A stretch of DNA of 47,429 bases, taken from assembly GCA_019313825.1 (NCBI GenBank), contig JAFDAM010000007.1, positions 1-47,429 of the forward strand. Direction: 5' to 3'. Of the stretch, positions 1 through 47,429 are shown in pieces. This DNA comes from Deltaproteobacteria bacterium (GTDB lineage Bacteria; Desulfobacterota; DSM-4660; Desulfatiglandales; HGW-15). How positions within the stretch are numbered: position 1 is the first letter of the stretch; every line of letters begins with the position of its first letter. A program made the position numbers and the translations under genes. The notes under the pieces were generated by a model that was given only the letters and a program-made list of their open reading frames with translations, did no database searches and was not told the DNA's origin.

Positions 1-36
1 TTGTTTGCACCCTAAAAGGGTGTATCGACCATAGGA

Positions 37-217
37 GGCTATGGCTGTCTTTTCAAGACGATATCTTTTTAGAATTCCACTTGACTCTGCAGTGGTCAAA
101 TATTTGGGTTTTATACCTCTGAATCCTTTGGAATCTGCAATTGACTTGGCAAAGCCCAAATATTTGTCCACTTCCTCAAAAGGTAGTAGATATCGTCTTG
201 AAGAGATAGACATTGCC
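37..217. repeat. Dispersed palindromic repeat, copy A
   Basis: About 180 bp forming two inverted arms. The left arm has a GACGATATCT motif and then GGTCAAATATTTGGG. The right arm mirrors it with CCCAAATATTTGTCC and AGATATCGTC, and the outer ends are GGCtATG...CATTGCC. Related copies lie at 1069-1249 and about 18945-19105, with a right half at about 44475-44641. Similarity to the last copy continues past the right arm to about position 290. No transposase is present, so it looks like a MITE-like or REP-like element. The 60-aa ORF listed here (41-223) is a by-product of the repeat. The 5' end of the window also has a small CACCCT/AGGGTG hairpin (8-22). Confidence 0.75.
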
Positions 218-321
218 GGATAAATATCCTTTTTCAGGTAGAGCCAATTTTCTCTGACCACGTCCAATGGACGTGATTTTTAAATTACAATAAAGTCCTG
301 ATTCTTCGTCCATATTTAGGA

Positions 322-350
322 TTGACACATATAACGTTCACCTGTTAAAA
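322..350 (+). promoter_or_regulatory. Putative sigma-70 promoter of the TetR gene
   Basis: TTGACA, a 17-bp spacer and TTAAAA lie about 75 bp upstream of the TetR start codon. Just downstream is the palindrome ATTGATCAAT (376-385), a possible operator for autorepression. Seen by eye only. Confidence 0.45.
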
Positions 351-426
351 ATTGAGCGGGCGAACAGTCAGAGCGATTGATCAATAGCCATATATTAACA
401 AGCACTAAATATGTCAAGGTTTCTTT

Positions 427-999
427 ATGAAAGAACAAAAAAGAGAAATAATCCGTAATGCGGCAGCCCGATTATTTGCTGAAAAGGGTTTTGAGAATAC
501 TACGACCCGGGATATTGCGAGGGCAGCCGACATCAGTAACGCGTCACTTTACTATTATTTTGACAGCAAGGAAGAGCTTCTATACCAGATCCTGGATAAG
601 GAGATGAGTTCCGGCCTTGATATGATCATGGAGATTGAAAAGAGCGATATAAGTCTCAAAGAAAAGCTATCGCGGATTCTCCAGATGCACACGAGCTCTG
701 CTGTAGATTACAACAAGATGAAACTGCTGGTTATCGATCAAAACTCCATAAGCCATAAGAATAAGGAGGCCTTAAAAGAAAAACAAAGAGATTATGTGGG
801 AAAACTGATCAAAATCCTGGATGAGCTTAAAAAAAACAGGGAAATTGTGGATATAGACACTACAGTTTTAGCCTTTGCTTTTTTCGGGATGGTCAGCTGG
901 GCTTACCGCTGGTATAACCCGAATGGGAAAATCAAACCTGCCGAACTATCCGAAATTTTTCATCAGATCTTCACAAAAGGGATATATTCAGAAGGCTGA
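427..999 (+). CDS. TetR/AcrR family transcriptional regulator
   Basis: This 190-aa protein has the usual TetR length and architecture. The N-terminal helix-turn-helix covers about residues 8-55 and contains the typical stretch FAEKGFENTTTRDIARAADI, followed by ASLYYYFDSKEELL. The rest is the all-helical ligand-binding/dimer domain. The C-terminal part (FFGMVSWAYRWYNPNG) resembles regulators of lipid or acyl-CoA metabolism (FadR/KstR2-like), but the ligand cannot be read from the sequence. The gene stands alone between two copies of a palindromic repeat, with no same-strand neighbour, so its target is unknown. A TTGACA-N17-TTAAAA promoter and a small palindrome lie upstream, consistent with autoregulation. 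The family call is secure. Confidence 0.93.
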   Translation: MKEQKREIIRNAAARLFAEKGFENTTTRDIARAADISNASLYYYFDSKEELLYQILDKEMSSGLDMIMEIEKSDISLKEKLSRILQMHTSSAVDYNKMKLLVIDQNSISHKNKEALKEKQRDYVGKLIKILDELKKNREIVDIDTTVLAFAFFGMVSWAYRWYNPNGKIKPAELSEIFHQIFTKGIYSEG

Positions 1000-1068
1000 T
1001 CACCCTGAATTAGCGGACCTGCCGAAGATCCTGTATTGTGGTCTGCCTATCATGCATCCTTTTAACCC

Positions 1069-1249
1069 GGCAATGTCTGTCTCTTCAAAGCGATATCTAC
1101 CACCTTTTGAGAATGCAACCAAATATTTAAGGTTTGATAAATAAGCAGCTGATTACCAAGGATTCATAGGCATAAACCTTCAATATTTGGTCACAGCTAT
1201 GTCCGGTGGAATTTTAAAAAGATATCCCCTTGAAGAGACGGATATTGCC
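1069..1249. repeat. Dispersed palindromic repeat, copy B
   Basis: It starts GGCAATGTCTGTC and ends GGATATTGCC. The left arm has AGCGATATCT and ACCAAATATTTAAGGTTT. The right arm has AAACCTTCAATATTTGGTCAC and AGATATCCCCTTGAAGAGA. It has the same length and layout as copy A. The rest of the 1000-1314 gap holds nothing else I can support; ORF 875-1144 is created by this repeat. Confidence 0.75.
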
Positions 1250-1314
1250 TCCGTTGAGTAGCACACTCCTCTGGGTGAATCAAAGCCGTTTAAAGATTTT
1301 TCACTATCAAAGGG

Positions 1315-2367
1315 TTATCGCAGATAGATAGGATTGGAAAAGATCCAAGGCCGCCAGCCAAAAAAAGGGATGCGCCTGTACACCTCAACCCTGTATACCC
1401 CTTTCTCAGTTACCTTATGCACGGCCTCCATACCACGCCATTTTTTTTCGAGGACCCCATCTTTATAGAGCCTTACCTCTCCGTTACTCGGCAGTTCGAT
1501 TACCAGGTTACCCGGTCCAAAAAGGTCCTCCTCTCCCATAATCAGATCTGAACCGTCATTTGAGATGAAATAGAACTTGAACCCCTTTGCAGGATACAGC
1601 CTGTCATATGCGATAAACAGACGGCCTTCTTTCATGGCCTCATAGATATCATGCTTTGCAGTCTCAAAGTCCTTGAGTCTCTTTTTGTTGAGAAGGACAT
1701 GTATATTTATCGTGGTTAAAAGAAAATCGTATGAAAGGGGTATAAGATTTATTGGACCCCACCTGAAGACGGATCCGTGGGCATCTGATCCGCCGATAGC
1801 AACTGCTCTTCTGTGCCTGCACAGATTGTCCCAGAAAGAGATCGTCTTTTGACTCGGGCCTTTAAGGGCCTGACGTTTAAAGATTAAAAAAAGTATACCG
1901 TGAAACACGCTTTTAATACGATCTTTCCATCTTGAGGAAAAATTCCAGATGCATATTCCCTTAAATCCGTCTACCGACAGATCATTCCAGGTATAGGCGA
2001 TTGATTTTTCACTAAACGGCATGCCTTTCTCAAAGGGGTGGGCCATAAAGCCGAATCCGTCCTGCATGTTAACCTGATCAATAACCTCCTGGGGCCCAAG
2101 GTTGTCGGACCTTACCATCTCCTTGAGATCATAGGCCAGATAATGGTGATAACGCCTGCCTATCTCAAGCCCGACAAATACCAGCATATCTCCGTAAAAG
2201 CCCTCTTCATCCAGGTTTAAAGAGTCTTTTTTATAGTCATGGTCATTGATACATATGAAGTCAAGGCCTGCACTGGCAGCTGATTTTGCTATCTTGGGAA
2301 CGCTTTTCGCGCCATCTGAATGGATGGAATGGATGTGAAGATTTCCTACATATTCATAGTTGAACAT
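1315..2367 (-). CDS. PHP domain metal-dependent phosphoesterase
   Basis: This 350-aa protein has the metal-binding motifs of the PHP superfamily. They are HIHSIHSDG near residue 11, INDHD near 40, GLEIG near 65, MAHPF near 110 and GGSDAHG near 193. These motifs supply the His/Asp ligands of a trinuclear metal site that hydrolyses phosphoester bonds. The C-terminal ~100 residues (from about residue 250) look like a separate beta-rich domain. There is no evident signal peptide, so it is probably cytoplasmic. The start lies 2 bp after the ABC permease stop, which makes it the last gene of a four-gene minus-strand operon. The substrate is unknown; a link to the exported or cell-envelope cargo of the ABC system is only inference. 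Confidence 0.85.
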   Translation of the reverse strand: MFNYEYVGNLHIHSIHSDGAKSVPKIAKSAASAGLDFICINDHDYKKDSLNLDEEGFYGDMLVFVGLEIGRRYHHYLAYDLKEMVRSDNLGPQEVIDQVNMQDGFGFMAHPFEKGMPFSEKSIAYTWNDLSVDGFKGICIWNFSSRWKDRIKSVFHGILFLIFKRQALKGPSQKTISFWDNLCRHRRAVAIGGSDAHGSVFRWGPINLIPLSYDFLLTTINIHVLLNKKRLKDFETAKHDIYEAMKEGRLFIAYDRLYPAKGFKFYFISNDGSDLIMGEEDLFGPGNLVIELPSNGEVRLYKDGVLEKKWRGMEAVHKVTEKGVYRVEVYRRIPFFGWRPWIFSNPIYLR

Positions 2368-2369
2368 GG

Positions 2370-4064
2370 CTACTCATGCTTAACAAGCGCTTCTAATCCC
2401 ATCTTCATGGGCTTATAGACCGCCAGGATATTAATGAACAGGACCAGTATAAAGGCAGGGATAATGAAGAGCCACTGGAAAACGGTAATATCGTTTCCTC
2501 TCAGGTTCGCCATAAAGATAATATAGACAGGTCCCGCCTCAAGCACAATAATAACGGCCATGAAGATAGCGCTGATCATCATATACATCAATCCCCCAAA
2601 TCCCATTGCCACCTGGGAGATATTTTCATATTTGAAGTTCGGATACATGGCCCCAAAACCGATTCCCAGGGCCACAATGCCGAAAACAGCCATGAACATG
2701 GTTATCGAAGATAGGATCATCATGAATGGTGTCACATTGAGGAGGAGATTGGTAATAATAACAAGTGTCTCTGACAGGACAAGCATTGGAAGGATATAGA
2801 GCGCGAACTTTCCCCACATGAACCGCTTGAGAGAGAGGGGAGATGAACGGATGATCCAGAAGGCGCCGCCTTCCGAACTGACCGAGGGAAAAATAAAACG
2901 GACAGAGATAGAAGCAAGGACAAAGCCGGCAAGGGCCATATTGAGAAACGCGAGCTCGTTCTGCAAAAAGTCTAGTCTTACAGGGCTTCTTTCCAACGGT
3001 AACACGCTGAAATTATATAGATAAACGACCACAAGCGCCCCAAGGAGAAGCAGCTGCGACCACTGGGTATTATCGCGAAAAAAGTTCCGGATATCCTTGT
3101 CCATGATGGATGCCAGGTCATATCCAAAGGACCTTTTGAGAATTCCGGTGAACAGGTCCAGGATCCCTCTCCCCTTTCTTCTCCTTTTCGCCTCCTGCGA
3201 TTTGGAAAAGCCTGTAAAATAGATAGATCCCGCCACCCATATGTTGATGATGATAATTGACAGGGCTGAACTCCATATGAGCATAATCTCAAAGAAATGG
3301 CCTCCGCCTCCTGAATCACTCAGGTGCGCCCACAATACCTTGGTTACCCAGTGGGTCGGCAGATATGGGGAATCCGGGGCCTTCATGGAGCTGACATACT
3401 GCATAATGCTGAAAAAGGCATCCGGGTCCACAAGCCTTTCAGGTCTCAGGAACCGGAACATCAGATAAAGGACGATAATCCCGAATATCATCATCAGCAT
3501 GATAATGTCTCGCGTCCTCTGGGCAGGGAAGATACTGACCATAATCATCGTAAAAAGGATGCCGATACCCGCGGCAATGATGATCAAGGCCGGTCCTATA
3601 TGCAGAAGCGCTAAATAGTAGCCGGGACCAGGACTGTAAACATAGGCATAGGCCATCATGACAGGCAGACCGAACACAACGACCATCCATGAACTGTCAA
3701 CTATGGTATAAAAGGCGCGGCTCAGAAATACCTCCTCCAGATATGCGGGTGAAGAATGACAGAGTTCCAGATCAAAGGAGAGATACAGGTTGGAGAGGGC
3801 GGTAATTATGTGACTGAAGATCAGGAGGGAGAAAAAGGTCAAAAGGATCATTGATAGAAGATGATGGGCCAGGATATCTCCGATCACTTCCACGGACTGG
3901 AAATAGATCAATACACGGCTGGAAAGCACGAACATCAGACCCCAGAAGACAAGGCCGACAACAACCATGATAATTGCCTTCTTCCTTGTCCCTGAGGAAG
4001 CGCCAATAAAACCGTTTTTCAGTCCCAGGACCCTGGGGCTAAGAAGAAGAGAGAGAGCGTTCAT
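2370..4064 (-). CDS. ABC-2 type transporter permease
   Basis: A 564-aa integral membrane protein with many hydrophobic helices (for example GLVFWGLMFVLSSRVLIYF near residue 40, and a C-terminal run ending FILVLFINILAVY). It has the length and even spread of helices seen in large ABC-2 permeases encoded beside DrrA-like ATPases. It overlaps the ATPase gene by 26 bp, and the two should form one export complex. The cytoplasmic stretch around KRRRKGRGILDLFTGI (about residue 290) splits two membrane halves. The transported substrate is not predictable. Neighbours (transglutaminase-like and PHP proteins) suggest a conserved operon rather than a drug pump, but this is inference. Confidence 0.85.
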   Translation of the reverse strand: MNALSLLLSPRVLGLKNGFIGASSGTRKKAIIMVVVGLVFWGLMFVLSSRVLIYFQSVEVIGDILAHHLLSMILLTFFSLLIFSHIITALSNLYLSFDLELCHSSPAYLEEVFLSRAFYTIVDSSWMVVVFGLPVMMAYAYVYSPGPGYYLALLHIGPALIIIAAGIGILFTMIMVSIFPAQRTRDIIMLMMIFGIIVLYLMFRFLRPERLVDPDAFFSIMQYVSSMKAPDSPYLPTHWVTKVLWAHLSDSGGGGHFFEIMLIWSSALSIIIINIWVAGSIYFTGFSKSQEAKRRRKGRGILDLFTGILKRSFGYDLASIMDKDIRNFFRDNTQWSQLLLLGALVVVYLYNFSVLPLERSPVRLDFLQNELAFLNMALAGFVLASISVRFIFPSVSSEGGAFWIIRSSPLSLKRFMWGKFALYILPMLVLSETLVIITNLLLNVTPFMMILSSITMFMAVFGIVALGIGFGAMYPNFKYENISQVAMGFGGLMYMMISAIFMAVIIVLEAGPVYIIFMANLRGNDITVFQWLFIIPAFILVLFINILAVYKPMKMGLEALVKHE

Positions 4065-4797
4065 GAGCGATTCTTTTTCCTTCAGTCAGTTTTAAAAATA
4101 TTTTTTCCAGGTTACCATCAATCCCTGTAGATTCTTTCAGTTCCTCCGGTGTTCCCAGGGCAATGACCCTGCCTGCCTGGATGATGGCGATCTCCTGGCA
4201 TAGCTCCTGAGCCACTTCAAGGGAATGGGTAGACATAAAGATGGTCGTGCCCTTGCCGGCCTGATCCCTGAATATGTCCTTCACCAGTCTGGCACCTTTG
4301 GGATCCAGGCCGACCATCGGCTCATCGACGATAAGGACCTTCGGCCTGTGCAGCAGGGCGCTACACATGACAAGTCTCTGCTTCATACCGTGAGAATAGC
4401 TCTCAATCAGCTCGTCGCCCCAGTGGTCCAGTTCAAACAGCTCCAGGAGTTCCAGGAGACGGGTATCCAGAGAGGAAGAATTGTCTATATTATAGAGACC
4501 GGCAATAAAGCTGAGGAACTCTATTCCGGTGAGCTTTTCATACAGAAACGGACGGTCAGGGATAAAACCGGTGCACCCCTTGACTCCGGAAGGCTCCACG
4601 GCGATATCCATCCCGTTTATTACAATATTCCCGTTTGTGGGTTTCAAGACACCTGCCATCATCTTGATGGTAGTAGTCTTTCCCGCACCGTTCGGCCCTA
4701 AAAACCCGAAGATAATCCCTTTTCTTACCTCTATATTAAGGTTATCAACGGCCCTGAGGCCTTTGTACAGCTTGGTCAGATCTGTTAATTTAATCAT
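4039..4797 (-). CDS. ABC transporter ATP-binding protein
   Basis: A 252-aa nucleotide-binding subunit. Visible motifs are Walker A GPNGAGKTTT (about 34-43), signature region YSHGMKQRL (about 134), Walker B VLIVDEPMVGLD (about 154) and H-loop STHS (about 190). The Q-loop position reads FIPDRPFLYEKLTG, with Asp where many ABC proteins have Gln. I believe this variant is common in the subfamily encoded with large ABC-2 permeases. The start codon overlaps the stop of the upstream transglutaminase gene by 8 bp, and the 3' end overlaps the permease by 26 bp. All three genes are therefore almost certainly translationally coupled. Confidence 0.92.
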   Translation of the reverse strand: MIKLTDLTKLYKGLRAVDNLNIEVRKGIIFGFLGPNGAGKTTTIKMMAGVLKPTNGNIVINGMDIAVEPSGVKGCTGFIPDRPFLYEKLTGIEFLSFIAGLYNIDNSSSLDTRLLELLELFELDHWGDELIESYSHGMKQRLVMCSALLHRPKVLIVDEPMVGLDPKGARLVKDIFRDQAGKGTTIFMSTHSLEVAQELCQEIAIIQAGRVIALGTPEELKESTGIDGNLEKIFLKLTEGKRIAHERSLSSS

Positions 4798-6298
4798 ATC
4801 GGTAATCCATGAGTTTTAGTTTGAGTTTTCCGATCAGTCCTGTAATCTCCAACTGTTTATCCAGATTTCCCCGCATCAACGTAATATGACTTACGTCAGC
4901 GGGCAGTTGGTTCAGGGTCGCATCCATTGATATCCACTCACCCACATATGCCTCTGTCCAGGCATGATAGAAAAATTTCCGTCTGTTATAGACAAGGCCG
5001 GTACTCAGCCTGGCAGGGATTCCCGATGCCCTCAACAGGGCGGTCAGAAGGGTGGCGTGCTCATTACAGTCCCCTACCCTGGTCCGGAGAACCTCAAGGG
5101 CGCTGGGGACACTGACGACAGGCCTCTTCTCAATGTTACCATAGACCCAGCGCAATAACTTCCTGGTCACCACAAGCGGGTCATTCTCGTCTCCTGTAAT
5201 CCGGCGGGCCATCTCTATTATCTCTTTCGCATCATTCTCGATATTGAATTCAGGCTCTAAAAATGCCATTAGTGCATCACCTGATCTATCAAATGGAATG
5301 GAGTAGGATGTCTTGAAAGGTGGCTTTTCCTTGTTTATCTCCAAGACGCCGTTATGGAATCTCTGGCGGCCGTTATTCCAGGCATTTTGAAACTCTTTGA
5401 CATAATCTATGCCGTCTAACCTTAACTTCAGGTAACTCAGCCTGTCAGGGTCAGGCAGTTCCTTATCCATTGTTACGGCGGTCAATTCATAGAAATCATC
5501 GGCCTCTCTGTCTTCAAGGCCCAGAGGCGCATTGGCGGCGCTTGATTTGACAGTGGACATCCCCATGAAACCCTCTTCTTTCAAGGTTCCGCCATCTTTA
5601 TCAAGCCAAAATGTCATCAGCTTGCCCCACATCTCCGTTTCCAGGCGGAACGCGTCATAGGTCATTCTATTTATCTTAATTCGCTCTCTTGACACTACCC
5701 TGACAACCGTCTCTTTCTGTGACATGGTGGAAGGATCAAAGACGGGTATATTAAAGGTATCTCCTATGCTGATCTTGCGATTCTTAAAAAAATGGCCCAT
5801 GCCGGTGCCCATCATGGGCGGTCTGGCAAGCTTGATGCTTCTGGTTTTTTGCTTTCTCCCCTTTCCCGTAACTATCAACAGCCGGTCTCCCTCAACCTTG
5901 CCGGATATATTGAAGCTGACCACGCCGGAGGTCATCTTGAAATAAAAGCTTTTCAGCAGAAATTTATCATCAACGCGGGATTGAGTGACTGTGTGTATAC
6001 TCCTGCTCATATCCATGAGATTAAGCTTTAAAAGGATCTCCTCCTGGATGAAATAGCCTTCTTTGAAAGGCTTTATAAGGTTTACGGCATAACCCACCTT
6101 CTTGTCCTTGAGGTAGATATCTTTCCACTCGCGTTGAGCTGAATCGATGGTTATCACACTGTTTTCAAAACCTATTCCTGTCTTCTGCTTTTTAAAATCG
6201 ACCTTCCTAACCAGCATGCCGATCATGGTAAGCCAGAATGCCACGATAACCGCACCGAATATATTAAAAAGATATCTCTTGTTTCCTAAGGCTGTCAT
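4790..6298 (-). CDS. Transglutaminase-like domain protein, membrane-anchored
   Basis: The likely ATG at 6298 gives 502 aa; the ORF track extends to a TTG at 6364. An N-terminal membrane helix (IFGAVIVAFWLTMIGMLV) is followed by a long beta-rich region. The C-terminal transglutaminase-core domain has a visible catalytic triad: Cys in RVGDCNEHATLL, His in FYHAW and Asp in SMDATLNQ. Such domains act as cysteine peptidases or crosslinking enzymes and are often extracytoplasmic. It is the first gene of the operon with the ABC ATPase, permease and PHP genes. I infer a role in processing an envelope or exported component. The substrate is unknown. Confidence 0.85.
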   Translation of the reverse strand: MTALGNKRYLFNIFGAVIVAFWLTMIGMLVRKVDFKKQKTGIGFENSVITIDSAQREWKDIYLKDKKVGYAVNLIKPFKEGYFIQEEILLKLNLMDMSRSIHTVTQSRVDDKFLLKSFYFKMTSGVVSFNISGKVEGDRLLIVTGKGRKQKTRSIKLARPPMMGTGMGHFFKNRKISIGDTFNIPVFDPSTMSQKETVVRVVSRERIKINRMTYDAFRLETEMWGKLMTFWLDKDGGTLKEEGFMGMSTVKSSAANAPLGLEDREADDFYELTAVTMDKELPDPDRLSYLKLRLDGIDYVKEFQNAWNNGRQRFHNGVLEINKEKPPFKTSYSIPFDRSGDALMAFLEPEFNIENDAKEIIEMARRITGDENDPLVVTRKLLRWVYGNIEKRPVVSVPSALEVLRTRVGDCNEHATLLTALLRASGIPARLSTGLVYNRRKFFYHAWTEAYVGEWISMDATLNQLPADVSHITLMRGNLDKQLEITGLIGKLKLKLMDYRYD

Positions 6299-6405
6299 AC
6301 TAAAATGATTCTCCGAAATTCCATTGCATCTCGCAAGAGATAGCTGTCGCAAATTTTGATCCAATGCCGCCCTGGAAATATGAATAAGATCGCAAAGAGA
6401 TTAAC

Positions 6406-6440
6406 CGTGAAGTGTGAACATTGAACCTGATAACCTGAGC
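6406..6440. repeat. Degenerate 7-bp periodic repeat (GTGAACC family)
   Basis: It reads as heptads GTGAAGT/GTGAACA/TTGAACC/TGATAAC/CTGAGC. It belongs to the same sequence family as 10804-10852. Confidence 0.5.
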
Positions 6441-6529
6441 AGCCATGTGTAAGTTACCTTATATGCATTTTTTACGTATCACAAAGATAATGTAAAATCA
6501 GGGTATTACAAGGGGAAAAGCGTGGATTC

Positions 6530-6682
6530 TCAAAGAGGAGATCTGATCTTTTCCAATAAAAGACGGGCATTTGATAGAACGGTGGAGAGTGAATCCGTAG
6601 GCAACCCGGCGCCTTCAATGACTCTGCCGGCAAACTCTTCATTCATTAAATCCCCGGGAGAATGTGTATGCAGATCAATCAT
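6530..6682 (-). pseudogene. Possible remnant of a PHP-like gene, 50 codons
   Basis: The minus strand reads ATG then IDLHTHSPGDL and runs 50 codons to TGA. An N-terminal DLHTHS is typical of the PHP/metal-dependent hydrolase fold, but the continuation (EEFAGRVIEGAGLPTDSL) does not look like a PHP domain and no second motif follows. It is too short for the ORF track. It may be a decayed fragment or chance; there is no strong ribosome binding site. Confidence 0.22.
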
Positions 6683-6800
6683 ATATCGACCGTCGCAAGT
6701 TATCCGTTTTCAAAAGAGAACTGGTCATATATCGAAGCTCCGCCTCAAACCGTGAAGCGAGTTGATAGGGGTAAAATACTTTAGTTGCTTCTAGCGAAGA

Positions 6801-6842
6801 GATACTGGTTGCTGGATGCTCGATGCTGGTCGAAGATCCCAT
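6801..6842. repeat. Degenerate 7-bp periodic repeat (GATGCTG family)
   Basis: Heptads GATACTG/GTTGCTG/GATGCTC/GATGCTG/GTCGAAG. Related heptads occur at 32812-32839. Confidence 0.6.
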
Positions 6843-6881
6843 ATTCAACGGGGATAAGTCAAAAAAGGCGTTTCCTGTTTT

Positions 6882-6909
6882 ATCCAGTATCCAAAGGCCG
6901 GCATCCAGT
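6882..6909. repeat. Degenerate 7-bp periodic repeat (ATCCAGT family)
   Basis: ATCCAGT/ATCCAAA/GGCCGGC/ATCCAGT in register, immediately followed by the hairpin CCCGCCTCGGCGGG. The same ATCCAGT unit recurs in register at 32888-32922. Confidence 0.6.
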
Positions 6910-7020
6910 CCCGCCTCGGCGGGATTAACTACCTTAAAACGTTGAATATTTCAAAAACTTGACACAGATTTTTAAATCTTAGCCTATATAGGCACCTAGT
7001 GCAGACAGCAGGCACCGTCT

Positions 7021-7518
7021 TTACATCTTGTATTTTCCAAAATCCTCCAGATTCAAGCTTTCCAAGATCTCCTGCCATTTTTTTCCCTGTTCTGATTTAT
7101 CCTCTGGTTCTGCTCTCAGATCTATCTGCTTTGACTTTTCAATGACCTTTTCATCCACAAAGACCGGTGCATCAACTCTAAGGGAAAGTGCCAATGCGTC
7201 ACTTGGTCTTGCGTCCAGGGTTATATCCTTACCCTTATGCGTAAAGTGGATTAAGGCATAATATGTGTTGTTTTTTAGATCACAAACCTCTATCTTGCCT
7301 ACCTTGGCATCTACCAGATCCAGGATATTCTTAAGCAGGTCATGCGTCATCGGCCTTGAGAACTGGATACCCTCCAACTCACTTGCGATAGCAGTGGCCT
7401 CAAGCAGTCCTATCCATATGGGTAGTGTTTTTTCGCCGTCAATCTCCTTTAGGATAACGATAGGGCTGTTTGTCAAGGGATCTACCGTCAAACCTGATAT
7501 GGTCATGGGCTTTAACAT
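7021..7518 (-). CDS. Bifunctional nuclease family protein (DUF151)
   Basis: A 165-aa protein with the typical DUF151 signature. It starts with MTISGLTVDPLTNSPIVILK, then has LPIWIGLLEATAIASELEG (about 31-50), RPMTHDLL (about 55) and LDARPSDALALSLR (about 102-115). Members of this family are proposed to have nuclease activity, and in other bacteria they are often single-copy housekeeping genes. No UVR or other C-terminal fusion is present; the protein ends in a short charged tail. A strong ribosome binding site (AGGAGGCTATTATG on the minus strand) supports this start. It is a single gene with a possible promoter at 7564-7591. The biochemical role in this organism is not established. Confidence 0.9.
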   Translation of the reverse strand: MLKPMTISGLTVDPLTNSPIVILKEIDGEKTLPIWIGLLEATAIASELEGIQFSRPMTHDLLKNILDLVDAKVGKIEVCDLKNNTYYALIHFTHKGKDITLDARPSDALALSLRVDAPVFVDEKVIEKSKQIDLRAEPEDKSEQGKKWQEILESLNLEDFGKYKM

Positions 7519-7563
7519 AATAGCCTCCTCGGTTTTTTATTATCTTATTAAAACCACTTAATA

Positions 7564-7591
7564 TTGTTAATCATACAATGTCGTTTGTCAA
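7564..7591 (-). promoter_or_regulatory. Possible sigma-70 promoter of the DUF151 gene
   Basis: The minus strand reads TTGACA, 16 bp, TAACAA, about 50 bp upstream of the start codon. The -35 is perfect; the -10 is weak. Confidence 0.35.
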
Positions 7592-7632
7592 CACAACTTT
7601 CTCGTCGGATTATTAAATATATCCACTTGACT

Positions 7633-7685
7633 TCAGTAATGTCCGGTTAGGATGTTGCATTAATGACATTTGTATTCTAAAGATG
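7633..7685. repeat. Truncated copy of the TCAGTAATG inverted-repeat element
   Basis: About 53 bp match the left part of the element at 10647-10760, beginning TCAGTAATGTCCGGTTAGGA. The match includes the terminal repeat and the adjoining TGCATTAATGACAT. The right terminal repeat is not found downstream, so this is a half copy or an end of a larger, deleted insertion sequence. Confidence 0.7.
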
Positions 7686-8060
7686 GCCGGTGGGGATCTC
7701 TTTGAAGGGTCGAACTTGTTTAAGCGCCGGAAACCGACACTCCACAAGACGAAGCGGACGGCCAGTGTCCTGTATTATCGTCCGGAATGTGGGACAGGGC
7801 GTTGGCAAAGACACCCACACCGCCCGCTTGGGAAGCACGACACCATCGAACTAAAGCCGATAGGCTTTCGACCCGGAAAAGAGATTGACACTGCCTCTGA
7901 ATACTTGCAATTAAGCAATGTTGGTTTATCGAGGGTAACCTGAATTTTCGAATAGATATGTGTCATTGTGAATTCAGGCATTTATATGAGAGAAACGCTG
8001 TTTTCATTCTATATTTGGACAGTAATGGACATTTATATATATTCAGGTTATTAAAGAGCC

Positions 8061-10607
8061 ATGGCATCTCACGGGAAAAAAACCCTTTATCCTTATGTAC
8101 TAGATCATAAACCCGGATTCTTTCTGAACGGGCTCCTGTACAGGCTTTTTAAAAGAGTCCGTCTTGATGAAAATATGAAAGAGGCCCTGAAACAGATGCA
8201 CAAGAAAGGGTCCGTGGTCTATGCGAGCAAGTATAAGGGAAAGCTGGATTACCTCCTGTATCATTACAATTTCCGAAGAAGACGTCTGCCCTATCCCAGA
8301 ATCGCCTTTGATCTCAATATATCCTTGTTCTTGCCCATTTCCAGGCTCTTTAAGATCCTGGTATCTCAAATCTCCGCTTTTTTCAGATATGGTCGGATCC
8401 CAAACCCCTATCAATCCGGGTTTTACAGCAGGGCCATTCAAAAGGGAACACCGTCACTTATCTTTCTGGTTGATCCAAAGGGTTTTATCAGACAGTTTAT
8501 CCATTCTGAAAAGGATCATCTGCAATTTCTCCTTGAAACACAGAAGGATACTGATCACCCTATTTTTATTGTCCCACAGCTCATTCTCTATAAAAAAACA
8601 CCTGAAAAGGATTACACGAGCCTGGCCAACATATTGTTCGGGTTTAAAGACCATCCGGGTTTTATCAGGAAGATTGCCCTGTTTTTCAGACACTATCATC
8701 ATGCCTTCATAGATTTCGGCAGACCCCTGGACCTTAAGGCCTATCTGTCGGACCAGCCCGCCGGGAGACCCCTCAATGATATGGCTACGGAGATCAAGCA
8801 GATGCTCATTGACGATATCGATGGCCAGAAAAGGGTCCTCCTGGGTCCTATCATGAAATCCAGGCAACAGATCAAGGAGATTGTCCTCAGGGATCCGAGG
8901 GTCACCAGGTATATTGAAAAGAGGGCCTCTGAAAAGAGAAAAACGCTCAAGCAGTTGAGAAAGAAGGCTGGTGAATATTTTGATGAGATCGCGGCGGATT
9001 TTAACATCACTTACGTGCAGCTCTTTTACAGGGCATTGAAATGGCTCTGGAAAAAGATATTTGAAGAGATAGATGTTAATAAGTCCGACCAGGCAAAGGT
9101 GAGGGAATGGGCTAGAAGAGGCCCGCTGATATTTATTCCTTCCCATAAAAGTCACATCGATTATCTGGTCCTCAACTATGTACTTTACGACTATAATATG
9201 CACATCCCCAGGATTGCCGCCGGACAGAATCTGACCTTCTGGCCCATGGGTTATATCTTCAGAAAATCCGGTGCCTTTTTCATCCGTCGCAGTTTCAAGG
9301 GCGCAAGACTCTATGCAGAGGTATTTGGAAGATACATCAAGGCCCTTCTTGAAGAAGGTCACCCCATTGAATTCTATATTGAAGGCGGCCGCAGTAGAAA
9401 TGGGAAACTTGTGCTCCCCAAGATAGGTTTCCTTTCAATCCTGCTTCGGGCCTATCATGAGGGATTCTGTAAGGATCTTATATTTGTCCCCACTTCCATA
9501 ATCTATGACCGGGTCCTAGAGGAGAAATCCTATCTGAAGGAGATCAATGGGGGTACTAAAGAGAAGGAAAGTTTCAGACAGATTATTAATGCGAGGCGTT
9601 TCCTTAAAAAAAAATACGGGAAGATCTATGTGCGATTCAATAATCCCTTTTCACTGAATGAATACCTCTCCCAGAGGGAGCAGGACGCTAAGGATACCAC
9701 TAAAGATCTCGCCTTTCATCTGGTAAGATCCATAAACGAGGTGTCTGTAGTTACCCCCCTTTCCCTTATTGCCACCGCCGTTCTGGCCGCTCACCGCAGT
9801 GGGTTCCATATGTCAGAACTTTTGGAGACGGTAAACATCCTTTTGAAGTTCCTTGAAAACCATAAGATGCCCATTGCCAATACACTCAATGATCCCTCAA
9901 AGGCGGTTAAGGATACCGTATCTCTGTTAACTAACTGGAAGGTCGTCAACTTAATGGAAGAAGCACCGGGAGAAGAGGAGACATTTTACTATGTGGATGA
10001 TGATAAAAAGATGGAGCTTGAATATTATAAAAACAATATCATCCATTTCTATATTCATCACTCTTTTGTGGCCCTATCACTTTTAAACGGCATCGCGGAA
10101 GAGAAAGAAACAGAGTCAATAATTTCCGACTACACCTTTTTGAAAGAACTTTTTAAGAATGAGTTTGTTTTTGATAAGGATGAAGACCTCCATGGAAAGA
10201 TCGGCTCGATCACTGAATATTTTTTAAAGTCAGGGTTTTTGACCCGTTCCAACGGAGACAGGGGCTACAAGATCACGAAACTCGGGTTCGATAAATTGCC
10301 TGTATGGGCAGCCCTTTCAAAGACCTTTCTTGAATCATACTGGATCGCGGCCAAGGCCATAAGTCAGAAAAAAGATGGTGGAGGTCTTTTAAAGAGCATG
10401 AACTACTTGGGTAAACGCCTTTATAAACAGGGAGTTATCGATCATATAGGGGCGCTCTCGCAGGTAAATTACAGAAATGCCATGGGCTTTATCAATAGAA
10501 ACGTCCTTAACTCTAATAAGCGTTCATCAAAAGATCGTCCCAGCTCCTTTGAGAGTCTTTCACAGTTCAGCAAGCGGTTATATGATCTGTCCCATTATGG
10601 GCAATAG
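8061..10607 (+). CDS. plsB: Glycerol-3-phosphate acyltransferase (PlsB-like)
   Basis: This 848-aa protein matches the size of PlsB (about 800 aa). The acyltransferase core lies near residues 355-480. Block I is PSHKSHIDYL (the HxxxxD catalytic motif), block II GAFFIRRSF, block III IEGGRSRNGK and block IV VLPKIGFLS. The C-terminal part is a long helical region as in PlsB. It should transfer an acyl group to glycerol-3-phosphate at the inner membrane, the first step of phospholipid synthesis. It starts at ATG 8061 with an AAAGAG-like ribosome binding site. It stands alone on this strand. An alternative is a broader LPLAT-family enzyme, but the motif set fits GPAT best. The large 302-aa ORF on the opposite strand is a shadow. 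Confidence 0.9.
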   Translation: MASHGKKTLYPYVLDHKPGFFLNGLLYRLFKRVRLDENMKEALKQMHKKGSVVYASKYKGKLDYLLYHYNFRRRRLPYPRIAFDLNISLFLPISRLFKILVSQISAFFRYGRIPNPYQSGFYSRAIQKGTPSLIFLVDPKGFIRQFIHSEKDHLQFLLETQKDTDHPIFIVPQLILYKKTPEKDYTSLANILFGFKDHPGFIRKIALFFRHYHHAFIDFGRPLDLKAYLSDQPAGRPLNDMATEIKQMLIDDIDGQKRVLLGPIMKSRQQIKEIVLRDPRVTRYIEKRASEKRKTLKQLRKKAGEYFDEIAADFNITYVQLFYRALKWLWKKIFEEIDVNKSDQAKVREWARRGPLIFIPSHKSHIDYLVLNYVLYDYNMHIPRIAAGQNLTFWPMGYIFRKSGAFFIRRSFKGARLYAEVFGRYIKALLEEGHPIEFYIEGGRSRNGKLVLPKIGFLSILLRAYHEGFCKDLIFVPTSIIYDRVLEEKSYLKEINGGTKEKESFRQIINARRFLKKKYGKIYVRFNNPFSLNEYLSQREQDAKDTTKDLAFHLVRSINEVSVVTPLSLIATAVLAAHRSGFHMSELLETVNILLKFLENHKMPIANTLNDPSKAVKDTVSLLTNWKVVNLMEEAPGEEETFYYVDDDKKMELEYYKNNIIHFYIHHSFVALSLLNGIAEEKETESIISDYTFLKELFKNEFVFDKDEDLHGKIGSITEYFLKSGFLTRSNGDRGYKITKLGFDKLPVWAALSKTFLESYWIAAKAISQKKDGGGLLKSMNYLGKRLYKQGVIDHIGALSQVNYRNAMGFINRNVLNSNKRSSKDRPSSFESLSQFSKRLYDLSHYGQ

Positions 10608-10618
10608 GATAAATGAAA

Positions 10619-10646
10619 GGCGTAGGGCATAAGGCGTAAGGCAAAT
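10619..10646. repeat. 7-bp periodic repeat (GGCGTAA family)
   Basis: Four heptads in perfect register: GGCGTAG/GGCATAA/GGCGTAA/GGCAAAT. The last unit is the left target duplication of the inserted element that follows. Confidence 0.7.
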
Positions 10647-10760
10647 TCAGTAATGTCCGGTTAGGATTTTGCATTAATGACATCTGTATTCTAAAGAGAC
10701 CCATACGGGCAATCAACTTCCATATGACAGCATTGCAAAATCCTAACCGGACATTACTGA
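10647..10760. mobile_element. 114-bp MITE-like element with 27-bp terminal inverted repeats
   Basis: The ends begin TCAGTAATGTCCGGTTAGGA and are perfect inverted repeats over 27 bp (10647-10673 and 10734-10760). The element is flanked by a 7-bp direct repeat GGCAAAT (10640-10646 and 10761-10767), the hallmark of transposition. There is no coding capacity, so it must have been moved by a transposase elsewhere. A left half copy lies at 7633-7685. Its location between the plsB-like gene and a convergent small gene could also let the hairpin act in transcription termination. Confidence 0.85.
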
Positions 10761-10803
10761 GGCAAATTACATCTACATCCCGGATTCTTATAATCTTTAA
10801 ATC

Positions 10804-10852
10804 TTGAGCTCTGAACCGTGAACCTTAATCCGTAGCCCTTGTACCGTAAAAC
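10804..10852. repeat. Degenerate 7-bp periodic repeat (GTGAACC family)
   Basis: Seven consecutive heptads: TTGAGCT/CTGAACC/GTGAACC/TTAATCC/GTAGCCC/TTGTACC/GTAAAAC. Positions 6 and 7 are nearly always C while the other positions drift. Confidence 0.6.
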
Positions 10853-10857
10853 TTATA

Positions 10858-11043
10858 TCAGCTCAATCCCCATTCCCTTCCTGATTTTCTTGTGTACTCA
10901 AACAGATAGGCCAGCACAAGCATCACCCCTGCAAGTCCCATAATCTTGATCATCTGGGCCCCTTTGAAAAAGAACAGGCCAACAACATAGGCAATAATAA
11001 GGGAGAGAATAAGTCGTATTAAAAAGGTATATAAGGTTTTCAT
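10858..11043 (-). CDS. Small two-helix membrane protein
   Basis: A 61-aa protein with two predicted membrane helices (LIRLILSLIIAYVVGLFFF and IKIMGLAGVMLVLAYLFEY). It ends in a basic, then polar tail (TRKSGREWGLS). An AGGA-type ribosome binding site precedes the ATG. I do not recognise the family. It is the first of three small minus-strand genes in this stretch, each separated by about 80-95 bp. A small integral membrane protein is well supported; no function can be assigned. Confidence 0.6.
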   Translation of the reverse strand: MKTLYTFLIRLILSLIIAYVVGLFFFKGAQMIKIMGLAGVMLVLAYLFEYTRKSGREWGLS

Positions 11044-11137
11044 ATCAAGTATCCTAAAGATAATCCAAAGCTTTATTTATCAATTATAACATGCTGTTTT
11101 TTTTATTATAAATAACAGACAATGCTGTCATTCATAG

Positions 11138-11467
11138 CTAATCTTTGTTGATCTTTAGGGGTATCACTTTGGCAGGACTGCTTTTTCCCTTCTTTCCCGT
11201 GAGTTCGCCGACTCCTTCCGTTTTTTTCAAGGAGAGATCCTGTTTCACTTCTTTTATCACCATGGAATGACCTCCCATGGTAAATGGGACGCCATTTATA
11301 TATTCCTCACGTAATATCCAGGTCACTGTCTGAGCAGGTAGGGTAAGGAGTAAAAAAGTGACCTGATACCAGTCCTTTTTAATATCCTGCCTTATGGCTT
11401 CAATACGCGCGTAGAGCGCGGGTTTATCTTGATAATGAATTAATACCACATCTCCTTCAACATTCAT
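11138..11467 (-). CDS. Hypothetical protein, 109 aa
   Basis: Preceded by a good ribosome binding site (GAGGGAGAATTCG before ATG). The N-terminal ~70 residues look like a compact beta-rich domain (MNVEGDVVLIHYQDKPALYA, WYQVTFLLLTLPAQTVTWIL). The C-terminal ~35 residues are Lys/Ser-rich and probably disordered. There are no cysteines and no membrane helix. Composition and codon use look like a genuine cytoplasmic protein, but I do not recognise the family. A role shared with the adjacent small genes cannot be shown. Confidence 0.6.
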   Translation of the reverse strand: MNVEGDVVLIHYQDKPALYARIEAIRQDIKKDWYQVTFLLLTLPAQTVTWILREEYINGVPFTMGGHSMVIKEVKQDLSLKKTEGVGELTGKKGKSSPAKVIPLKINKD

Positions 11468-11550
11468 CGAATTCTCCCTCTATCGTCCTTTCATAATATG
11501 CCGGCAGATAATGCCTTCCCTGCTATCTGAAAGCTGATAGCTCATTTAAA

Positions 11551-11769
11551 TCAATAGAATCTTTCCTTGTAAAAACGGCAAACAAAATTGGGCGGCGTGG
11601 GACATGCCCTTTCGACCCAGTTTCTGTCGTCATTGTCATCTTCACTGAACACGCAGACATTGGAGGACGCACTGCTCAAGATGGCCGGCTCATTGTCCCC
11701 TCTGACAATATAGTATTTACAATTCCAGCAACAATCCTTGGCCATTGCCCTGAATCTCACCTCATCCAT
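11551..11769 (-). CDS. Cysteine-rich small protein, 72 aa
   Basis: Six cysteines are present: CCWNCKYY near residue 13, then single Cys in SSNVCVFSED, ERACPTPPNF and FVCRFYKERF. The pattern suggests a bound metal (zinc or Fe-S) or a small structural knot. The protein is acidic in the middle (SEDDNDDRNW). No signal peptide is present. The ribosome binding site is weak. The spaced cysteines argue that it is real rather than a chance ORF, but the family is not recognised. Confidence 0.55.
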   Translation of the reverse strand: MDEVRFRAMAKDCCWNCKYYIVRGDNEPAILSSASSNVCVFSEDDNDDRNWVERACPTPPNFVCRFYKERFY

Positions 11770-12233
11770 GTTTGTGTTTGTTGGTCACTATAATACGTTA
11801 TTTCAGAATTTACCAAGGTCCGGAAAAATAATCAATACAAGTTTCACGACATTCAGGCTATCGAGTTCACGGTTGATCAATCTCCAAGCTTGAACCTCGA
11901 ACCTTCGTGGTCACTATCTTTAGGCACTCCTGTCCAAAATCGATTTTTATTGGACAGCAATGATATTTGGCAGGCATTCACAGTCATTCACAGGTTACTA
12001 ATAAAGGAAATCCATGTGAAATCCGATGATACAGACATATGTTTTTCCTTGACACCTTGACCAACAATATGGCATGTAGAATTTTTCACAAACTTATATG
12101 GTAAACATTGCCCAAATGATACTTATTTACCCACTTGTGTAAAACCTTCCGCTCCTGCTATCCCTTGATATTTCATATAATTAAGGATAACATAACAGGT
12201 TGTTACAAGTGTATTAAACAGGAGACGTTTATT
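11770..12233. other. Intergenic region upstream of the hdrA operon
   Basis: A 464-bp gap between divergent genes that should hold the hdrA-mvhD-metVF promoter. A TTGACA at about 12050 and a TTGACC 8 bp further on occur in AT-rich DNA, but no well-spaced -10 is convincing. No sigma-54 site matches. A short heptad-like stretch TTGAACC/TCGAACC lies at 11890-11903. Nothing else is supported. Confidence 0.4.
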
Positions 12234-15200
12234 ATGGCTCATGAAAAACCAAAAGGCTCTGTTATGGTTATCGGCGCCGGTATTGCCGGAATACAGGCCT
12301 CATTGGACCTGGCTGATTCAGGTTATCTTGTCCAGCTTTTAGAGAAAAAATCCGCTATCGGCGGAATAATGTCCCAGTTAGACAAGACATTTCCGACCAA
12401 TGATTGTTCCATGTGCATTATCTCACCCAAACTTGTCGAATGCGGCAGGCATCTGAATATAGATCTATTGACCATGACCGAGATCCTGGAGGTCAAGGGC
12501 GAAGCTGGAAACTTCCAGGTAAGGATCAGGGAAAACCCCCGCTTTATAGATATGTCAAAGTGTACTGCCTGCGGTGAGTGCTCCAAGGCGTGTCCTATTG
12601 AGGTCCCCAACCTGTTTGACGAGGGGCTCCGTGATCGTCAGGCTGCTTACAAGCTCTACCCTCAGGCCATGCCCAGCGCCTTTGCCATTGATAAGAGAGG
12701 CACGGCTCCTTGCAAGGCCACCTGTCCTGCCCATGTCAGTGTACAGGGATATGTAGCGCTGATCAACCAGGGTAAATACACTGAAGCCCTAAAACTCTTC
12801 AAGGATTCACACCCCTTCCCTGCCATCTGCGGCCGTGTATGCCACCATCCCTGTGAGGGTGTCTGCACAAGAGGAGACGTGGATGAACCCATTGCGATAC
12901 AGTATCTTCATCGATTTCTGGCTGATCAGGACCTCTCAGAAAAGACCCGCTACATCCCTGCGATAGAAGAGAAGAAGGAAGAAAAGGCAGCCATCATCGG
13001 CGCAGGGCCCGCAGGCCTGAGCGCAGCCTATTTCCTTGCCCTAGAGGGATATCAGGTGACTGTCTTTGAAAAACTCCCGGTTGCCGGCGGTATGATGTCC
13101 GTGGGGATCCCGGAGTATCGACTCCCCATAGACATAATCTCCGCCGAGATCCGGGTCATCCAGGATATGGGTGTTGAGATCAAGACAGGGGTCACCTTTG
13201 GTGAAGACATCACACTGGACAGCCTGAAAAAGGACGGCTACAAAGCGTTGTTCATGGCAACCGGCCTCCATCTAAGCAGGATGCTGAACGTGGAAGGAGA
13301 AGATCTCCCGGGCGTGCTCAAAGGTGTTGATTTTCTGAGGGACGCGGCCCTTGGAAACAAGGTGGATGTGGCGAAAAAGGTTGTAGTAGTCGGCGGAGGA
13401 AACGTGGCTATTGACGTGGCCCTTACTGCCAAGCGATTGGGCGCGGAAGACATCTCCCTGGTCTGCCTCGAAAAACGGGATGAGATGCCTGCCTGGGACT
13501 ATGAGATCGAAGAGGCATTAGAGGAAGGGATCAAACTTGTCAACAGCCTCGGACCAAAGAGCTTCATTGAGGAGGCCGGCAAGCTCGCAGGTATAGAATT
13601 CAAACGATGTACCGCAGTCTTTGATGAGAAAGGCGCGTTCAATCCCCAGTATGACGAAAACGACCTGACTTCGATGGATGGGGAAACTGTGATCGTTGCC
13701 ATTGGACAGGCCGGCGACCTCTCCTTTGCCGATAAAGAAGGAGTTGCAGTCACACCCAGAGGAGGACTGGATGCGGATCCAGTCACCCTGCAGACCCCCA
13801 TTGAATGGGTCTTTGCGGGAGGTGATGCCCTTTACGGACCCAAGTCGGTCGTTGAGGCGGTTGCGTGTGGAAAGGAGGCCGCAGAAAGCATCAAGAGATA
13901 TATAAAGGGTGAGGATCTCAAGGAGGGCCGCGAACAGGAATGGTCCTATGAGAAGCCAGGTATCGAAAATGAGAAAAAGACCGTCAGGACCCCGATGAAA
14001 CAGTTGCCTGTTGAGGAGAGAGAGGGCAATTTCAAGGAAATCACGCTGGGCTTCAGCGAAGAAGAGGTAAAGGCAGAGGCCCAACGTTGCCTCAAATGCG
14101 GGATATGCTCCGAATGCTACCAGTGCGTGGACGCGTGCCTAGCAGAGGCTGTGGATCATTCAATGCTGCCGACAGAGCGTATTGTCGAAGTGGGAAGCAT
14201 TGTGCTTGCACCCGGGTTTACGCCCTTTGATCCCAGCCAGTATGACACTTACAGCTATTCCAGTCATCCCAATGTGGTCACCAGCATGGAGTTTGAACGT
14301 ATTCTGTCCGCGTCGGGACCCTTTGAAGGTCATCTGGTCAGGCTCTCGGATCACAAGGAGCCTGAAAAGATCGCCTGGATCCAGTGCGTGGGCTCCAGGG
14401 AGATCAATCGCTGTGATCACAGCTACTGCTCTGCTGTCTGCTGCATGTATGCCATCAAGGAGTCGGTCATAGCCAAGGAACACAGCGATAAAGAGCTGGA
14501 TACCGCCATCTTTTATATGGATATGCGGACATACGGCAAGGACTTTGAGAAGTATTACAACCGGGCAGAGGATGAGAGCGGCGTACGTTTTATCAGGTCC
14601 AGGATCCATTCTGTTGATCCGGCAGAAGGAGACAATCTGACCATACGTTATGCAGACGAATCAGGAGAGATCAAGAACGAGACGTTCGACATGGTCGTGC
14701 TCTCTGTCGGCCTTGCTCCTGCACTGGAAGTGCGGGAACTGGCCGAAAAACTGGATATTGATCTTGATGACCACCAGTATGCCCTGACCGACAGCTTCAG
14801 TCCGGTGAGCACAAGCAGAGAAGGTATATTTGTCTGCGGCGTTTTCCAGGGGCCAAAGGATATTCCCCAGTCTGTGATGGAGGCCTCGGCTTCGGCAGCC
14901 GTTTCCACGCAGTTCCTGTCAGAGGCCAGGGGGACCATGACCCGTACGAAGGAGCTTCCCCCTGAACTGGATGTCTCCGGCGAGGAGGTCCGCGTGGGCG
15001 TCTTCGTCTGCAACTGCGGTATCAATATAGGCGGTATTGCCGATGTGCCAGCTATCAGGGAGTATGCCAAGACCCTGCCTCATGTGGTGCATACGGAGGA
15101 CAACCTGTTCACCTGCTCGCAGGATACGCAGGACAAGATGAAGGAGGTCATAAAGGAGAAGAATATCAACCGTGTTGTTGTTGCGTCCTGTTCTCCCAGG

Positions 15201-16664
15201 ACCCACGAACCCCTTTTTCAGGAGACCATCAGGGATGCGGGACTGAATAAATATCTGTTTGAAATGGCCAATATCCGCGACCAGAACACCTGGGTCCACA
15301 TGGACGAGCCCGAGAAGGCCACTGAAAAGGCGAAAGACCTGGTCCGCATGGCCGTTGCCAAAGCAGCCCTGATCGATCCCCTCCAGGAGACCAGCCTGAG
15401 CGTAGAAGGAAGCGTCCTTGTAATCGGCGGCGGAGTGGCCGGTATGGAGGCGGCCCTGGGAGTTGCAGAACAGGGGTTTCAGGCCTTCCTGGTGGAGAGG
15501 GCCAACGAACTGGGCGGAGTGTCCCACAGTCTTCGTGCCACCTGGAAAGGGGAGCCCATCAGCGATTATCTGAAAGAACTGATCGGTCGAGTACAGGAAA
15601 ACCCGTTAATCCGGATCTTTATGGAGACAGAGGTTGAAGCGACCACAGGTATCATAGGTAACTTTAACACCACCCTGGGATCTGCAAACGGCAAAGGCGA
15701 ATCAACAACCATTATGCACGGCGCCACTATCCTGGCCACGGGAGGCGCTGAATCAAGGCCTGATGAGTATCTGTACGGTGAACATCCGGAAGTCATGACG
15801 CATCTTGATCTGGATCAGGCCATCATGAACAATGACAAACGGATCAAGGACGCAAATACGGCGGTATTTATCCAGTGCGTTGGTTCCAGGACCCTTGAAA
15901 GGCCCTATTGCAGTAAAATATGCTGCACACACAGCCTTGAGAGCGCCCTGACGCTCAAGAAGATGAAACCCGAGATGAATATCTATATACTTTATAGAGA
16001 TCTTCGTACATACGGCTTCAGGGAAGACCTCTACAAAGAGGCCAGAGAAAAAGGCATCATCTTTATTCGTTACAATCCGGAGAACAAACCTCAACTCAGT
16101 TCAGATGACAAGGGAGGACTCTCCATGGAGATAATAGATCACGTGTTAGGCAGACCAATCACGATATCCCCTGATATTGTGGTTCTGGCTACAGCTATTA
16201 TACCAAACGAAAACAAGGAGTTATTTGAGCTCTTTAAAGTACCGGTTAATGATGAAGGGTTCCTGATTGAGGCACACATGAAGCTGAGACCCGTTGATTT
16301 AGCCTCAGAAGGCCTGTTCATGGCAGGACTTGCCCACTACCCCAAGCCCATAGATGAAGCCATCACCCAGGCAAAGGCGGCGGTTGCGAGGGCAATGACC
16401 ATTGTTTCCAAGGACAGTATAATGACGGGCGGTGTGGTATCTTACGTTGATCCGGACAAATGCGCGGCCTGTCTGACCTGCGTGAGGACCTGCCCCTATC
16501 ATGCGCCAAGGATCGGTGAAGAAGGCTATGCCGTCATAGATCCTGCCGAATGCCGTGGTTGCGGCGCATGTGGCGCGGAATGTCCGGGAAAGGCCATCAG
16601 CCTTTATCACTATACGGACGCGCAGATTTTAGCCAAGACAGATGCACTGTTTAAGGCTGCTTGA
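12234..16664 (+). CDS. HdrA-type flavoprotein with a GltD-like NAD(P)H domain insertion
   Basis: The ATG at 12234 follows AGGAG and is preferred over 12135, giving 1476 aa. Order: FAD Rossmann domain (VIGAGIAGIQASLDLADSGY, ~12); Fe-S motif CTACGECSKACP (~107); GltD-like Fe-S region (CKATCPAHVSVQGY, CGRVCHHPCEGVC, ~158-225); FAD motif AAIIGAGPAGLSAAYF (~252); NAD(P)H motif VVVGGGNVAIDVALTAKRLG (~383); cysteine cluster CLKCGICSECYQCVDAC (~620). HdrA sequence then resumes, followed by a second HdrA module (VFVCNCGINIGG ~920, VLVIGGGVAGMEAALGVAEQ ~1060) and two C-terminal 4Fe-4S motifs (CAACLTCVRTCP, CRGCGACGAECP). HdrA is the flavin-based electron-bifurcating subunit in methanogens. Here the inserted domain suggests direct NAD(P)H oxidation or reduction. 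It probably passes electrons to MvhD and MetVF. The electron route is inference. Confidence 0.9.
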   Translation: MAHEKPKGSVMVIGAGIAGIQASLDLADSGYLVQLLEKKSAIGGIMSQLDKTFPTNDCSMCIISPKLVECGRHLNIDLLTMTEILEVKGEAGNFQVRIRENPRFIDMSKCTACGECSKACPIEVPNLFDEGLRDRQAAYKLYPQAMPSAFAIDKRGTAPCKATCPAHVSVQGYVALINQGKYTEALKLFKDSHPFPAICGRVCHHPCEGVCTRGDVDEPIAIQYLHRFLADQDLSEKTRYIPAIEEKKEEKAAIIGAGPAGLSAAYFLALEGYQVTVFEKLPVAGGMMSVGIPEYRLPIDIISAEIRVIQDMGVEIKTGVTFGEDITLDSLKKDGYKALFMATGLHLSRMLNVEGEDLPGVLKGVDFLRDAALGNKVDVAKKVVVVGGGNVAIDVALTAKRLGAEDISLVCLEKRDEMPAWDYEIEEALEEGIKLVNSLGPKSFIEEAGKLAGIEFKRCTAVFDEKGAFNPQYDENDLTSMDGETVIVAIGQAGDLSFADKEGVAVTPRGGLDADPVTLQTPIEWVFAGGDALYGPKSVVEAVACGKEAAESIKRYIKGEDLKEGREQEWSYEKPGIENEKKTVRTPMKQLPVEEREGNFKEITLGFSEEEVKAEAQRCLKCGICSECYQCVDACLAEAVDHSMLPTERIVEVGSIVLAPGFTPFDPSQYDTYSYSSHPNVVTSMEFERILSASGPFEGHLVRLSDHKEPEKIAWIQCVGSREINRCDHSYCSAVCCMYAIKESVIAKEHSDKELDTAIFYMDMRTYGKDFEKYYNRAEDESGVRFIRSRIHSVDPAEGDNLTIRYADESGEIKNETFDMVVLSVGLAPALEVRELAEKLDIDLDDHQYALTDSFSPVSTSREGIFVCGVFQGPKDIPQSVMEASASAAVSTQFLSEARGTMTRTKELPPELDVSGEEVRVGVFVCNCGINIGGIADVPAIREYAKTLPHVVHTEDNLFTCSQDTQDKMKEVIKEKNINRVVVASCSPRTHEPLFQETIRDAGLNKYLFEMANIRDQNTWVHMDEPEKATEKAKDLVRMAVAKAALIDPLQETSLSVEGSVLVIGGGVAGMEAALGVAEQGFQAFLVERANELGGVSHSLRATWKGEPISDYLKELIGRVQENPLIRIFMETEVEATTGIIGNFNTTLGSANGKGESTTIMHGATILATGGAESRPDEYLYGEHPEVMTHLDLDQAIMNNDKRIKDANTAVFIQCVGSRTLERPYCSKICCTHSLESALTLKKMKPEMNIYILYRDLRTYGFREDLYKEAREKGIIFIRYNPENKPQLSSDDKGGLSMEIIDHVLGRPITISPDIVVLATAIIPNENKELFELFKVPVNDEGFLIEAHMKLRPVDLASEGLFMAGLAHYPKPIDEAITQAKAAVARAMTIVSKDSIMTGGVVSYVDPDKCAACLTCVRTCPYHAPRIGEEGYAVIDPAECRGCGACGAECPGKAISLYHYTDAQILAKTDALFKAA

Positions 16665-16792
16665 GAAAACAATTGACTAATTATGGTCAATCAAATTAAA
16701 TAATTCAATTCATTCATGATATTAGCTCATTTTAGACATTTTGGATCACTGATTGTTTTAAACTATCAGCTATGAGCCAACAAGGAGGAGAC

Positions 16793-17218
16793 ATGTCAGA
16801 CTTTGAACCCCGGATACTCGCCTACTGCTGCCAGTACTGAGCATACTCAGCCGCGGACCTGGCAGGTTCCATGAGATTATCTTATCCTACAAATATTACG
16901 ATCATCCAGGTGCCCTGCACCGGGCGTGTGGATATCATCCATCTACTGAATGCCATTGAAGACGGCGCTGACGGCGTCTATGTGGCCGGCTGCCTGGAAG
17001 GGGAATGTCATTACATGACCGGGAATCTAAAGGCCAAGAAAAGGGTCCGATATGTAAAAAAGGTCCTTGAAGAGCTTGGCATCGAACCGGAGAGGGTTGA
17101 GATGTTTAACCTTTCAGCAGGCGAAGGCCCAAGGTTTGCCGAGATAGCAAGAGAGATGGATAAAAGGATCAGAGAATTAGGCCCCAGCCCAATTAATAAT
17201 CTAAAAAAAGCTGTTTAA
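16793..17218 (+). CDS. mvhD: MvhD/FrhD-like hydrogenase delta subunit with predicted selenocysteine
   Basis: The ORF track starts at 16871, but the real start is ATG 16793 after AAGGAGG. An in-frame TGA at 16838-16840 is codon 16, giving 141 residues. The N-terminus reads RILAYCCQY-U-AYSAADLAG. In homologues this motif is CCNWCSY with Cys at the U position, so TGA replaces a metal-ligand or redox Cys. Downstream the family pattern continues (PCTGRVD, GADGVYVAGCLEGECHY, KKVLEELGIEPERV). MvhD is a 2Fe-2S protein that passes electrons to HdrA. It lies 128 bp after the HdrA fusion and 11 bp before metV. A hairpin 14 nt past the TGA could be the SECIS. Sec-containing members of this family are known to me from anaerobes. 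No Sec machinery is in the window. Confidence 0.88.
16855..16870 (+). promoter_or_regulatory. Putative bacterial SECIS hairpin in mvhD
   Basis: Beginning 14 nt after the TGA, GGACCT pairs with AGGTTCC (six pairs, one bulged U) around a GGC loop. Outer CTCA and TGAG can extend it. The size, the distance from UGA and the GG in the loop fit bacterial SECIS elements. The bulge is on the 3' side, unlike E. coli fdhF. Confidence 0.6.
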
Positions 17219-17229
17219 AGAGGTGCAAT

Positions 17230-17901
17230 ATGATAGTTGCTGATCGAAAACCCATTCAAGAGATACTTGAAATGGTCAAGGATTGTAAGAAGGTCCTTAT
17301 TGTCGGATGCAAGGGCTGCGTCACTGTCTGCAACGTAGGCGGTAGCAAGGAGGTGGGCGTTCTTGCCGCCACTTTGAAGATTGCCTTTAAAAAAGAGGAG
17401 ATTTCCATTGAGATGGATGAAAAGACCCTTGAGAGACAGTGTGACCCTGAATACGTTGATCAGTTAAAGGATATGGTTGATGATTATGACGGGATTATCT
17501 CGATGGCATGCGGAGTAGGCCCTCAATTCCTGTCCGCGGCATATCCGGAGCAGCGCTTCTTCCCCGCGGTTAACACCACCTTCTTCGGCGGAGCCGTTGG
17601 GCATGGCATATGGGAAGAGAGATGTGCCGGCTGCGGGACCTGTGTGATACACTATTTCGACGGTATGTGCCCCATTGCCAGATGCTCCAAGAGCCTCCTG
17701 AACGGACCTTGCGGCGGCTCGGCAGACGGCAAGTGCGAGATCTCAAAAGATTTGGAATGCATATGGGATATGATCGTCAGGAAAAAGATGGAACATGGAC
17801 GCATTGATGATCTCCTGGAGATGAAACCTGCCAAGGACTGGCAGACTGCCAGGGACGGAGGACCACGAAAGAGTGTGAGGGAGGAACTGGCAAATGAGTG
17901 A
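17230..17901 (+). CDS. metV: MetV-like methylene-THF reductase zinc/Fe-S subunit
   Basis: A 223-aa protein with the MTHFR C-terminal-domain architecture. The N-terminus has VLIVGCKGCVTVCNVGGSKE, typical of MetV. The C-terminal half is cysteine-rich (CAGCGTCVIHYFDGMCPIARC, LLNGPCGG, GKCEISKDLECIW). In acetogens MetV partners MetF in 5,10-methylene-tetrahydrofolate reduction and binds Fe-S/zinc. It starts 11 bp after mvhD with a GAGGTG ribosome binding site and overlaps metF by 8 bp, so mvhD-metV-metF are clearly one operon. I infer that it bridges electrons from the HdrA/MvhD module to MetF. The full protein is present. Confidence 0.88.
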   Translation: MIVADRKPIQEILEMVKDCKKVLIVGCKGCVTVCNVGGSKEVGVLAATLKIAFKKEEISIEMDEKTLERQCDPEYVDQLKDMVDDYDGIISMACGVGPQFLSAAYPEQRFFPAVNTTFFGGAVGHGIWEERCAGCGTCVIHYFDGMCPIARCSKSLLNGPCGGSADGKCEISKDLECIWDMIVRKKMEHGRIDDLLEMKPAKDWQTARDGGPRKSVREELANE

Positions 17902-18826
17902 TATGAAAGCGGGAAGTAATCTGGAAAAGGTGCTGAAGGCAGGACACTTTGCCTTTACCGGCGAGTGCGGTCCTCCTAAGGGCGCCAATGTTGAACATCT
18001 CAAGGAGAAGGTCGCCCATCTGAAAGGGATGGTCGATTCGGTCAATGTGACCGATAACCAGACAGCCGTGGTAAGGATGTCCAGCTGGGCAGCCTCCGCC
18101 ATAATGGTACAGGAAGGCGTGGAACCCAATTTTCAGATGGTCTGCAGGGATCGTAATCGTCTTGCCATGATGAGTGATATCCTGGGCGTCTATGCAATGG
18201 GCATTAGAAACATGCTGTGTCTTTCAGGTGATCACCAGCGCTTCGGCAACCATCCACAGGCTAAAAACGTGTATGACATTGACTCCATACAACTCATCGC
18301 CATGGTAAAAATGATGAGGGATGAGGGACAGTTCATGAACGGTGAAGAGATAGATGAGTCGCCCAGGCTCTTTATCGGCGCGGCATCCAACCCCTTTGCC
18401 GACCCATTTGAGTACCGTGTCCACCGGCTGGCAAAAAAGATAGCGGCAGGGGCGGACTTTATCCAGACCCAGTGCATATACAACATGGATAAATTCAGGG
18501 ATTTCATGAAGATGGCGGTTGATATGGGGCTGCATGAAAAATGCTATATCCTGGCGGGCGTAACCCCCATGAAGAGCGTCGGTATGGCCCGGTACATGGC
18601 CAAATCTGTACCTGGCATGGATGTCCCGGAATCCTTGATCAAACGGTTAAAGGATGCGGGCAAGGGAAAGGTTGCTGAAGAAGGGATCAAATTCGCGCTT
18701 GAACAGATCGAGGAGTTCAAGGAGATGGAAGGGGTTGCGGGCGTTCATCTCATGGCCATAGAATGGGAGCACAGGGTCCCGGAGATAGCGGAAAGGGCCG
18801 GTGTTCTTCCAAGGCCTGAGGTCTGA
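17894..18826 (+). CDS. metF: 5,10-methylenetetrahydrofolate reductase
   Basis: 310 aa, the normal MetF length. Characteristic features are FAFTGECGPPKG near residue 17 (catalytic Glu in TGE), DSVNVTDNQTAVVRMSSW, LCLSGDHQRFGNHPQAK, and ADFIQTQCIYNMDKF near residue 197. It reduces methylene-THF to methyl-THF (or the reverse) with FAD in a TIM barrel. It is the last gene of the hdrA-mvhD-metV-metF cluster, followed by a clear intrinsic terminator. Together with MetV and HdrA/MvhD it should work in the methyl branch of the Wood-Ljungdahl pathway. The direction, acetyl-CoA oxidation or CO2 fixation, cannot be decided from this window. Confidence 0.93.
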   Translation: MSDMKAGSNLEKVLKAGHFAFTGECGPPKGANVEHLKEKVAHLKGMVDSVNVTDNQTAVVRMSSWAASAIMVQEGVEPNFQMVCRDRNRLAMMSDILGVYAMGIRNMLCLSGDHQRFGNHPQAKNVYDIDSIQLIAMVKMMRDEGQFMNGEEIDESPRLFIGAASNPFADPFEYRVHRLAKKIAAGADFIQTQCIYNMDKFRDFMKMAVDMGLHEKCYILAGVTPMKSVGMARYMAKSVPGMDVPESLIKRLKDAGKGKVAEEGIKFALEQIEEFKEMEGVAGVHLMAIEWEHRVPEIAERAGVLPRPEV

Positions 18827-18866
18827 TCTTCAGGCATACAAGCAGTTATTATATTACAGACAAAAT

Positions 18867-18896
18867 GCCCTGCCCTCTAACTGTCAGGGCGTTTTT
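18867..18896 (+). terminator. Intrinsic terminator after metF
   Basis: GCCCTG and CAGGGC form a stem around a 12-nt loop, followed by GTTTTTT. It ends the hdrA-mvhD-metVF operon 40 bp after the metF stop. Confidence 0.85.
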
Positions 18897-18944
18897 TATT
18901 CGTGAGGAAATGATTATTTTTAAACAGTTAAATCATGTGATGCT

Positions 18945-19105
18945 CTTTTCTTCAAAGCGATATTTATTACCGAAGTCGCATGTGACCAAATATTTGGGGT
19001 TTTTCAAAGTCCTGTGGTAATTACCATATGTCCTGTGGCGCAAACCCCAAATATTTGATCACGGTCCCGCCATATGGCGGGATGATATTCTTTTATGAGA
19101 TATAG
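18945..19105. repeat. Dispersed palindromic repeat, copy C
   Basis: The inner arms GTGACCAAATATTTGGGG (from 18982) and CCCCAAATATTTGATCAC (to 19062) are inverted with one mismatch over 21 bp. The outer left arm has CTTCAAAGCGATATT like copy B. The right arm is interrupted by the hairpin CCCGCCATATGGCGGG (19066-19081) and is more diverged. The rest of the 18827-19322 gap holds the metF terminator and 7-bp repeats. Confidence 0.7.
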
Positions 19106-19153
19106 CTTTTCAGAAACAATCATCACATTCTCAATGGAGCATCTGAATAGGGT

Positions 19154-19221
19154 TACCCTATGCCTTACGCCCAATGCCCCTATTATTTATCATGAGCTAA
19201 CACCTATGAGCTATCAGCTTT
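19154..19221. repeat. Two degenerate 7-bp periodic repeats
   Basis: First block TACCCTA/TGCCTTA/CGCCCAA/TGCCCCT (19154-19181). Second block GAGCTAA/CACCTAT/GAGCTAT/CAGCTTT (19194-19221). The second unit type also occurs at about 16762-16778 and 11523-11543. Confidence 0.55.
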
Positions 19222-19322
19222 TTTCATAGGCTTTTTTTCTTGAATTCTCTCCTATTTATCCATTATGATGATTCAGATGACTTTATTAGTAGGATTTTAC
19301 AACACACTGCAAAAAAATTTTC

Positions 19323-19580
19323 ATGACTATTACCACAAGGGATGGAAAATCCATCGATACTGAAATGGATCTTACAGCACCTGAACGCCACATTCTTCAG
19401 AAACTGTTCCTTTGGGAATCCATGGCCACCAGCATCAAGGAATTCATAGATCAAAAGGAAATGGCCCTGCTTAAGGGGTGGAACAATTCCGGCCCCATAC
19501 AGGAAAGCACGGCCCTTAAACATATTACCAGGGACCTGGAAAAAAAGGTCGCAACTCGACTCAGCGCTAATAACACCTGA
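19323..19580 (+). CDS. Hypothetical protein, 85 aa
   Basis: A hydrophilic, mostly helical protein (PERHILQKLFLWESMATSIK, KHITRDLEKKVATRL) with no cysteines and no membrane helix. It begins with MTITTRDGKSIDTEMDLTAP. It lies 153 bp upstream of the histidine kinase on the same strand and may belong to that signalling locus. The ribosome binding site is not convincing. The amino-acid composition looks like a real protein rather than random translation, but I do not recognise the family. The opposite-strand ORF 19263-19523 is the less likely alternative. Confidence 0.5.
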   Translation: MTITTRDGKSIDTEMDLTAPERHILQKLFLWESMATSIKEFIDQKEMALLKGWNNSGPIQESTALKHITRDLEKKVATRLSANNT

Positions 19581-19733
19581 ACGGATACCCTTTAATAACG
19601 TTTTGAAACCAGCATAACTGAGTTAATCATCACCCTCAAAAGGGGCGGTTTGAGTTGCGTCCCTGAAACGGTCCCGCACTCATTACTCACGACATATTTT
19701 ATTACGATTTAATGGAGCTCTCAGCGATCAGCC

Positions 19734-21293
19734 ATGGCGAATGAACAGCAGAGACATGAGGAGAATAACAAGAAACATACCCAGGAGATACTGGATTCCC
19801 TGCCCTACAGGATCATGGTGGTCAACATGGATAAGACCGTTGATACGGTCAACCAGACCTTTCTCAATGAATACGGCCTTACAAAAAAGGATGTCCAGGG
19901 TAAGCTCTGTTATGAGGTCAGGCATGGCCTTAAAAGGCCCTGCAAGGAGGCTGGGAATATATGTTACATAGAAGATCGGCTTGAAGAGATAATAGAGAAA
20001 GGTATCTTCAGTACTATAACTGAAAGCACTGATGACAATGGAGAAACCCGTTTTGATGTGATCACCATAGCGCCCATCTTTGACGAGAACGGGAAGGTTG
20101 TCAAGATACTCGAAGCGTCCAGGGATGTGTCTGACAGGATCAGGCTGGAGCATAAGGCGCAACAATCCAACACCTTTCTACAAAACGTGATCCAGAGCGC
20201 TGTGGACGGCATCGTGGTTGTGGATACCAAGGGAAACGTACTCATATTCAATGAGGGCATGGAAAAACTGACAGGATATTCCGTGGATGAGATCATCTCC
20301 AGCGGCCATATTACCAGTTTTTATGACATAGATACTGCAAAAGAGAATATGAAGCGAATGAGGAGTGACAAATATGGTCCCTTGGGGAAATTAAATCCAA
20401 CAAGCATGACCATCACGACAAAAGACGGTGAAGAGATACCTGTCACTCTGACCGCCTCCATCATATCCATTGAGGGAAAGGAGATAGGGAGTGTCGGCGT
20501 ATTCACGGACATGAGGGAGATACTTAAGATGAGGAAGGACCTGGAAGAGGCCCATCTTCAGCTGGTTCAGTCGGAAAAGATCGCCTCAGTGGGCAGGATG
20601 GCCGCCGGCGTGGCGCATGAGATCAATAATCCCCTATCAGGCATCCTGCTATATGCAGAACTGCTCAGAGACAATCTTAAAAATGACCCCCAGAACCTCT
20701 CTGACGCCCAGGAGATCATTGATCAGACCCTGCGTTGTAAAAAGATCGTGGCAGATCTGCTTGAATTCAGCAGGCAGACAGTGGGCAATGTTACCTCTTT
20801 ACATCTTGAAGACCTGATAGACAAGTCCTTGAATATCCTGATCAATCAGGCCCTGTTTCAAGATATAGCAGTCAAAAGGGATATAGCCCCTGAAATGCCT
20901 GTCATGGCCGGTGACATGGGTCAGCTTCAGCAGGTTTTTACGAACCTCTTTATCAATGCCGCAGATGCCATGGGGGGCAAGGGGGAACTTTCGATCAAGG
21001 CCCGGTTTGATCAGGAAAAAGACCTGTTTTTTGTTACGGTCTCTGACACCGGGCCCGGTATACCCGCAGAACTCAGGGAAAAGATTTTTGACATATTCTT
21101 TTCCACCAAGCCCGTTGGCAGAGGTACAGGGCTGGGCCTGAGCATATCACAGAACATAGTTAAACTGCATGGAGGCAGAATCTCGGTCGAGTGTCCTTCC
21201 CGGGGGGGAACCAGTTTTGTGGTTGAGCTTCCCCTGGGATTCATAGGTCAACCTGTTGAGGAGCCGGTTTTTGTTGGATTGGATGATGAATGA
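19734..21293 (+). CDS. PAS-domain sensor histidine kinase
   Basis: 519 aa with no membrane helix, so a cytoplasmic sensor. The first PAS domain (about 15-140) contains cysteines in LCYEVRHGLKRPCKEAGNIC, which might sense redox or bind a cofactor. The second PAS domain spans about 150-265. The HisKA phosphoacceptor is in AGVAHEINNPLSGILLYAEL (about residue 298), followed by an HATPase domain with NLFINAADAMGG, DTGPGIP and GRGTGLGLSIS. It overlaps the next gene by 4 bp (ATGA). It probably autophosphorylates and feeds the adjacent receiver proteins. The signal is unknown. Confidence 0.93.
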   Translation: MANEQQRHEENNKKHTQEILDSLPYRIMVVNMDKTVDTVNQTFLNEYGLTKKDVQGKLCYEVRHGLKRPCKEAGNICYIEDRLEEIIEKGIFSTITESTDDNGETRFDVITIAPIFDENGKVVKILEASRDVSDRIRLEHKAQQSNTFLQNVIQSAVDGIVVVDTKGNVLIFNEGMEKLTGYSVDEIISSGHITSFYDIDTAKENMKRMRSDKYGPLGKLNPTSMTITTKDGEEIPVTLTASIISIEGKEIGSVGVFTDMREILKMRKDLEEAHLQLVQSEKIASVGRMAAGVAHEINNPLSGILLYAELLRDNLKNDPQNLSDAQEIIDQTLRCKKIVADLLEFSRQTVGNVTSLHLEDLIDKSLNILINQALFQDIAVKRDIAPEMPVMAGDMGQLQQVFTNLFINAADAMGGKGELSIKARFDQEKDLFFVTVSDTGPGIPAELREKIFDIFFSTKPVGRGTGLGLSISQNIVKLHGGRISVECPSRGGTSFVVELPLGFIGQPVEEPVFVGLDDE

Positions 21294-22771
21294 TGGATGA
21301 TAAAGTAAGGATTCTGGTTGTAGATGATGAAAAAGTCGTGAGAGACGGATGCGATCGCGTGTTAACCGGCAAGGGGTATATTGTGCTGACCGCGGAAAAC
21401 GGTCAGCAGGCCATGGATAATCTTGGCAGCGAACCCGTGGATATCATTCTCCTTGACCTGAAGATGCCGGTCATGGGTGGGGAAGAGGTCCTTGACAAGG
21501 TCGGCCAACAGTACCCTGACATACCTGTTATTATCATAACAGGCCACGGCACCATTGACACCGCGGTGGAATGTATGAAAAAGGGCGCCTATGATTTCAT
21601 TACAAAGCCCTTTCAGGTGGACCAGTTTGTCATAATCATCAACAGGGCCGCTGACAAGAGGAGACTGGAACAGCAGGCCAGACGGTTTCAGGAACAGAAC
21701 GTGAGAAACCTCTACGACCTGGACCTGGAAAAGAGCCGGTTAAAGACCATCATCAACTGCATGGCAAACGGAGTCATGGTGACCAACCGTAACATGGAGA
21801 TCGTCCTGCACAACCCTGCCCTGATGAGGCTCCTGGAGATATCCGGAAAAATAGAAAACCCCATGCCCGTTACCCGGATAATTGAAAATGATTCTCTCCT
21901 AAAAACCCTTAAAGAGATGCAGTCCGGTGAATCCCCGGAAAACAAGTTAGTCTCACAGGAGATCAGGCTGGATAACAATACGATCAGGGCCATCTCTGCG
22001 CCGGCCATCGGACCGGATGACGGCGTGGTGGGTACTGTGACCGTACTTGAAGATATCAGCGCCTTTAAACAGCTTGATGAGATGAAATCAGACTTTGTCA
22101 ACATGGTGGCCCATGAGCTCCGCAGCCCCCTTGTCTCTATCAGGCAGCAGAACAGTGTGTTGGTGGAAGGACTGGCAGGTCCTTTGGCGGAGAAACAGGA
22201 GGAATTCCTGAAAAGAGGCGTGAAGAAGATAGATCAACTACTGGAGCTGATCAAAGAACTACTTGAGATAGCCAAGATCGAGGCCGGAAAACACGTTCAG
22301 CACCTCATACCGCTGGATATGGAGCAGATCATAAAGGATACAATGGCCCTTATGAAACCCAGGTCCGATGCAAAGGGGATTAAGCTCACCAGTAGTTTTG
22401 AGGATCTTAGACAGATTCATGCGGATCCCAAGACAATTGAAGAGGTCTTTACCAACCTCATAACCAATGCCATAAACTACTCCCCTGACAGCGGCACGGT
22501 GGATGTCTCCGCAAAAGGGCTCGGCGAATATATCGAAATAAAAGTGGCGGACACGGGAGTGGGAATTGTCCCGGAGGAGCTGCCCAAGATATTTGACAAG
22601 TTTTACAGGGTAAAACATCCCAAGACTCGAGAGGTCATGGGCACCGGGCTGGGCCTTGCCATTGTAAAGGGCATTGTTGATGCCCATAACGGAAAAATTG
22701 ACGTAGAGAGCGTGCCGGACAAGGGCACAACCTTCAGGATACTATTGCCGGTGATTGATACAGATGAATAA
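21290..22771 (+). CDS. Hybrid response regulator-PAS-histidine kinase
   Basis: 493 aa. The N-terminal receiver domain (about 5-120) has VVDDE, the phosphoacceptor Asp in ILLDLKMPVMGG, and TKPFQV. A PAS region (about 150-255) follows. The kinase core has HisKA with MVAHELRSPLVSIRQQNS (about 277-294) and an HATPase with NLITNAINYSP, DTGVGI and GTGLGLAIVKG. Having the receiver first and the kinase last fits a phosphorelay middle step. The gene is coupled to its neighbours by overlaps on both sides. Output might be directed to the sigma-54 activator that follows. Confidence 0.93.
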   Translation: MMDDKVRILVVDDEKVVRDGCDRVLTGKGYIVLTAENGQQAMDNLGSEPVDIILLDLKMPVMGGEEVLDKVGQQYPDIPVIIITGHGTIDTAVECMKKGAYDFITKPFQVDQFVIIINRAADKRRLEQQARRFQEQNVRNLYDLDLEKSRLKTIINCMANGVMVTNRNMEIVLHNPALMRLLEISGKIENPMPVTRIIENDSLLKTLKEMQSGESPENKLVSQEIRLDNNTIRAISAPAIGPDDGVVGTVTVLEDISAFKQLDEMKSDFVNMVAHELRSPLVSIRQQNSVLVEGLAGPLAEKQEEFLKRGVKKIDQLLELIKELLEIAKIEAGKHVQHLIPLDMEQIIKDTMALMKPRSDAKGIKLTSSFEDLRQIHADPKTIEEVFTNLITNAINYSPDSGTVDVSAKGLGEYIEIKVADTGVGIVPEELPKIFDKFYRVKHPKTREVMGTGLGLAIVKGIVDAHNGKIDVESVPDKGTTFRILLPVIDTDE

Positions 22772-24131
22772 TGATATTAAAAAGATAGAACATGTCCTGG
22801 TCATTGATGATGAGGCGGTTGTCCGAAACGGTATAAGCCGGGCTCTTAAGAACAGGGGTATGACAACCGAACATGCCGTGAATGGCCGTGAGGCCCTTGA
22901 TCTTCTGAGCCGGAAGCCCTTTGATCTTGCGCTTTTAGATATACGGATGCCGGATATGGACGGCATGGAGGTCTTGAAACATATAATATCCAACAACCAT
23001 AAAACACGTGTCATCATGATCACCGGCTACCCCACCATCAATACGGCGGTTGATTGCATCAAGCTGGGCGCCCTTGACTACCTGATCAAGCCCTTTCGGC
23101 TGGATGACCTTGATGACGTCCTGTCAAAGCTGGACAATAGAGAAGATCCAACGGGGGGATTAAACGGGAACGGCAATAATAAACAGAAGATCCGCGAACT
23201 GAAGAACCTGATAATAGGCGAAAGTCGCTCCATGGGGATCATGTTCGAAAAGATCCTCAAGGTAGCCCCCACAGACAGTACGGTCCTTATTACAGGGGAG
23301 AGCGGGACCGGCAAGGAGCTTGTGGCCAATGCCATCCATGCCTACAGCGACAGAAAGGATAAGGAATTTGTCGCCGTGGACTGTTCATCCCTTGTGGAGA
23401 CACTGCTTGAGAGCGAGCTATTCGGCCATGTCAAGGGCTCATTCACAGGGGCCCTTCAGACCAAGCACGGGCTGTTTGAACTGGCCAACCACGGCACCTT
23501 CTTTTTTGACGAGATCTCCAACCTGAGCCTCAAGATCCAGGCAAAGCTTCTCAGGGTAATCCAGGAGAGGGAGTTCATGAAGGTGGGGGACCAGAAAAAG
23601 GTCAAGCTGGACATAAGGATCATATCAGCCTCCAACAGTGACCTGAAGAAATCGATCCAGTCAGGAGAGTTCAGGGAAGACCTCTTCTACAGGCTCAGCG
23701 TGGTGCCACTGCGTCTTCCGTCCCTGAGAAACAGGAAGAAAGATATCCCCTTGCTCTGCGATCATTTTCTTGAAAAATTCAGCCGGAAGATCAAGAAGCC
23801 CGTGCCCGAGATATCGTCAGAGGCCCTTGAGATCCTGAAGGACTATGCGTGGCCCGGAAACGTGAGGGAGCTTGAGCACACCATAGAGCGAATTCTGATC
23901 ATGGAAGATACGGATGTCATCAGGGCAAGGGACCTGCCCGCCTTTATCTCCCAGAGGCAGGGAGAGTTCCAGATGTTTTCTGAGGAGCCCTTTACCCTTC
24001 AGGAGCTTGAAAAGAAGTATATCCGCTTTGTCCTGAAAAGGACAAAAGGCAAAAAGACACTTGCCGCCAATATCCTGGGTATCAATAGAAAGACACTGGG
24101 CATGAAGATAAAAAAGTACGAGCTCTATTGA
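22764..24131 (+). CDS. NtrC-family sigma-54-dependent response regulator
   Basis: 455 aa from ATG 22764; the track uses TTG 22755. The receiver domain has DIRMPDMDG with the phosphoacceptor Asp. The AAA+ domain (about 150-380) has Walker A GESGTGKELVA, the sigma-54 contact loop HVKGSFTGA, Walker B GTFFFDEISNLS and the arginine-finger region. The C-terminal Fis-type helix-turn-helix is AANILGINRKTLGMKIKKY. The loop reads GSFTGA rather than the usual GAFTGA, but the essential FTGA is kept. It ends the three-gene signalling operon. Its target promoters are not obvious in the window. Confidence 0.93.
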   Translation: MNNDIKKIEHVLVIDDEAVVRNGISRALKNRGMTTEHAVNGREALDLLSRKPFDLALLDIRMPDMDGMEVLKHIISNNHKTRVIMITGYPTINTAVDCIKLGALDYLIKPFRLDDLDDVLSKLDNREDPTGGLNGNGNNKQKIRELKNLIIGESRSMGIMFEKILKVAPTDSTVLITGESGTGKELVANAIHAYSDRKDKEFVAVDCSSLVETLLESELFGHVKGSFTGALQTKHGLFELANHGTFFFDEISNLSLKIQAKLLRVIQEREFMKVGDQKKVKLDIRIISASNSDLKKSIQSGEFREDLFYRLSVVPLRLPSLRNRKKDIPLLCDHFLEKFSRKIKKPVPEISSEALEILKDYAWPGNVRELEHTIERILIMEDTDVIRARDLPAFISQRQGEFQMFSEEPFTLQELEKKYIRFVLKRTKGKKTLAANILGINRKTLGMKIKKYELY

Positions 24132-24179
24132 TACCCCACTGAATTTAGAAAAACAAGAGATCTATTCCCCATTCTGATC

Positions 24180-24392
24180 TTGCTTCCAATGCCATACACC
24201 GTTTTCTTACGGTCTGCTGAGATTTACAGAACATTACGTAAAAAAGGTATCACCATCCGAAAGTCAGTGGACTGTATAATCGCGTCCATTGCCATTGAAA
24301 ACGATATACCGCTTTTACATAATGATAAGGATTTTAATCACGTAGAAAAGCATATCAATTTAAAGACACTGCCGTTATCTCAGATGACGTAA
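24180..24392 (+). pseudogene. C-terminal fragment of a PIN-domain (VapC-like) toxin
   Basis: 70 codons whose last ~55 match the C-terminal half of VapC-type PIN domains: EIYRTLRKKGITIRKSVDC, then IIASIAIENDIPLLHNDKDF with the acidic residues of the active site. The N-terminal half, with the first catalytic Asp, is missing and no start region or antitoxin precedes it. It is best read as a remnant of an older toxin-antitoxin locus beside the intact one that follows. Confidence 0.7.
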
Positions 24393-24458
24393 TTATACAG
24401 CATGAGGTCTCCCCCCTATGCTTGATAAAGGCGCTAAAATCAATTCTTAACATTCGGC

Positions 24459-24492
24459 TTGACATTTCAAATTTGAATAAGTACAATTGTAC
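24459..24492 (+). promoter_or_regulatory. Toxin-antitoxin promoter with two operator palindromes, leaderless start
   Basis: A consensus TTGACA-N17-TACAAT ends only 7 nt before the toxin ATG, so transcription should start at or next to the start codon (leaderless mRNA). A perfect 12-bp palindrome TTCAAATTTGAA (24466-24477) fills the spacer and another, GTACAATTGTAC (24481-24492), covers the -10. These are likely binding sites for toxin-antitoxin autorepression. Confidence 0.75.
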
Positions 24493-24494
24493 AG

Positions 24495-24884
24495 ATGAAA
24501 ATTATCGCAGACACAAATACATTCCTGGCTGTGGCTTTAGAAGAGCCCGAGAAAAAAAAGATTGTTCAACTTACAGTCGGACATGATCTGGTAGCGCCGG
24601 AGGTTTTACCGTTTGAAATTGGCAACGCTTTAACGGCAATGATGAAGAAACGAACTCTTGAAGCCGATGAATTGACATCGGCCTGGGATATTGTTCAAAC
24701 TATACCCGTTGAATTACGCCAGATCGACATTCGATCTGCTTTGGAAATAGCATCCCGATTTAACATCTATGCATATGACGCATATTTCATTGAATGCGCT
24801 ATCAGCCTGCGCTGCCCATTATTGACTTTAGATCGAGAAATTAAAATAGTCGGTCAAAATATCGGTATAAATATTTTGGAGTAA
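24495..24884 (+). CDS. PIN-domain toxin (VapC-like)
   Basis: A 129-aa complete PIN domain. The conserved acidic residues are in IIADTNTFLAVAL (Asp near residue 5), PFEIGNALTAM (Glu near 42), YAYDAYFIECA (Asp near 94) and LLTLDREI (Asp near 113). VapC toxins are Mg-dependent RNases that cleave tRNA or rRNA. The gene precedes its antitoxin partner by 4 bp, the reverse of the usual antitoxin-first order. It has no leader and no ribosome binding site of its own, whereas the antitoxin has GGAG upstream. This could keep the antitoxin in excess (inference). Confidence 0.87.
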   Translation: MKIIADTNTFLAVALEEPEKKKIVQLTVGHDLVAPEVLPFEIGNALTAMMKKRTLEADELTSAWDIVQTIPVELRQIDIRSALEIASRFNIYAYDAYFIECAISLRCPLLTLDREIKIVGQNIGINILE

Positions 24885-24888
24885 GTGA

Positions 24889-25131
24889 ATGAAAGTCTAT
24901 ACATATTCAGAAGCTCGTCAAAAGCTTTCAAAGGTTCTCGACACCGCCCGATCGGAAGAGGTTATTATTAAACGGAGAGGGGGAGAAACCTTCACCCTGG
25001 TATTCAAAAAATTGTCTGAATCGCCCTTTGATGTCCCCGGAATAAAAACAAAAGCGACTACTAAAGATATTATTGATGCTGTAAGAGAATCCAGATCAAG
25101 AGCTGCCGAATCGGGTAGCCGGGGGTTTTAG
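24889..25131 (+). CDS. Antitoxin, Phd/YefM family
   Basis: 80 aa beginning MKVYTYSEARQKLSKVLDTA, the classic Phd/YefM N-terminal DNA-binding fold (about 1-50, with VIIKRRGGETFTLVFKK). It ends in a Ser/Arg-rich tail (ESRSRAAESGSRGF) that probably wraps the toxin. It starts 4 bp after the PIN toxin stop with GGAG in the toxin's last codons as its ribosome binding site. It should neutralise the toxin and bind the palindromes in the promoter. The C-terminal tail SGSRGF runs into a GC-rich repeat and may be altered from the ancestral end. Confidence 0.85.
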   Translation: MKVYTYSEARQKLSKVLDTARSEEVIIKRRGGETFTLVFKKLSESPFDVPGIKTKATTKDIIDAVRESRSRAAESGSRGF

Positions 25132-25151
25132 CCCCCCAGCCCCCACAACAC

Positions 25152-25187
25152 CCCCGATAAACCGGGATCTACGACCCGCGTGCGGGT
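25152..25187. repeat. CCCCGATAAACCGGGATCT repeat plus GC hairpin
   Basis: A 24-bp segment beginning CCCCGATAAACCGGGATCT recurs at 44437-44460 in the opposite orientation with one mismatch. It is followed by the hairpin ACCCGCGTGCGGGT (25174-25187), which may also act as a terminator for the toxin-antitoxin genes. The rest of 25132-25365 has a short minus-strand ORF (25243-25305, MGHVIESPNPDECLQLFKEL) behind a strong GGAGGAG; I do not recognise it. Confidence 0.45.
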
Positions 25188-25365
25188 CCGCACTGGGCGT
25201 TTCACAGAGCAAGCCGGACCGTGTCAGGCAGTAAATAAATACCTATAGCTCTTTGAAAAGCTGAAGGCATTCATCCGGGTTGGGCGATTCAATGACGTGC
25301 CCCATGTTCACTCCTCCTGTCGGACTCTCTGTGTCATGAGAACTCATAGATGCTCCTTTCCTTAA

Positions 25366-25686
25366 TTGGTAGCATATTGTGGATTGTACTGCGGCGCGTG
25401 CAAAAAATATCGCATAGAAAAATGCCCGGGTTGCCATGAAAATGAAAAGGCAGCCTGGTTTAAAATCCGGTCATGCTGCATTGAAAACCAATATGCATCG
25501 TGTGCTGACTGTAAACAGTTTGAGGATATAAATGACTGTAAGCTGTTCAACAACTTCATGTCAAAGTTCTTTGCACTCATATTTCGCTCTAACAGAGAAG
25601 CATGTATTCAACAAATTCGAGATATCGGAATCCAGGGTCATGCAGACTATATGTCTGAACAAAAACTTCAATCCATAAAGAGATGA
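25366..25686 (+). CDS. DUF3795-like cysteine-rich protein
   Basis: 106 aa from a TTG start; an in-frame stop lies just upstream. The N-terminus VAYCGLYCGACKKYRIEKCP, then CPGCHENE, CCIEN, CADCKQF and DCKLF, gives the repeated cysteine pairs of DUF3795 proteins, which probably bind zinc or Fe-S. The family commonly starts a few residues before AYCGL, so the protein may be complete, but no ribosome binding site is visible and the N-terminus could be slightly eroded. The function of the family is not known to me. It stands alone in an accessory stretch. Confidence 0.75.
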   Translation: MVAYCGLYCGACKKYRIEKCPGCHENEKAAWFKIRSCCIENQYASCADCKQFEDINDCKLFNNFMSKFFALIFRSNREACIQQIRDIGIQGHADYMSEQKLQSIKR

Positions 25687-25806
25687 GGAAGATGTCTCCA
25701 TTGAGCACTTTGTCAAACCGCCAAATCATTCATCGCGATGCACGAGCACTCCAATGCTCAAGCGCTAGTCGTTCTCATCTGTTTAATACTAAAGGGAGTC
25801 TGGAAA

Positions 25807-27057
25807 ATGGGTGAAAGGGATTTTTCCTTCATCAGGGAAATCAATTCAAAAATGTTCTATGGATATATCATAGTGGGGGCTGCTTTCCTCATCCAGCTAT
25901 CAACATGGGGAGTGCATTGCACCTTTGGTATCTTTTTTGTGGCCGTGGCAAAGGAATTCGCCTGGTCAAGGGTAGTTATTTCCAGCGCCTTTTCCCTGTA
26001 TCTGTTTTTAATGGGCATAATGAGCATTATTTCCGGGAGGATAAACGACAGGTTTGGACCCAGGCTGGTTATGAGCTTAAGTTGCTCTATTATAGGTTTG
26101 GGCTATTTCCTGATGTCGATGGTCAATGAGATCTGGCATTTTTACTTTTTCTATGGAGTAATAGTAGCAATAGGGATGGGTGGTGTAGATATCGCCACGC
26201 TTTCAACCATAGCCAGGTGGTTTGTCAAGAAACGGGGAATGATGACCGGCATTGTCAAAGCCGGAGCTGGCGCGGGCATGTTCATTTTACCTCCGGTTAT
26301 AAATTGGCTGATTTATACCTATGGCTGGAGAACAACCTACATTATTATTAGTGTCATGATATTCATAGGCAGCGTATCAGCGTCACAGTTTTTAAAATTT
26401 GCGCCCCGTGAGATGGGACTCAATCCTTATGGCGAGGAGGTCAATGAAAAAAGTTCAAACTCAGAGGATGATGGTTTTCTGTTCCAAAAAGCTATTTTGA
26501 CCATTCAGTTCTGGCAATTATGTGTGGTTTTCTTCCTTTTTCTTGTCTGTACCCAGATAATCCTGGTCCATTTGTATGCCCACATAGTAGATACGGGGAT
26601 TTCGGGTTCAGTAGCTGCGACTATCCTGGCTACTGTTGGTGGAGCAAGTATTGCCGGAAGGTTGATCATGGGAAGTGCTGGAGATAGGATTGGAAATAAA
26701 CCGGCAATGATCATTGATCTGGCCATCATGAGCGTAGCCTCATTTTTGTTGTTTTTCGCTGATGCGCCATGGATGTTTTTTATTTATGCATGTCTGCATG
26801 GTTTTTCACATGGGGGTTTATTTACATTGATTTCACCAATGGTGGCTGACCTGTTCGGCCTTGTTTCACATGGTATCATATTCGGTGTTGTCTCTTTCAG
26901 CGGCAATATAGGAGGGACAATAGGACCCATCGTGGCTGGCCGAATATTTGATCTGACAGGAAGTTACCAAACATTATTTATTATATTTTCTTCTGCAGCC
27001 ATATTGGGGACATTTATAATGGTTCTTATTAAAGATACTGAATTATCAACCGCATAA
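25807..27057 (+). CDS. MFS transporter, oxalate/monocarboxylate-like
   Basis: The ATG at 25807 after AAAGGGAG gives 416 aa and is preferred over the track start at 25738. There are twelve hydrophobic segments with a central charged loop near GEEVNEKSSNSEDDG (about residue 205). MFS motifs are visible: GRINDRFGPRLVMSLS after helix 2 and GRLIMGSAGDRIGNK in the second half. The sequence style (FGIFFVAVAKEFAWSRVVIS) is that of the OFA/monocarboxylate family, which moves oxalate, formate, pyruvate or similar acids. The substrate is not predictable. A broken flavodoxin-fold gene follows directly. Confidence 0.88.
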   Translation: MGERDFSFIREINSKMFYGYIIVGAAFLIQLSTWGVHCTFGIFFVAVAKEFAWSRVVISSAFSLYLFLMGIMSIISGRINDRFGPRLVMSLSCSIIGLGYFLMSMVNEIWHFYFFYGVIVAIGMGGVDIATLSTIARWFVKKRGMMTGIVKAGAGAGMFILPPVINWLIYTYGWRTTYIIISVMIFIGSVSASQFLKFAPREMGLNPYGEEVNEKSSNSEDDGFLFQKAILTIQFWQLCVVFFLFLVCTQIILVHLYAHIVDTGISGSVAATILATVGGASIAGRLIMGSAGDRIGNKPAMIIDLAIMSVASFLLFFADAPWMFFIYACLHGFSHGGLFTLISPMVADLFGLVSHGIIFGVVSFSGNIGGTIGPIVAGRIFDLTGSYQTLFIIFSSAAILGTFIMVLIKDTELSTA

Positions 27058-27058
27058 A

Positions 27059-27153
27059 ATGAATCTTCTTGCAATCGTAGGAAGCCCCGTAAAGGGAAAG
27101 CAACCGACACTCTGGTCGATAAGGCATTTAAGCTTGGCAAGAAACTTGTTTGA
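27059..27153 (+). pseudogene. Fragment of an NADPH-dependent FMN reductase gene
   Basis: An ATG immediately after the transporter opens MNLLAIVGSPVKGK, the classic flavodoxin-fold N-terminus. A frameshift follows. In another frame the helix continues as DTLVDKAFKLGKKLV and ends in TGA. The remaining ~150 residues are absent. The track omits it because it is short and shifted. It is clear gene debris between the MFS and nitroreductase genes. Confidence 0.65.
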
Positions 27154-27198
27154 GTCATTTGAGAACATAGGTTTACATATCATATAAAGGAGAACGCA

Positions 27199-27912
27199 AT
27201 GGATTATGATACTTTTATGGAGCTGGTCAAAAAGAGGAGAAGTATTCGTAGCTTTAAACCCGACCCGATACCGGATGACTATATTGAAAAGATTATTGAC
27301 GCCGCTAGATATGCCCCTTCAGGTGCGAACTCCCAACCTTGGGAATTTGTTGTTGTGAAAAAAAAGGAGCTTAAAGACGCAATTGTTAAGCTCATTAGTG
27401 AAACCACCGTTCTTGCCCACAGAATGGAGCTTACAAGAATGGAAAAAGAAAGGTTTCCCTCATTTATTAAACCTCCGCAACATCCGCCCAGTTATGCTGA
27501 TGCGCCGGTATTCATTATTCTATGTGGTGATACAAGGACTAAGAACGCATACCCTTTAAGTGCTATTCTTAATCATGCAGACTCGATCTTTACCTCAAGC
27601 CTTGCAAGCGCCTTTCTTCATATGCATCTTGCAGTCACGACATTTGGCCTTGGCGCACAGTGGGTAACAGCTACCGGTAACCCATATGAGCAAAGTCTTA
27701 TAAAAGATCTACTGGGAATCCCCAATGAGATGATAATATATGACATGATGGTTCTCGGCTATCCCAAATCAGGTCCAAGGATAGGCAAACAGATCAGAGC
27801 AATGGAAGAGATGATCCACTATGACCAATTTGATATGTCTAAATTCAGGTCTGATGAAGAGGTAAAGGACTTTATCCATCCCCTCCGCTGGAAAAAAAAT
27901 GAGTCCGACTAG
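27199..27912 (+). CDS. Nitroreductase family protein
   Basis: 237 aa with a strong AAAGGAG ribosome binding site. The nitroreductase signature is clear: KKRRSIRSFKPDPIPDDYIE near residue 11 (FMN-phosphate-binding Arg residues) and DAARYAPSGANSQPWEFVVV near 33. Later comes FGLGAQWVTATGNPYEQ, and the NAD(P)H/FMN part around MVLGYPKSGPRIGKQ. It should bind FMN as a homodimer and reduce nitro, enone or similar groups with NAD(P)H. A broken FMN-reductase gene lies directly upstream. The physiological substrate is unknown. Confidence 0.9.
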   Translation: MDYDTFMELVKKRRSIRSFKPDPIPDDYIEKIIDAARYAPSGANSQPWEFVVVKKKELKDAIVKLISETTVLAHRMELTRMEKERFPSFIKPPQHPPSYADAPVFIILCGDTRTKNAYPLSAILNHADSIFTSSLASAFLHMHLAVTTFGLGAQWVTATGNPYEQSLIKDLLGIPNEMIIYDMMVLGYPKSGPRIGKQIRAMEEMIHYDQFDMSKFRSDEEVKDFIHPLRWKKNESD

Positions 27913-28037
27913 GTGTTTTATAGAATGGGATTCTGCCATAACTGTGGCTTGAATACAGCTTACACCGGCCATTATGCGTAAGAACTAAAAGGTGAGTATT
28001 TTCACTCCAAAATCACATTAAGAGTAGAATAAAAACA

Positions 28038-28223
28038 ATGGAACATAAAGTCGCAATTGTAACCGGAGCAAATAATGGCATAGGATATGAATCTGCCAAA
28101 GCTATTGCGAAAAAAGATCACAACTTGAATTATGGAAGAAAACAGAAAGGATTGTTGGAATTTAACATCACCATGACGGCTGTCCAATCCCAAGTTCGTC
28201 GAAACAAACATCATAGGAGATAG
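28038..28223 (+). pseudogene. Truncated short-chain dehydrogenase gene
   Basis: The first ~27 residues, KVAIVTGANNGIGYESAKAI, are an unmistakable SDR Rossmann start (TGxxxGIG). After AKKD the sequence loses any resemblance to the family and stops at 61 codons, where a normal SDR has ~250. No YxxxK catalytic motif is present. It is a 5' fragment joined to unrelated DNA, ending just before the cupin gene. Confidence 0.75.
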
Positions 28224-28225
28224 AT

Positions 28226-28543
28226 ATGATTCAACACGCTAATGTGCAAACTATAGTCGGCCTGGTGGATTATCAAGAAAGAGCCGTTGTCAGCGCAACA
28301 TTGATCGAAAAGACCACGGGGACCGTAACCGTATTTGCATTCGATCAAGGCCAAGGGCTAAGTGAACACACAGCGCCATTTGATGCGATGGTCTGCATTC
28401 TTGATGGAAAAGCGGAAATCTCAATTTCCGGAAACCCGAACACCTTGGGACAAGGTGATATGATCATCATGCCGGCAAACGAACCTCACGCCCTAAAAGC
28501 TATTGAAAAGTTCAAGATGATGTTAATCATGATAAGATCGTGA
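28226..28543 (+). CDS. Small single-domain cupin protein
   Basis: 105 aa with an AGGAGATAGAT ribosome binding site. The conserved beta-barrel is readable: LSEHTAPFDAMVCILDGKAE near residue 51 (first metal-binding motif, His and Glu) and GDMIIMPANEPHALKAIE near 77 (second motif, His). It probably binds a divalent metal and acts as a small-molecule binding protein or enzyme; a specific role cannot be assigned. It lies 2 bp after the broken SDR gene. No partner is evident. Confidence 0.88.
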   Translation: MIQHANVQTIVGLVDYQERAVVSATLIEKTTGTVTVFAFDQGQGLSEHTAPFDAMVCILDGKAEISISGNPNTLGQGDMIIMPANEPHALKAIEKFKMMLIMIRS

Positions 28544-28704
28544 TAGCATTAGAATCGAGAAAATAGGCCCATAAGTTCATAAGCATCCGAGAATAAAGGG
28601 GTTAAATACGCACTGGACCCGTTGATTATGTAAGCGAGTAATTAACGGATTTGGCAACGTCCCGAGATGACCTTACCCCTGGTTTTTTCACTAGTGCGGG
28701 TAAC

Positions 28705-30051
28705 ATGACAAAAATGGATCGACCTCATATTGTGATTATTGGTGGAGGATTTGGCGGCCTTCAGGCCGCACATTCTTTAAAATATGCTGAAGCCGATATC
28801 ACTTTAATTGACAAAAATAACCACCATCTTTTTCAGCCGCTTCTCTATCAGGTCGCTACGGCAAGTCTTTCACCAGCAGACATTGCTGCCCCTATCCGAT
28901 GGATTCTTCGAAAACAAAAAAATACAAAAGTTGTTCTCGGGGAAATCCTGGAGATTGATCGAAATAAAAACAGACTCAGGTTACACGACAGGGAGATGAG
29001 TTATGACTACCTCATTCTGGCCACAGGCATGACGCATTCATACTATGGAAATAACCAGTGGGCAAAATTTGCTCCCGGTTTAAAATCGCTTTCTGAGTCT
29101 ACTGAAATTCGCCGACGTGTGCTTCTTGCTTTTGAAACTGCTGAAAAATGCACAAACAAACTGTTCAGACAGAGTATTACAACGTTTGTTGTCATAGGTG
29201 GAGGCCCTACCGGCGTTGAAATGGCAGGCGCTATTGCTGAATTAACCAGGCTTAGTATGAAAGAAGATTTTCGAAATATTGATACGGGAAAAGTAACAGT
29301 AATACTTGTTGAAGCAGGTCCAAGGCTTTTACCTGCCATGTCTGAAAAATCATCGCAAAAGGCTAAACAGTCTCTGGAAAAACTTGGAATTCAAGTTCGT
29401 TTGTCTTCGCCTGTTGATGATATTCAAGAAACCTTTGTTAAAACTGGAGATGAACAGATAAAAACACGAAATGTAATCTGGGCTGCCGGTTTATCAGCCT
29501 CACCATTAACAGAAAACTTAGGTGTAGATTTGGACAGGGCTGGTCGGGTCAAGGTTAACCCTGAATTAACGGTTCCCGGATATGAAAATATATCTGTTAT
29601 AGGAGATCTTGCACATATCCAACAGGCCAATGGATCACTTGTTCCAGGTATGTCTCCGGCAGCTATTCAGGAAGGTCGCTGGGCCGCGAAGAATATTATT
29701 CGTAAGATGGCCTATAAAAACACCTTGCCTTTTGAGTATTCTGATAAAGGCTGCATGGCCACCATTGGTAAAGCGGCAGCTGTGGCAGATATAGGGCCGT
29801 TTCAATTTTCCGGAGTGTTGGCTTGGATTATATGGTTATCTACTCACATCTTTTTTTTAATAGGTTTCAGAAATCGCCTAGTTGTAATCTTCCAGTGGGC
29901 ATGGGCCTATTTTACAACACAACGTCATTCGCGCCTTATCACACATCCATGGCATTTCTGGGAACCGGGTATTCCTGATAAACAAATTTCTCGAATGCCT
30001 GGATGCTATTGTGAAATTTCAAAAGATGGAAGTGATTGCTTTAAAAAATAA
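28705..30051 (+). CDS. Type II NADH dehydrogenase-like FAD oxidoreductase
   Basis: The ATG at 28705 gives 448 aa; the track starts at TTG 28651. It has FAD motif IIGGGFGGLQAAHSLKYAEA (about 9), active-site region KNNHHLFQPLLYQVA (about 38), NADH motif VVIGGGPTGVEMAGAIAEL (about 160) and FAD motif ISVIGDLAHI (about 296). The C-terminus has a hydrophobic segment (WIIWLSTHIFFLIGFRNRL) and an amphipathic tail that fits membrane attachment as in NDH-2. It should pass electrons from NADH to quinone without proton pumping. A sulfide:quinone-type relative is less likely. The gene is isolated. Confidence 0.87.
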   Translation: MTKMDRPHIVIIGGGFGGLQAAHSLKYAEADITLIDKNNHHLFQPLLYQVATASLSPADIAAPIRWILRKQKNTKVVLGEILEIDRNKNRLRLHDREMSYDYLILATGMTHSYYGNNQWAKFAPGLKSLSESTEIRRRVLLAFETAEKCTNKLFRQSITTFVVIGGGPTGVEMAGAIAELTRLSMKEDFRNIDTGKVTVILVEAGPRLLPAMSEKSSQKAKQSLEKLGIQVRLSSPVDDIQETFVKTGDEQIKTRNVIWAAGLSASPLTENLGVDLDRAGRVKVNPELTVPGYENISVIGDLAHIQQANGSLVPGMSPAAIQEGRWAAKNIIRKMAYKNTLPFEYSDKGCMATIGKAAAVADIGPFQFSGVLAWIIWLSTHIFFLIGFRNRLVVIFQWAWAYFTTQRHSRLITHPWHFWEPGIPDKQISRMPGCYCEISKDGSDCFKK

Positions 30052-30191
30052 CTGGATCAGGTCTTCATTTCTGATAGAATGAATGGGTGAAGAGAGTGAA
30101 CAGAGAAAGACTTCAGATATCATGCCTTATATTATGCGCGGGGCTTCTTCTAAGTATTATCTTTATGCTTCAAAATAGGGAATAGAAAAAT

Positions 30192-30770
30192 ATGAAGACA
30201 ATTTTTCAAAAGATCTGGGAGTTGGCAAAACCGTATCTCAACACCCGGATGAATGATATCCACACTGAAATCTGCAGGGAATTTGCATACAGATTATTAA
30301 AGCTGGAAGGTGGAGATGAATATGTGGTGATTCCTGCAATCATCTTACATGATGTTGGGTGGATAGAGGTCCCGGAAAAGCTTCAAATAAAGGCATTCGG
30401 ACCAAATGCCACGGAACCGGGTCTAAAACGCAAACATGAAATTGAAGGTTCAAGGATAGCTGAAAATATCCTTAGACAGGTTCATTACGATAGGGACATA
30501 ACACTTGAAATCCTTAAGATAATTGACGGTCATGATACAAGAGAAGTGGCGACATCACTCAATGATAAGATTGTTAAAGATTCCGATAAGCTGTTCAGAT
30601 ACTCAAAAGAGGGTTTTTACATTGACCTTGAAAGATTTGAGGAATCTTTTAATGAGGCAATCAACAGACTTCAAAATGTGATTGATAAGTGGTTCTTTAC
30701 GGATTCGGCAAAAGAGTTTGCCTTAAAAGAATTAACAGATCGGTTAAATGAATCCGGGGTTCAGGGTTAG
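30192..30770 (+). CDS. HD-domain phosphohydrolase-like protein
   Basis: 192 aa. The HD motif is visible as VVIPAIILHDVGWIEVPEKL (about 46-65) with a preceding His in DIHTEICREFAYRLL and a following KIIDGHDTR and VKDSDKLFRYSKEG (about 140). These residues coordinate metals for phosphate ester hydrolysis, often of nucleotides. There is no other domain. The gap upstream contains a GTG-started 32-codon frame with a single hydrophobic stretch (30087-30185), too weak to call. Substrate unknown. Confidence 0.8.
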   Translation: MKTIFQKIWELAKPYLNTRMNDIHTEICREFAYRLLKLEGGDEYVVIPAIILHDVGWIEVPEKLQIKAFGPNATEPGLKRKHEIEGSRIAENILRQVHYDRDITLEILKIIDGHDTREVATSLNDKIVKDSDKLFRYSKEGFYIDLERFEESFNEAINRLQNVIDKWFFTDSAKEFALKELTDRLNESGVQG

Positions 30771-30928
30771 ATCACGTTTAATTTGGATTAGCTCAGAAAT
30801 TTAGTGCTTCGATTAATAATCAAAATGATATCAGATAACGCGCAATATATAATCAACAAGCTCAGTTGATGTTTTACGCAGATTCAGACTGACCATTAAA
30901 AAGAATATCTCCGGTAAAATCCAGACTA

Positions 30929-31354
30929 TTACAAATCATTTCCAATGACTTCGCCTTCCCTTTCAACAAGCTCGGTTAGAACGTTTAACGTAAACTTCGG
31001 ATCAATAAAGACTATTTTAGATTCATGTGCGCCCGCCCGGGGGGCTTTATCTATGGGGATTTTTAGTTTTTTAAGGCGATCTGTTGCAGTTTCTATATCC
31101 TCAACTCTTAATGCAATATGATGAAAACCTTCGCCATTTTCCTTTAAAAATATTCCTATCCGTCCTTTTCCGGATTCAGTGGGTTCCAGCAGCTCTATAA
31201 GCACTTCACCCAGAGGTATGAACGCAATCCTGACCTTTTTATCCTTGAGTGTCTCAATCTTTATCGGCTCAAGATTATATGCTCTTTTATACATCCTCAA
31301 AGCATCATCAAGATCATTGACTGCTATACCTAAGTGATCGATCTTTTTGATCAC
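30929..31354 (-). CDS. Methylmalonyl-CoA epimerase-like VOC protein
   Basis: 141 aa from a GTG start, 2 bp after the stop of the upstream carboxyltransferase-like gene. It is a single glyoxalase/VOC domain: KKIDHLGIAVNDLDDALRMY (metal His in DHLGIA), VLIELLEPT (Glu), GFHHIALRVEDIE (His) and NVLTELVERE (Glu) give the four expected metal ligands. The pattern matches methylmalonyl-CoA epimerase, which interconverts 2R and 2S epimers in propionate metabolism. The tandem link with a carboxyltransferase homologue supports acyl-CoA or oxo-acid chemistry, but the real substrate may differ given the unusual neighbour. Confidence 0.82.
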   Translation of the reverse strand: MIKKIDHLGIAVNDLDDALRMYKRAYNLEPIKIETLKDKKVRIAFIPLGEVLIELLEPTESGKGRIGIFLKENGEGFHHIALRVEDIETATDRLKKLKIPIDKAPRAGAHESKIVFIDPKFTLNVLTELVEREGEVIGNDL

Positions 31355-31356
31355 AT

Positions 31357-32703
31357 TTAATACCTCTCATATAAAGATTTAAGTTTTTTCCTAAATTCCC
31401 CTTCCGGTGTGGCAAGCTGGAGTAAGAGATCTTCATCGGACAGGCCCGGTGCAATTTTTCTTAATTCATCAACAGTAATTTCAGGCGGTTTCCTGTTCAT
31501 GAACTTCTTGGCTTTGGGTGAGTTAATTATTTTGTCCATGATATTCGGTTCTAGGGTTCCGTCAAGCTCTCCATAATATTCTAATGCATATCTTATTACT
31601 TCGTCGGGAATAATCTTGTAACGCTCACCTGAGGTAACGTTGAAGACCGCTTGGGCACCGACTACTTGAGAATAGGGTGTTGCCATAACCGGATAACCAA
31701 ATTCTTCACGGACAACACCGATCTCTTTCAGGACTTCCTCTAATCGATCAATCATGCCCATTTCGGAAAGCTGCTTTCTCAAAGTTCCCATCATTCCACC
31801 AGGTACTTGATGCCGGAACTGAAAATAGTCATACTCAACAGGCACACCCGTTTCCATGCGCCTTTTTCGAATCTCTTCAAAGTAATAGTCGGATACGGTC
31901 TTGAGCGCTTCTTGGTCAATTTGAGATGACAGACCCAGATGACGGGCGTTTTCTATGGTGTTCTCAGCGGAAGGCATGGAATGCCCGTTTGCCAATGGAA
32001 GAGCAGCCGTATGAAATGCCATGGCACCTTCTTTCATAGCCTCCACATAACACATGGGCGCAAGGCCGGCATTGCAATGGGAGTGAATCTCGATTGGAAT
32101 GCCCTTAGCTTCCTTTTGAATGGCAGGAACAAGTGTTCGTGTCCGGTCAGGAGTTAAGACCCCACCGGCATCTTCCAAGTGTATGGCATTCACGCCTCCT
32201 AGTTCGGCAATAGCCCGAGTTTTTTGAGCAAAAAGATCATCAGTATGCACAGGGCTGAGTGTGTACATTAATGCCACCACAATATCAGCCCCTTCGCTTT
32301 TGGCTACATTGACAAGATAGGAAAGCCTTTCACTCATTTTAGCGGTTTGGTAGTCACAGATCCAGAAGCTCCTTATACCGCTTGCGAATGCCTGTCTTAT
32401 CCAAAGCTCAAGCGCTGCAATAGGCTCCACATCAAATCCAAAAGCGCTCCATGTAGTAAAAGATGAACGCAGGGGGGTTTTGACAATCTTTTCGGAGAGA
32501 AGCCTCATCCTGTCGAAAATATTCTCGTTAAGATAGCGGCGCGCCATAACAGCACCCCGTGCACCAACAACACCTATGGCCTTGTATCCCACCTGATCCA
32601 CAACAGGTGCAATGGGAAGCATCATTTCCGTTGGCATCATAAAACCCCAGAGGCTCTGTTGGGCATCCCTTGTGGTCTGATCGATCAATTGAATCTCGTT
32701 CAC
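31357..32703 (-). CDS. Divergent pyruvate/oxaloacetate carboxyltransferase-like protein
   Basis: 448 aa, the length of PycB/transcarboxylase 5S-type proteins. It starts IQLIDQTTRDAQQSLWGF (metal-binding Asp and Arg near 8-13; usual form DTTLRDAHQS) and has metal-binding HSH in IEIHSHCNAG (about 207-209). The normally carbamylated Lys of the motif IKDMAG is replaced here: the matching stretch reads IHLEDAGGVLTP with Glu177. The C-terminal PYC_OADA-like part is present (EEIRKRRMETGVPVEYDYFQ, FGYPVMATPYSQVVGAQAVF). No biotin carrier is encoded nearby. It may not be a classical biotin carboxyltransferase, and another DRE-TIM-type reaction is possible. It is followed by the epimerase-like gene. 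Confidence 0.8.
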   Translation of the reverse strand: MNEIQLIDQTTRDAQQSLWGFMMPTEMMLPIAPVVDQVGYKAIGVVGARGAVMARRYLNENIFDRMRLLSEKIVKTPLRSSFTTWSAFGFDVEPIAALELWIRQAFASGIRSFWICDYQTAKMSERLSYLVNVAKSEGADIVVALMYTLSPVHTDDLFAQKTRAIAELGGVNAIHLEDAGGVLTPDRTRTLVPAIQKEAKGIPIEIHSHCNAGLAPMCYVEAMKEGAMAFHTAALPLANGHSMPSAENTIENARHLGLSSQIDQEALKTVSDYYFEEIRKRRMETGVPVEYDYFQFRHQVPGGMMGTLRKQLSEMGMIDRLEEVLKEIGVVREEFGYPVMATPYSQVVGAQAVFNVTSGERYKIIPDEVIRYALEYYGELDGTLEPNIMDKIINSPKAKKFMNRKPPEITVDELRKIAPGLSDEDLLLQLATPEGEFRKKLKSLYERY

Positions 32704-32811
32704 TCTATTGCTCCCCTTTTATTCATTCTAAAATATACTAGCGAAAATTCTTCCCAAATTGGTTTGTTTTATTGTTAAAATATTGTATATCTCGCAAGGT
32801 GGCGATGCTAT

Positions 32812-32922
32812 TTGCTTGATGCTCGATGCCTGTTGGAACAAAGTGGAAATCCCGTCTTTAGCGGGAAAAATTAGTATTTCCTTAAACATCCAGTATCCAG
32901 TGACAAGTATCCAGTATCACGT
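32812..32922. repeat. Two 7-bp periodic repeats
   Basis: TTGCTTG/ATGCTCG/ATGCCTG (32812-32839) matches the 6801 family. ATCCAGT/ATCCAGT/GACAAGT/ATCCAGT/ATCACGT (32888-32922) matches the 6882 family. A CCCGtctttagCGGG hairpin lies between them, repeating the layout seen at 6801-6923. Confidence 0.65.
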
Positions 32923-32983
32923 GGCTACTAGATTGAACCATAAGGATTTTACTAAACCTGAACCAAACTTTAAACGTTTTAAG

Positions 32984-34024
32984 CTAGTACCGACCCATCA
33001 TCCTATCTAATGTCTTATCAATGGTGTCTTTCTTCTCCACTACTTTGGTTACTGGGCGTGCCTGTACCAAGAAGATGTTCTCCGGGAAAGAGAGTGTGTC
33101 ATCCAAGGCCCATTCTATGTCCAGAGGCATACCATAGGATTTTTCCAAAACAGCGGCAAATTCAGCTATTTTTAATGCCTCCTCATCACTTAGGCAAGGG
33201 AGAGACTGCCTATTCTCTGGAACTTCCTGCTCCTCCGTTCCCATATCCCCGATTACTATCTGCCTTAACTTGCAACTAATCTTCTTTTCTTCAAGCGTAG
33301 ATGTCTCCTTGTCTATTACATAGCGGTCGGGGATCACAACGCCTTGAACCACGCTTTCACCTGTGCCCCAGTTAGCTTCAAGCAATATCTTGGTATCATC
33401 ACCCGTACCAGGATGGACCGTAAAACCCACGCCTGCCGTACGAGGGGTTACCATCCTCTGGACACCAACGCCCATGGAGCCCGCCAGGACCGGAAGATTG
33501 TGTTTCTCCCGGTACATGATTGATCTTGCGGTATAAAGACTTGCCCAGCATCTTTTCACTTTCTCGAATAGCGCATCTTTACCTCTCACATTGAGGTAAC
33601 TGTCATATTGGCCGGCAAAGCTCGCAGTAGGTAGATCTTCAGCGACACCGCTCGACCTCACTGCCATAGGAACATCGGTCATCTGGCATTTTCGATTCAG
33701 TTCATCATAAGCACAGTCTATAGCATCCTGTATCTCCTCTGGGAGATCTTTTGGTAAGATAATGTCTTTTATGCGCTGGCTTACCTCTCCATATTCGGAG
33801 GGTGTCTTTGGCCTTTCGGGAAAGTTGTTTAGGTATTGCTCAATCTCTTCACCAGCTCCTGTTTGTGCCATAAACTCATCATACGCCTCAGTGGTCACAG
33901 CAAAACCAGGAGGCACAGGCAGCCCCATCCGTGTGATCTCTCCTAGGTTGGCATTCTTGGATCCCACAAGCGGAGTGAGTTCCTCGCCCACTTCCTCAAT
34001 CCACAATATTATGGGCTGAGGCAT
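32984..34024 (-). CDS. PEP-synthase-like ATP-binding subunit (PPDK_N domain)
   Basis: 346 aa covering only the N-terminal nucleotide-binding region of PEP synthase. It starts LIxWIEEVGEELTPLVGSKN-type sequence and shows GLPVPPGFAVTTEAYDEFM near 34, MAVRSSGVAEDLPTASFAGQ near 120, MVTPRTAGVGFTVHP near 190 and the terminal FLVQARPVTKV. It has no phosphohistidine or PEP-binding domain; these roles must be supplied by the upstream gene. The combination resembles phenylphosphate synthase, where a ~40-kDa subunit binds ATP. It has a good AAGGAGG ribosome binding site, 145 bp after the partner gene. Confidence 0.88.
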   Translation of the reverse strand: MPQPIILWIEEVGEELTPLVGSKNANLGEITRMGLPVPPGFAVTTEAYDEFMAQTGAGEEIEQYLNNFPERPKTPSEYGEVSQRIKDIILPKDLPEEIQDAIDCAYDELNRKCQMTDVPMAVRSSGVAEDLPTASFAGQYDSYLNVRGKDALFEKVKRCWASLYTARSIMYREKHNLPVLAGSMGVGVQRMVTPRTAGVGFTVHPGTGDDTKILLEANWGTGESVVQGVVIPDRYVIDKETSTLEEKKISCKLRQIVIGDMGTEEQEVPENRQSLPCLSDEEALKIAEFAAVLEKSYGMPLDIEWALDDTLSFPENIFLVQARPVTKVVEKKDTIDKTLDRMMGRY

Positions 34025-34169
34025 ATCCTGTCCTCCTTGTTCGGCCTTTCCTATTATAATAGGGCCATCGACAGGCCCAAAGGATCTAGGGTTTTTAAGA
34101 TCCCGGGCGCCTTTACGTGTTTATTGGATCACTATCCTCTCTTAAAACGCGCCCCCACAGTTTTCCGTC

Positions 34170-35828
34170 TTAATCCAGGATATGGACCTGGCACGTATTT
34201 CCATCCACACGTACCCTCTGTCCTGTCTTTATCTTCCTGGTGGCCTCCTGGGTACCCACCACACCAGGGATACCGAACTCACGGGCCACTATAAGGGCAT
34301 GACTCAAGTAGCCTCCACCGTCAGTAATAATACCCTTGATGACGTTAAAGATCGGGGTCCAACCAGGAGTTGTGCCGGGAGCAACCAGAATCGCATCCGG
34401 CCCTATCGTATCCATTTCAGTGTCGCTCATTAATACATAAGCAGTGCCTTCAACCACACCAGGTGAACCGGCACATCCGACCAATGACGCCCCAACCTCC
34501 TCTGGTGTTGCTATTGGTTGTGCCGCAGCCACCGAGAATATTACGTCTGCTTCAACAAGTTCAGAAATTTTTGTAGGATCACCCAGGAAAAACGGCAGGG
34601 TCCCTTCCAATTTCCTGTAATCACTGTATTCCTGTTTCCTCTTTTCTACCAGGCTTCCTAGGTCACACCTCTGCTTGATGATACCGGTATGGAATATCTC
34701 ATCATGGTTCAGGAACAATGCGTCTTCCGGTTCGTCAATCATGCCTTTTTCCGTAAACCTGCGGCCCAGTTCCAAGGCAGATAGCCTAACCGCGCTGAAA
34801 GGAATGCCTTCCACATAAATGGTATGATCCTCACTGAATACATGAGAAGCCTGGCTGCACTCCATCAGTTTCTTGAACACTTCACGCTCTTCAGAGGGGA
34901 CATCCTTTAAGAGCTGTTCCTCGAGCGCTTTTCTGCGACTTTCCAACTGTGGCCTCACTTCATCGGTACTGGCGCTGACTATACCCTGTTTAATATAGCG
35001 CTGTATCTCCCTGAGCGGCAGTGTATTATCTTCCAACCATGTTGGTGTGTTGATCTCCAGAAAACGCACTCTCATCCATCCGAATTCATTCATCATTTCA
35101 TTGAATTTATCAATCCATTGCTTTCCTTTATCGTTTGCTTCCAATTTGGACAAAAGCTCTTCCGGTTCTGTTTCTTTGAAGGTCCCTTCAAGACCTGAAT
35201 TTATGGCCATGGAACTCAATTCCGATAAGCGCTGAGCTAACTTCATAAAATCGTTATCAAAGCCTGAGTTTAATTGCGAGTATTCCACATCTTCGGGATT
35301 GATATTCAGCAATTGCTTCAGCATTCTTCGAAATTGAATATTCCCCTGACCCAGGGCGTACATGCAATAGAAGTGTATTTCCGCTACCCTTTTAATAAAA
35401 TGGCAAGACTCCATAAAATGGTCGCATAACTCGATATCGCTTAAGGCTTTGAGGTCAACACCCCAGACTTTGTCTATTCCTTCTTTTAGCTCTGCCTTTT
35501 GTTTTGTCCACATGGCCCAGGGATCTTCCAAAATTACGCGCATCTTCTCACGCCAATCCTTTTCACGCAGCTTTTTTTCCTCTTCAGTAGTTTCTATGAC
35601 GGTCAGGTAAAAACCTCCTTTATTAAAGCGCCAGTCCCATCCATGGGTTCTTGGATCGCTAAGCATTTCTGGCCCGTACTGCATACCGTATTTCCCATAA
35701 GTATACCAGATATCCACAAACAATGGGCACCATGGCGGTGGGTACCACATTGCCCCTAATACCCAGGCCTTATAGTTTTTTAGGTCCACCTCTTCGTTAA
35801 AGTCATATAAAGGTCTATCGTATGGCAT
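34170..35828 (-). CDS. PEP-utilising-type phosphotransferase subunit with swivelling His domain
   Basis: 552 aa with AAGGAGGGAG before the ATG. The C-terminal ~100 residues are the mobile PEP-utiliser domain: ILVAPGTTPGWTPIF, then ITDGGGYLSHALIVAREFGI with the phosphorylated His near residue 515, and GVVGTQEATRKIKTGQ. The N-terminal ~400 residues are a helical domain unlike the PEP/pyruvate barrel of PpsA. So the enzyme is not an ordinary PEP synthase but resembles the large subunit of phenylphosphate synthase or rifampin phosphotransferase. I infer transfer of phosphate from ATP (bound by the next subunit) via His to an unknown substrate. Confidence 0.87.
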   Translation of the reverse strand: MPYDRPLYDFNEEVDLKNYKAWVLGAMWYPPPWCPLFVDIWYTYGKYGMQYGPEMLSDPRTHGWDWRFNKGGFYLTVIETTEEEKKLREKDWREKMRVILEDPWAMWTKQKAELKEGIDKVWGVDLKALSDIELCDHFMESCHFIKRVAEIHFYCMYALGQGNIQFRRMLKQLLNINPEDVEYSQLNSGFDNDFMKLAQRLSELSSMAINSGLEGTFKETEPEELLSKLEANDKGKQWIDKFNEMMNEFGWMRVRFLEINTPTWLEDNTLPLREIQRYIKQGIVSASTDEVRPQLESRRKALEEQLLKDVPSEEREVFKKLMECSQASHVFSEDHTIYVEGIPFSAVRLSALELGRRFTEKGMIDEPEDALFLNHDEIFHTGIIKQRCDLGSLVEKRKQEYSDYRKLEGTLPFFLGDPTKISELVEADVIFSVAAAQPIATPEEVGASLVGCAGSPGVVEGTAYVLMSDTEMDTIGPDAILVAPGTTPGWTPIFNVIKGIITDGGGYLSHALIVAREFGIPGVVGTQEATRKIKTGQRVRVDGNTCQVHILD

Positions 35829-35925
35829 TGGTCTCCCTCCTTTCTTTACATGTTAAGGATTTAGAAACATAAAAGTAAATAAACCTATCCACATAAGTTT
35901 AGCTTATATGAAGTTATGGCCAGGC

Positions 35926-36618
35926 TTAAAAGCCGGCAATAAGCCTTTCCACCATAAACTCTATGAAAGAGTAGACATCTTCCTGTCGTTCCATTCCTCT
36001 GATGTTAATTCGGGTAGCGACTTGCTGATAAATTTCAATGCGCTCTGTTTCATCCAATGCCAAAAGCGCTTTAGGATTAAGCTCCATGATAACAAGCTCT
36101 TTATGTACACTATTTAATATTTTCTCCATCTCCTCAGGTTCTTCATTGAATCTTTGGGGATAGCGAGAATCGGTTTTATCGTACTTCACATACTCCTTCT
36201 TTCCACCGGCTTCAAAGATTCCTTCTCGTCTTTCAACCTGCCCTTCCAGTTCGTATAGTTTTGAGATGTTTTCGCTTAGAATCAGTAAGCTGTTCAGTTC
36301 TTTAGGTGTTCGTTTTATAATAAACAACTCAGGGTATTCGGCCCCAACTTCCAGGGACAGTCTTCCCCTGTCTTCCACTCTCTCAATAATGTAATATCGT
36401 AAAAGATCCACCTCATCCTTATCGACTCCGACTACCTCTTGCCAGCCGTCCTGCCACTTTAACAGAAGGTAATTCCTTGATGCTTTGATTCCGCCAGGTG
36501 TAGAGCAAAGCCCCAATTTGGAAAGTTCTGTTCGGATCTCCCTGCTTACCTTTCCAAAAGCCATTTCTTTTACGGACCCATCATCATATTCTACGATCAA
36601 TTTACTCGGTGTGCTCAT
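35926..36618 (-). CDS. Unrecognised 230-aa protein in the phosphotransferase operon
   Basis: The start overlaps the end of the HAD gene by 17 bp, and the split phosphotransferase genes follow 97 bp downstream, so it is part of the operon. The N-terminal ~90 residues are beta-rich (IVEYDDGSVKEMAFGKV, NYLLLKWQDGWQEVVGV). The rest is charged and helical (ISKLYELEGQVERREG, DETERIEIYQQVATRINI). No metal or nucleotide motif, no CBS domain and no membrane helix is visible. By position it could be the third subunit, as phenylphosphate synthase also has a ~24-kDa third subunit, but no sequence resemblance was recognised. Confidence 0.8.
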   Translation of the reverse strand: MSTPSKLIVEYDDGSVKEMAFGKVSREIRTELSKLGLCSTPGGIKASRNYLLLKWQDGWQEVVGVDKDEVDLLRYYIIERVEDRGRLSLEVGAEYPELFIIKRTPKELNSLLILSENISKLYELEGQVERREGIFEAGGKKEYVKYDKTDSRYPQRFNEEPEEMEKILNSVHKELVIMELNPKALLALDETERIEIYQQVATRINIRGMERQEDVYSFIEFMVERLIAGF

Positions 36619-37354
36619 TCACATACCCCTTTATAATGTCTTTCAACTCTGAAAAATGCCCTATTGTGTAATCTGCTTTTGACGGTGCATGAAAGATATA
36701 GCCGGTGTAGTGGATGGCCTTAAAGCCTCTTTTTTGCGCCGGTGTAAGGTCAGACCACTCTTTGTCCCCAACCATAACCGCCTCAGATGTTTTGATACCA
36801 CGTTTCAGAAGATCTTCTTTCAAGATATCATAAAGGTCCCCCTTTTCTTTGGAGAATCCCATATACTTTTTATCCAGTGAACCATCACGAATATTGACTT
36901 TACCCTGCGGGGTGATCATCTCATGAAAGAAGTGATCTATGTTTTGAGTTTTCAAAAATCTGCTGACCTGGTCTGTACCGATCGGCCCGAAGGTCCTTTT
37001 TAATTCCGCAACAACAGAGATCTCTATGCCCTTGTTTTTAAGATATTTAAGCGTGTCTATGGCACCATCCGCTACCTTAAGATACTTTTGCTCAATAACG
37101 GAAAAACGTTCGGCCGCGTCCGGATGGTCATCAAACACATAACTCATGATCTCGGGTCTGTGGCCCTCCTTTATGGCAGGATAGGTGCCGTATCTCTCTT
37201 TCATTACTCTCCATCTGTGGCACCTTACGTCAACCATCTCAGGCTCACCAAGTTCTTTGCTCGTGTCCCCGATCATCCAGTAGGTACGTTCCGGAGATGT
37301 ATCACATAGGGTTTGTCCAAAATCTATTCCAACCCACTTGACATTCATGGCCAT
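36602..37354 (-). CDS. HAD-like protein with altered motif I
   Basis: 250 aa. The first gene of the operon has AAAGGA upstream. HAD motif I reads WVGIDFGQTLCD: the nucleophile Asp11 is kept but the second Asp of DxDGT is Gly13, and the next Gly is Gln. Motif III Lys lies near KGDLYDILKEDLLKRG. Motif IV is MVGDKEWSDLTPAQKRGFKA near residue 200. Loss of the general acid Asp is seen in non-phosphatase HADs such as phosphonatases. It may act on the phosphorylated product of the downstream phosphotransferase, or have another role. Phenylphosphate carboxylase also contains a HAD-type subunit, which is a suggestive parallel only. Confidence 0.82.
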   Translation of the reverse strand: MAMNVKWVGIDFGQTLCDTSPERTYWMIGDTSKELGEPEMVDVRCHRWRVMKERYGTYPAIKEGHRPEIMSYVFDDHPDAAERFSVIEQKYLKVADGAIDTLKYLKNKGIEISVVAELKRTFGPIGTDQVSRFLKTQNIDHFFHEMITPQGKVNIRDGSLDKKYMGFSKEKGDLYDILKEDLLKRGIKTSEAVMVGDKEWSDLTPAQKRGFKAIHYTGYIFHAPSKADYTIGHFSELKDIIKGYVNEHTE

Positions 37355-37513
37355 AGGATAAATCCTTTCCCATTCTCCAGGTTTAAAACTTTCACTTTTC
37401 AGTTAAACAGCTATCAATCAAGTGTTGTTGCTCAATTGAGGCATTAATGAATATTGTCGATATTGGATAGCAATATTAATTAAGCAGTGGTGTTATTGTC
37501 ACCTTACAACAGG

Positions 37514-38500
37514 TTATCGAGTCGAAACCCTTATCCTCTCCAGGTAGTTGCTCCTCCGGCATTTTGGACAGAATTGAATATAATCATCGGTTATTTTCAG
37601 GCCGACATTTTCTATTTTCCGCATCAGCGGTCCCGGCGCGTACAGCCCATTGCATTGTTCACACTCCTTGAGTTCCACTGACCGTATGGTCTCTCTTGAG
37701 GTTGGCCGGAAAAGCCTTAAGATGTCTATTTCATGCCTTAGCTCTGCTGCCTTTTCAGGGCAAGTATTAACGCATGCCCCGCATGAGATACATTGATAAA
37801 GGAGGTACGAAAAGATTCGATTCCTTCCTTCATCTCTGAATTCAAGCGTACCGGTCGGGCAGCTCAGCTCGCACGCCGCGCAGCCAGTGCACATTTCTCT
37901 GTTGAGCCTGGTCCTGCAAAACAAAAAGGCAACCATAATCAGCATAAGTTCCCCGCTCAGTATATGAATTGTTCCTATATTGTCGCCGAGGAAAGCAATG
38001 GAGTCCAGGGTCCCGTGGGCATAGAAATATCCGGTGAGAAAAGGGAGAGCTGTTATAATTATCAAAAGGAGATCCTCTTTTTTTGATTCGGTGCGGATCC
38101 CGGACAATATAACACGTCTTATGAAGAGATATGCCGCAATGAATAGGAAAAGTAGTGTCATCCAATCTGCCCATTCATCCGAAAGCGTTCCCCAGGTCCA
38201 ATCGAACCTGGACTCCTCCCACAAGGCGATATGTCCGGCCAACCAGATGGGAACGACGAACAGGCATATGTGGAACAGATAGCGCAGGGCAGCATAGACA
38301 GGTTTCTTAATAACAGCCATGTGAAAAGGGAGAAAGAGACGGAGGAATGAAACCAGGGTGTTACTCCATCCCGGGTTCCTGGGCTTACTGCTTTTTATGA
38401 TGACAAAGGAGAAGAATATGAACCTCGTGACAATTCCGGCGGCGAAAAACAGGAATGAAAACCAAAGCAAGGGGCCCTCGATAAAGGAAATAAATGCCAT
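37514..38500 (-). CDS. Membrane haem-b/4Fe-4S subunit of a molybdoenzyme complex
   Basis: 328 aa from ATG 38500; the track uses TTG 38515. Five membrane helices (IEGPLLWFSFLFFAAGIV, LRYLFHICLFVVPIWLAGHI, TLLFLFIAAYLFIRRVIL and two more) carry histidines placed as in NarI/DsrM-type cytochrome b subunits. They are followed by two 4Fe-4S motifs CTGCAACELSCP and CISCGACVNTCP (about 215-265) and a C-terminal CEQCNG...CPKC zinc-ribbon-like pair. It is the last gene after the molybdenum and ferredoxin subunits. It should exchange electrons with menaquinone, with the iron-sulfur part on the cytoplasmic side. Confidence 0.83.
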   Translation of the reverse strand: MAFISFIEGPLLWFSFLFFAAGIVTRFIFFSFVIIKSSKPRNPGWSNTLVSFLRLFLPFHMAVIKKPVYAALRYLFHICLFVVPIWLAGHIALWEESRFDWTWGTLSDEWADWMTLLFLFIAAYLFIRRVILSGIRTESKKEDLLLIIITALPFLTGYFYAHGTLDSIAFLGDNIGTIHILSGELMLIMVAFLFCRTRLNREMCTGCAACELSCPTGTLEFRDEGRNRIFSYLLYQCISCGACVNTCPEKAAELRHEIDILRLFRPTSRETIRSVELKECEQCNGLYAPGPLMRKIENVGLKITDDYIQFCPKCRRSNYLERIRVSTR

Positions 38501-38585
38501 AATAGAGGTTTCCAAATAGACGATTTAAAATTTATAAATCCATGGAAGGATATCCATGACACAAAGTTGAAATGTCCCGGCACGA

Positions 38586-38627
38586 GGCTCATTGCCTTGC
38601 GCCTTGAGCCATACGCTTTAAGCCTTT
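38586..38627. repeat. Degenerate 7-bp periodic repeat (GCCTTGA family)
   Basis: Six heptads: GGCTCAT/TGCCTTG/CGCCTTG/AGCCATA/CGCTTTA/AGCCTTT. Related units lie at 44418-44438 and, inverted, at 10619-10646. Confidence 0.6.
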
Positions 38628-38699
38628 CCTCACACATCCTGAACTTGAAAAACAGTACTGATTATTAACTATATGGCCCGGCAATGAACTTACTCCAGG

Positions 38700-39242
38700 C
38701 TATTCCATCTTACCACCGGCTATTCTCTCGACAGCCTTTCTGGCGCGAAGTTCGGAGATCTCCTCCGGTGACGCTACATATATGGCGCTTGCTGGGCAGG
38801 CCGCCTCACACGCCGTCTTTTTACCCTCCCTGAGCCTGTCGATACAGAGATCGCACAGTACCAACTTTCCGTCTTCATTGAAGCTCGGGGCGCCATATGG
38901 ACAGACCCATAGACAGGCCTTGCATCCGATGCACCGTTCCTGATCAACAAGGGTAATATGGGTCTCTGAATCTTTTAAGATGGCAGATGACGGACAGACC
39001 TTGATACAGGGGGCATCTTCACAGTGCATGCAAGCGATACTCACAAAGGGCTGATGCACGTTGTCACCGCTTATCTCTGGATCGACATGATAGACCTGAA
39101 TAAGGTTTACACCCTTAGGATCGGCAGCAGCGCCCGTTGTATTATGAGGCGGGAACATGTGTTTAAGTTTGCATGCTATAATACAGGTCTTACAGTTCAT
39201 ACATTGAGCCGGATCACGAAAAACTGACTTGCGTGTCATCAC
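38700..39242 (-). CDS. Four-cluster 4Fe-4S electron-transfer subunit
   Basis: 180 aa of the DMSO-reductase/hydrogenase-4 type iron-sulfur subunit. Four cysteine groups are seen: CMNCKTCIIACK (about 14-25), CMHCEDAPCIKVCP (about 70), CIGCKACLWVCP (about 103) and CDLCIDRLREG...CEAACP (about 130). It conducts electrons between the molybdenum subunit and the membrane subunit. The start overlaps the end of the molybdenum-subunit gene by 29 bp. There is no signal peptide, so the complex faces the cytoplasm. Confidence 0.92.
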   Translation of the reverse strand: MMTRKSVFRDPAQCMNCKTCIIACKLKHMFPPHNTTGAAADPKGVNLIQVYHVDPEISGDNVHQPFVSIACMHCEDAPCIKVCPSSAILKDSETHITLVDQERCIGCKACLWVCPYGAPSFNEDGKLVLCDLCIDRLREGKKTACEAACPASAIYVASPEEISELRARKAVERIAGGKME

Positions 39243-41379
39243 CTTCCTCCATTTTATAAATCTTACAGAGCAGCGCTCTCATATTTACGGAACCTGCAGG
39301 CCCGTCAAACGGTCCATCATCACTTGTCAAGACGTTTGCGTTGCTGGGCAGCACCCTTTCAGGCCCTTGCTTCTCCCAATAGCAGAATGAGGCCTGCACA
39401 ACCACAAGCCTGGGGTCCATACCGGAAAACATTTTTGCCTTCTGCCTTATCCTGCCCCTCTTGGTCTCTATCCAGACCCAGTCACCTTCCTCTATCCCGT
39501 ACTCCTTGGCCGTATCAGGATGTATCTGGACCAGGGGATAGGGCTGCAACTCCCTTATCCAGGGGAGATTCGTGTACTGGGTATGGAAATGATAAGGAAT
39601 CCTTCCACCGGTACTCAAAAGAAGCGGGTACTCCTTTGCCACCTCGGGCGTTGAATAGTAGGATTCGCCGGGCTCGATATGGGACGGCAGGGGATCGTAA
39701 CCAGCCTTTTCGAGCGCTGTGGAATAAAGCTCAACCTTGCCCGTAGCAGTAGGGAAACCACCGCCCTTTACCCAGTAGTCGGTCTTGTGCTTATAGTACT
39801 TCTGATCCTTGCCGGTCGTAGACAGATGACCCAGTTTTGAAAACTCTTTCCATGTGATATCCGCTTTTCTGAGCTGATAGTCCAGCATCTCTTCAACCGA
39901 GTTCCACGGCCAGAACTTGGGTGCCACCCTTCTACCGATCTCAAAGTATATCTTTGGAGTGGTCCATGCCTCTCCGGGCGGGTCAATAGCCTTGTTTACC
40001 GCCCTGGTACAGAATCCAGGATGCGTATTCCACAGGTCTTCCTCCTCCAGCCAGTGTGCAACAGGAAGAACAACATCCGCAATCTCGCACATGGCTGACA
40101 TAAACTGGTCCGCCACTGAAAGGAACTCCAGATTGAGCAACGCCTTTCGCACATTCTGAGTATTGGCAAGGCTGAACAGGAAATTACCCCCATGCTGGTG
40201 CAGCATCTTCAGGTCGCAGTTGCCTTCCCTCAACTGCCTCAGGACCGTCTCAGTATGACAGCGACCGTAATCAAGAAAGCGGTGTTTGTCGGAGCCGATT
40301 GCCTTTTCAATATTCTCCGGCTTAATGTTATCAAATATCTCAAATCCAAAGGCAGCCATAGGTCCACAAGCCGGGTGTATCCAGTTCATCATACTTCCCG
40401 GCCTCTCCACATTACCGGTTATGGCCATCAGACACATAATGGACCTGCCGTTGCTCGTGCTGTTGTTCGATGCATCCAGGGATTCTCCTGTCTGGATCAC
40501 ACCCGGAGTATCAATGGCAAACATGCGGGCCGCTTTTACAATCTTCTCTTTGGGAATCCAAGTGATCTCTTCAACCTTGGCAGGTGGATACTCCTGAACC
40601 CGCTCTTTCAATTTATCAAAACCGTGAGTCCAGTTTGCGACAAACTCTCTGTCATGAAGATTCTCGTTGATGATGACATTCATCATTCCAAGGGCCAGCG
40701 CTGCGTCGGTGCCGGGCCTTATCTGAAGCCACAGATTGGCTTTATTGGCAATGGACGTCGCCCTGGGATCAACCAATATCAGGTTCTTGGCGTGTTTTAA
40801 CGCCTCAAAAAACCATACCGCCATCTCACCGTCAGAGCTGGAATACTCTATCTGTTTTCCCCATGATATCTGGGTCTTGGGATACTCTCCGCCCCATCCA
40901 TGGTAGTCGCAATAGAGCCTGTTAAACCCAAAAGTGGCCTCAAAAGCCCTCAGGCGGGGAAAATAACATATATGGCTGGACCCGATGCCCCGGTTGCCCG
41001 TGCCGATTGAATTACCCAATCTCACCGTATACCTGTTATACCCCCTGCCCGTGCCCTGACTGTTACATATGGCATTCGGCCCGTGCTTTTCGATAAGTTC
41101 CTTCATCTTGCCGGTTATTGTCTCAAGGGCCTCATCCCAGCTTACCCTCTCCCATTTACCTTCACCTCGCTCACCTGCCCTTTTAAAGGGGTACTTGAGG
41201 CGGTCGGGATGATTAATATGCTGGATGCTTGCCAGTCCCTTGGCGCACATGGTGCCTCTTGTTATTGACTCGGGATCACCCTCGAGATACGTGACTACAC
41301 CGTTTTCAACGGTGATAATCACTCCACATCCGCCATGGCATGCCTTACAAACACTTTTTATAAATTGTTTATCACCCAT
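39214..41379 (-). CDS. Molybdopterin oxidoreductase, DMSO-reductase family, cytoplasmic
   Basis: 721 aa with an AAGGAGC ribosome binding site. The N-terminal 4Fe-4S site is C11-x2-C14-x3-C18-x26-C45 (CKACHGGCGVI). Family blocks follow: WDEALETITGKMKELIEKHG, NLILVDPRATSIANKANLWL, GTDAALALGMMNVIINENLH, and a C-terminal KEYPLLLSTGGR and YGIEEGDWVWIETKRGRI. In GIGSSHICYFPRLRAF, Cys138 falls where acetylene hydratase and periplasmic nitrate reductase-type enzymes have the Mo/W ligand. There is no twin-arginine signal. The nearest relatives by eye are polysulfide/thiosulfate reductase-like and acetylene hydratase-like enzymes. The substrate is unknown. It is followed by its ferredoxin and membrane subunits. 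Confidence 0.9.
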   Translation of the reverse strand: MGDKQFIKSVCKACHGGCGVIITVENGVVTYLEGDPESITRGTMCAKGLASIQHINHPDRLKYPFKRAGERGEGKWERVSWDEALETITGKMKELIEKHGPNAICNSQGTGRGYNRYTVRLGNSIGTGNRGIGSSHICYFPRLRAFEATFGFNRLYCDYHGWGGEYPKTQISWGKQIEYSSSDGEMAVWFFEALKHAKNLILVDPRATSIANKANLWLQIRPGTDAALALGMMNVIINENLHDREFVANWTHGFDKLKERVQEYPPAKVEEITWIPKEKIVKAARMFAIDTPGVIQTGESLDASNNSTSNGRSIMCLMAITGNVERPGSMMNWIHPACGPMAAFGFEIFDNIKPENIEKAIGSDKHRFLDYGRCHTETVLRQLREGNCDLKMLHQHGGNFLFSLANTQNVRKALLNLEFLSVADQFMSAMCEIADVVLPVAHWLEEEDLWNTHPGFCTRAVNKAIDPPGEAWTTPKIYFEIGRRVAPKFWPWNSVEEMLDYQLRKADITWKEFSKLGHLSTTGKDQKYYKHKTDYWVKGGGFPTATGKVELYSTALEKAGYDPLPSHIEPGESYYSTPEVAKEYPLLLSTGGRIPYHFHTQYTNLPWIRELQPYPLVQIHPDTAKEYGIEEGDWVWIETKRGRIRQKAKMFSGMDPRLVVVQASFCYWEKQGPERVLPSNANVLTSDDGPFDGPAGSVNMRALLCKIYKMEEGDDTQVSFS

Positions 41380-41492
41380 GCTTGCTCCTTGTTATAGTAA
41401 TTTTTAGTTTGCTTTTATAACTTATAGCCCGCTTCAGGTCTTGCTAAAGCCCTGCCCCATATGATCTCTTCAGTGAGATGGCCGCATTGGCC

Positions 41493-42272
41493 TTATGGTA
41501 GATCATAATATTTGATTACAGGCGGATCATACAAGGCTCTACCGATAATAATCCTCTTCAGGCCTACTCCACCATTTTCTTTTAAAAGCATGGCCACACT
41601 TGCTCCCTTATGGATATCCCCGTTGCTGTCCGCCTGGTTGAGAAACACATAGCGCCCGGCATTTTTCGGACAGCCTTTCATGATTCCCCGTTCGTGTGTA
41701 ATGGCATTTGCGACTGATAAGGCGGTAACCTCTTCACCCGGTTTAATCCCGGTGATTTCGGAATAAATATCCGGCCTGAATACCCAGTTTATCCCCAGAG
41801 GCTTACCAATGACGTTCAGCCCGACAACTGCCACAAGCCACTTACTGCTTTGCGGAATAATGGGTTCGTAATCAGCCGGCGCCTTCAGGGGCCTTCCGGC
41901 AGCGCCATCCGCTTCAACCAGTATCCATTTAAAAACTCCGGTCGTCAATAACACATCTATGGTTTCCGGAGGGAACCCTCCAAGCTTATTCTCTGATGAA
42001 AGTTTCCGGGAAACCGCTGTAATATGTCTGTGCCGACCTAAAAGTTCTTTCGCACTCCTGATAACCTCCTCAGCGGTTTCGGCTATGATCACATGCTGAG
42101 ATTGATTCTTTTCAGGCGGAAAGATTTTTGTGGTGGTCGTGGTCAGAACAGTCTCGCCATTTGCGGAAAGCTCTCTCGCAATCCTGAAAAGAAGACTTGT
42201 CTTACCTCCTGCACCAACAAGGGAAACCACACCGCCATTTTGCAACATCAGGCTCTCCCTGAGGGAAGCCAT
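41493..42272 (-). CDS. yqeC: YqeC-like selenium-dependent Mo-hydroxylase accessory protein
   Basis: The ATG at 42272, 4 nt after AGGAGG, gives 259 aa; the track start 42290 lacks a ribosome binding site. It is a P-loop protein with VVSLVGAGGKTSLLFRIARE near residue 17, TVLTTTTTKIFPP, ILVEADGAAGRPLKAP near 131 and FLNQADSNGD. This is the pattern of the YqeC family, linked in other anaerobes to molybdenum hydroxylases with a labile selenium cofactor. It precedes the molybdopterin oxidoreductase on the same strand, and a xanthine-dehydrogenase-type gene lies 2.7 kb away. It is probably the first gene behind the sigma-54 promoter at 42397-42413. Confidence 0.85.
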   Translation of the reverse strand: MASLRESLMLQNGGVVSLVGAGGKTSLLFRIARELSANGETVLTTTTTKIFPPEKNQSQHVIIAETAEEVIRSAKELLGRHRHITAVSRKLSSENKLGGFPPETIDVLLTTGVFKWILVEADGAAGRPLKAPADYEPIIPQSSKWLVAVVGLNVIGKPLGINWVFRPDIYSEITGIKPGEEVTALSVANAITHERGIMKGCPKNAGRYVFLNQADSNGDIHKGASVAMLLKENGGVGLKRIIIGRALYDPPVIKYYDLP

Positions 42273-42396
42273 AAATCCTCCTAAATTCATTTTCTCATAA
42301 CTTCAATAGATATTTATTACGATTGTATGTCAATTTATTTAAACCACAGAACCGCAAAACTGGTCCAAAGTATCGGAAATTAGTGTGCTTATAAAA

Positions 42397-42413
42397 AGCA
42401 AGAGATATGCCAG
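42397..42413 (-). promoter_or_regulatory. Sigma-54 (-24/-12) promoter for the yqeC operon
   Basis: The minus strand reads CTGGCATATCTCTTGCT, an exact fit to TGGCAYR-N4-TTGCW. The predicted start site lies about 110 bp upstream of the yqeC ATG. A sigma-54 activator gene is divergently transcribed from the same intergenic region. Confidence 0.75.
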
Positions 42414-42472
42414 GTTTTATCTAACAGCTAACCGCTTAAAATATCATCTGATTTAGGCATTTACTTTTATAC

Positions 42473-42499
42473 TTGACAATACCCGGTGTTTCATATAGA
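42473..42499 (+). promoter_or_regulatory. Possible sigma-70 promoter of the sigma-54 activator gene
   Basis: TTGACA, 15 bp, TATAGA upstream of the activator. The spacing is short. Three GACACA words (42498, 42521, 42550), two within TTGACACA, lie in the leader and may be activator sites. Confidence 0.35.
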
Positions 42500-42580
42500 C
42501 ACAATTAAATGGCCTTTATTGACACACTCAAATAATCCCATATCACTTTGACACAACCACAACCAAGTCGGGACCAAGCC

Positions 42581-44368
42581 ATGGGTAAAAGCAATCAAGA
42601 TGATAGTCAGATCAAATGGAGGGAGCGGTATCAGAATCTGCTCGATTCATTAAATGTTGGTTTTGTTCTACTCGACATGGAATTTCGATACCTGGACGTC
42701 AACAAGACCTATATGAAGATGACCGGACTCCCTCGCGAAAAACTCGTGGGCAGACATACCAAAGAATTCTACAGTAAGGACGAGTTTGAGAGGCTGAAGG
42801 AGATTGTAGTTCCACTCCGGGATTACGATGATTTTCAGTTTGAGTTCGCCCTTCCAAATGTAAACGGTGAAAGAATTCCCGTTGTCCACAACGTACATAG
42901 GAACAAAGACAAGCATGGCAGCAACGCATCTATTCACGTCCTGATCACGGATATTCGAGAGCAGAAAAAGGTACAGGAGGAGTTGGAATCCGCGAATAAG
43001 GCCATCATCAGCAGTTACGACACACTTGAAAAGGAGAAGAAAAAATTTGAGGCCATACTCTTCGGAATAGGTGATTGTGTCACCATTTTTGACCCCAAGG
43101 AAACCCTCCTTCTATGCAATCCAAAAGGTGTTGAGATCAGGGGAAAACGCCGCACCCCTTTCCTGCCGCTTAAATCAGGAACTCAGCAACAGATAGAATT
43201 GACTGTGGGCAAAGAAAACCGTCAATTTTTCGGACAGATGCAGGAGATTCGCGACCAACGTGGAGCAGTATTCGCTTATGTGGAAACACTTAAAGATATC
43301 ACCTCCCAGATCATGCTCAAAGAAAAAGAACATGAATTATCCTGGATTAAGCGCGAAATGCGGAGATCAAAGCTCCAGACAGAGATGATCGGCATAAGCA
43401 GGGCCATGCAGAAAGTCTTCGAACTCATTCTTCGCTGCGCAGAAGTTGACTCTACTGTCTTGATACTTGGCGAAACCGGTGTCGGCAAGGAGGTCGCCGC
43501 CCGTGCCATCCACGCCCACAGCAGCCGTAAAGGCAAACCTTTTGTCGCGGTCAATTGCGGCGCTATTCCAGACACACTTCTTGAATCAGAGTTGTTCGGG
43601 CATGTGAAAGGCGCCTTTACCGGCGCCATCACCAAGAGGCCCGGCCTATTCCAGGAGGCCCAGGGAGGCACTCTCTTCCTCGACGAAGTAGGTGATATCA
43701 GCAGTTCTCTTCAAGTCAAACTCCTTAGAGCCCTTCAGGAGAAAGAGATACGACCCGTTGGAGGGGATAGGGCGCACCCTGTTGATGTCAGGGTAATAAC
43801 CGCAACCAATAAAGATCTTGAATATTTAGTAAAACAGAAACGTTTTCGTCATGATCTCTATTACCGTATTGCGGTCATTCCGTTAATCATCCCTCCGCTG
43901 AGAGAGCGCAAGGATGATATTATCCCCCTTGCAGAGCATTTTATAAAAAAATATCGGAAAAGCGGCACCAAGACACCAAAGACCATTGACCATCAAGTCC
44001 AGCAACTATTTCTGAACTGGTCTTGGCCCGGGAATGCGCGTGAACTGGAGAACGCCATTGAACACTGTATAGCCATGTCTAAAAACTCGTCCATAAAGAC
44101 CGAGTGTCTTCCCGTAAATATATTAAACGGTTTTAGACCGGAAAAAGAGGATAAAAGCGCTATAAACAGCGCATATGTCGAGGAGGTCGCCCAGGGAAAC
44201 AGACCATCAAGTTCCGCTTCGCCGATGAAATTAGAAGAGTCTGAAAAGATCATTATCTCAAATGCGCTTCGCCTGCATAATGGGAACCGAACGCTGACTG
44301 CCAAAGACCTCGGTATTTCAAGATCCACGATCTTGAGGAAGATAAAGAGGTATGGCATCATTCCATAA
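42581..44368 (+). CDS. PAS/AAA+/Fis sigma-54-dependent activator
   Basis: 595 aa from ATG 42581, or 606 from TTG 42548. A PAS domain (about 15-130: NLLDSLNVGFVLLDMEFRYL) is followed by a second PAS-like region and a coiled linker. The AAA+ domain has Walker A GETGVGKEVAA, the contact loop HVKGAFTGA, Walker B GTLFLDEVGDIS and RHDLYYRIAVIP. The C-terminal Fis helix-turn-helix reads TLTAKDLGISRSTILRKIKR. There is no receiver domain, so it probably senses a small molecule or redox state itself. It is divergent from the yqeC-molybdoenzyme operon, whose leader has a consensus sigma-54 promoter, and should control it. The xanthine-dehydrogenase-type operon is another possible target. Confidence 0.92.
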   Translation: MGKSNQDDSQIKWRERYQNLLDSLNVGFVLLDMEFRYLDVNKTYMKMTGLPREKLVGRHTKEFYSKDEFERLKEIVVPLRDYDDFQFEFALPNVNGERIPVVHNVHRNKDKHGSNASIHVLITDIREQKKVQEELESANKAIISSYDTLEKEKKKFEAILFGIGDCVTIFDPKETLLLCNPKGVEIRGKRRTPFLPLKSGTQQQIELTVGKENRQFFGQMQEIRDQRGAVFAYVETLKDITSQIMLKEKEHELSWIKREMRRSKLQTEMIGISRAMQKVFELILRCAEVDSTVLILGETGVGKEVAARAIHAHSSRKGKPFVAVNCGAIPDTLLESELFGHVKGAFTGAITKRPGLFQEAQGGTLFLDEVGDISSSLQVKLLRALQEKEIRPVGGDRAHPVDVRVITATNKDLEYLVKQKRFRHDLYYRIAVIPLIIPPLRERKDDIIPLAEHFIKKYRKSGTKTPKTIDHQVQQLFLNWSWPGNARELENAIEHCIAMSKNSSIKTECLPVNILNGFRPEKEDKSAINSAYVEEVAQGNRPSSSASPMKLEESEKIIISNALRLHNGNRTLTAKDLGISRSTILRKIKRYGIIP

Positions 44369-44417
44369 AATGCCCTTCTCAAATTTCGATTTTTCCTAAC
44401 TATACCTGATACATTAG

Positions 44418-44460
44418 GCCTTGAGCCTTACACCTTGTCGAAGATCCCGGTTTATCGGGG
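44418..44460. repeat. 7-bp periodic repeat and GTCGAAGATCCCGG element
   Basis: Heptads GCCTTGA/GCCTTAC/ACCTTGT (44418-44438) run into GTCGAAGATCCCGGTTTATC (44437-44460). The latter repeats the 25152 segment in opposite orientation and shares its start with 6829-6840. Confidence 0.55.
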
Positions 44461-44474
44461 AGCCCTGGGCCTTC

Positions 44475-44641
44475 ATTATTTGGCCACTTCCTCAAAAGGC
44501 AGCCCCGCCCGGGCGGGGTCGTCTTGAAGAAATAGTCATTGCCGGATAGATTGCCCTTTTCAGGCAAAGCTGATTTTCTTTGACCACGCCCATCGAAGAT
44601 TCCCGCCAAAGAGGCGGGAGAAGAACGTGGTTTTCAAGTTA
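44475..44641. repeat. Dispersed palindromic repeat, right half (copy D)
   Basis: It matches copy A from ATATTTGTCCACTTCC through the right arm and on to ACGTGATTTTTAAATTACA: CCACTTCCTCAAAAGG, GTCGTCTTGAAGA, CATTGCCGGATA, CTTTTCAGG and TTGACCACG occur in order. Two GC hairpins have been added (CCCCGCCCGGGCGGGG at 44503 and CCCGCC-AAAGA-GGCGGG at 44602). Its end abuts the broken FAD-subunit gene. Confidence 0.7.
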
Positions 44642-44992
44642 CAGATTTCCCCCCACAGTCCCCATCTGTCTCAACTGCACTGATCCCACATTTTTCGCTG
44701 CCTGACTGATTGCCGGGTACTTTTCAATAATCACCGGATCTTTCACCAAGTGGTGAAGCCTCACAAGCGCACCCAGACTCAATCCGGATTCTTCATCATA
44801 ATCCACCGAATCAAGCCAGGCGATGCTTCATAGCGATACGACATAGCTGGGCCTCGAGATCCTCTTTTTCATGGATGGAAAAAGATCCGTACCACCGGCC
44901 GTGATCTTGCTTTCCTCTCCGTGCTCTTTCAAAAAAAGGACTGCTTTTTGAATAGAGTCCGGCTCAACGTACTCAAAATCAGGCAGCCGCAT
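44639..44992 (-). pseudogene. Broken FAD subunit of a molybdenum hydroxylase (CoxM/XdhB-like)
   Basis: The minus-strand ATG 44992 overlaps the end of the molybdenum-subunit gene by 14 bp. It reads RLPDFEYVEPDSIQKAV, then ITAGGTDLFPSMKKR, the FAD-binding start of the CoxM/XdhB family. An in-frame TGA at codon 55 (44828-44830) follows VVSL. The same frame continues as family sequence (LDSVDYDEESGLSLGALVRL, AAKNVGSVQLRQMGTVGGNL) and then ends at TAA where repeat copy D begins. About 60% of the ~285-residue protein is missing. The TGA falls where relatives have Lys/Arg rather than a conserved Cys, so selenocysteine is unlikely. Confidence 0.8.
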
Positions 44993-47279
44993 CTTGGTTC
45001 TCCTTATTCTTCAAGCCTTTCAAGATCTTTTCAGGGGTGATGGGAAGGTCCATGACCCATACCCCGACCGCATTGTATACGGCATTGGCAATGGCCGGTG
45101 ACGGGGCGATGATAGATCCCTCACTCATCCCTTTAGCCCCGAACGGACCTCCCGGATCAGGTTCAGCCAAAAGCTCATTCACGATGACCGGCGCATCAAG
45201 GGCCGTAGGGATCTTATATTCAAGAAATGAGGGGTTCATGATTTGCCCTTCTTTAAAGACAAGTTCCTCATATAGGGACTGACCAAGGGCCTGACAGGCT
45301 GATCCCTCCAGCTGGCCTTCGGCCTGCATGGGGTTGATGGGCTGCCCGCCGTCATGGGCCCCGGAAATCCTTATGACATCCACCTGGCCGGTCAGGCCAT
45401 CAACTTCTACCTCTACAATATCGGTACCGAACCCATAAGCAGGCGAAGAATGTCCCTCATAGGTCTCATGGTTCACAACAACCGTGGGAGGGGTATATAA
45501 ACCCCTCCCCAGGATGTGAAAATCCTTGGAATAGAGGCTTCCCTTTACAGCGTCCCTAAAAGTCATCCCTTTGCTGGGACTTCCTTTCACATAGACCCTT
45601 CCATCCTTTGCCACCAGATCTGAAATATCAGCTTCCAGGGATTCAGCCACGTAGGGAAACAGCTGTCTTTTTACGTCCTCTGCAGCGGCCTTTACGGCAT
45701 TACCGGAGACATAGGTTACACGGCTTGAATAAGTACCATAGTCAAAAGGTGTGATCTCCGTATCACCCGAGATAACCGTCAGGTCTTCCACACTGATCCC
45801 AAGCTCCTCGCAGGCAATCTGGGCAAGGGTCGTGTTGGAGCCCTGGCCGATATCAGTGGCGCCCGTCAATAAGGTTGCCGTACCGTCTTCAAACACCTTT
45901 ATTATGGCCGCGGTTGCATCATGGGGGTTATACCTTGAGCCCGAGACATAGGCCCATATGCCTGCACCCAGTCCTCGACCGGCTTCCATTCTGTCTCTTT
46001 TTTCTTTCCATCGCTCGTTTTCTGAAACCAGGTTGATGCATTCTTTCATGGCGCAGCTAGGAATCCAGGCCTTATTCGGCATCACGTCACCCGACTCATG
46101 GGCGTTCTTTAATCTTAGATCCATTGGATCAATGCCCAGCTCTTCGGCGATCATGTCCATCTGGCAATCCGCAGCAAACCTCATCTGGAGGTTTCCCCAT
46201 CCCCTAAAAGCCCCGCTGGGGGCATGATTGGTATAAACATTATGGCCTTCATATCTCATATTCTGAAGACGGTATCCCATGAATACCTGCACACCGGCTC
46301 TTCCGATGATGGCAGGTCCCCAACTGTTATACGCCCCGGTATCGGCCACAGCCTTTGAATCTACGGCAAGCAACGTACCGTCTTTGGCCACACCGGTCTT
46401 GATCGTAATAAAATAGGGGTGTCTGATTCTTGTTGTACAGAACTCTTCCTCACGGGTATTGACTATCTTGACCGGCTGCCCGGCCTTTCTTGAAAGCAGC
46501 GCCGCAATGGCGTCAACGGGGAAAAGGCCGTCGGATTTACCGCCGAAACCGCCTCCTACAAACTGCTTGGTTACCCTGATCTTGTTAAGCGGCATGTCAA
46601 GATAACGGGAAAGGGTCTCCGCTGTCTTGAAGGGGCTCTGGGTGGAACTCCATATGGATACCTTATCCGACTGCTCCCAGTGCGCAACGGCGCAATGAAC
46701 CTCCATGGCGCAATGGGTAGTGGCCTGTGTTTTAAATCGGTCTACTCGAATGTAAAAGGCTTCTTTCATAGCCTTATCCACATCTCCGTGAAAGAATTGG
46801 GCGGTTCTGGAGATATTTCTCTCTGATTTTTCATGAAGAAGAGGGGCCCCGGGGTCCATTGCCTCGTAAGGGTCAAACACGGCCGGAAGTTCTTCATATT
46901 CAACCTCAATAAGATTTAACGCCTCTTCCGCGATCCACTCGTCTGTTGCAGCTACAGCCGCCACCTCATCACCGATATAACGAACCTTATCGATGGCCAA
47001 GGGGGTTTGATCGTAAAGTTCAGGCAGGTTTGTGAAAAGGCTGTACTTTTTATTGCGAGGTAAATCAGCCCCCGTCAGGACAGCCCTTACACCATGAAGC
47101 CGCTCTGCCCTTTCCGCATTAATATTTAGAATTTTTGCATGTGGAACATGGCTTCGAAGGACTTTGCCAAACAGCATCCCCGGGAGCCGGACGTCTACAG
47201 TGAACTCAGCCGCACCGGTAGCCTTGACTTTCCCATCTATAGGCGGAACCCTCTTTCCAATCAGTGAATATTCGTTCAT
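44979..47279 (-). CDS. Xanthine-dehydrogenase-family molybdenum-binding subunit
   Basis: 766 aa, the full length of XdhA/CoxL-type subunits. Motifs are GKRVPPIDGKVKATGAAEF near 8, cofactor-binding VGGGFGGKSDGLFPVDAIAA near 240, GAFRGWGNLQMRFA near 355, LLTGATDIGQGSNTTLAQIA near 465, and GPFGAKGMSEGSIIAPSPAI near 720 with the catalytic Glu. Such enzymes hydroxylate or dehydroxylate aromatic heterocycles, aldehydes or aryl-CoA substrates. The FAD partner gene directly downstream is broken, and no small 2Fe-2S subunit is seen in the 150 bp upstream. YqeC in the neighbourhood hints at a selenium-containing cofactor. The substrate is unknown. The enzyme may be orphaned or partner a subunit encoded elsewhere. 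Confidence 0.9.
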   Translation of the reverse strand: MNEYSLIGKRVPPIDGKVKATGAAEFTVDVRLPGMLFGKVLRSHVPHAKILNINAERAERLHGVRAVLTGADLPRNKKYSLFTNLPELYDQTPLAIDKVRYIGDEVAAVAATDEWIAEEALNLIEVEYEELPAVFDPYEAMDPGAPLLHEKSERNISRTAQFFHGDVDKAMKEAFYIRVDRFKTQATTHCAMEVHCAVAHWEQSDKVSIWSSTQSPFKTAETLSRYLDMPLNKIRVTKQFVGGGFGGKSDGLFPVDAIAALLSRKAGQPVKIVNTREEEFCTTRIRHPYFITIKTGVAKDGTLLAVDSKAVADTGAYNSWGPAIIGRAGVQVFMGYRLQNMRYEGHNVYTNHAPSGAFRGWGNLQMRFAADCQMDMIAEELGIDPMDLRLKNAHESGDVMPNKAWIPSCAMKECINLVSENERWKEKRDRMEAGRGLGAGIWAYVSGSRYNPHDATAAIIKVFEDGTATLLTGATDIGQGSNTTLAQIACEELGISVEDLTVISGDTEITPFDYGTYSSRVTYVSGNAVKAAAEDVKRQLFPYVAESLEADISDLVAKDGRVYVKGSPSKGMTFRDAVKGSLYSKDFHILGRGLYTPPTVVVNHETYEGHSSPAYGFGTDIVEVEVDGLTGQVDVIRISGAHDGGQPINPMQAEGQLEGSACQALGQSLYEELVFKEGQIMNPSFLEYKIPTALDAPVIVNELLAEPDPGGPFGAKGMSEGSIIAPSPAIANAVYNAVGVWVMDLPITPEKILKGLKNKENQDAAA

Positions 47280-47383
47280 TTATTATCCTCGCATGACTTT
47301 TTCATTTGTGAATGTCTTTATGAAATCGCTACACGATTTCATGTAACGTCCCGCTTCGCAGGACTTTCAAAAGAACTCAGCCA

Positions 47384-47415
47384 GAATACCCCGTGCTGTG
47401 CACGGGGATGAATGG
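47384..47415. repeat. Isolated hairpin resembling a type I-E CRISPR repeat
   Basis: ATACCCCGTGC-TGT-GCACGGGGATGAA has the 8-bp CCCCGTGC/GCACGGGG stem and the GGGGATGAA end typical of type I-E repeats. Only one copy fits before the window ends, so an array cannot be shown. Confidence 0.3.
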
Positions 47416-47429
47416 CTTATTTTGGGGGT

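Follow-up and report, generated by a model that had tools for sequence, protein, structure and literature searches.

Positions 10648-10759 of the window (the whole stretch of DNA that was analysed, 47,429 nucleotides long) are very probably occupied by a non-autonomous miniature element (MITE) that an IS4-family transposase has mobilised in trans. The MITE reading itself is strongly supported by a high copy number, non-coding content, ends of the insertion-sequence type, a target duplication of constant length and intergenic sites, so that an earlier sequence-only reading, which had called the element MITE-like, was right in kind. The features are as follows.

7634-8027, plus strand: chimeric MITE without target duplication; its left end is that of the present family, its right end CATTACTGTCCAAA (minus strand) that of a second MITE family
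8061-10607, plus strand: upstream lipid-synthesis gene for a glycerol-3-phosphate acyltransferase (PlsB-like; Pfam GPAT_C and Acyltransferase); 31 bp separate its stop codon from the target duplication
10619-10646, plus strand: degenerate heptad array of four units, with the element inserted into its end (tandem-repeat scan with TRF, and reading by eye)
10639-10647, no strand: left copy of the target site duplication, AGGCAAATT, 9 bp
10648-10759, plus strand: the 112-bp, gene-less, non-autonomous element of the short MITE subfamily; length (111-112 bp) and junction shared with C72 (two copies) and C19
10648-10673, plus strand: left terminal inverted repeat (CAGTAATGTCCGGTTAGGATTTTGCA, 26 bp), which agrees with the ends of IS4-family insertion sequences at as many as 25/26 positions
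10693-10697, plus strand: AAAGA at the internal-deletion junction joining both end modules of the ~308-bp parent (alignment of the 112-bp with the 304-331-bp copies)
10734-10759, minus strand: right terminal inverted repeat, 26 bp, the perfect complement of the left one
10760-10768, no strand: right copy of the target site duplication, AGGCAAATT, 9 bp

The element is short, contains no transposase gene and consists of two perfect 26-bp ends that enclose 60 bp; three matches to the end were found in the window against 0.03 expected by chance. The sequence-only reading had described perfect 27-bp inverted ends enclosing 114 bp, flanked by a 7-bp duplication, GGCAAAT. Perfect inverted ends and a flanking direct duplication are indeed present, but the ends are 26 bp long and the duplication measures 9 bp. 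T10647 and A10760, read earlier as a 27th base pair, are the last base of the left copy of the duplication and the first base of its right copy. That these two bases pair follows from a target preference, A standing at position 1 in 11/15 and T at position 9 in 10/15 family copies of the same genome.

The genome assembly from which the window comes (158 contigs, 64.6% complete) holds about 80 family ends with at most two mismatches, 46 forward and 35 reverse, and a reversed-pattern control for the 26-bp end gave no match there. From this assembly 25 complete copies were collected, which lie at unrelated sites and whose flanks are unrelated from one copy to another. The 9-bp duplication is exact in 11 of the 25 and, if a single mismatch is allowed, present in 15, while exact duplications of 7, 8 or 10 bp were found in none. 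All 25 insertions are intergenic, none of them interrupting an open reading frame of at least 100 codons. Most complete copies measure 304-331 bp and carry unlike end modules, called A (TTAATGACATYTGTATTCTAAAGA) and B (AATGCYGNCATATGGAAGTTRATGGCC). In a 119-bp copy (C80) only ~16 bp of one end are left, yet its 9-bp duplication is exact. Some long copies (L021, L025, L034, L036 and L041) carry at one position of the ~308-bp core a further insert of ~150 bp (CTGATCCACCAT...ATGGTGGATTTGGG), which seems to be a third small repeat lying within the MITE.

These duplication statistics also decide on the heptad array. The array, which the sequence-only reading had reported, is real although short and weak (TRF score 38), with the units GGCGTAG GGCATAA GGCGTAA GGCAAAT. 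The same reading took the insertion to be aimed at heptad units, with one unit duplicated, since GGCAAAT stands on either side of the element. Such targeting is so improbable as to be negligible: the duplication runs on to AGGCAAATT, which equals none of the units, an exact 7-bp duplication is absent from the whole set of copies, and heptad units are not conspicuous next to the other family members. Thus the overlap of the 9-bp duplication with the unit GGCAAAT is coincidental, and a 7-bp duplication with heptad targeting was rejected. As a separate observation, degenerate period-7 arrays occur in the window at 10619-10646 and 32888-32918 and in 13 other places in the fetched loci; in 262 kb they are commoner than arrays of other periods from 4 to 15 (14 versus 0-6), and their words vary (GAACCGT, GCTATGC, GCTGAAC and others). 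Heptad repeats are known from cyanobacteria, and the arrays seen here resemble them.

It is also very unlikely that the element is a static structural repeat, a hairpin kept between convergent genes for transcription termination or RNA stability. Folding computation gave a very strong hairpin on either strand (-53.9 and -57.9 kcal/mol, z about -9.6), and its position just 3' of the plsB-like gene would suit such a role, so that an effect of the hairpin on mRNA ends is conceivable. Against immobility stand the constant length of the duplications, the insertion-sequence-type ends and the unrelated flanks at each copy; furthermore, a scan showed nothing terminator-like at the element, and the element is present at none of the relatives' PlsB loci with readable downstream sequence. 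No RNA family of Rfam reached the gathering threshold in the window. In two relatives (G008 and G011) a similar small convergent frame seems, by eye, to follow directly after the PlsB stop codon. No empty site with matching flanks was obtained among the relatives sharing the downstream gene: in the closest syntenic ones the entire intergenic stretch is missing. Under insertion of a mobile MITE, the uninserted site would read ...GGCGTAAGGCAAATTACATC..., with a single AGGCAAATT. Two other genomes carry related elements. In another genus of the family (G006), many copies of a different, 344-bp MITE have the same ends, with 9-bp duplications ATTTTCACC and AGTTGTAGG; in another family of the order, a 220-bp stretch of one contig (G067:C261, L174) matches the present MITE with as much as 97% identity, which reflects either horizontal movement or binning contamination.

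The ends tie the family to autonomous elements. A search for the MITE ends in 85 genomes of the class led to an element of 1316 bp (L173, G066:C320, positions 64-1379), in which ends matching the MITE at 24/26 and 21/26 positions enclose a gene for a 386-aa transposase of the IS4 family (NF033592 at 208.6 bits, cut-off 115; PF01609, DDE_Tnp_1). Searches of the whole phylum and of one order brought further relatives with ends CAG[TC][AG]NTGTCCGGTTAGGNNNTTGCA, which agree with the MITE end at as many as 25/26 positions. These autonomous IS4-family elements of the same order and phylum measure ~1.31-1.33 kb and have CAGTAATGTCCGGTTAGGTTTTTGCA-type ends; their duplications are exact over 9 bp in L242, L245, L247 and L249 and match at 8/9 in L246, and most other complete autonomous copies in the relatives have no clear intact duplication. 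The absence of any matching insertion sequence, which the sequence-only reading had named as counting against it, was thus not borne out, and a transposase gene of the kind that it proposed to look for was found, between closely matching ends, in relatives. In the element's own assembly, 64.6% complete, an L173-type transposase was not found, the best match being 32% identical. Multi-copy insertion sequences often break assemblies. Carriage by phage or virus was considered and rejected, the exact 26-bp end being absent from viral_contigs and the L173-type transposase from both viral_contigs and the phage collection; a plasmid source was likewise rejected, as this transposase type appeared only at below 60% identity among the plasmid matches. 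No solved structure matching the transposase was found.

A different mobiliser is offered by the element's own genome, a question that concerns the identity of the transposase and leaves the MITE reading as it is. The candidate, C98 (L058:985-2320), is a 1336-bp IS4-family element with DUF4372 and DDE_Tnp_1 domains; no other intact IS4-type transposase of the assembly lies between such ends. The outer ~15 bp of its end (left end CAGTGCTGTCCGGTTAAGATTTT) and its exact 9-bp duplication (ATACCACAT) match the MITE, and its relatives in the genome collection, with ends of the CA[CG]T[AG][CG]TGTCCGG type, show an exact 9-bp duplication in 25 of 44 elements with paired ends. However, its ends agree with the MITE end at only 21/26 (left) and 18/26 (right) positions against up to 25/26 for the L173 lineage, and TTGCA, in the inner part of the MITE end, is common only to that lineage; the two transposases are 30% identical. 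That C98 moved the MITE is therefore improbable, although a possibility to be weighed. On end similarity, cross-mobilisation by an L173-type transposase is presumed. In the preferred mechanism, a transposase of the L173 lineage, encoded by a ~1.32-kb IS4-type insertion sequence between CAGTAATGTCCGGTTAGG ends, would recognise the 26-bp ends, excise or copy the element and insert it through attacks staggered by 9 bp, which would duplicate AGGCAAATT.

Among the described IS4 subgroups, the best fit is IS4Sa, a placement that rests on ends, size and duplication rather than on a transposase tree that includes named ISfinder elements. This subgroup has ends CA------T (T at position 9), a length of 1150-1750 bp, 8-10 bp repeats and a YREK motif (PMC2266710, table 1; De Palmenaer et al. 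2008, 'IS4 family goes genomic'). The MITE ends likewise begin with CA and have T at position 9 (CAGTAATGT), the 9-bp duplication of the MITEs and their autonomous relatives lies within 8-10 bp, and the ~1.32 kb of the relatives falls in the 1.15-1.75 kb range; their transposases, with PF01609 and NF033592, contain the YREK, or Y(2)R(3)E(6)K, motif (YKLRWDVEKFFAWWK, YRYRWRVEIFFKWIK, by eye). Unlike IS4Sa elements, the window element has no transposase.

No description of the present family was apparent among the papers found by searching for MITEs together with Desulfobacter or with the IS4 family. The family is well supported and new, yet of an ordinary kind, non-autonomous IS4-family elements such as MIC231 being already known. 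MIC cassettes carry passenger genes. PMC2266710 cites the MIC231 / IS231-derived cassettes of Bacillus cereus as non-autonomous IS4-family elements thought to move in trans, and a reference listed there calls the IS231-MIC231 elements modular in its title. MIC231 resembles the present MITE in being non-autonomous with IS4-family ends, but belongs to the IS231 subgroup with 10-12 bp duplications and CAT ends, whereas the present, non-coding family ends in CAG and duplicates 9 bp. Bacterial MITEs are 50-1000 bp long, non-coding and almost exclusively intergenic, with terminal repeats and target duplications (PMC4596501); the present family shares all these traits, and its ~80 ends lie above the 10-20 copies typical for bacterial MITEs (PMC4596501). 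Our understanding of such elements is unchanged by the family. What it contributes is a well-documented IS4-type MITE of high copy number in a bacterial lineage with few descriptions; parent and deletion derivative are clearly related, and there are matching autonomous elements. It should be of use in annotating such genomes and, because many copies sit at contig ends, in explaining assembly breaks.

As judged by alignment, the 112-bp form is an internal-deletion derivative of the ~308-331-bp parent MITE. In the window copy module A is fused directly to module B; the AAAGA at the junction occurs in each of the parental modules, pointing to a slipped-strand deletion at this microhomology. One junction is common to four copies of 111-112 bp, namely the window copy, a pair on C72 and a copy on C19. 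As the 9-bp duplication is intact in all four and differs from one to the next, a single product of deletion has probably itself spread by transposition to four sites or more. Presumably the deletion came first and transposition second, as supported by the same junction beside different target sites. A fifth copy (C81), whose ends have decayed and whose junction is longer by a single A, may be an independent deletion. The window copy is undecayed, with an intact duplication and with perfect ends, and from the latter the sequence-only reading had argued for recent movement. That argument is not conclusive: the four 111-112-bp copies are 91-95% identical, differing by 5-9%, and the ends are the constrained part, expected to stay intact because they are the transposase-binding sites. 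Perfect ends with an intact duplication hence do not establish recent movement.

The half copy noted 3 kb away at 7633 does have a second left end of the family, but proved to be a chimera of two MITE families, at 7634-8027. The A end of the 10648-10759 family makes up the first ~70 bases; from there to 8027 the sequence matches that of a second MITE family (L165) at 86%. The latter has its own ends, CACTCTTGTCC and CATTGCTGTCC, and a 9-bp duplication, ATTTTGACT. The flanks of the chimera differ (ACTTGACTT versus GACATTTAT), and this lack of a duplication is as expected if two elements recombined. A broader proposal, which we regard as rather doubtful, is that the MITE families are modular, with a shared inner core (GTGGGGGTCTCTTT...AAAAGAGA) between different end pairs that swap by recombination, as in this chimera; if true, such a core could switch between transposases. 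The second family (window 7634-8027; L165) has ends CA[CT]T[CG][TC]TGTCCAAA and a core shared in parts with the present family. Elsewhere in the window, positions 11925-11962 (CACTCCTGTCCAAAATCGATTTTTATTGGACAGCAATG) resemble an end module of this second family.

Follow-up and report, generated by a model that had tools for sequence, protein, structure and literature searches.

A six-gene run in the MAG of a Desulfobacterota bacterium probably combines a two-component, ATP-dependent dikinase with a carboxylation step that depends on biotin, a reading to which we assign a probability of about 0.6. The run lies in the window, i.e., the whole stretch of 47,429 nucleotides that was analysed. The cluster is real and conserved, and its tie between dikinase and carboxylation is shown by gene linkage; the substrate and the order of the steps are what we infer. 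A preliminary description of this DNA had placed four genes at 32984-37354. Its coordinates and domain reading were correct, but it ended two genes early, short of a carboxyltransferase (CT) and a VOC protein. The features of the locus and its surroundings are the following:

30192-30770, plus strand: HD-domain protein, 192 aa, convergent (identity to HD proteins of dikinase clusters)
30910-30925, minus strand: terminator-like stem where the run ends (weak evidence, from a consensus only)
30929-31354, minus strand: VOC protein, methylmalonyl-CoA-epimerase-like, 2 bases after CT (TIGR03081; VOC in L117)
31357-32703, minus strand: CT, 448 aa, pyruvate-carboxylase/OadA type without biotinyl domain (PYC_OADA 1e-29, tree, active-site columns)
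32984-34024, minus strand: ATPg, 346-aa dikinase subunit with ATP-grasp domain (PPDK_N, PpsB/CreI/HpeI-type identity, 9goj match)
34170-35828, minus strand: HisD, 552-aa dikinase subunit with helical substrate domain and C-terminal swivel domain, phospho-His510 (PEP-utilizers, rifampin phosphotransferase match, tree)
35926-36618, minus strand: U230, 230 aa, beta-rich N-domain and helical C-domain, without known family or fold (profile searches, AF2, fold search, linkage)
36602-37354, minus strand: HAD-superfamily protein, 250 aa, C1-cap type (HAD_2, invariant columns, AF2, Foldseek)
37514-38515, minus strand: TmcC-like membrane anchor with ferredoxin domain (NCBIfam-type profile match)
38700-39242, minus strand: Fe-S subunit of the Mo enzyme (DmsB-like)
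39214-41379, minus strand: DMSO-reductase-family Mo oxidoreductase (domain search)
44979-47279, minus strand: 4-hydroxybenzoyl-CoA-reductase-alpha-like Mo hydroxylase, whose pathway membership is only putative (TIGR03194 720.7 bits, cut-off 994.6)

Along the minus strand, the open reading frames of the window give the order HAD, U230, HisD, ATPg, CT, and VOC, separated by -17 (the U230 gene overlaps the HAD gene by 17 bases), 97, 145, 280, and 2 bases. The first four each have an ATG start and a Shine-Dalgarno-like sequence, and the Mo oxidoreductase set (41379-37514) lies upstream of HAD on the same strand. A terminator scan returned no minus-strand site within the gaps of the run and one right after VOC, which hints weakly that HAD to VOC may form one transcription unit; sigma-70-like sites were no more frequent than in shuffles. 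Since the gap between ATPg and CT measures 280 bases, co-transcription of CT with the dikinase is not certain.

ATPg is a complete ATP-grasp subunit: it matches PPDK_N at 3e-104 (Pfam), shares 40-42% identity with PpsB-, CreI-, and HpeI-type proteins, and matches the solved HpeI structure 9goj at 2.7e-62. In HisD, the PEP-utilizers domain is confined to the C-terminus (residues 477-545, 4e-24, Pfam) and carries the phospho-His motif GGGYLSH, with the catalytic His510 located in the G-rich stretch TDGGGYLSHALIVARE. The split PEP-synthase-like phosphotransferase of the preliminary description stands, with PPDK_N on ATPg and PEP-utilizers on HisD. One gene supplies the ATP-grasp domain and another the phospho-His and substrate domains, which marks the pair, by its predicted architecture at the sequence level, as a two-component small-molecule dikinase. 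It had also been claimed that a helical domain of ~400 residues replaces the PEP/pyruvate barrel. The barrel is indeed absent in the Pfam domain search, but the helical domain is not peculiar to this locus: rifampin phosphotransferase aligns with HisD residues 218-552, and HpeH, CreH, and PpsA bear a counterpart as well, so that the architecture is a known one. HpeHI has been described as a two-component enzyme in which the helical substrate domain of rifampin phosphotransferase replaces the PEP/pyruvate domain (PMC12167813, JBC). Rifampin phosphotransferase and PEP synthase themselves share the ATP-grasp and swivel phospho-His domains with the window pair, but are single polypeptides, and PEP synthase bears the PEP/pyruvate domain that the window pair lacks. 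By analogy with characterised family members, ATPg would transfer the beta-phosphate of ATP onto His510, and the swivel domain of HisD would pass it on to a ketone- or phenol-type substrate in the helical domain.

A phylogeny of the 552-aa subunit, which had been suggested as a check, did not make HisD a clear orthologue of any characterised enzyme. It shares 25-27% identity with HpeH-, CreH-, and PpsA-type proteins and, in a maximum-likelihood tree, joins a 64% identical relative (genome G220) in a 19-member clade with support 100/99. The rows named by gene context as PpsA (annotated Pps/Ppc cluster, Azoarcus KH32C), CreH (P450 cluster in R. ruber), and HpeH (Hpe-like gene order, R. leguminosarum and JS3073) form a clade of their own without it (100/100). 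Nearest to the window clade are carboxylase-linked dikinases, here called group B (93/90). A scan of genome contigs with HisD alone as query gave no relatives. We know of no characterised member of either the HisD or the CT clade of this locus.

The logic of phenylphosphate synthase, to which the preliminary description had pointed, holds as that of a split phosphotransferase: PpsABC of Thauera/Azoarcus likewise carries ATP-grasp and phospho-His on separate genes, and dikinase chemistry is expected. A diverged phenol kinase of this type, with U230 in place of the CBS-domain subunit, might feed a UbiD carboxylase encoded elsewhere. The 42% identity of ATPg to PpsB would fit this, as would the eight UbiD genes that the MAG carries outside the window, two of them beside Mo enzymes related to that of the window; the earlier statement that UbiD is missing is thus true of the window, but not of the MAG. 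Yet the system is not phenylphosphate synthase, because HisD (about 27% identical to PpsA) falls outside the PpsA/CreH/HpeH clade and the window holds neither a CBS-domain gene nor a UbiD-type phenylphosphate carboxylase. U230 has no family or BLAST similarity to PpsC, and a Pps-type cluster from the same phylum (L129, with UbiD, UbiX, and CBS) uses a HisD from the other HisD clade. We therefore regard such a phenol kinase as improbable.

The HAD protein matches Pfam HAD_2 at 8e-8, and its predicted fold is that of a C1-cap HAD (AF2 pLDDT 86.7; Foldseek to HAD hydrolases E 4e-12). The alteration of motif I that had been noticed before is confirmed: D11-x-G13, i.e., D-F/Y-G, replaces D-x-D, the general acid is missing, and the Gly at its position is invariant in all 16 aligned relatives. 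Asp11, Lys169, Asp197, and Asp202 are retained. The protein may hydrolyse a phosphorylated intermediate, act as a phosphotransferase, or serve as an accessory subunit; BLAST found no significant similarity between it and PpcD or HpeD/AcvF-type proteins.

U230, which the preliminary description could not place, matched no Pfam or NCBIfam family here either; a weak match to CagX (E 0.056) was disregarded. Its predicted structure (AF2 pLDDT 82.7) comprises a beta domain and a helical domain, for which a fold search against the PDB gave nothing significant (best E 0.067), and in Pelotomaculum and BRH_c4b the gene is split in two at exactly this domain boundary. Yet U230 does belong to the dikinase system, as is seen from its co-occurrence and linkage with HAD. 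At strong E-values, the 6 genomes (of 395) that have one also have the other, with the two genes adjacent in each, and U230 adjoins HAD in 21 of the 22 tabulated HAD loci, with L145 carrying HAD alone. Weak U230 profile matches of 50-60 residues in other genomes, at least some of them in TRAP substrate-binding proteins (L085), were taken as chance. The HAD scan of named genomes yielded 16 loci in Desulfobacterota, Acidobacteria, Actinomycetota, and Bacillota, including Pelotomaculum terephthalicicum. In the neighbourhood survey that had been proposed, a dikinase subunit lies near HAD in 15 of the 22 sampled loci; the other seven are mostly short contigs, contig edges, or loci missing other markers. 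One of these seven, L131, encodes CT, biotin carboxylase, HAD, U230, Tm1, CoA ligase, and thiolase in one operon. Its HAD is the closest to that of the window (68%; U230 47%), and it ties the HAD-U230 pair to a carboxylase.

In the window itself, a candidate for the downstream step is present in the gene after ATPg, which encodes a biotin-type carboxyltransferase. CT shares with pyruvate carboxylase subunit B and oxaloacetate decarboxylase alpha (OadA) the CT fold, the metal-ligand Asp, and His-x-His. It differs from them in the active-site columns—Glu stands at the carbamyl-Lys position and the pyruvate-binding Arg motif LLRGQN is replaced—and in the lack of a biotinyl domain. Its scores also stay below the NCBIfam thresholds, both that of pyruvate carboxylase subunit B (316 vs 402) and that of 5S. 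In the CT tree, it belongs to a clade (100/98) whose eight other members all bear a C-terminal biotinyl domain. Close relatives, 50-54% identical, have varying sets of biotin carboxylase, CoA ligase, HMG-CoA-synthase-like, thiolase, and UPF0261 genes as neighbours.

The CT fold is also common to HMG-CoA lyase and 4-hydroxy-2-oxovalerate aldolase. With no biotinyl domain on CT and no biotin carboxylase in the MAG, one could think of a biotin-independent, metal-dependent aldolase or lyase that acts on a phosphorylated compound and uses Glu for the carbamyl-Lys. However, the same Lys-to-Glu change is present in biotinyl-bearing relatives, most of them beside biotin carboxylase, and in Hpe/Acv-type clusters, too, the CT is without an attached biotinyl domain and the carrier is encoded by a gene of its own, which leaves an aldolase or lyase very improbable.

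Dikinase genes adjoin CTs of the window clade in L064, L065, and L113 and lie beside a related CT in L060; by genome, dikinase and CT share one cluster in G179, G301, and G222, and in G027 the dikinase stands beside a more distant CT. For G220, HisD, ATPg, and Mo enzyme can be linked to CT and biotin carboxylase by inference across an IS-split Mo gene: the Mo gene beside the 64% dikinase (L048/L114) is cut at about residue 262, and transposase-like sequence is present on both contig ends. Clusters of Hpe/Acv order on plasmids (R. leguminosarum, Rhodococcus JS3073, and S. bisphenolicum) bear the same type of CT, 34-40% identical to that of the window over the full length, the range being 34-42% when related clusters are included. 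These CTs form a clade separate from the window CT, and the LLRGQN motif is lost in both. Plasmid pRB98 of R. oxybenzonivorans (L155) carries a row of genes for dikinase-like proteins, carrier, biotin carboxylase, CT (42%), thiolase, and a protein of the tyrosine-phosphatase type, and this CT has in common with the window CT clade the Glu at the carbamyl-Lys site, which is Lys in OadA. The strain name points to oxybenzone degradation. A low-molecular-weight protein-tyrosine-phosphatase-like gene, possibly an aryl-phosphate phosphatase, is also found downstream of the group B dikinase-carboxylase cluster of L064 (13974-14642). As the CT relatives are biotinyl-bearing and stand beside biotin carboxylase, some also beside dikinases, and given the L131 operon and the CTs of Hpe/Acv-type clusters, the downstream step is likely a biotin-dependent carboxylation of a phosphorylated ketone.

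VOC reaches 111.8 bits against TIGR03081 (methylmalonyl-CoA epimerase; cut-off 114.95), is 31% identical to a VOC protein in a carboxylase cluster (L117), and is a possible epimerase for an alpha-substituted beta-keto acid/CoA. Its likeness to methylmalonyl-CoA epimerase, together with the 280 bases before CT and the lack of biotin carboxylase in the MAG, would suit a different division of the locus: dikinase, HAD, and U230 as one system that phosphorylates an aromatic or alicyclic hydroxyl without carboxylation, and CT with VOC as a separate downstream unit, e.g., for a transcarboxylase-like step of propionate/methylmalonyl metabolism. Most HAD-U230-dikinase loci agree with this, as they lack a CT and have genes for amidohydrolase, CoA ligase, and OYE. 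Still, members of the CT clade are linked to dikinases in several genomes and to HAD-U230 in L131, and the window CT has lost both the pyruvate Arg and the carbamyl-Lys, besides its scores below the cut-offs named above. All in all, we consider such a division somewhat unlikely.

Coupling of dikinase and carboxylase has a precedent in the Hpe pathway, where carboxylation requires prior phosphorylation; its steps need no oxygen, and it may, according to its authors, have arisen in an anaerobe (PMC9618137). Kinase and carboxylase genes are clustered in only 52 of 836 cases (PMC13101465). The Hpe/Acv systems (HpeHI dikinase, HpeCBA carboxylase, and HpeD phosphatase; R. rhodochrous GD02 and Sphingobium SYK-6) resemble the window in their two-component dikinase and HAD protein, and clusters of that layout also in a related PYC-type CT without fused biotinyl domain next to the dikinase. 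On the other side, HisD and CT of the window lie outside the HpeH and HpeB clades (trees with rows named by gene context), its HAD belongs to a different subfamily with altered motif I and is, by BLAST, not of the NagD-like HpeD type, and U230, Mo enzyme, and VOC are extra, whereas biotin carboxylase, carrier, CoA ligase, and cleaving enzyme are missing from the window. The locus probably follows the strategy of the Hpe/Acv hydroxyaryl-ketone pathway, built from another dikinase clade, another CT clade, and an undescribed HAD-U230 module.

After phosphorylation, CT would carboxylate the substrate, probably next to the carbonyl, in concert with a biotin carboxylase and a carrier presumably encoded elsewhere. 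HAD and/or the nearby HD protein would probably remove the phosphate from the product, VOC may equilibrate the alpha-stereocentre, and genes outside the window would convert the product to a CoA thioester for cleavage. The substrate might be a ketone, probably a hydroxyaryl one; CT, the Hpe analogy, the 4-hydroxybenzoyl-CoA-reductase-like gene, and the eight UbiD genes suggest this and none proves it. Several points count against the coupled dikinase-carboxylase reading: the MAG, which is 65% complete, yielded no biotin carboxylase; HisD is about 27% identical to characterised-type phenol kinases; 280 bases separate ATPg from CT; BLAST finds no similarity between the HAD of the window and the HpeD type; CoA ligase and thiolase are absent from the window; and the majority of HAD-U230 loci have a dikinase and no CT. 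The single clear carrier protein of the MAG (104 aa) adjoins a different carboxyltransferase. The further idea of a distinct oxygen-independent ketone activation—phosphorylation by the dikinase, possibly yielding an enol phosphate instead of a phenol phosphate, carboxylation by a PYC-type biotin CT with the Lys-to-Glu change, and a general-acid-less HAD with new-fold U230 as a previously unknown phosphoryl-handling or regulatory module common to several dikinase clades—is speculative and, in our view, unlikely.

The phosphorylate-then-carboxylate strategy is known from lignin degraders and would here be realised by different branches of the same enzyme families with an extra protein. The locus and its Desulfobacterota relatives are candidates for anaerobic versions of the Hpe pathway, from which testable predictions follow about a possible anaerobic attack on ketones or phenolic ketones. 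Also, this explains a neighbourhood that annotators would divide into "PEP synthase" and "pyruvate carboxylase", and it brings up U230 as an unstudied protein of unmatched fold travelling with such kinases. Two other systems were considered and set aside: in the portions available, the accounts of sulfate-reducer acetone pathways run via 2-hydroxyisobutyryl-CoA and mention no dikinase or PEP-synthase-like enzyme, and that of the benzene "Magic" cluster (PMC13101534) describes no dikinase.

Related dikinases are found in other settings. Group A (L049, L052, L054-L056, L061, L062, and L066), widespread in the phylum, combines dikinases from the clade of the window HisD with an SDR and a pair of phytoene-desaturase-like flavoproteins, in many loci also with ARMT1-like (DUF89), NIPSNAP-like, or HD proteins. 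Group C (L011-L013, L015, L080, L081, L134, L142, and L143) pairs a third dikinase clade with HAD-U230 and ACMSD-like amidohydrolases, and many of its loci have CoA ligase and OYE-like genes. The HD protein of the window shares about 50% identity with HD genes of group A clusters; for two HD proteins from the CreHI-type cluster of R. ruber, the identities are 37% and 34%. It is a candidate phosphohydrolase of a phosphorylated intermediate. The CreHI 4-cresol kinase is a two-component dikinase as well, but serves an oxygen-dependent P450 pathway without carboxylase.

The Mo oxidoreductase recurs, with homologues beside dikinase, HAD-U230, or CT in G220, L010, L014, and L081. From gene content and relatives, the organism is probably anaerobic. 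One array of the MAG (G000:C19, L180), in the order Mo enzyme, UbiD, XDH family, UbiD, Mo enzyme, resembles an island for the anaerobic (de)carboxylation/hydroxylation of aromatics; both of its Mo enzymes are 38-39% identical to the window Mo protein. Within the window, a 1509-aa HdrA-like multidomain flavoprotein (12135-16664) is followed by MetV/MetF-like genes (17230-18826). On another contig (G000:C57, L179), a CoA ligase (48%) related to the group B ligase stands beside a thiolase, a branched-chain-type ABC transporter, and a B12-dependent mutase pair, the sizes of which match 2-hydroxyisobutyryl-CoA mutase.
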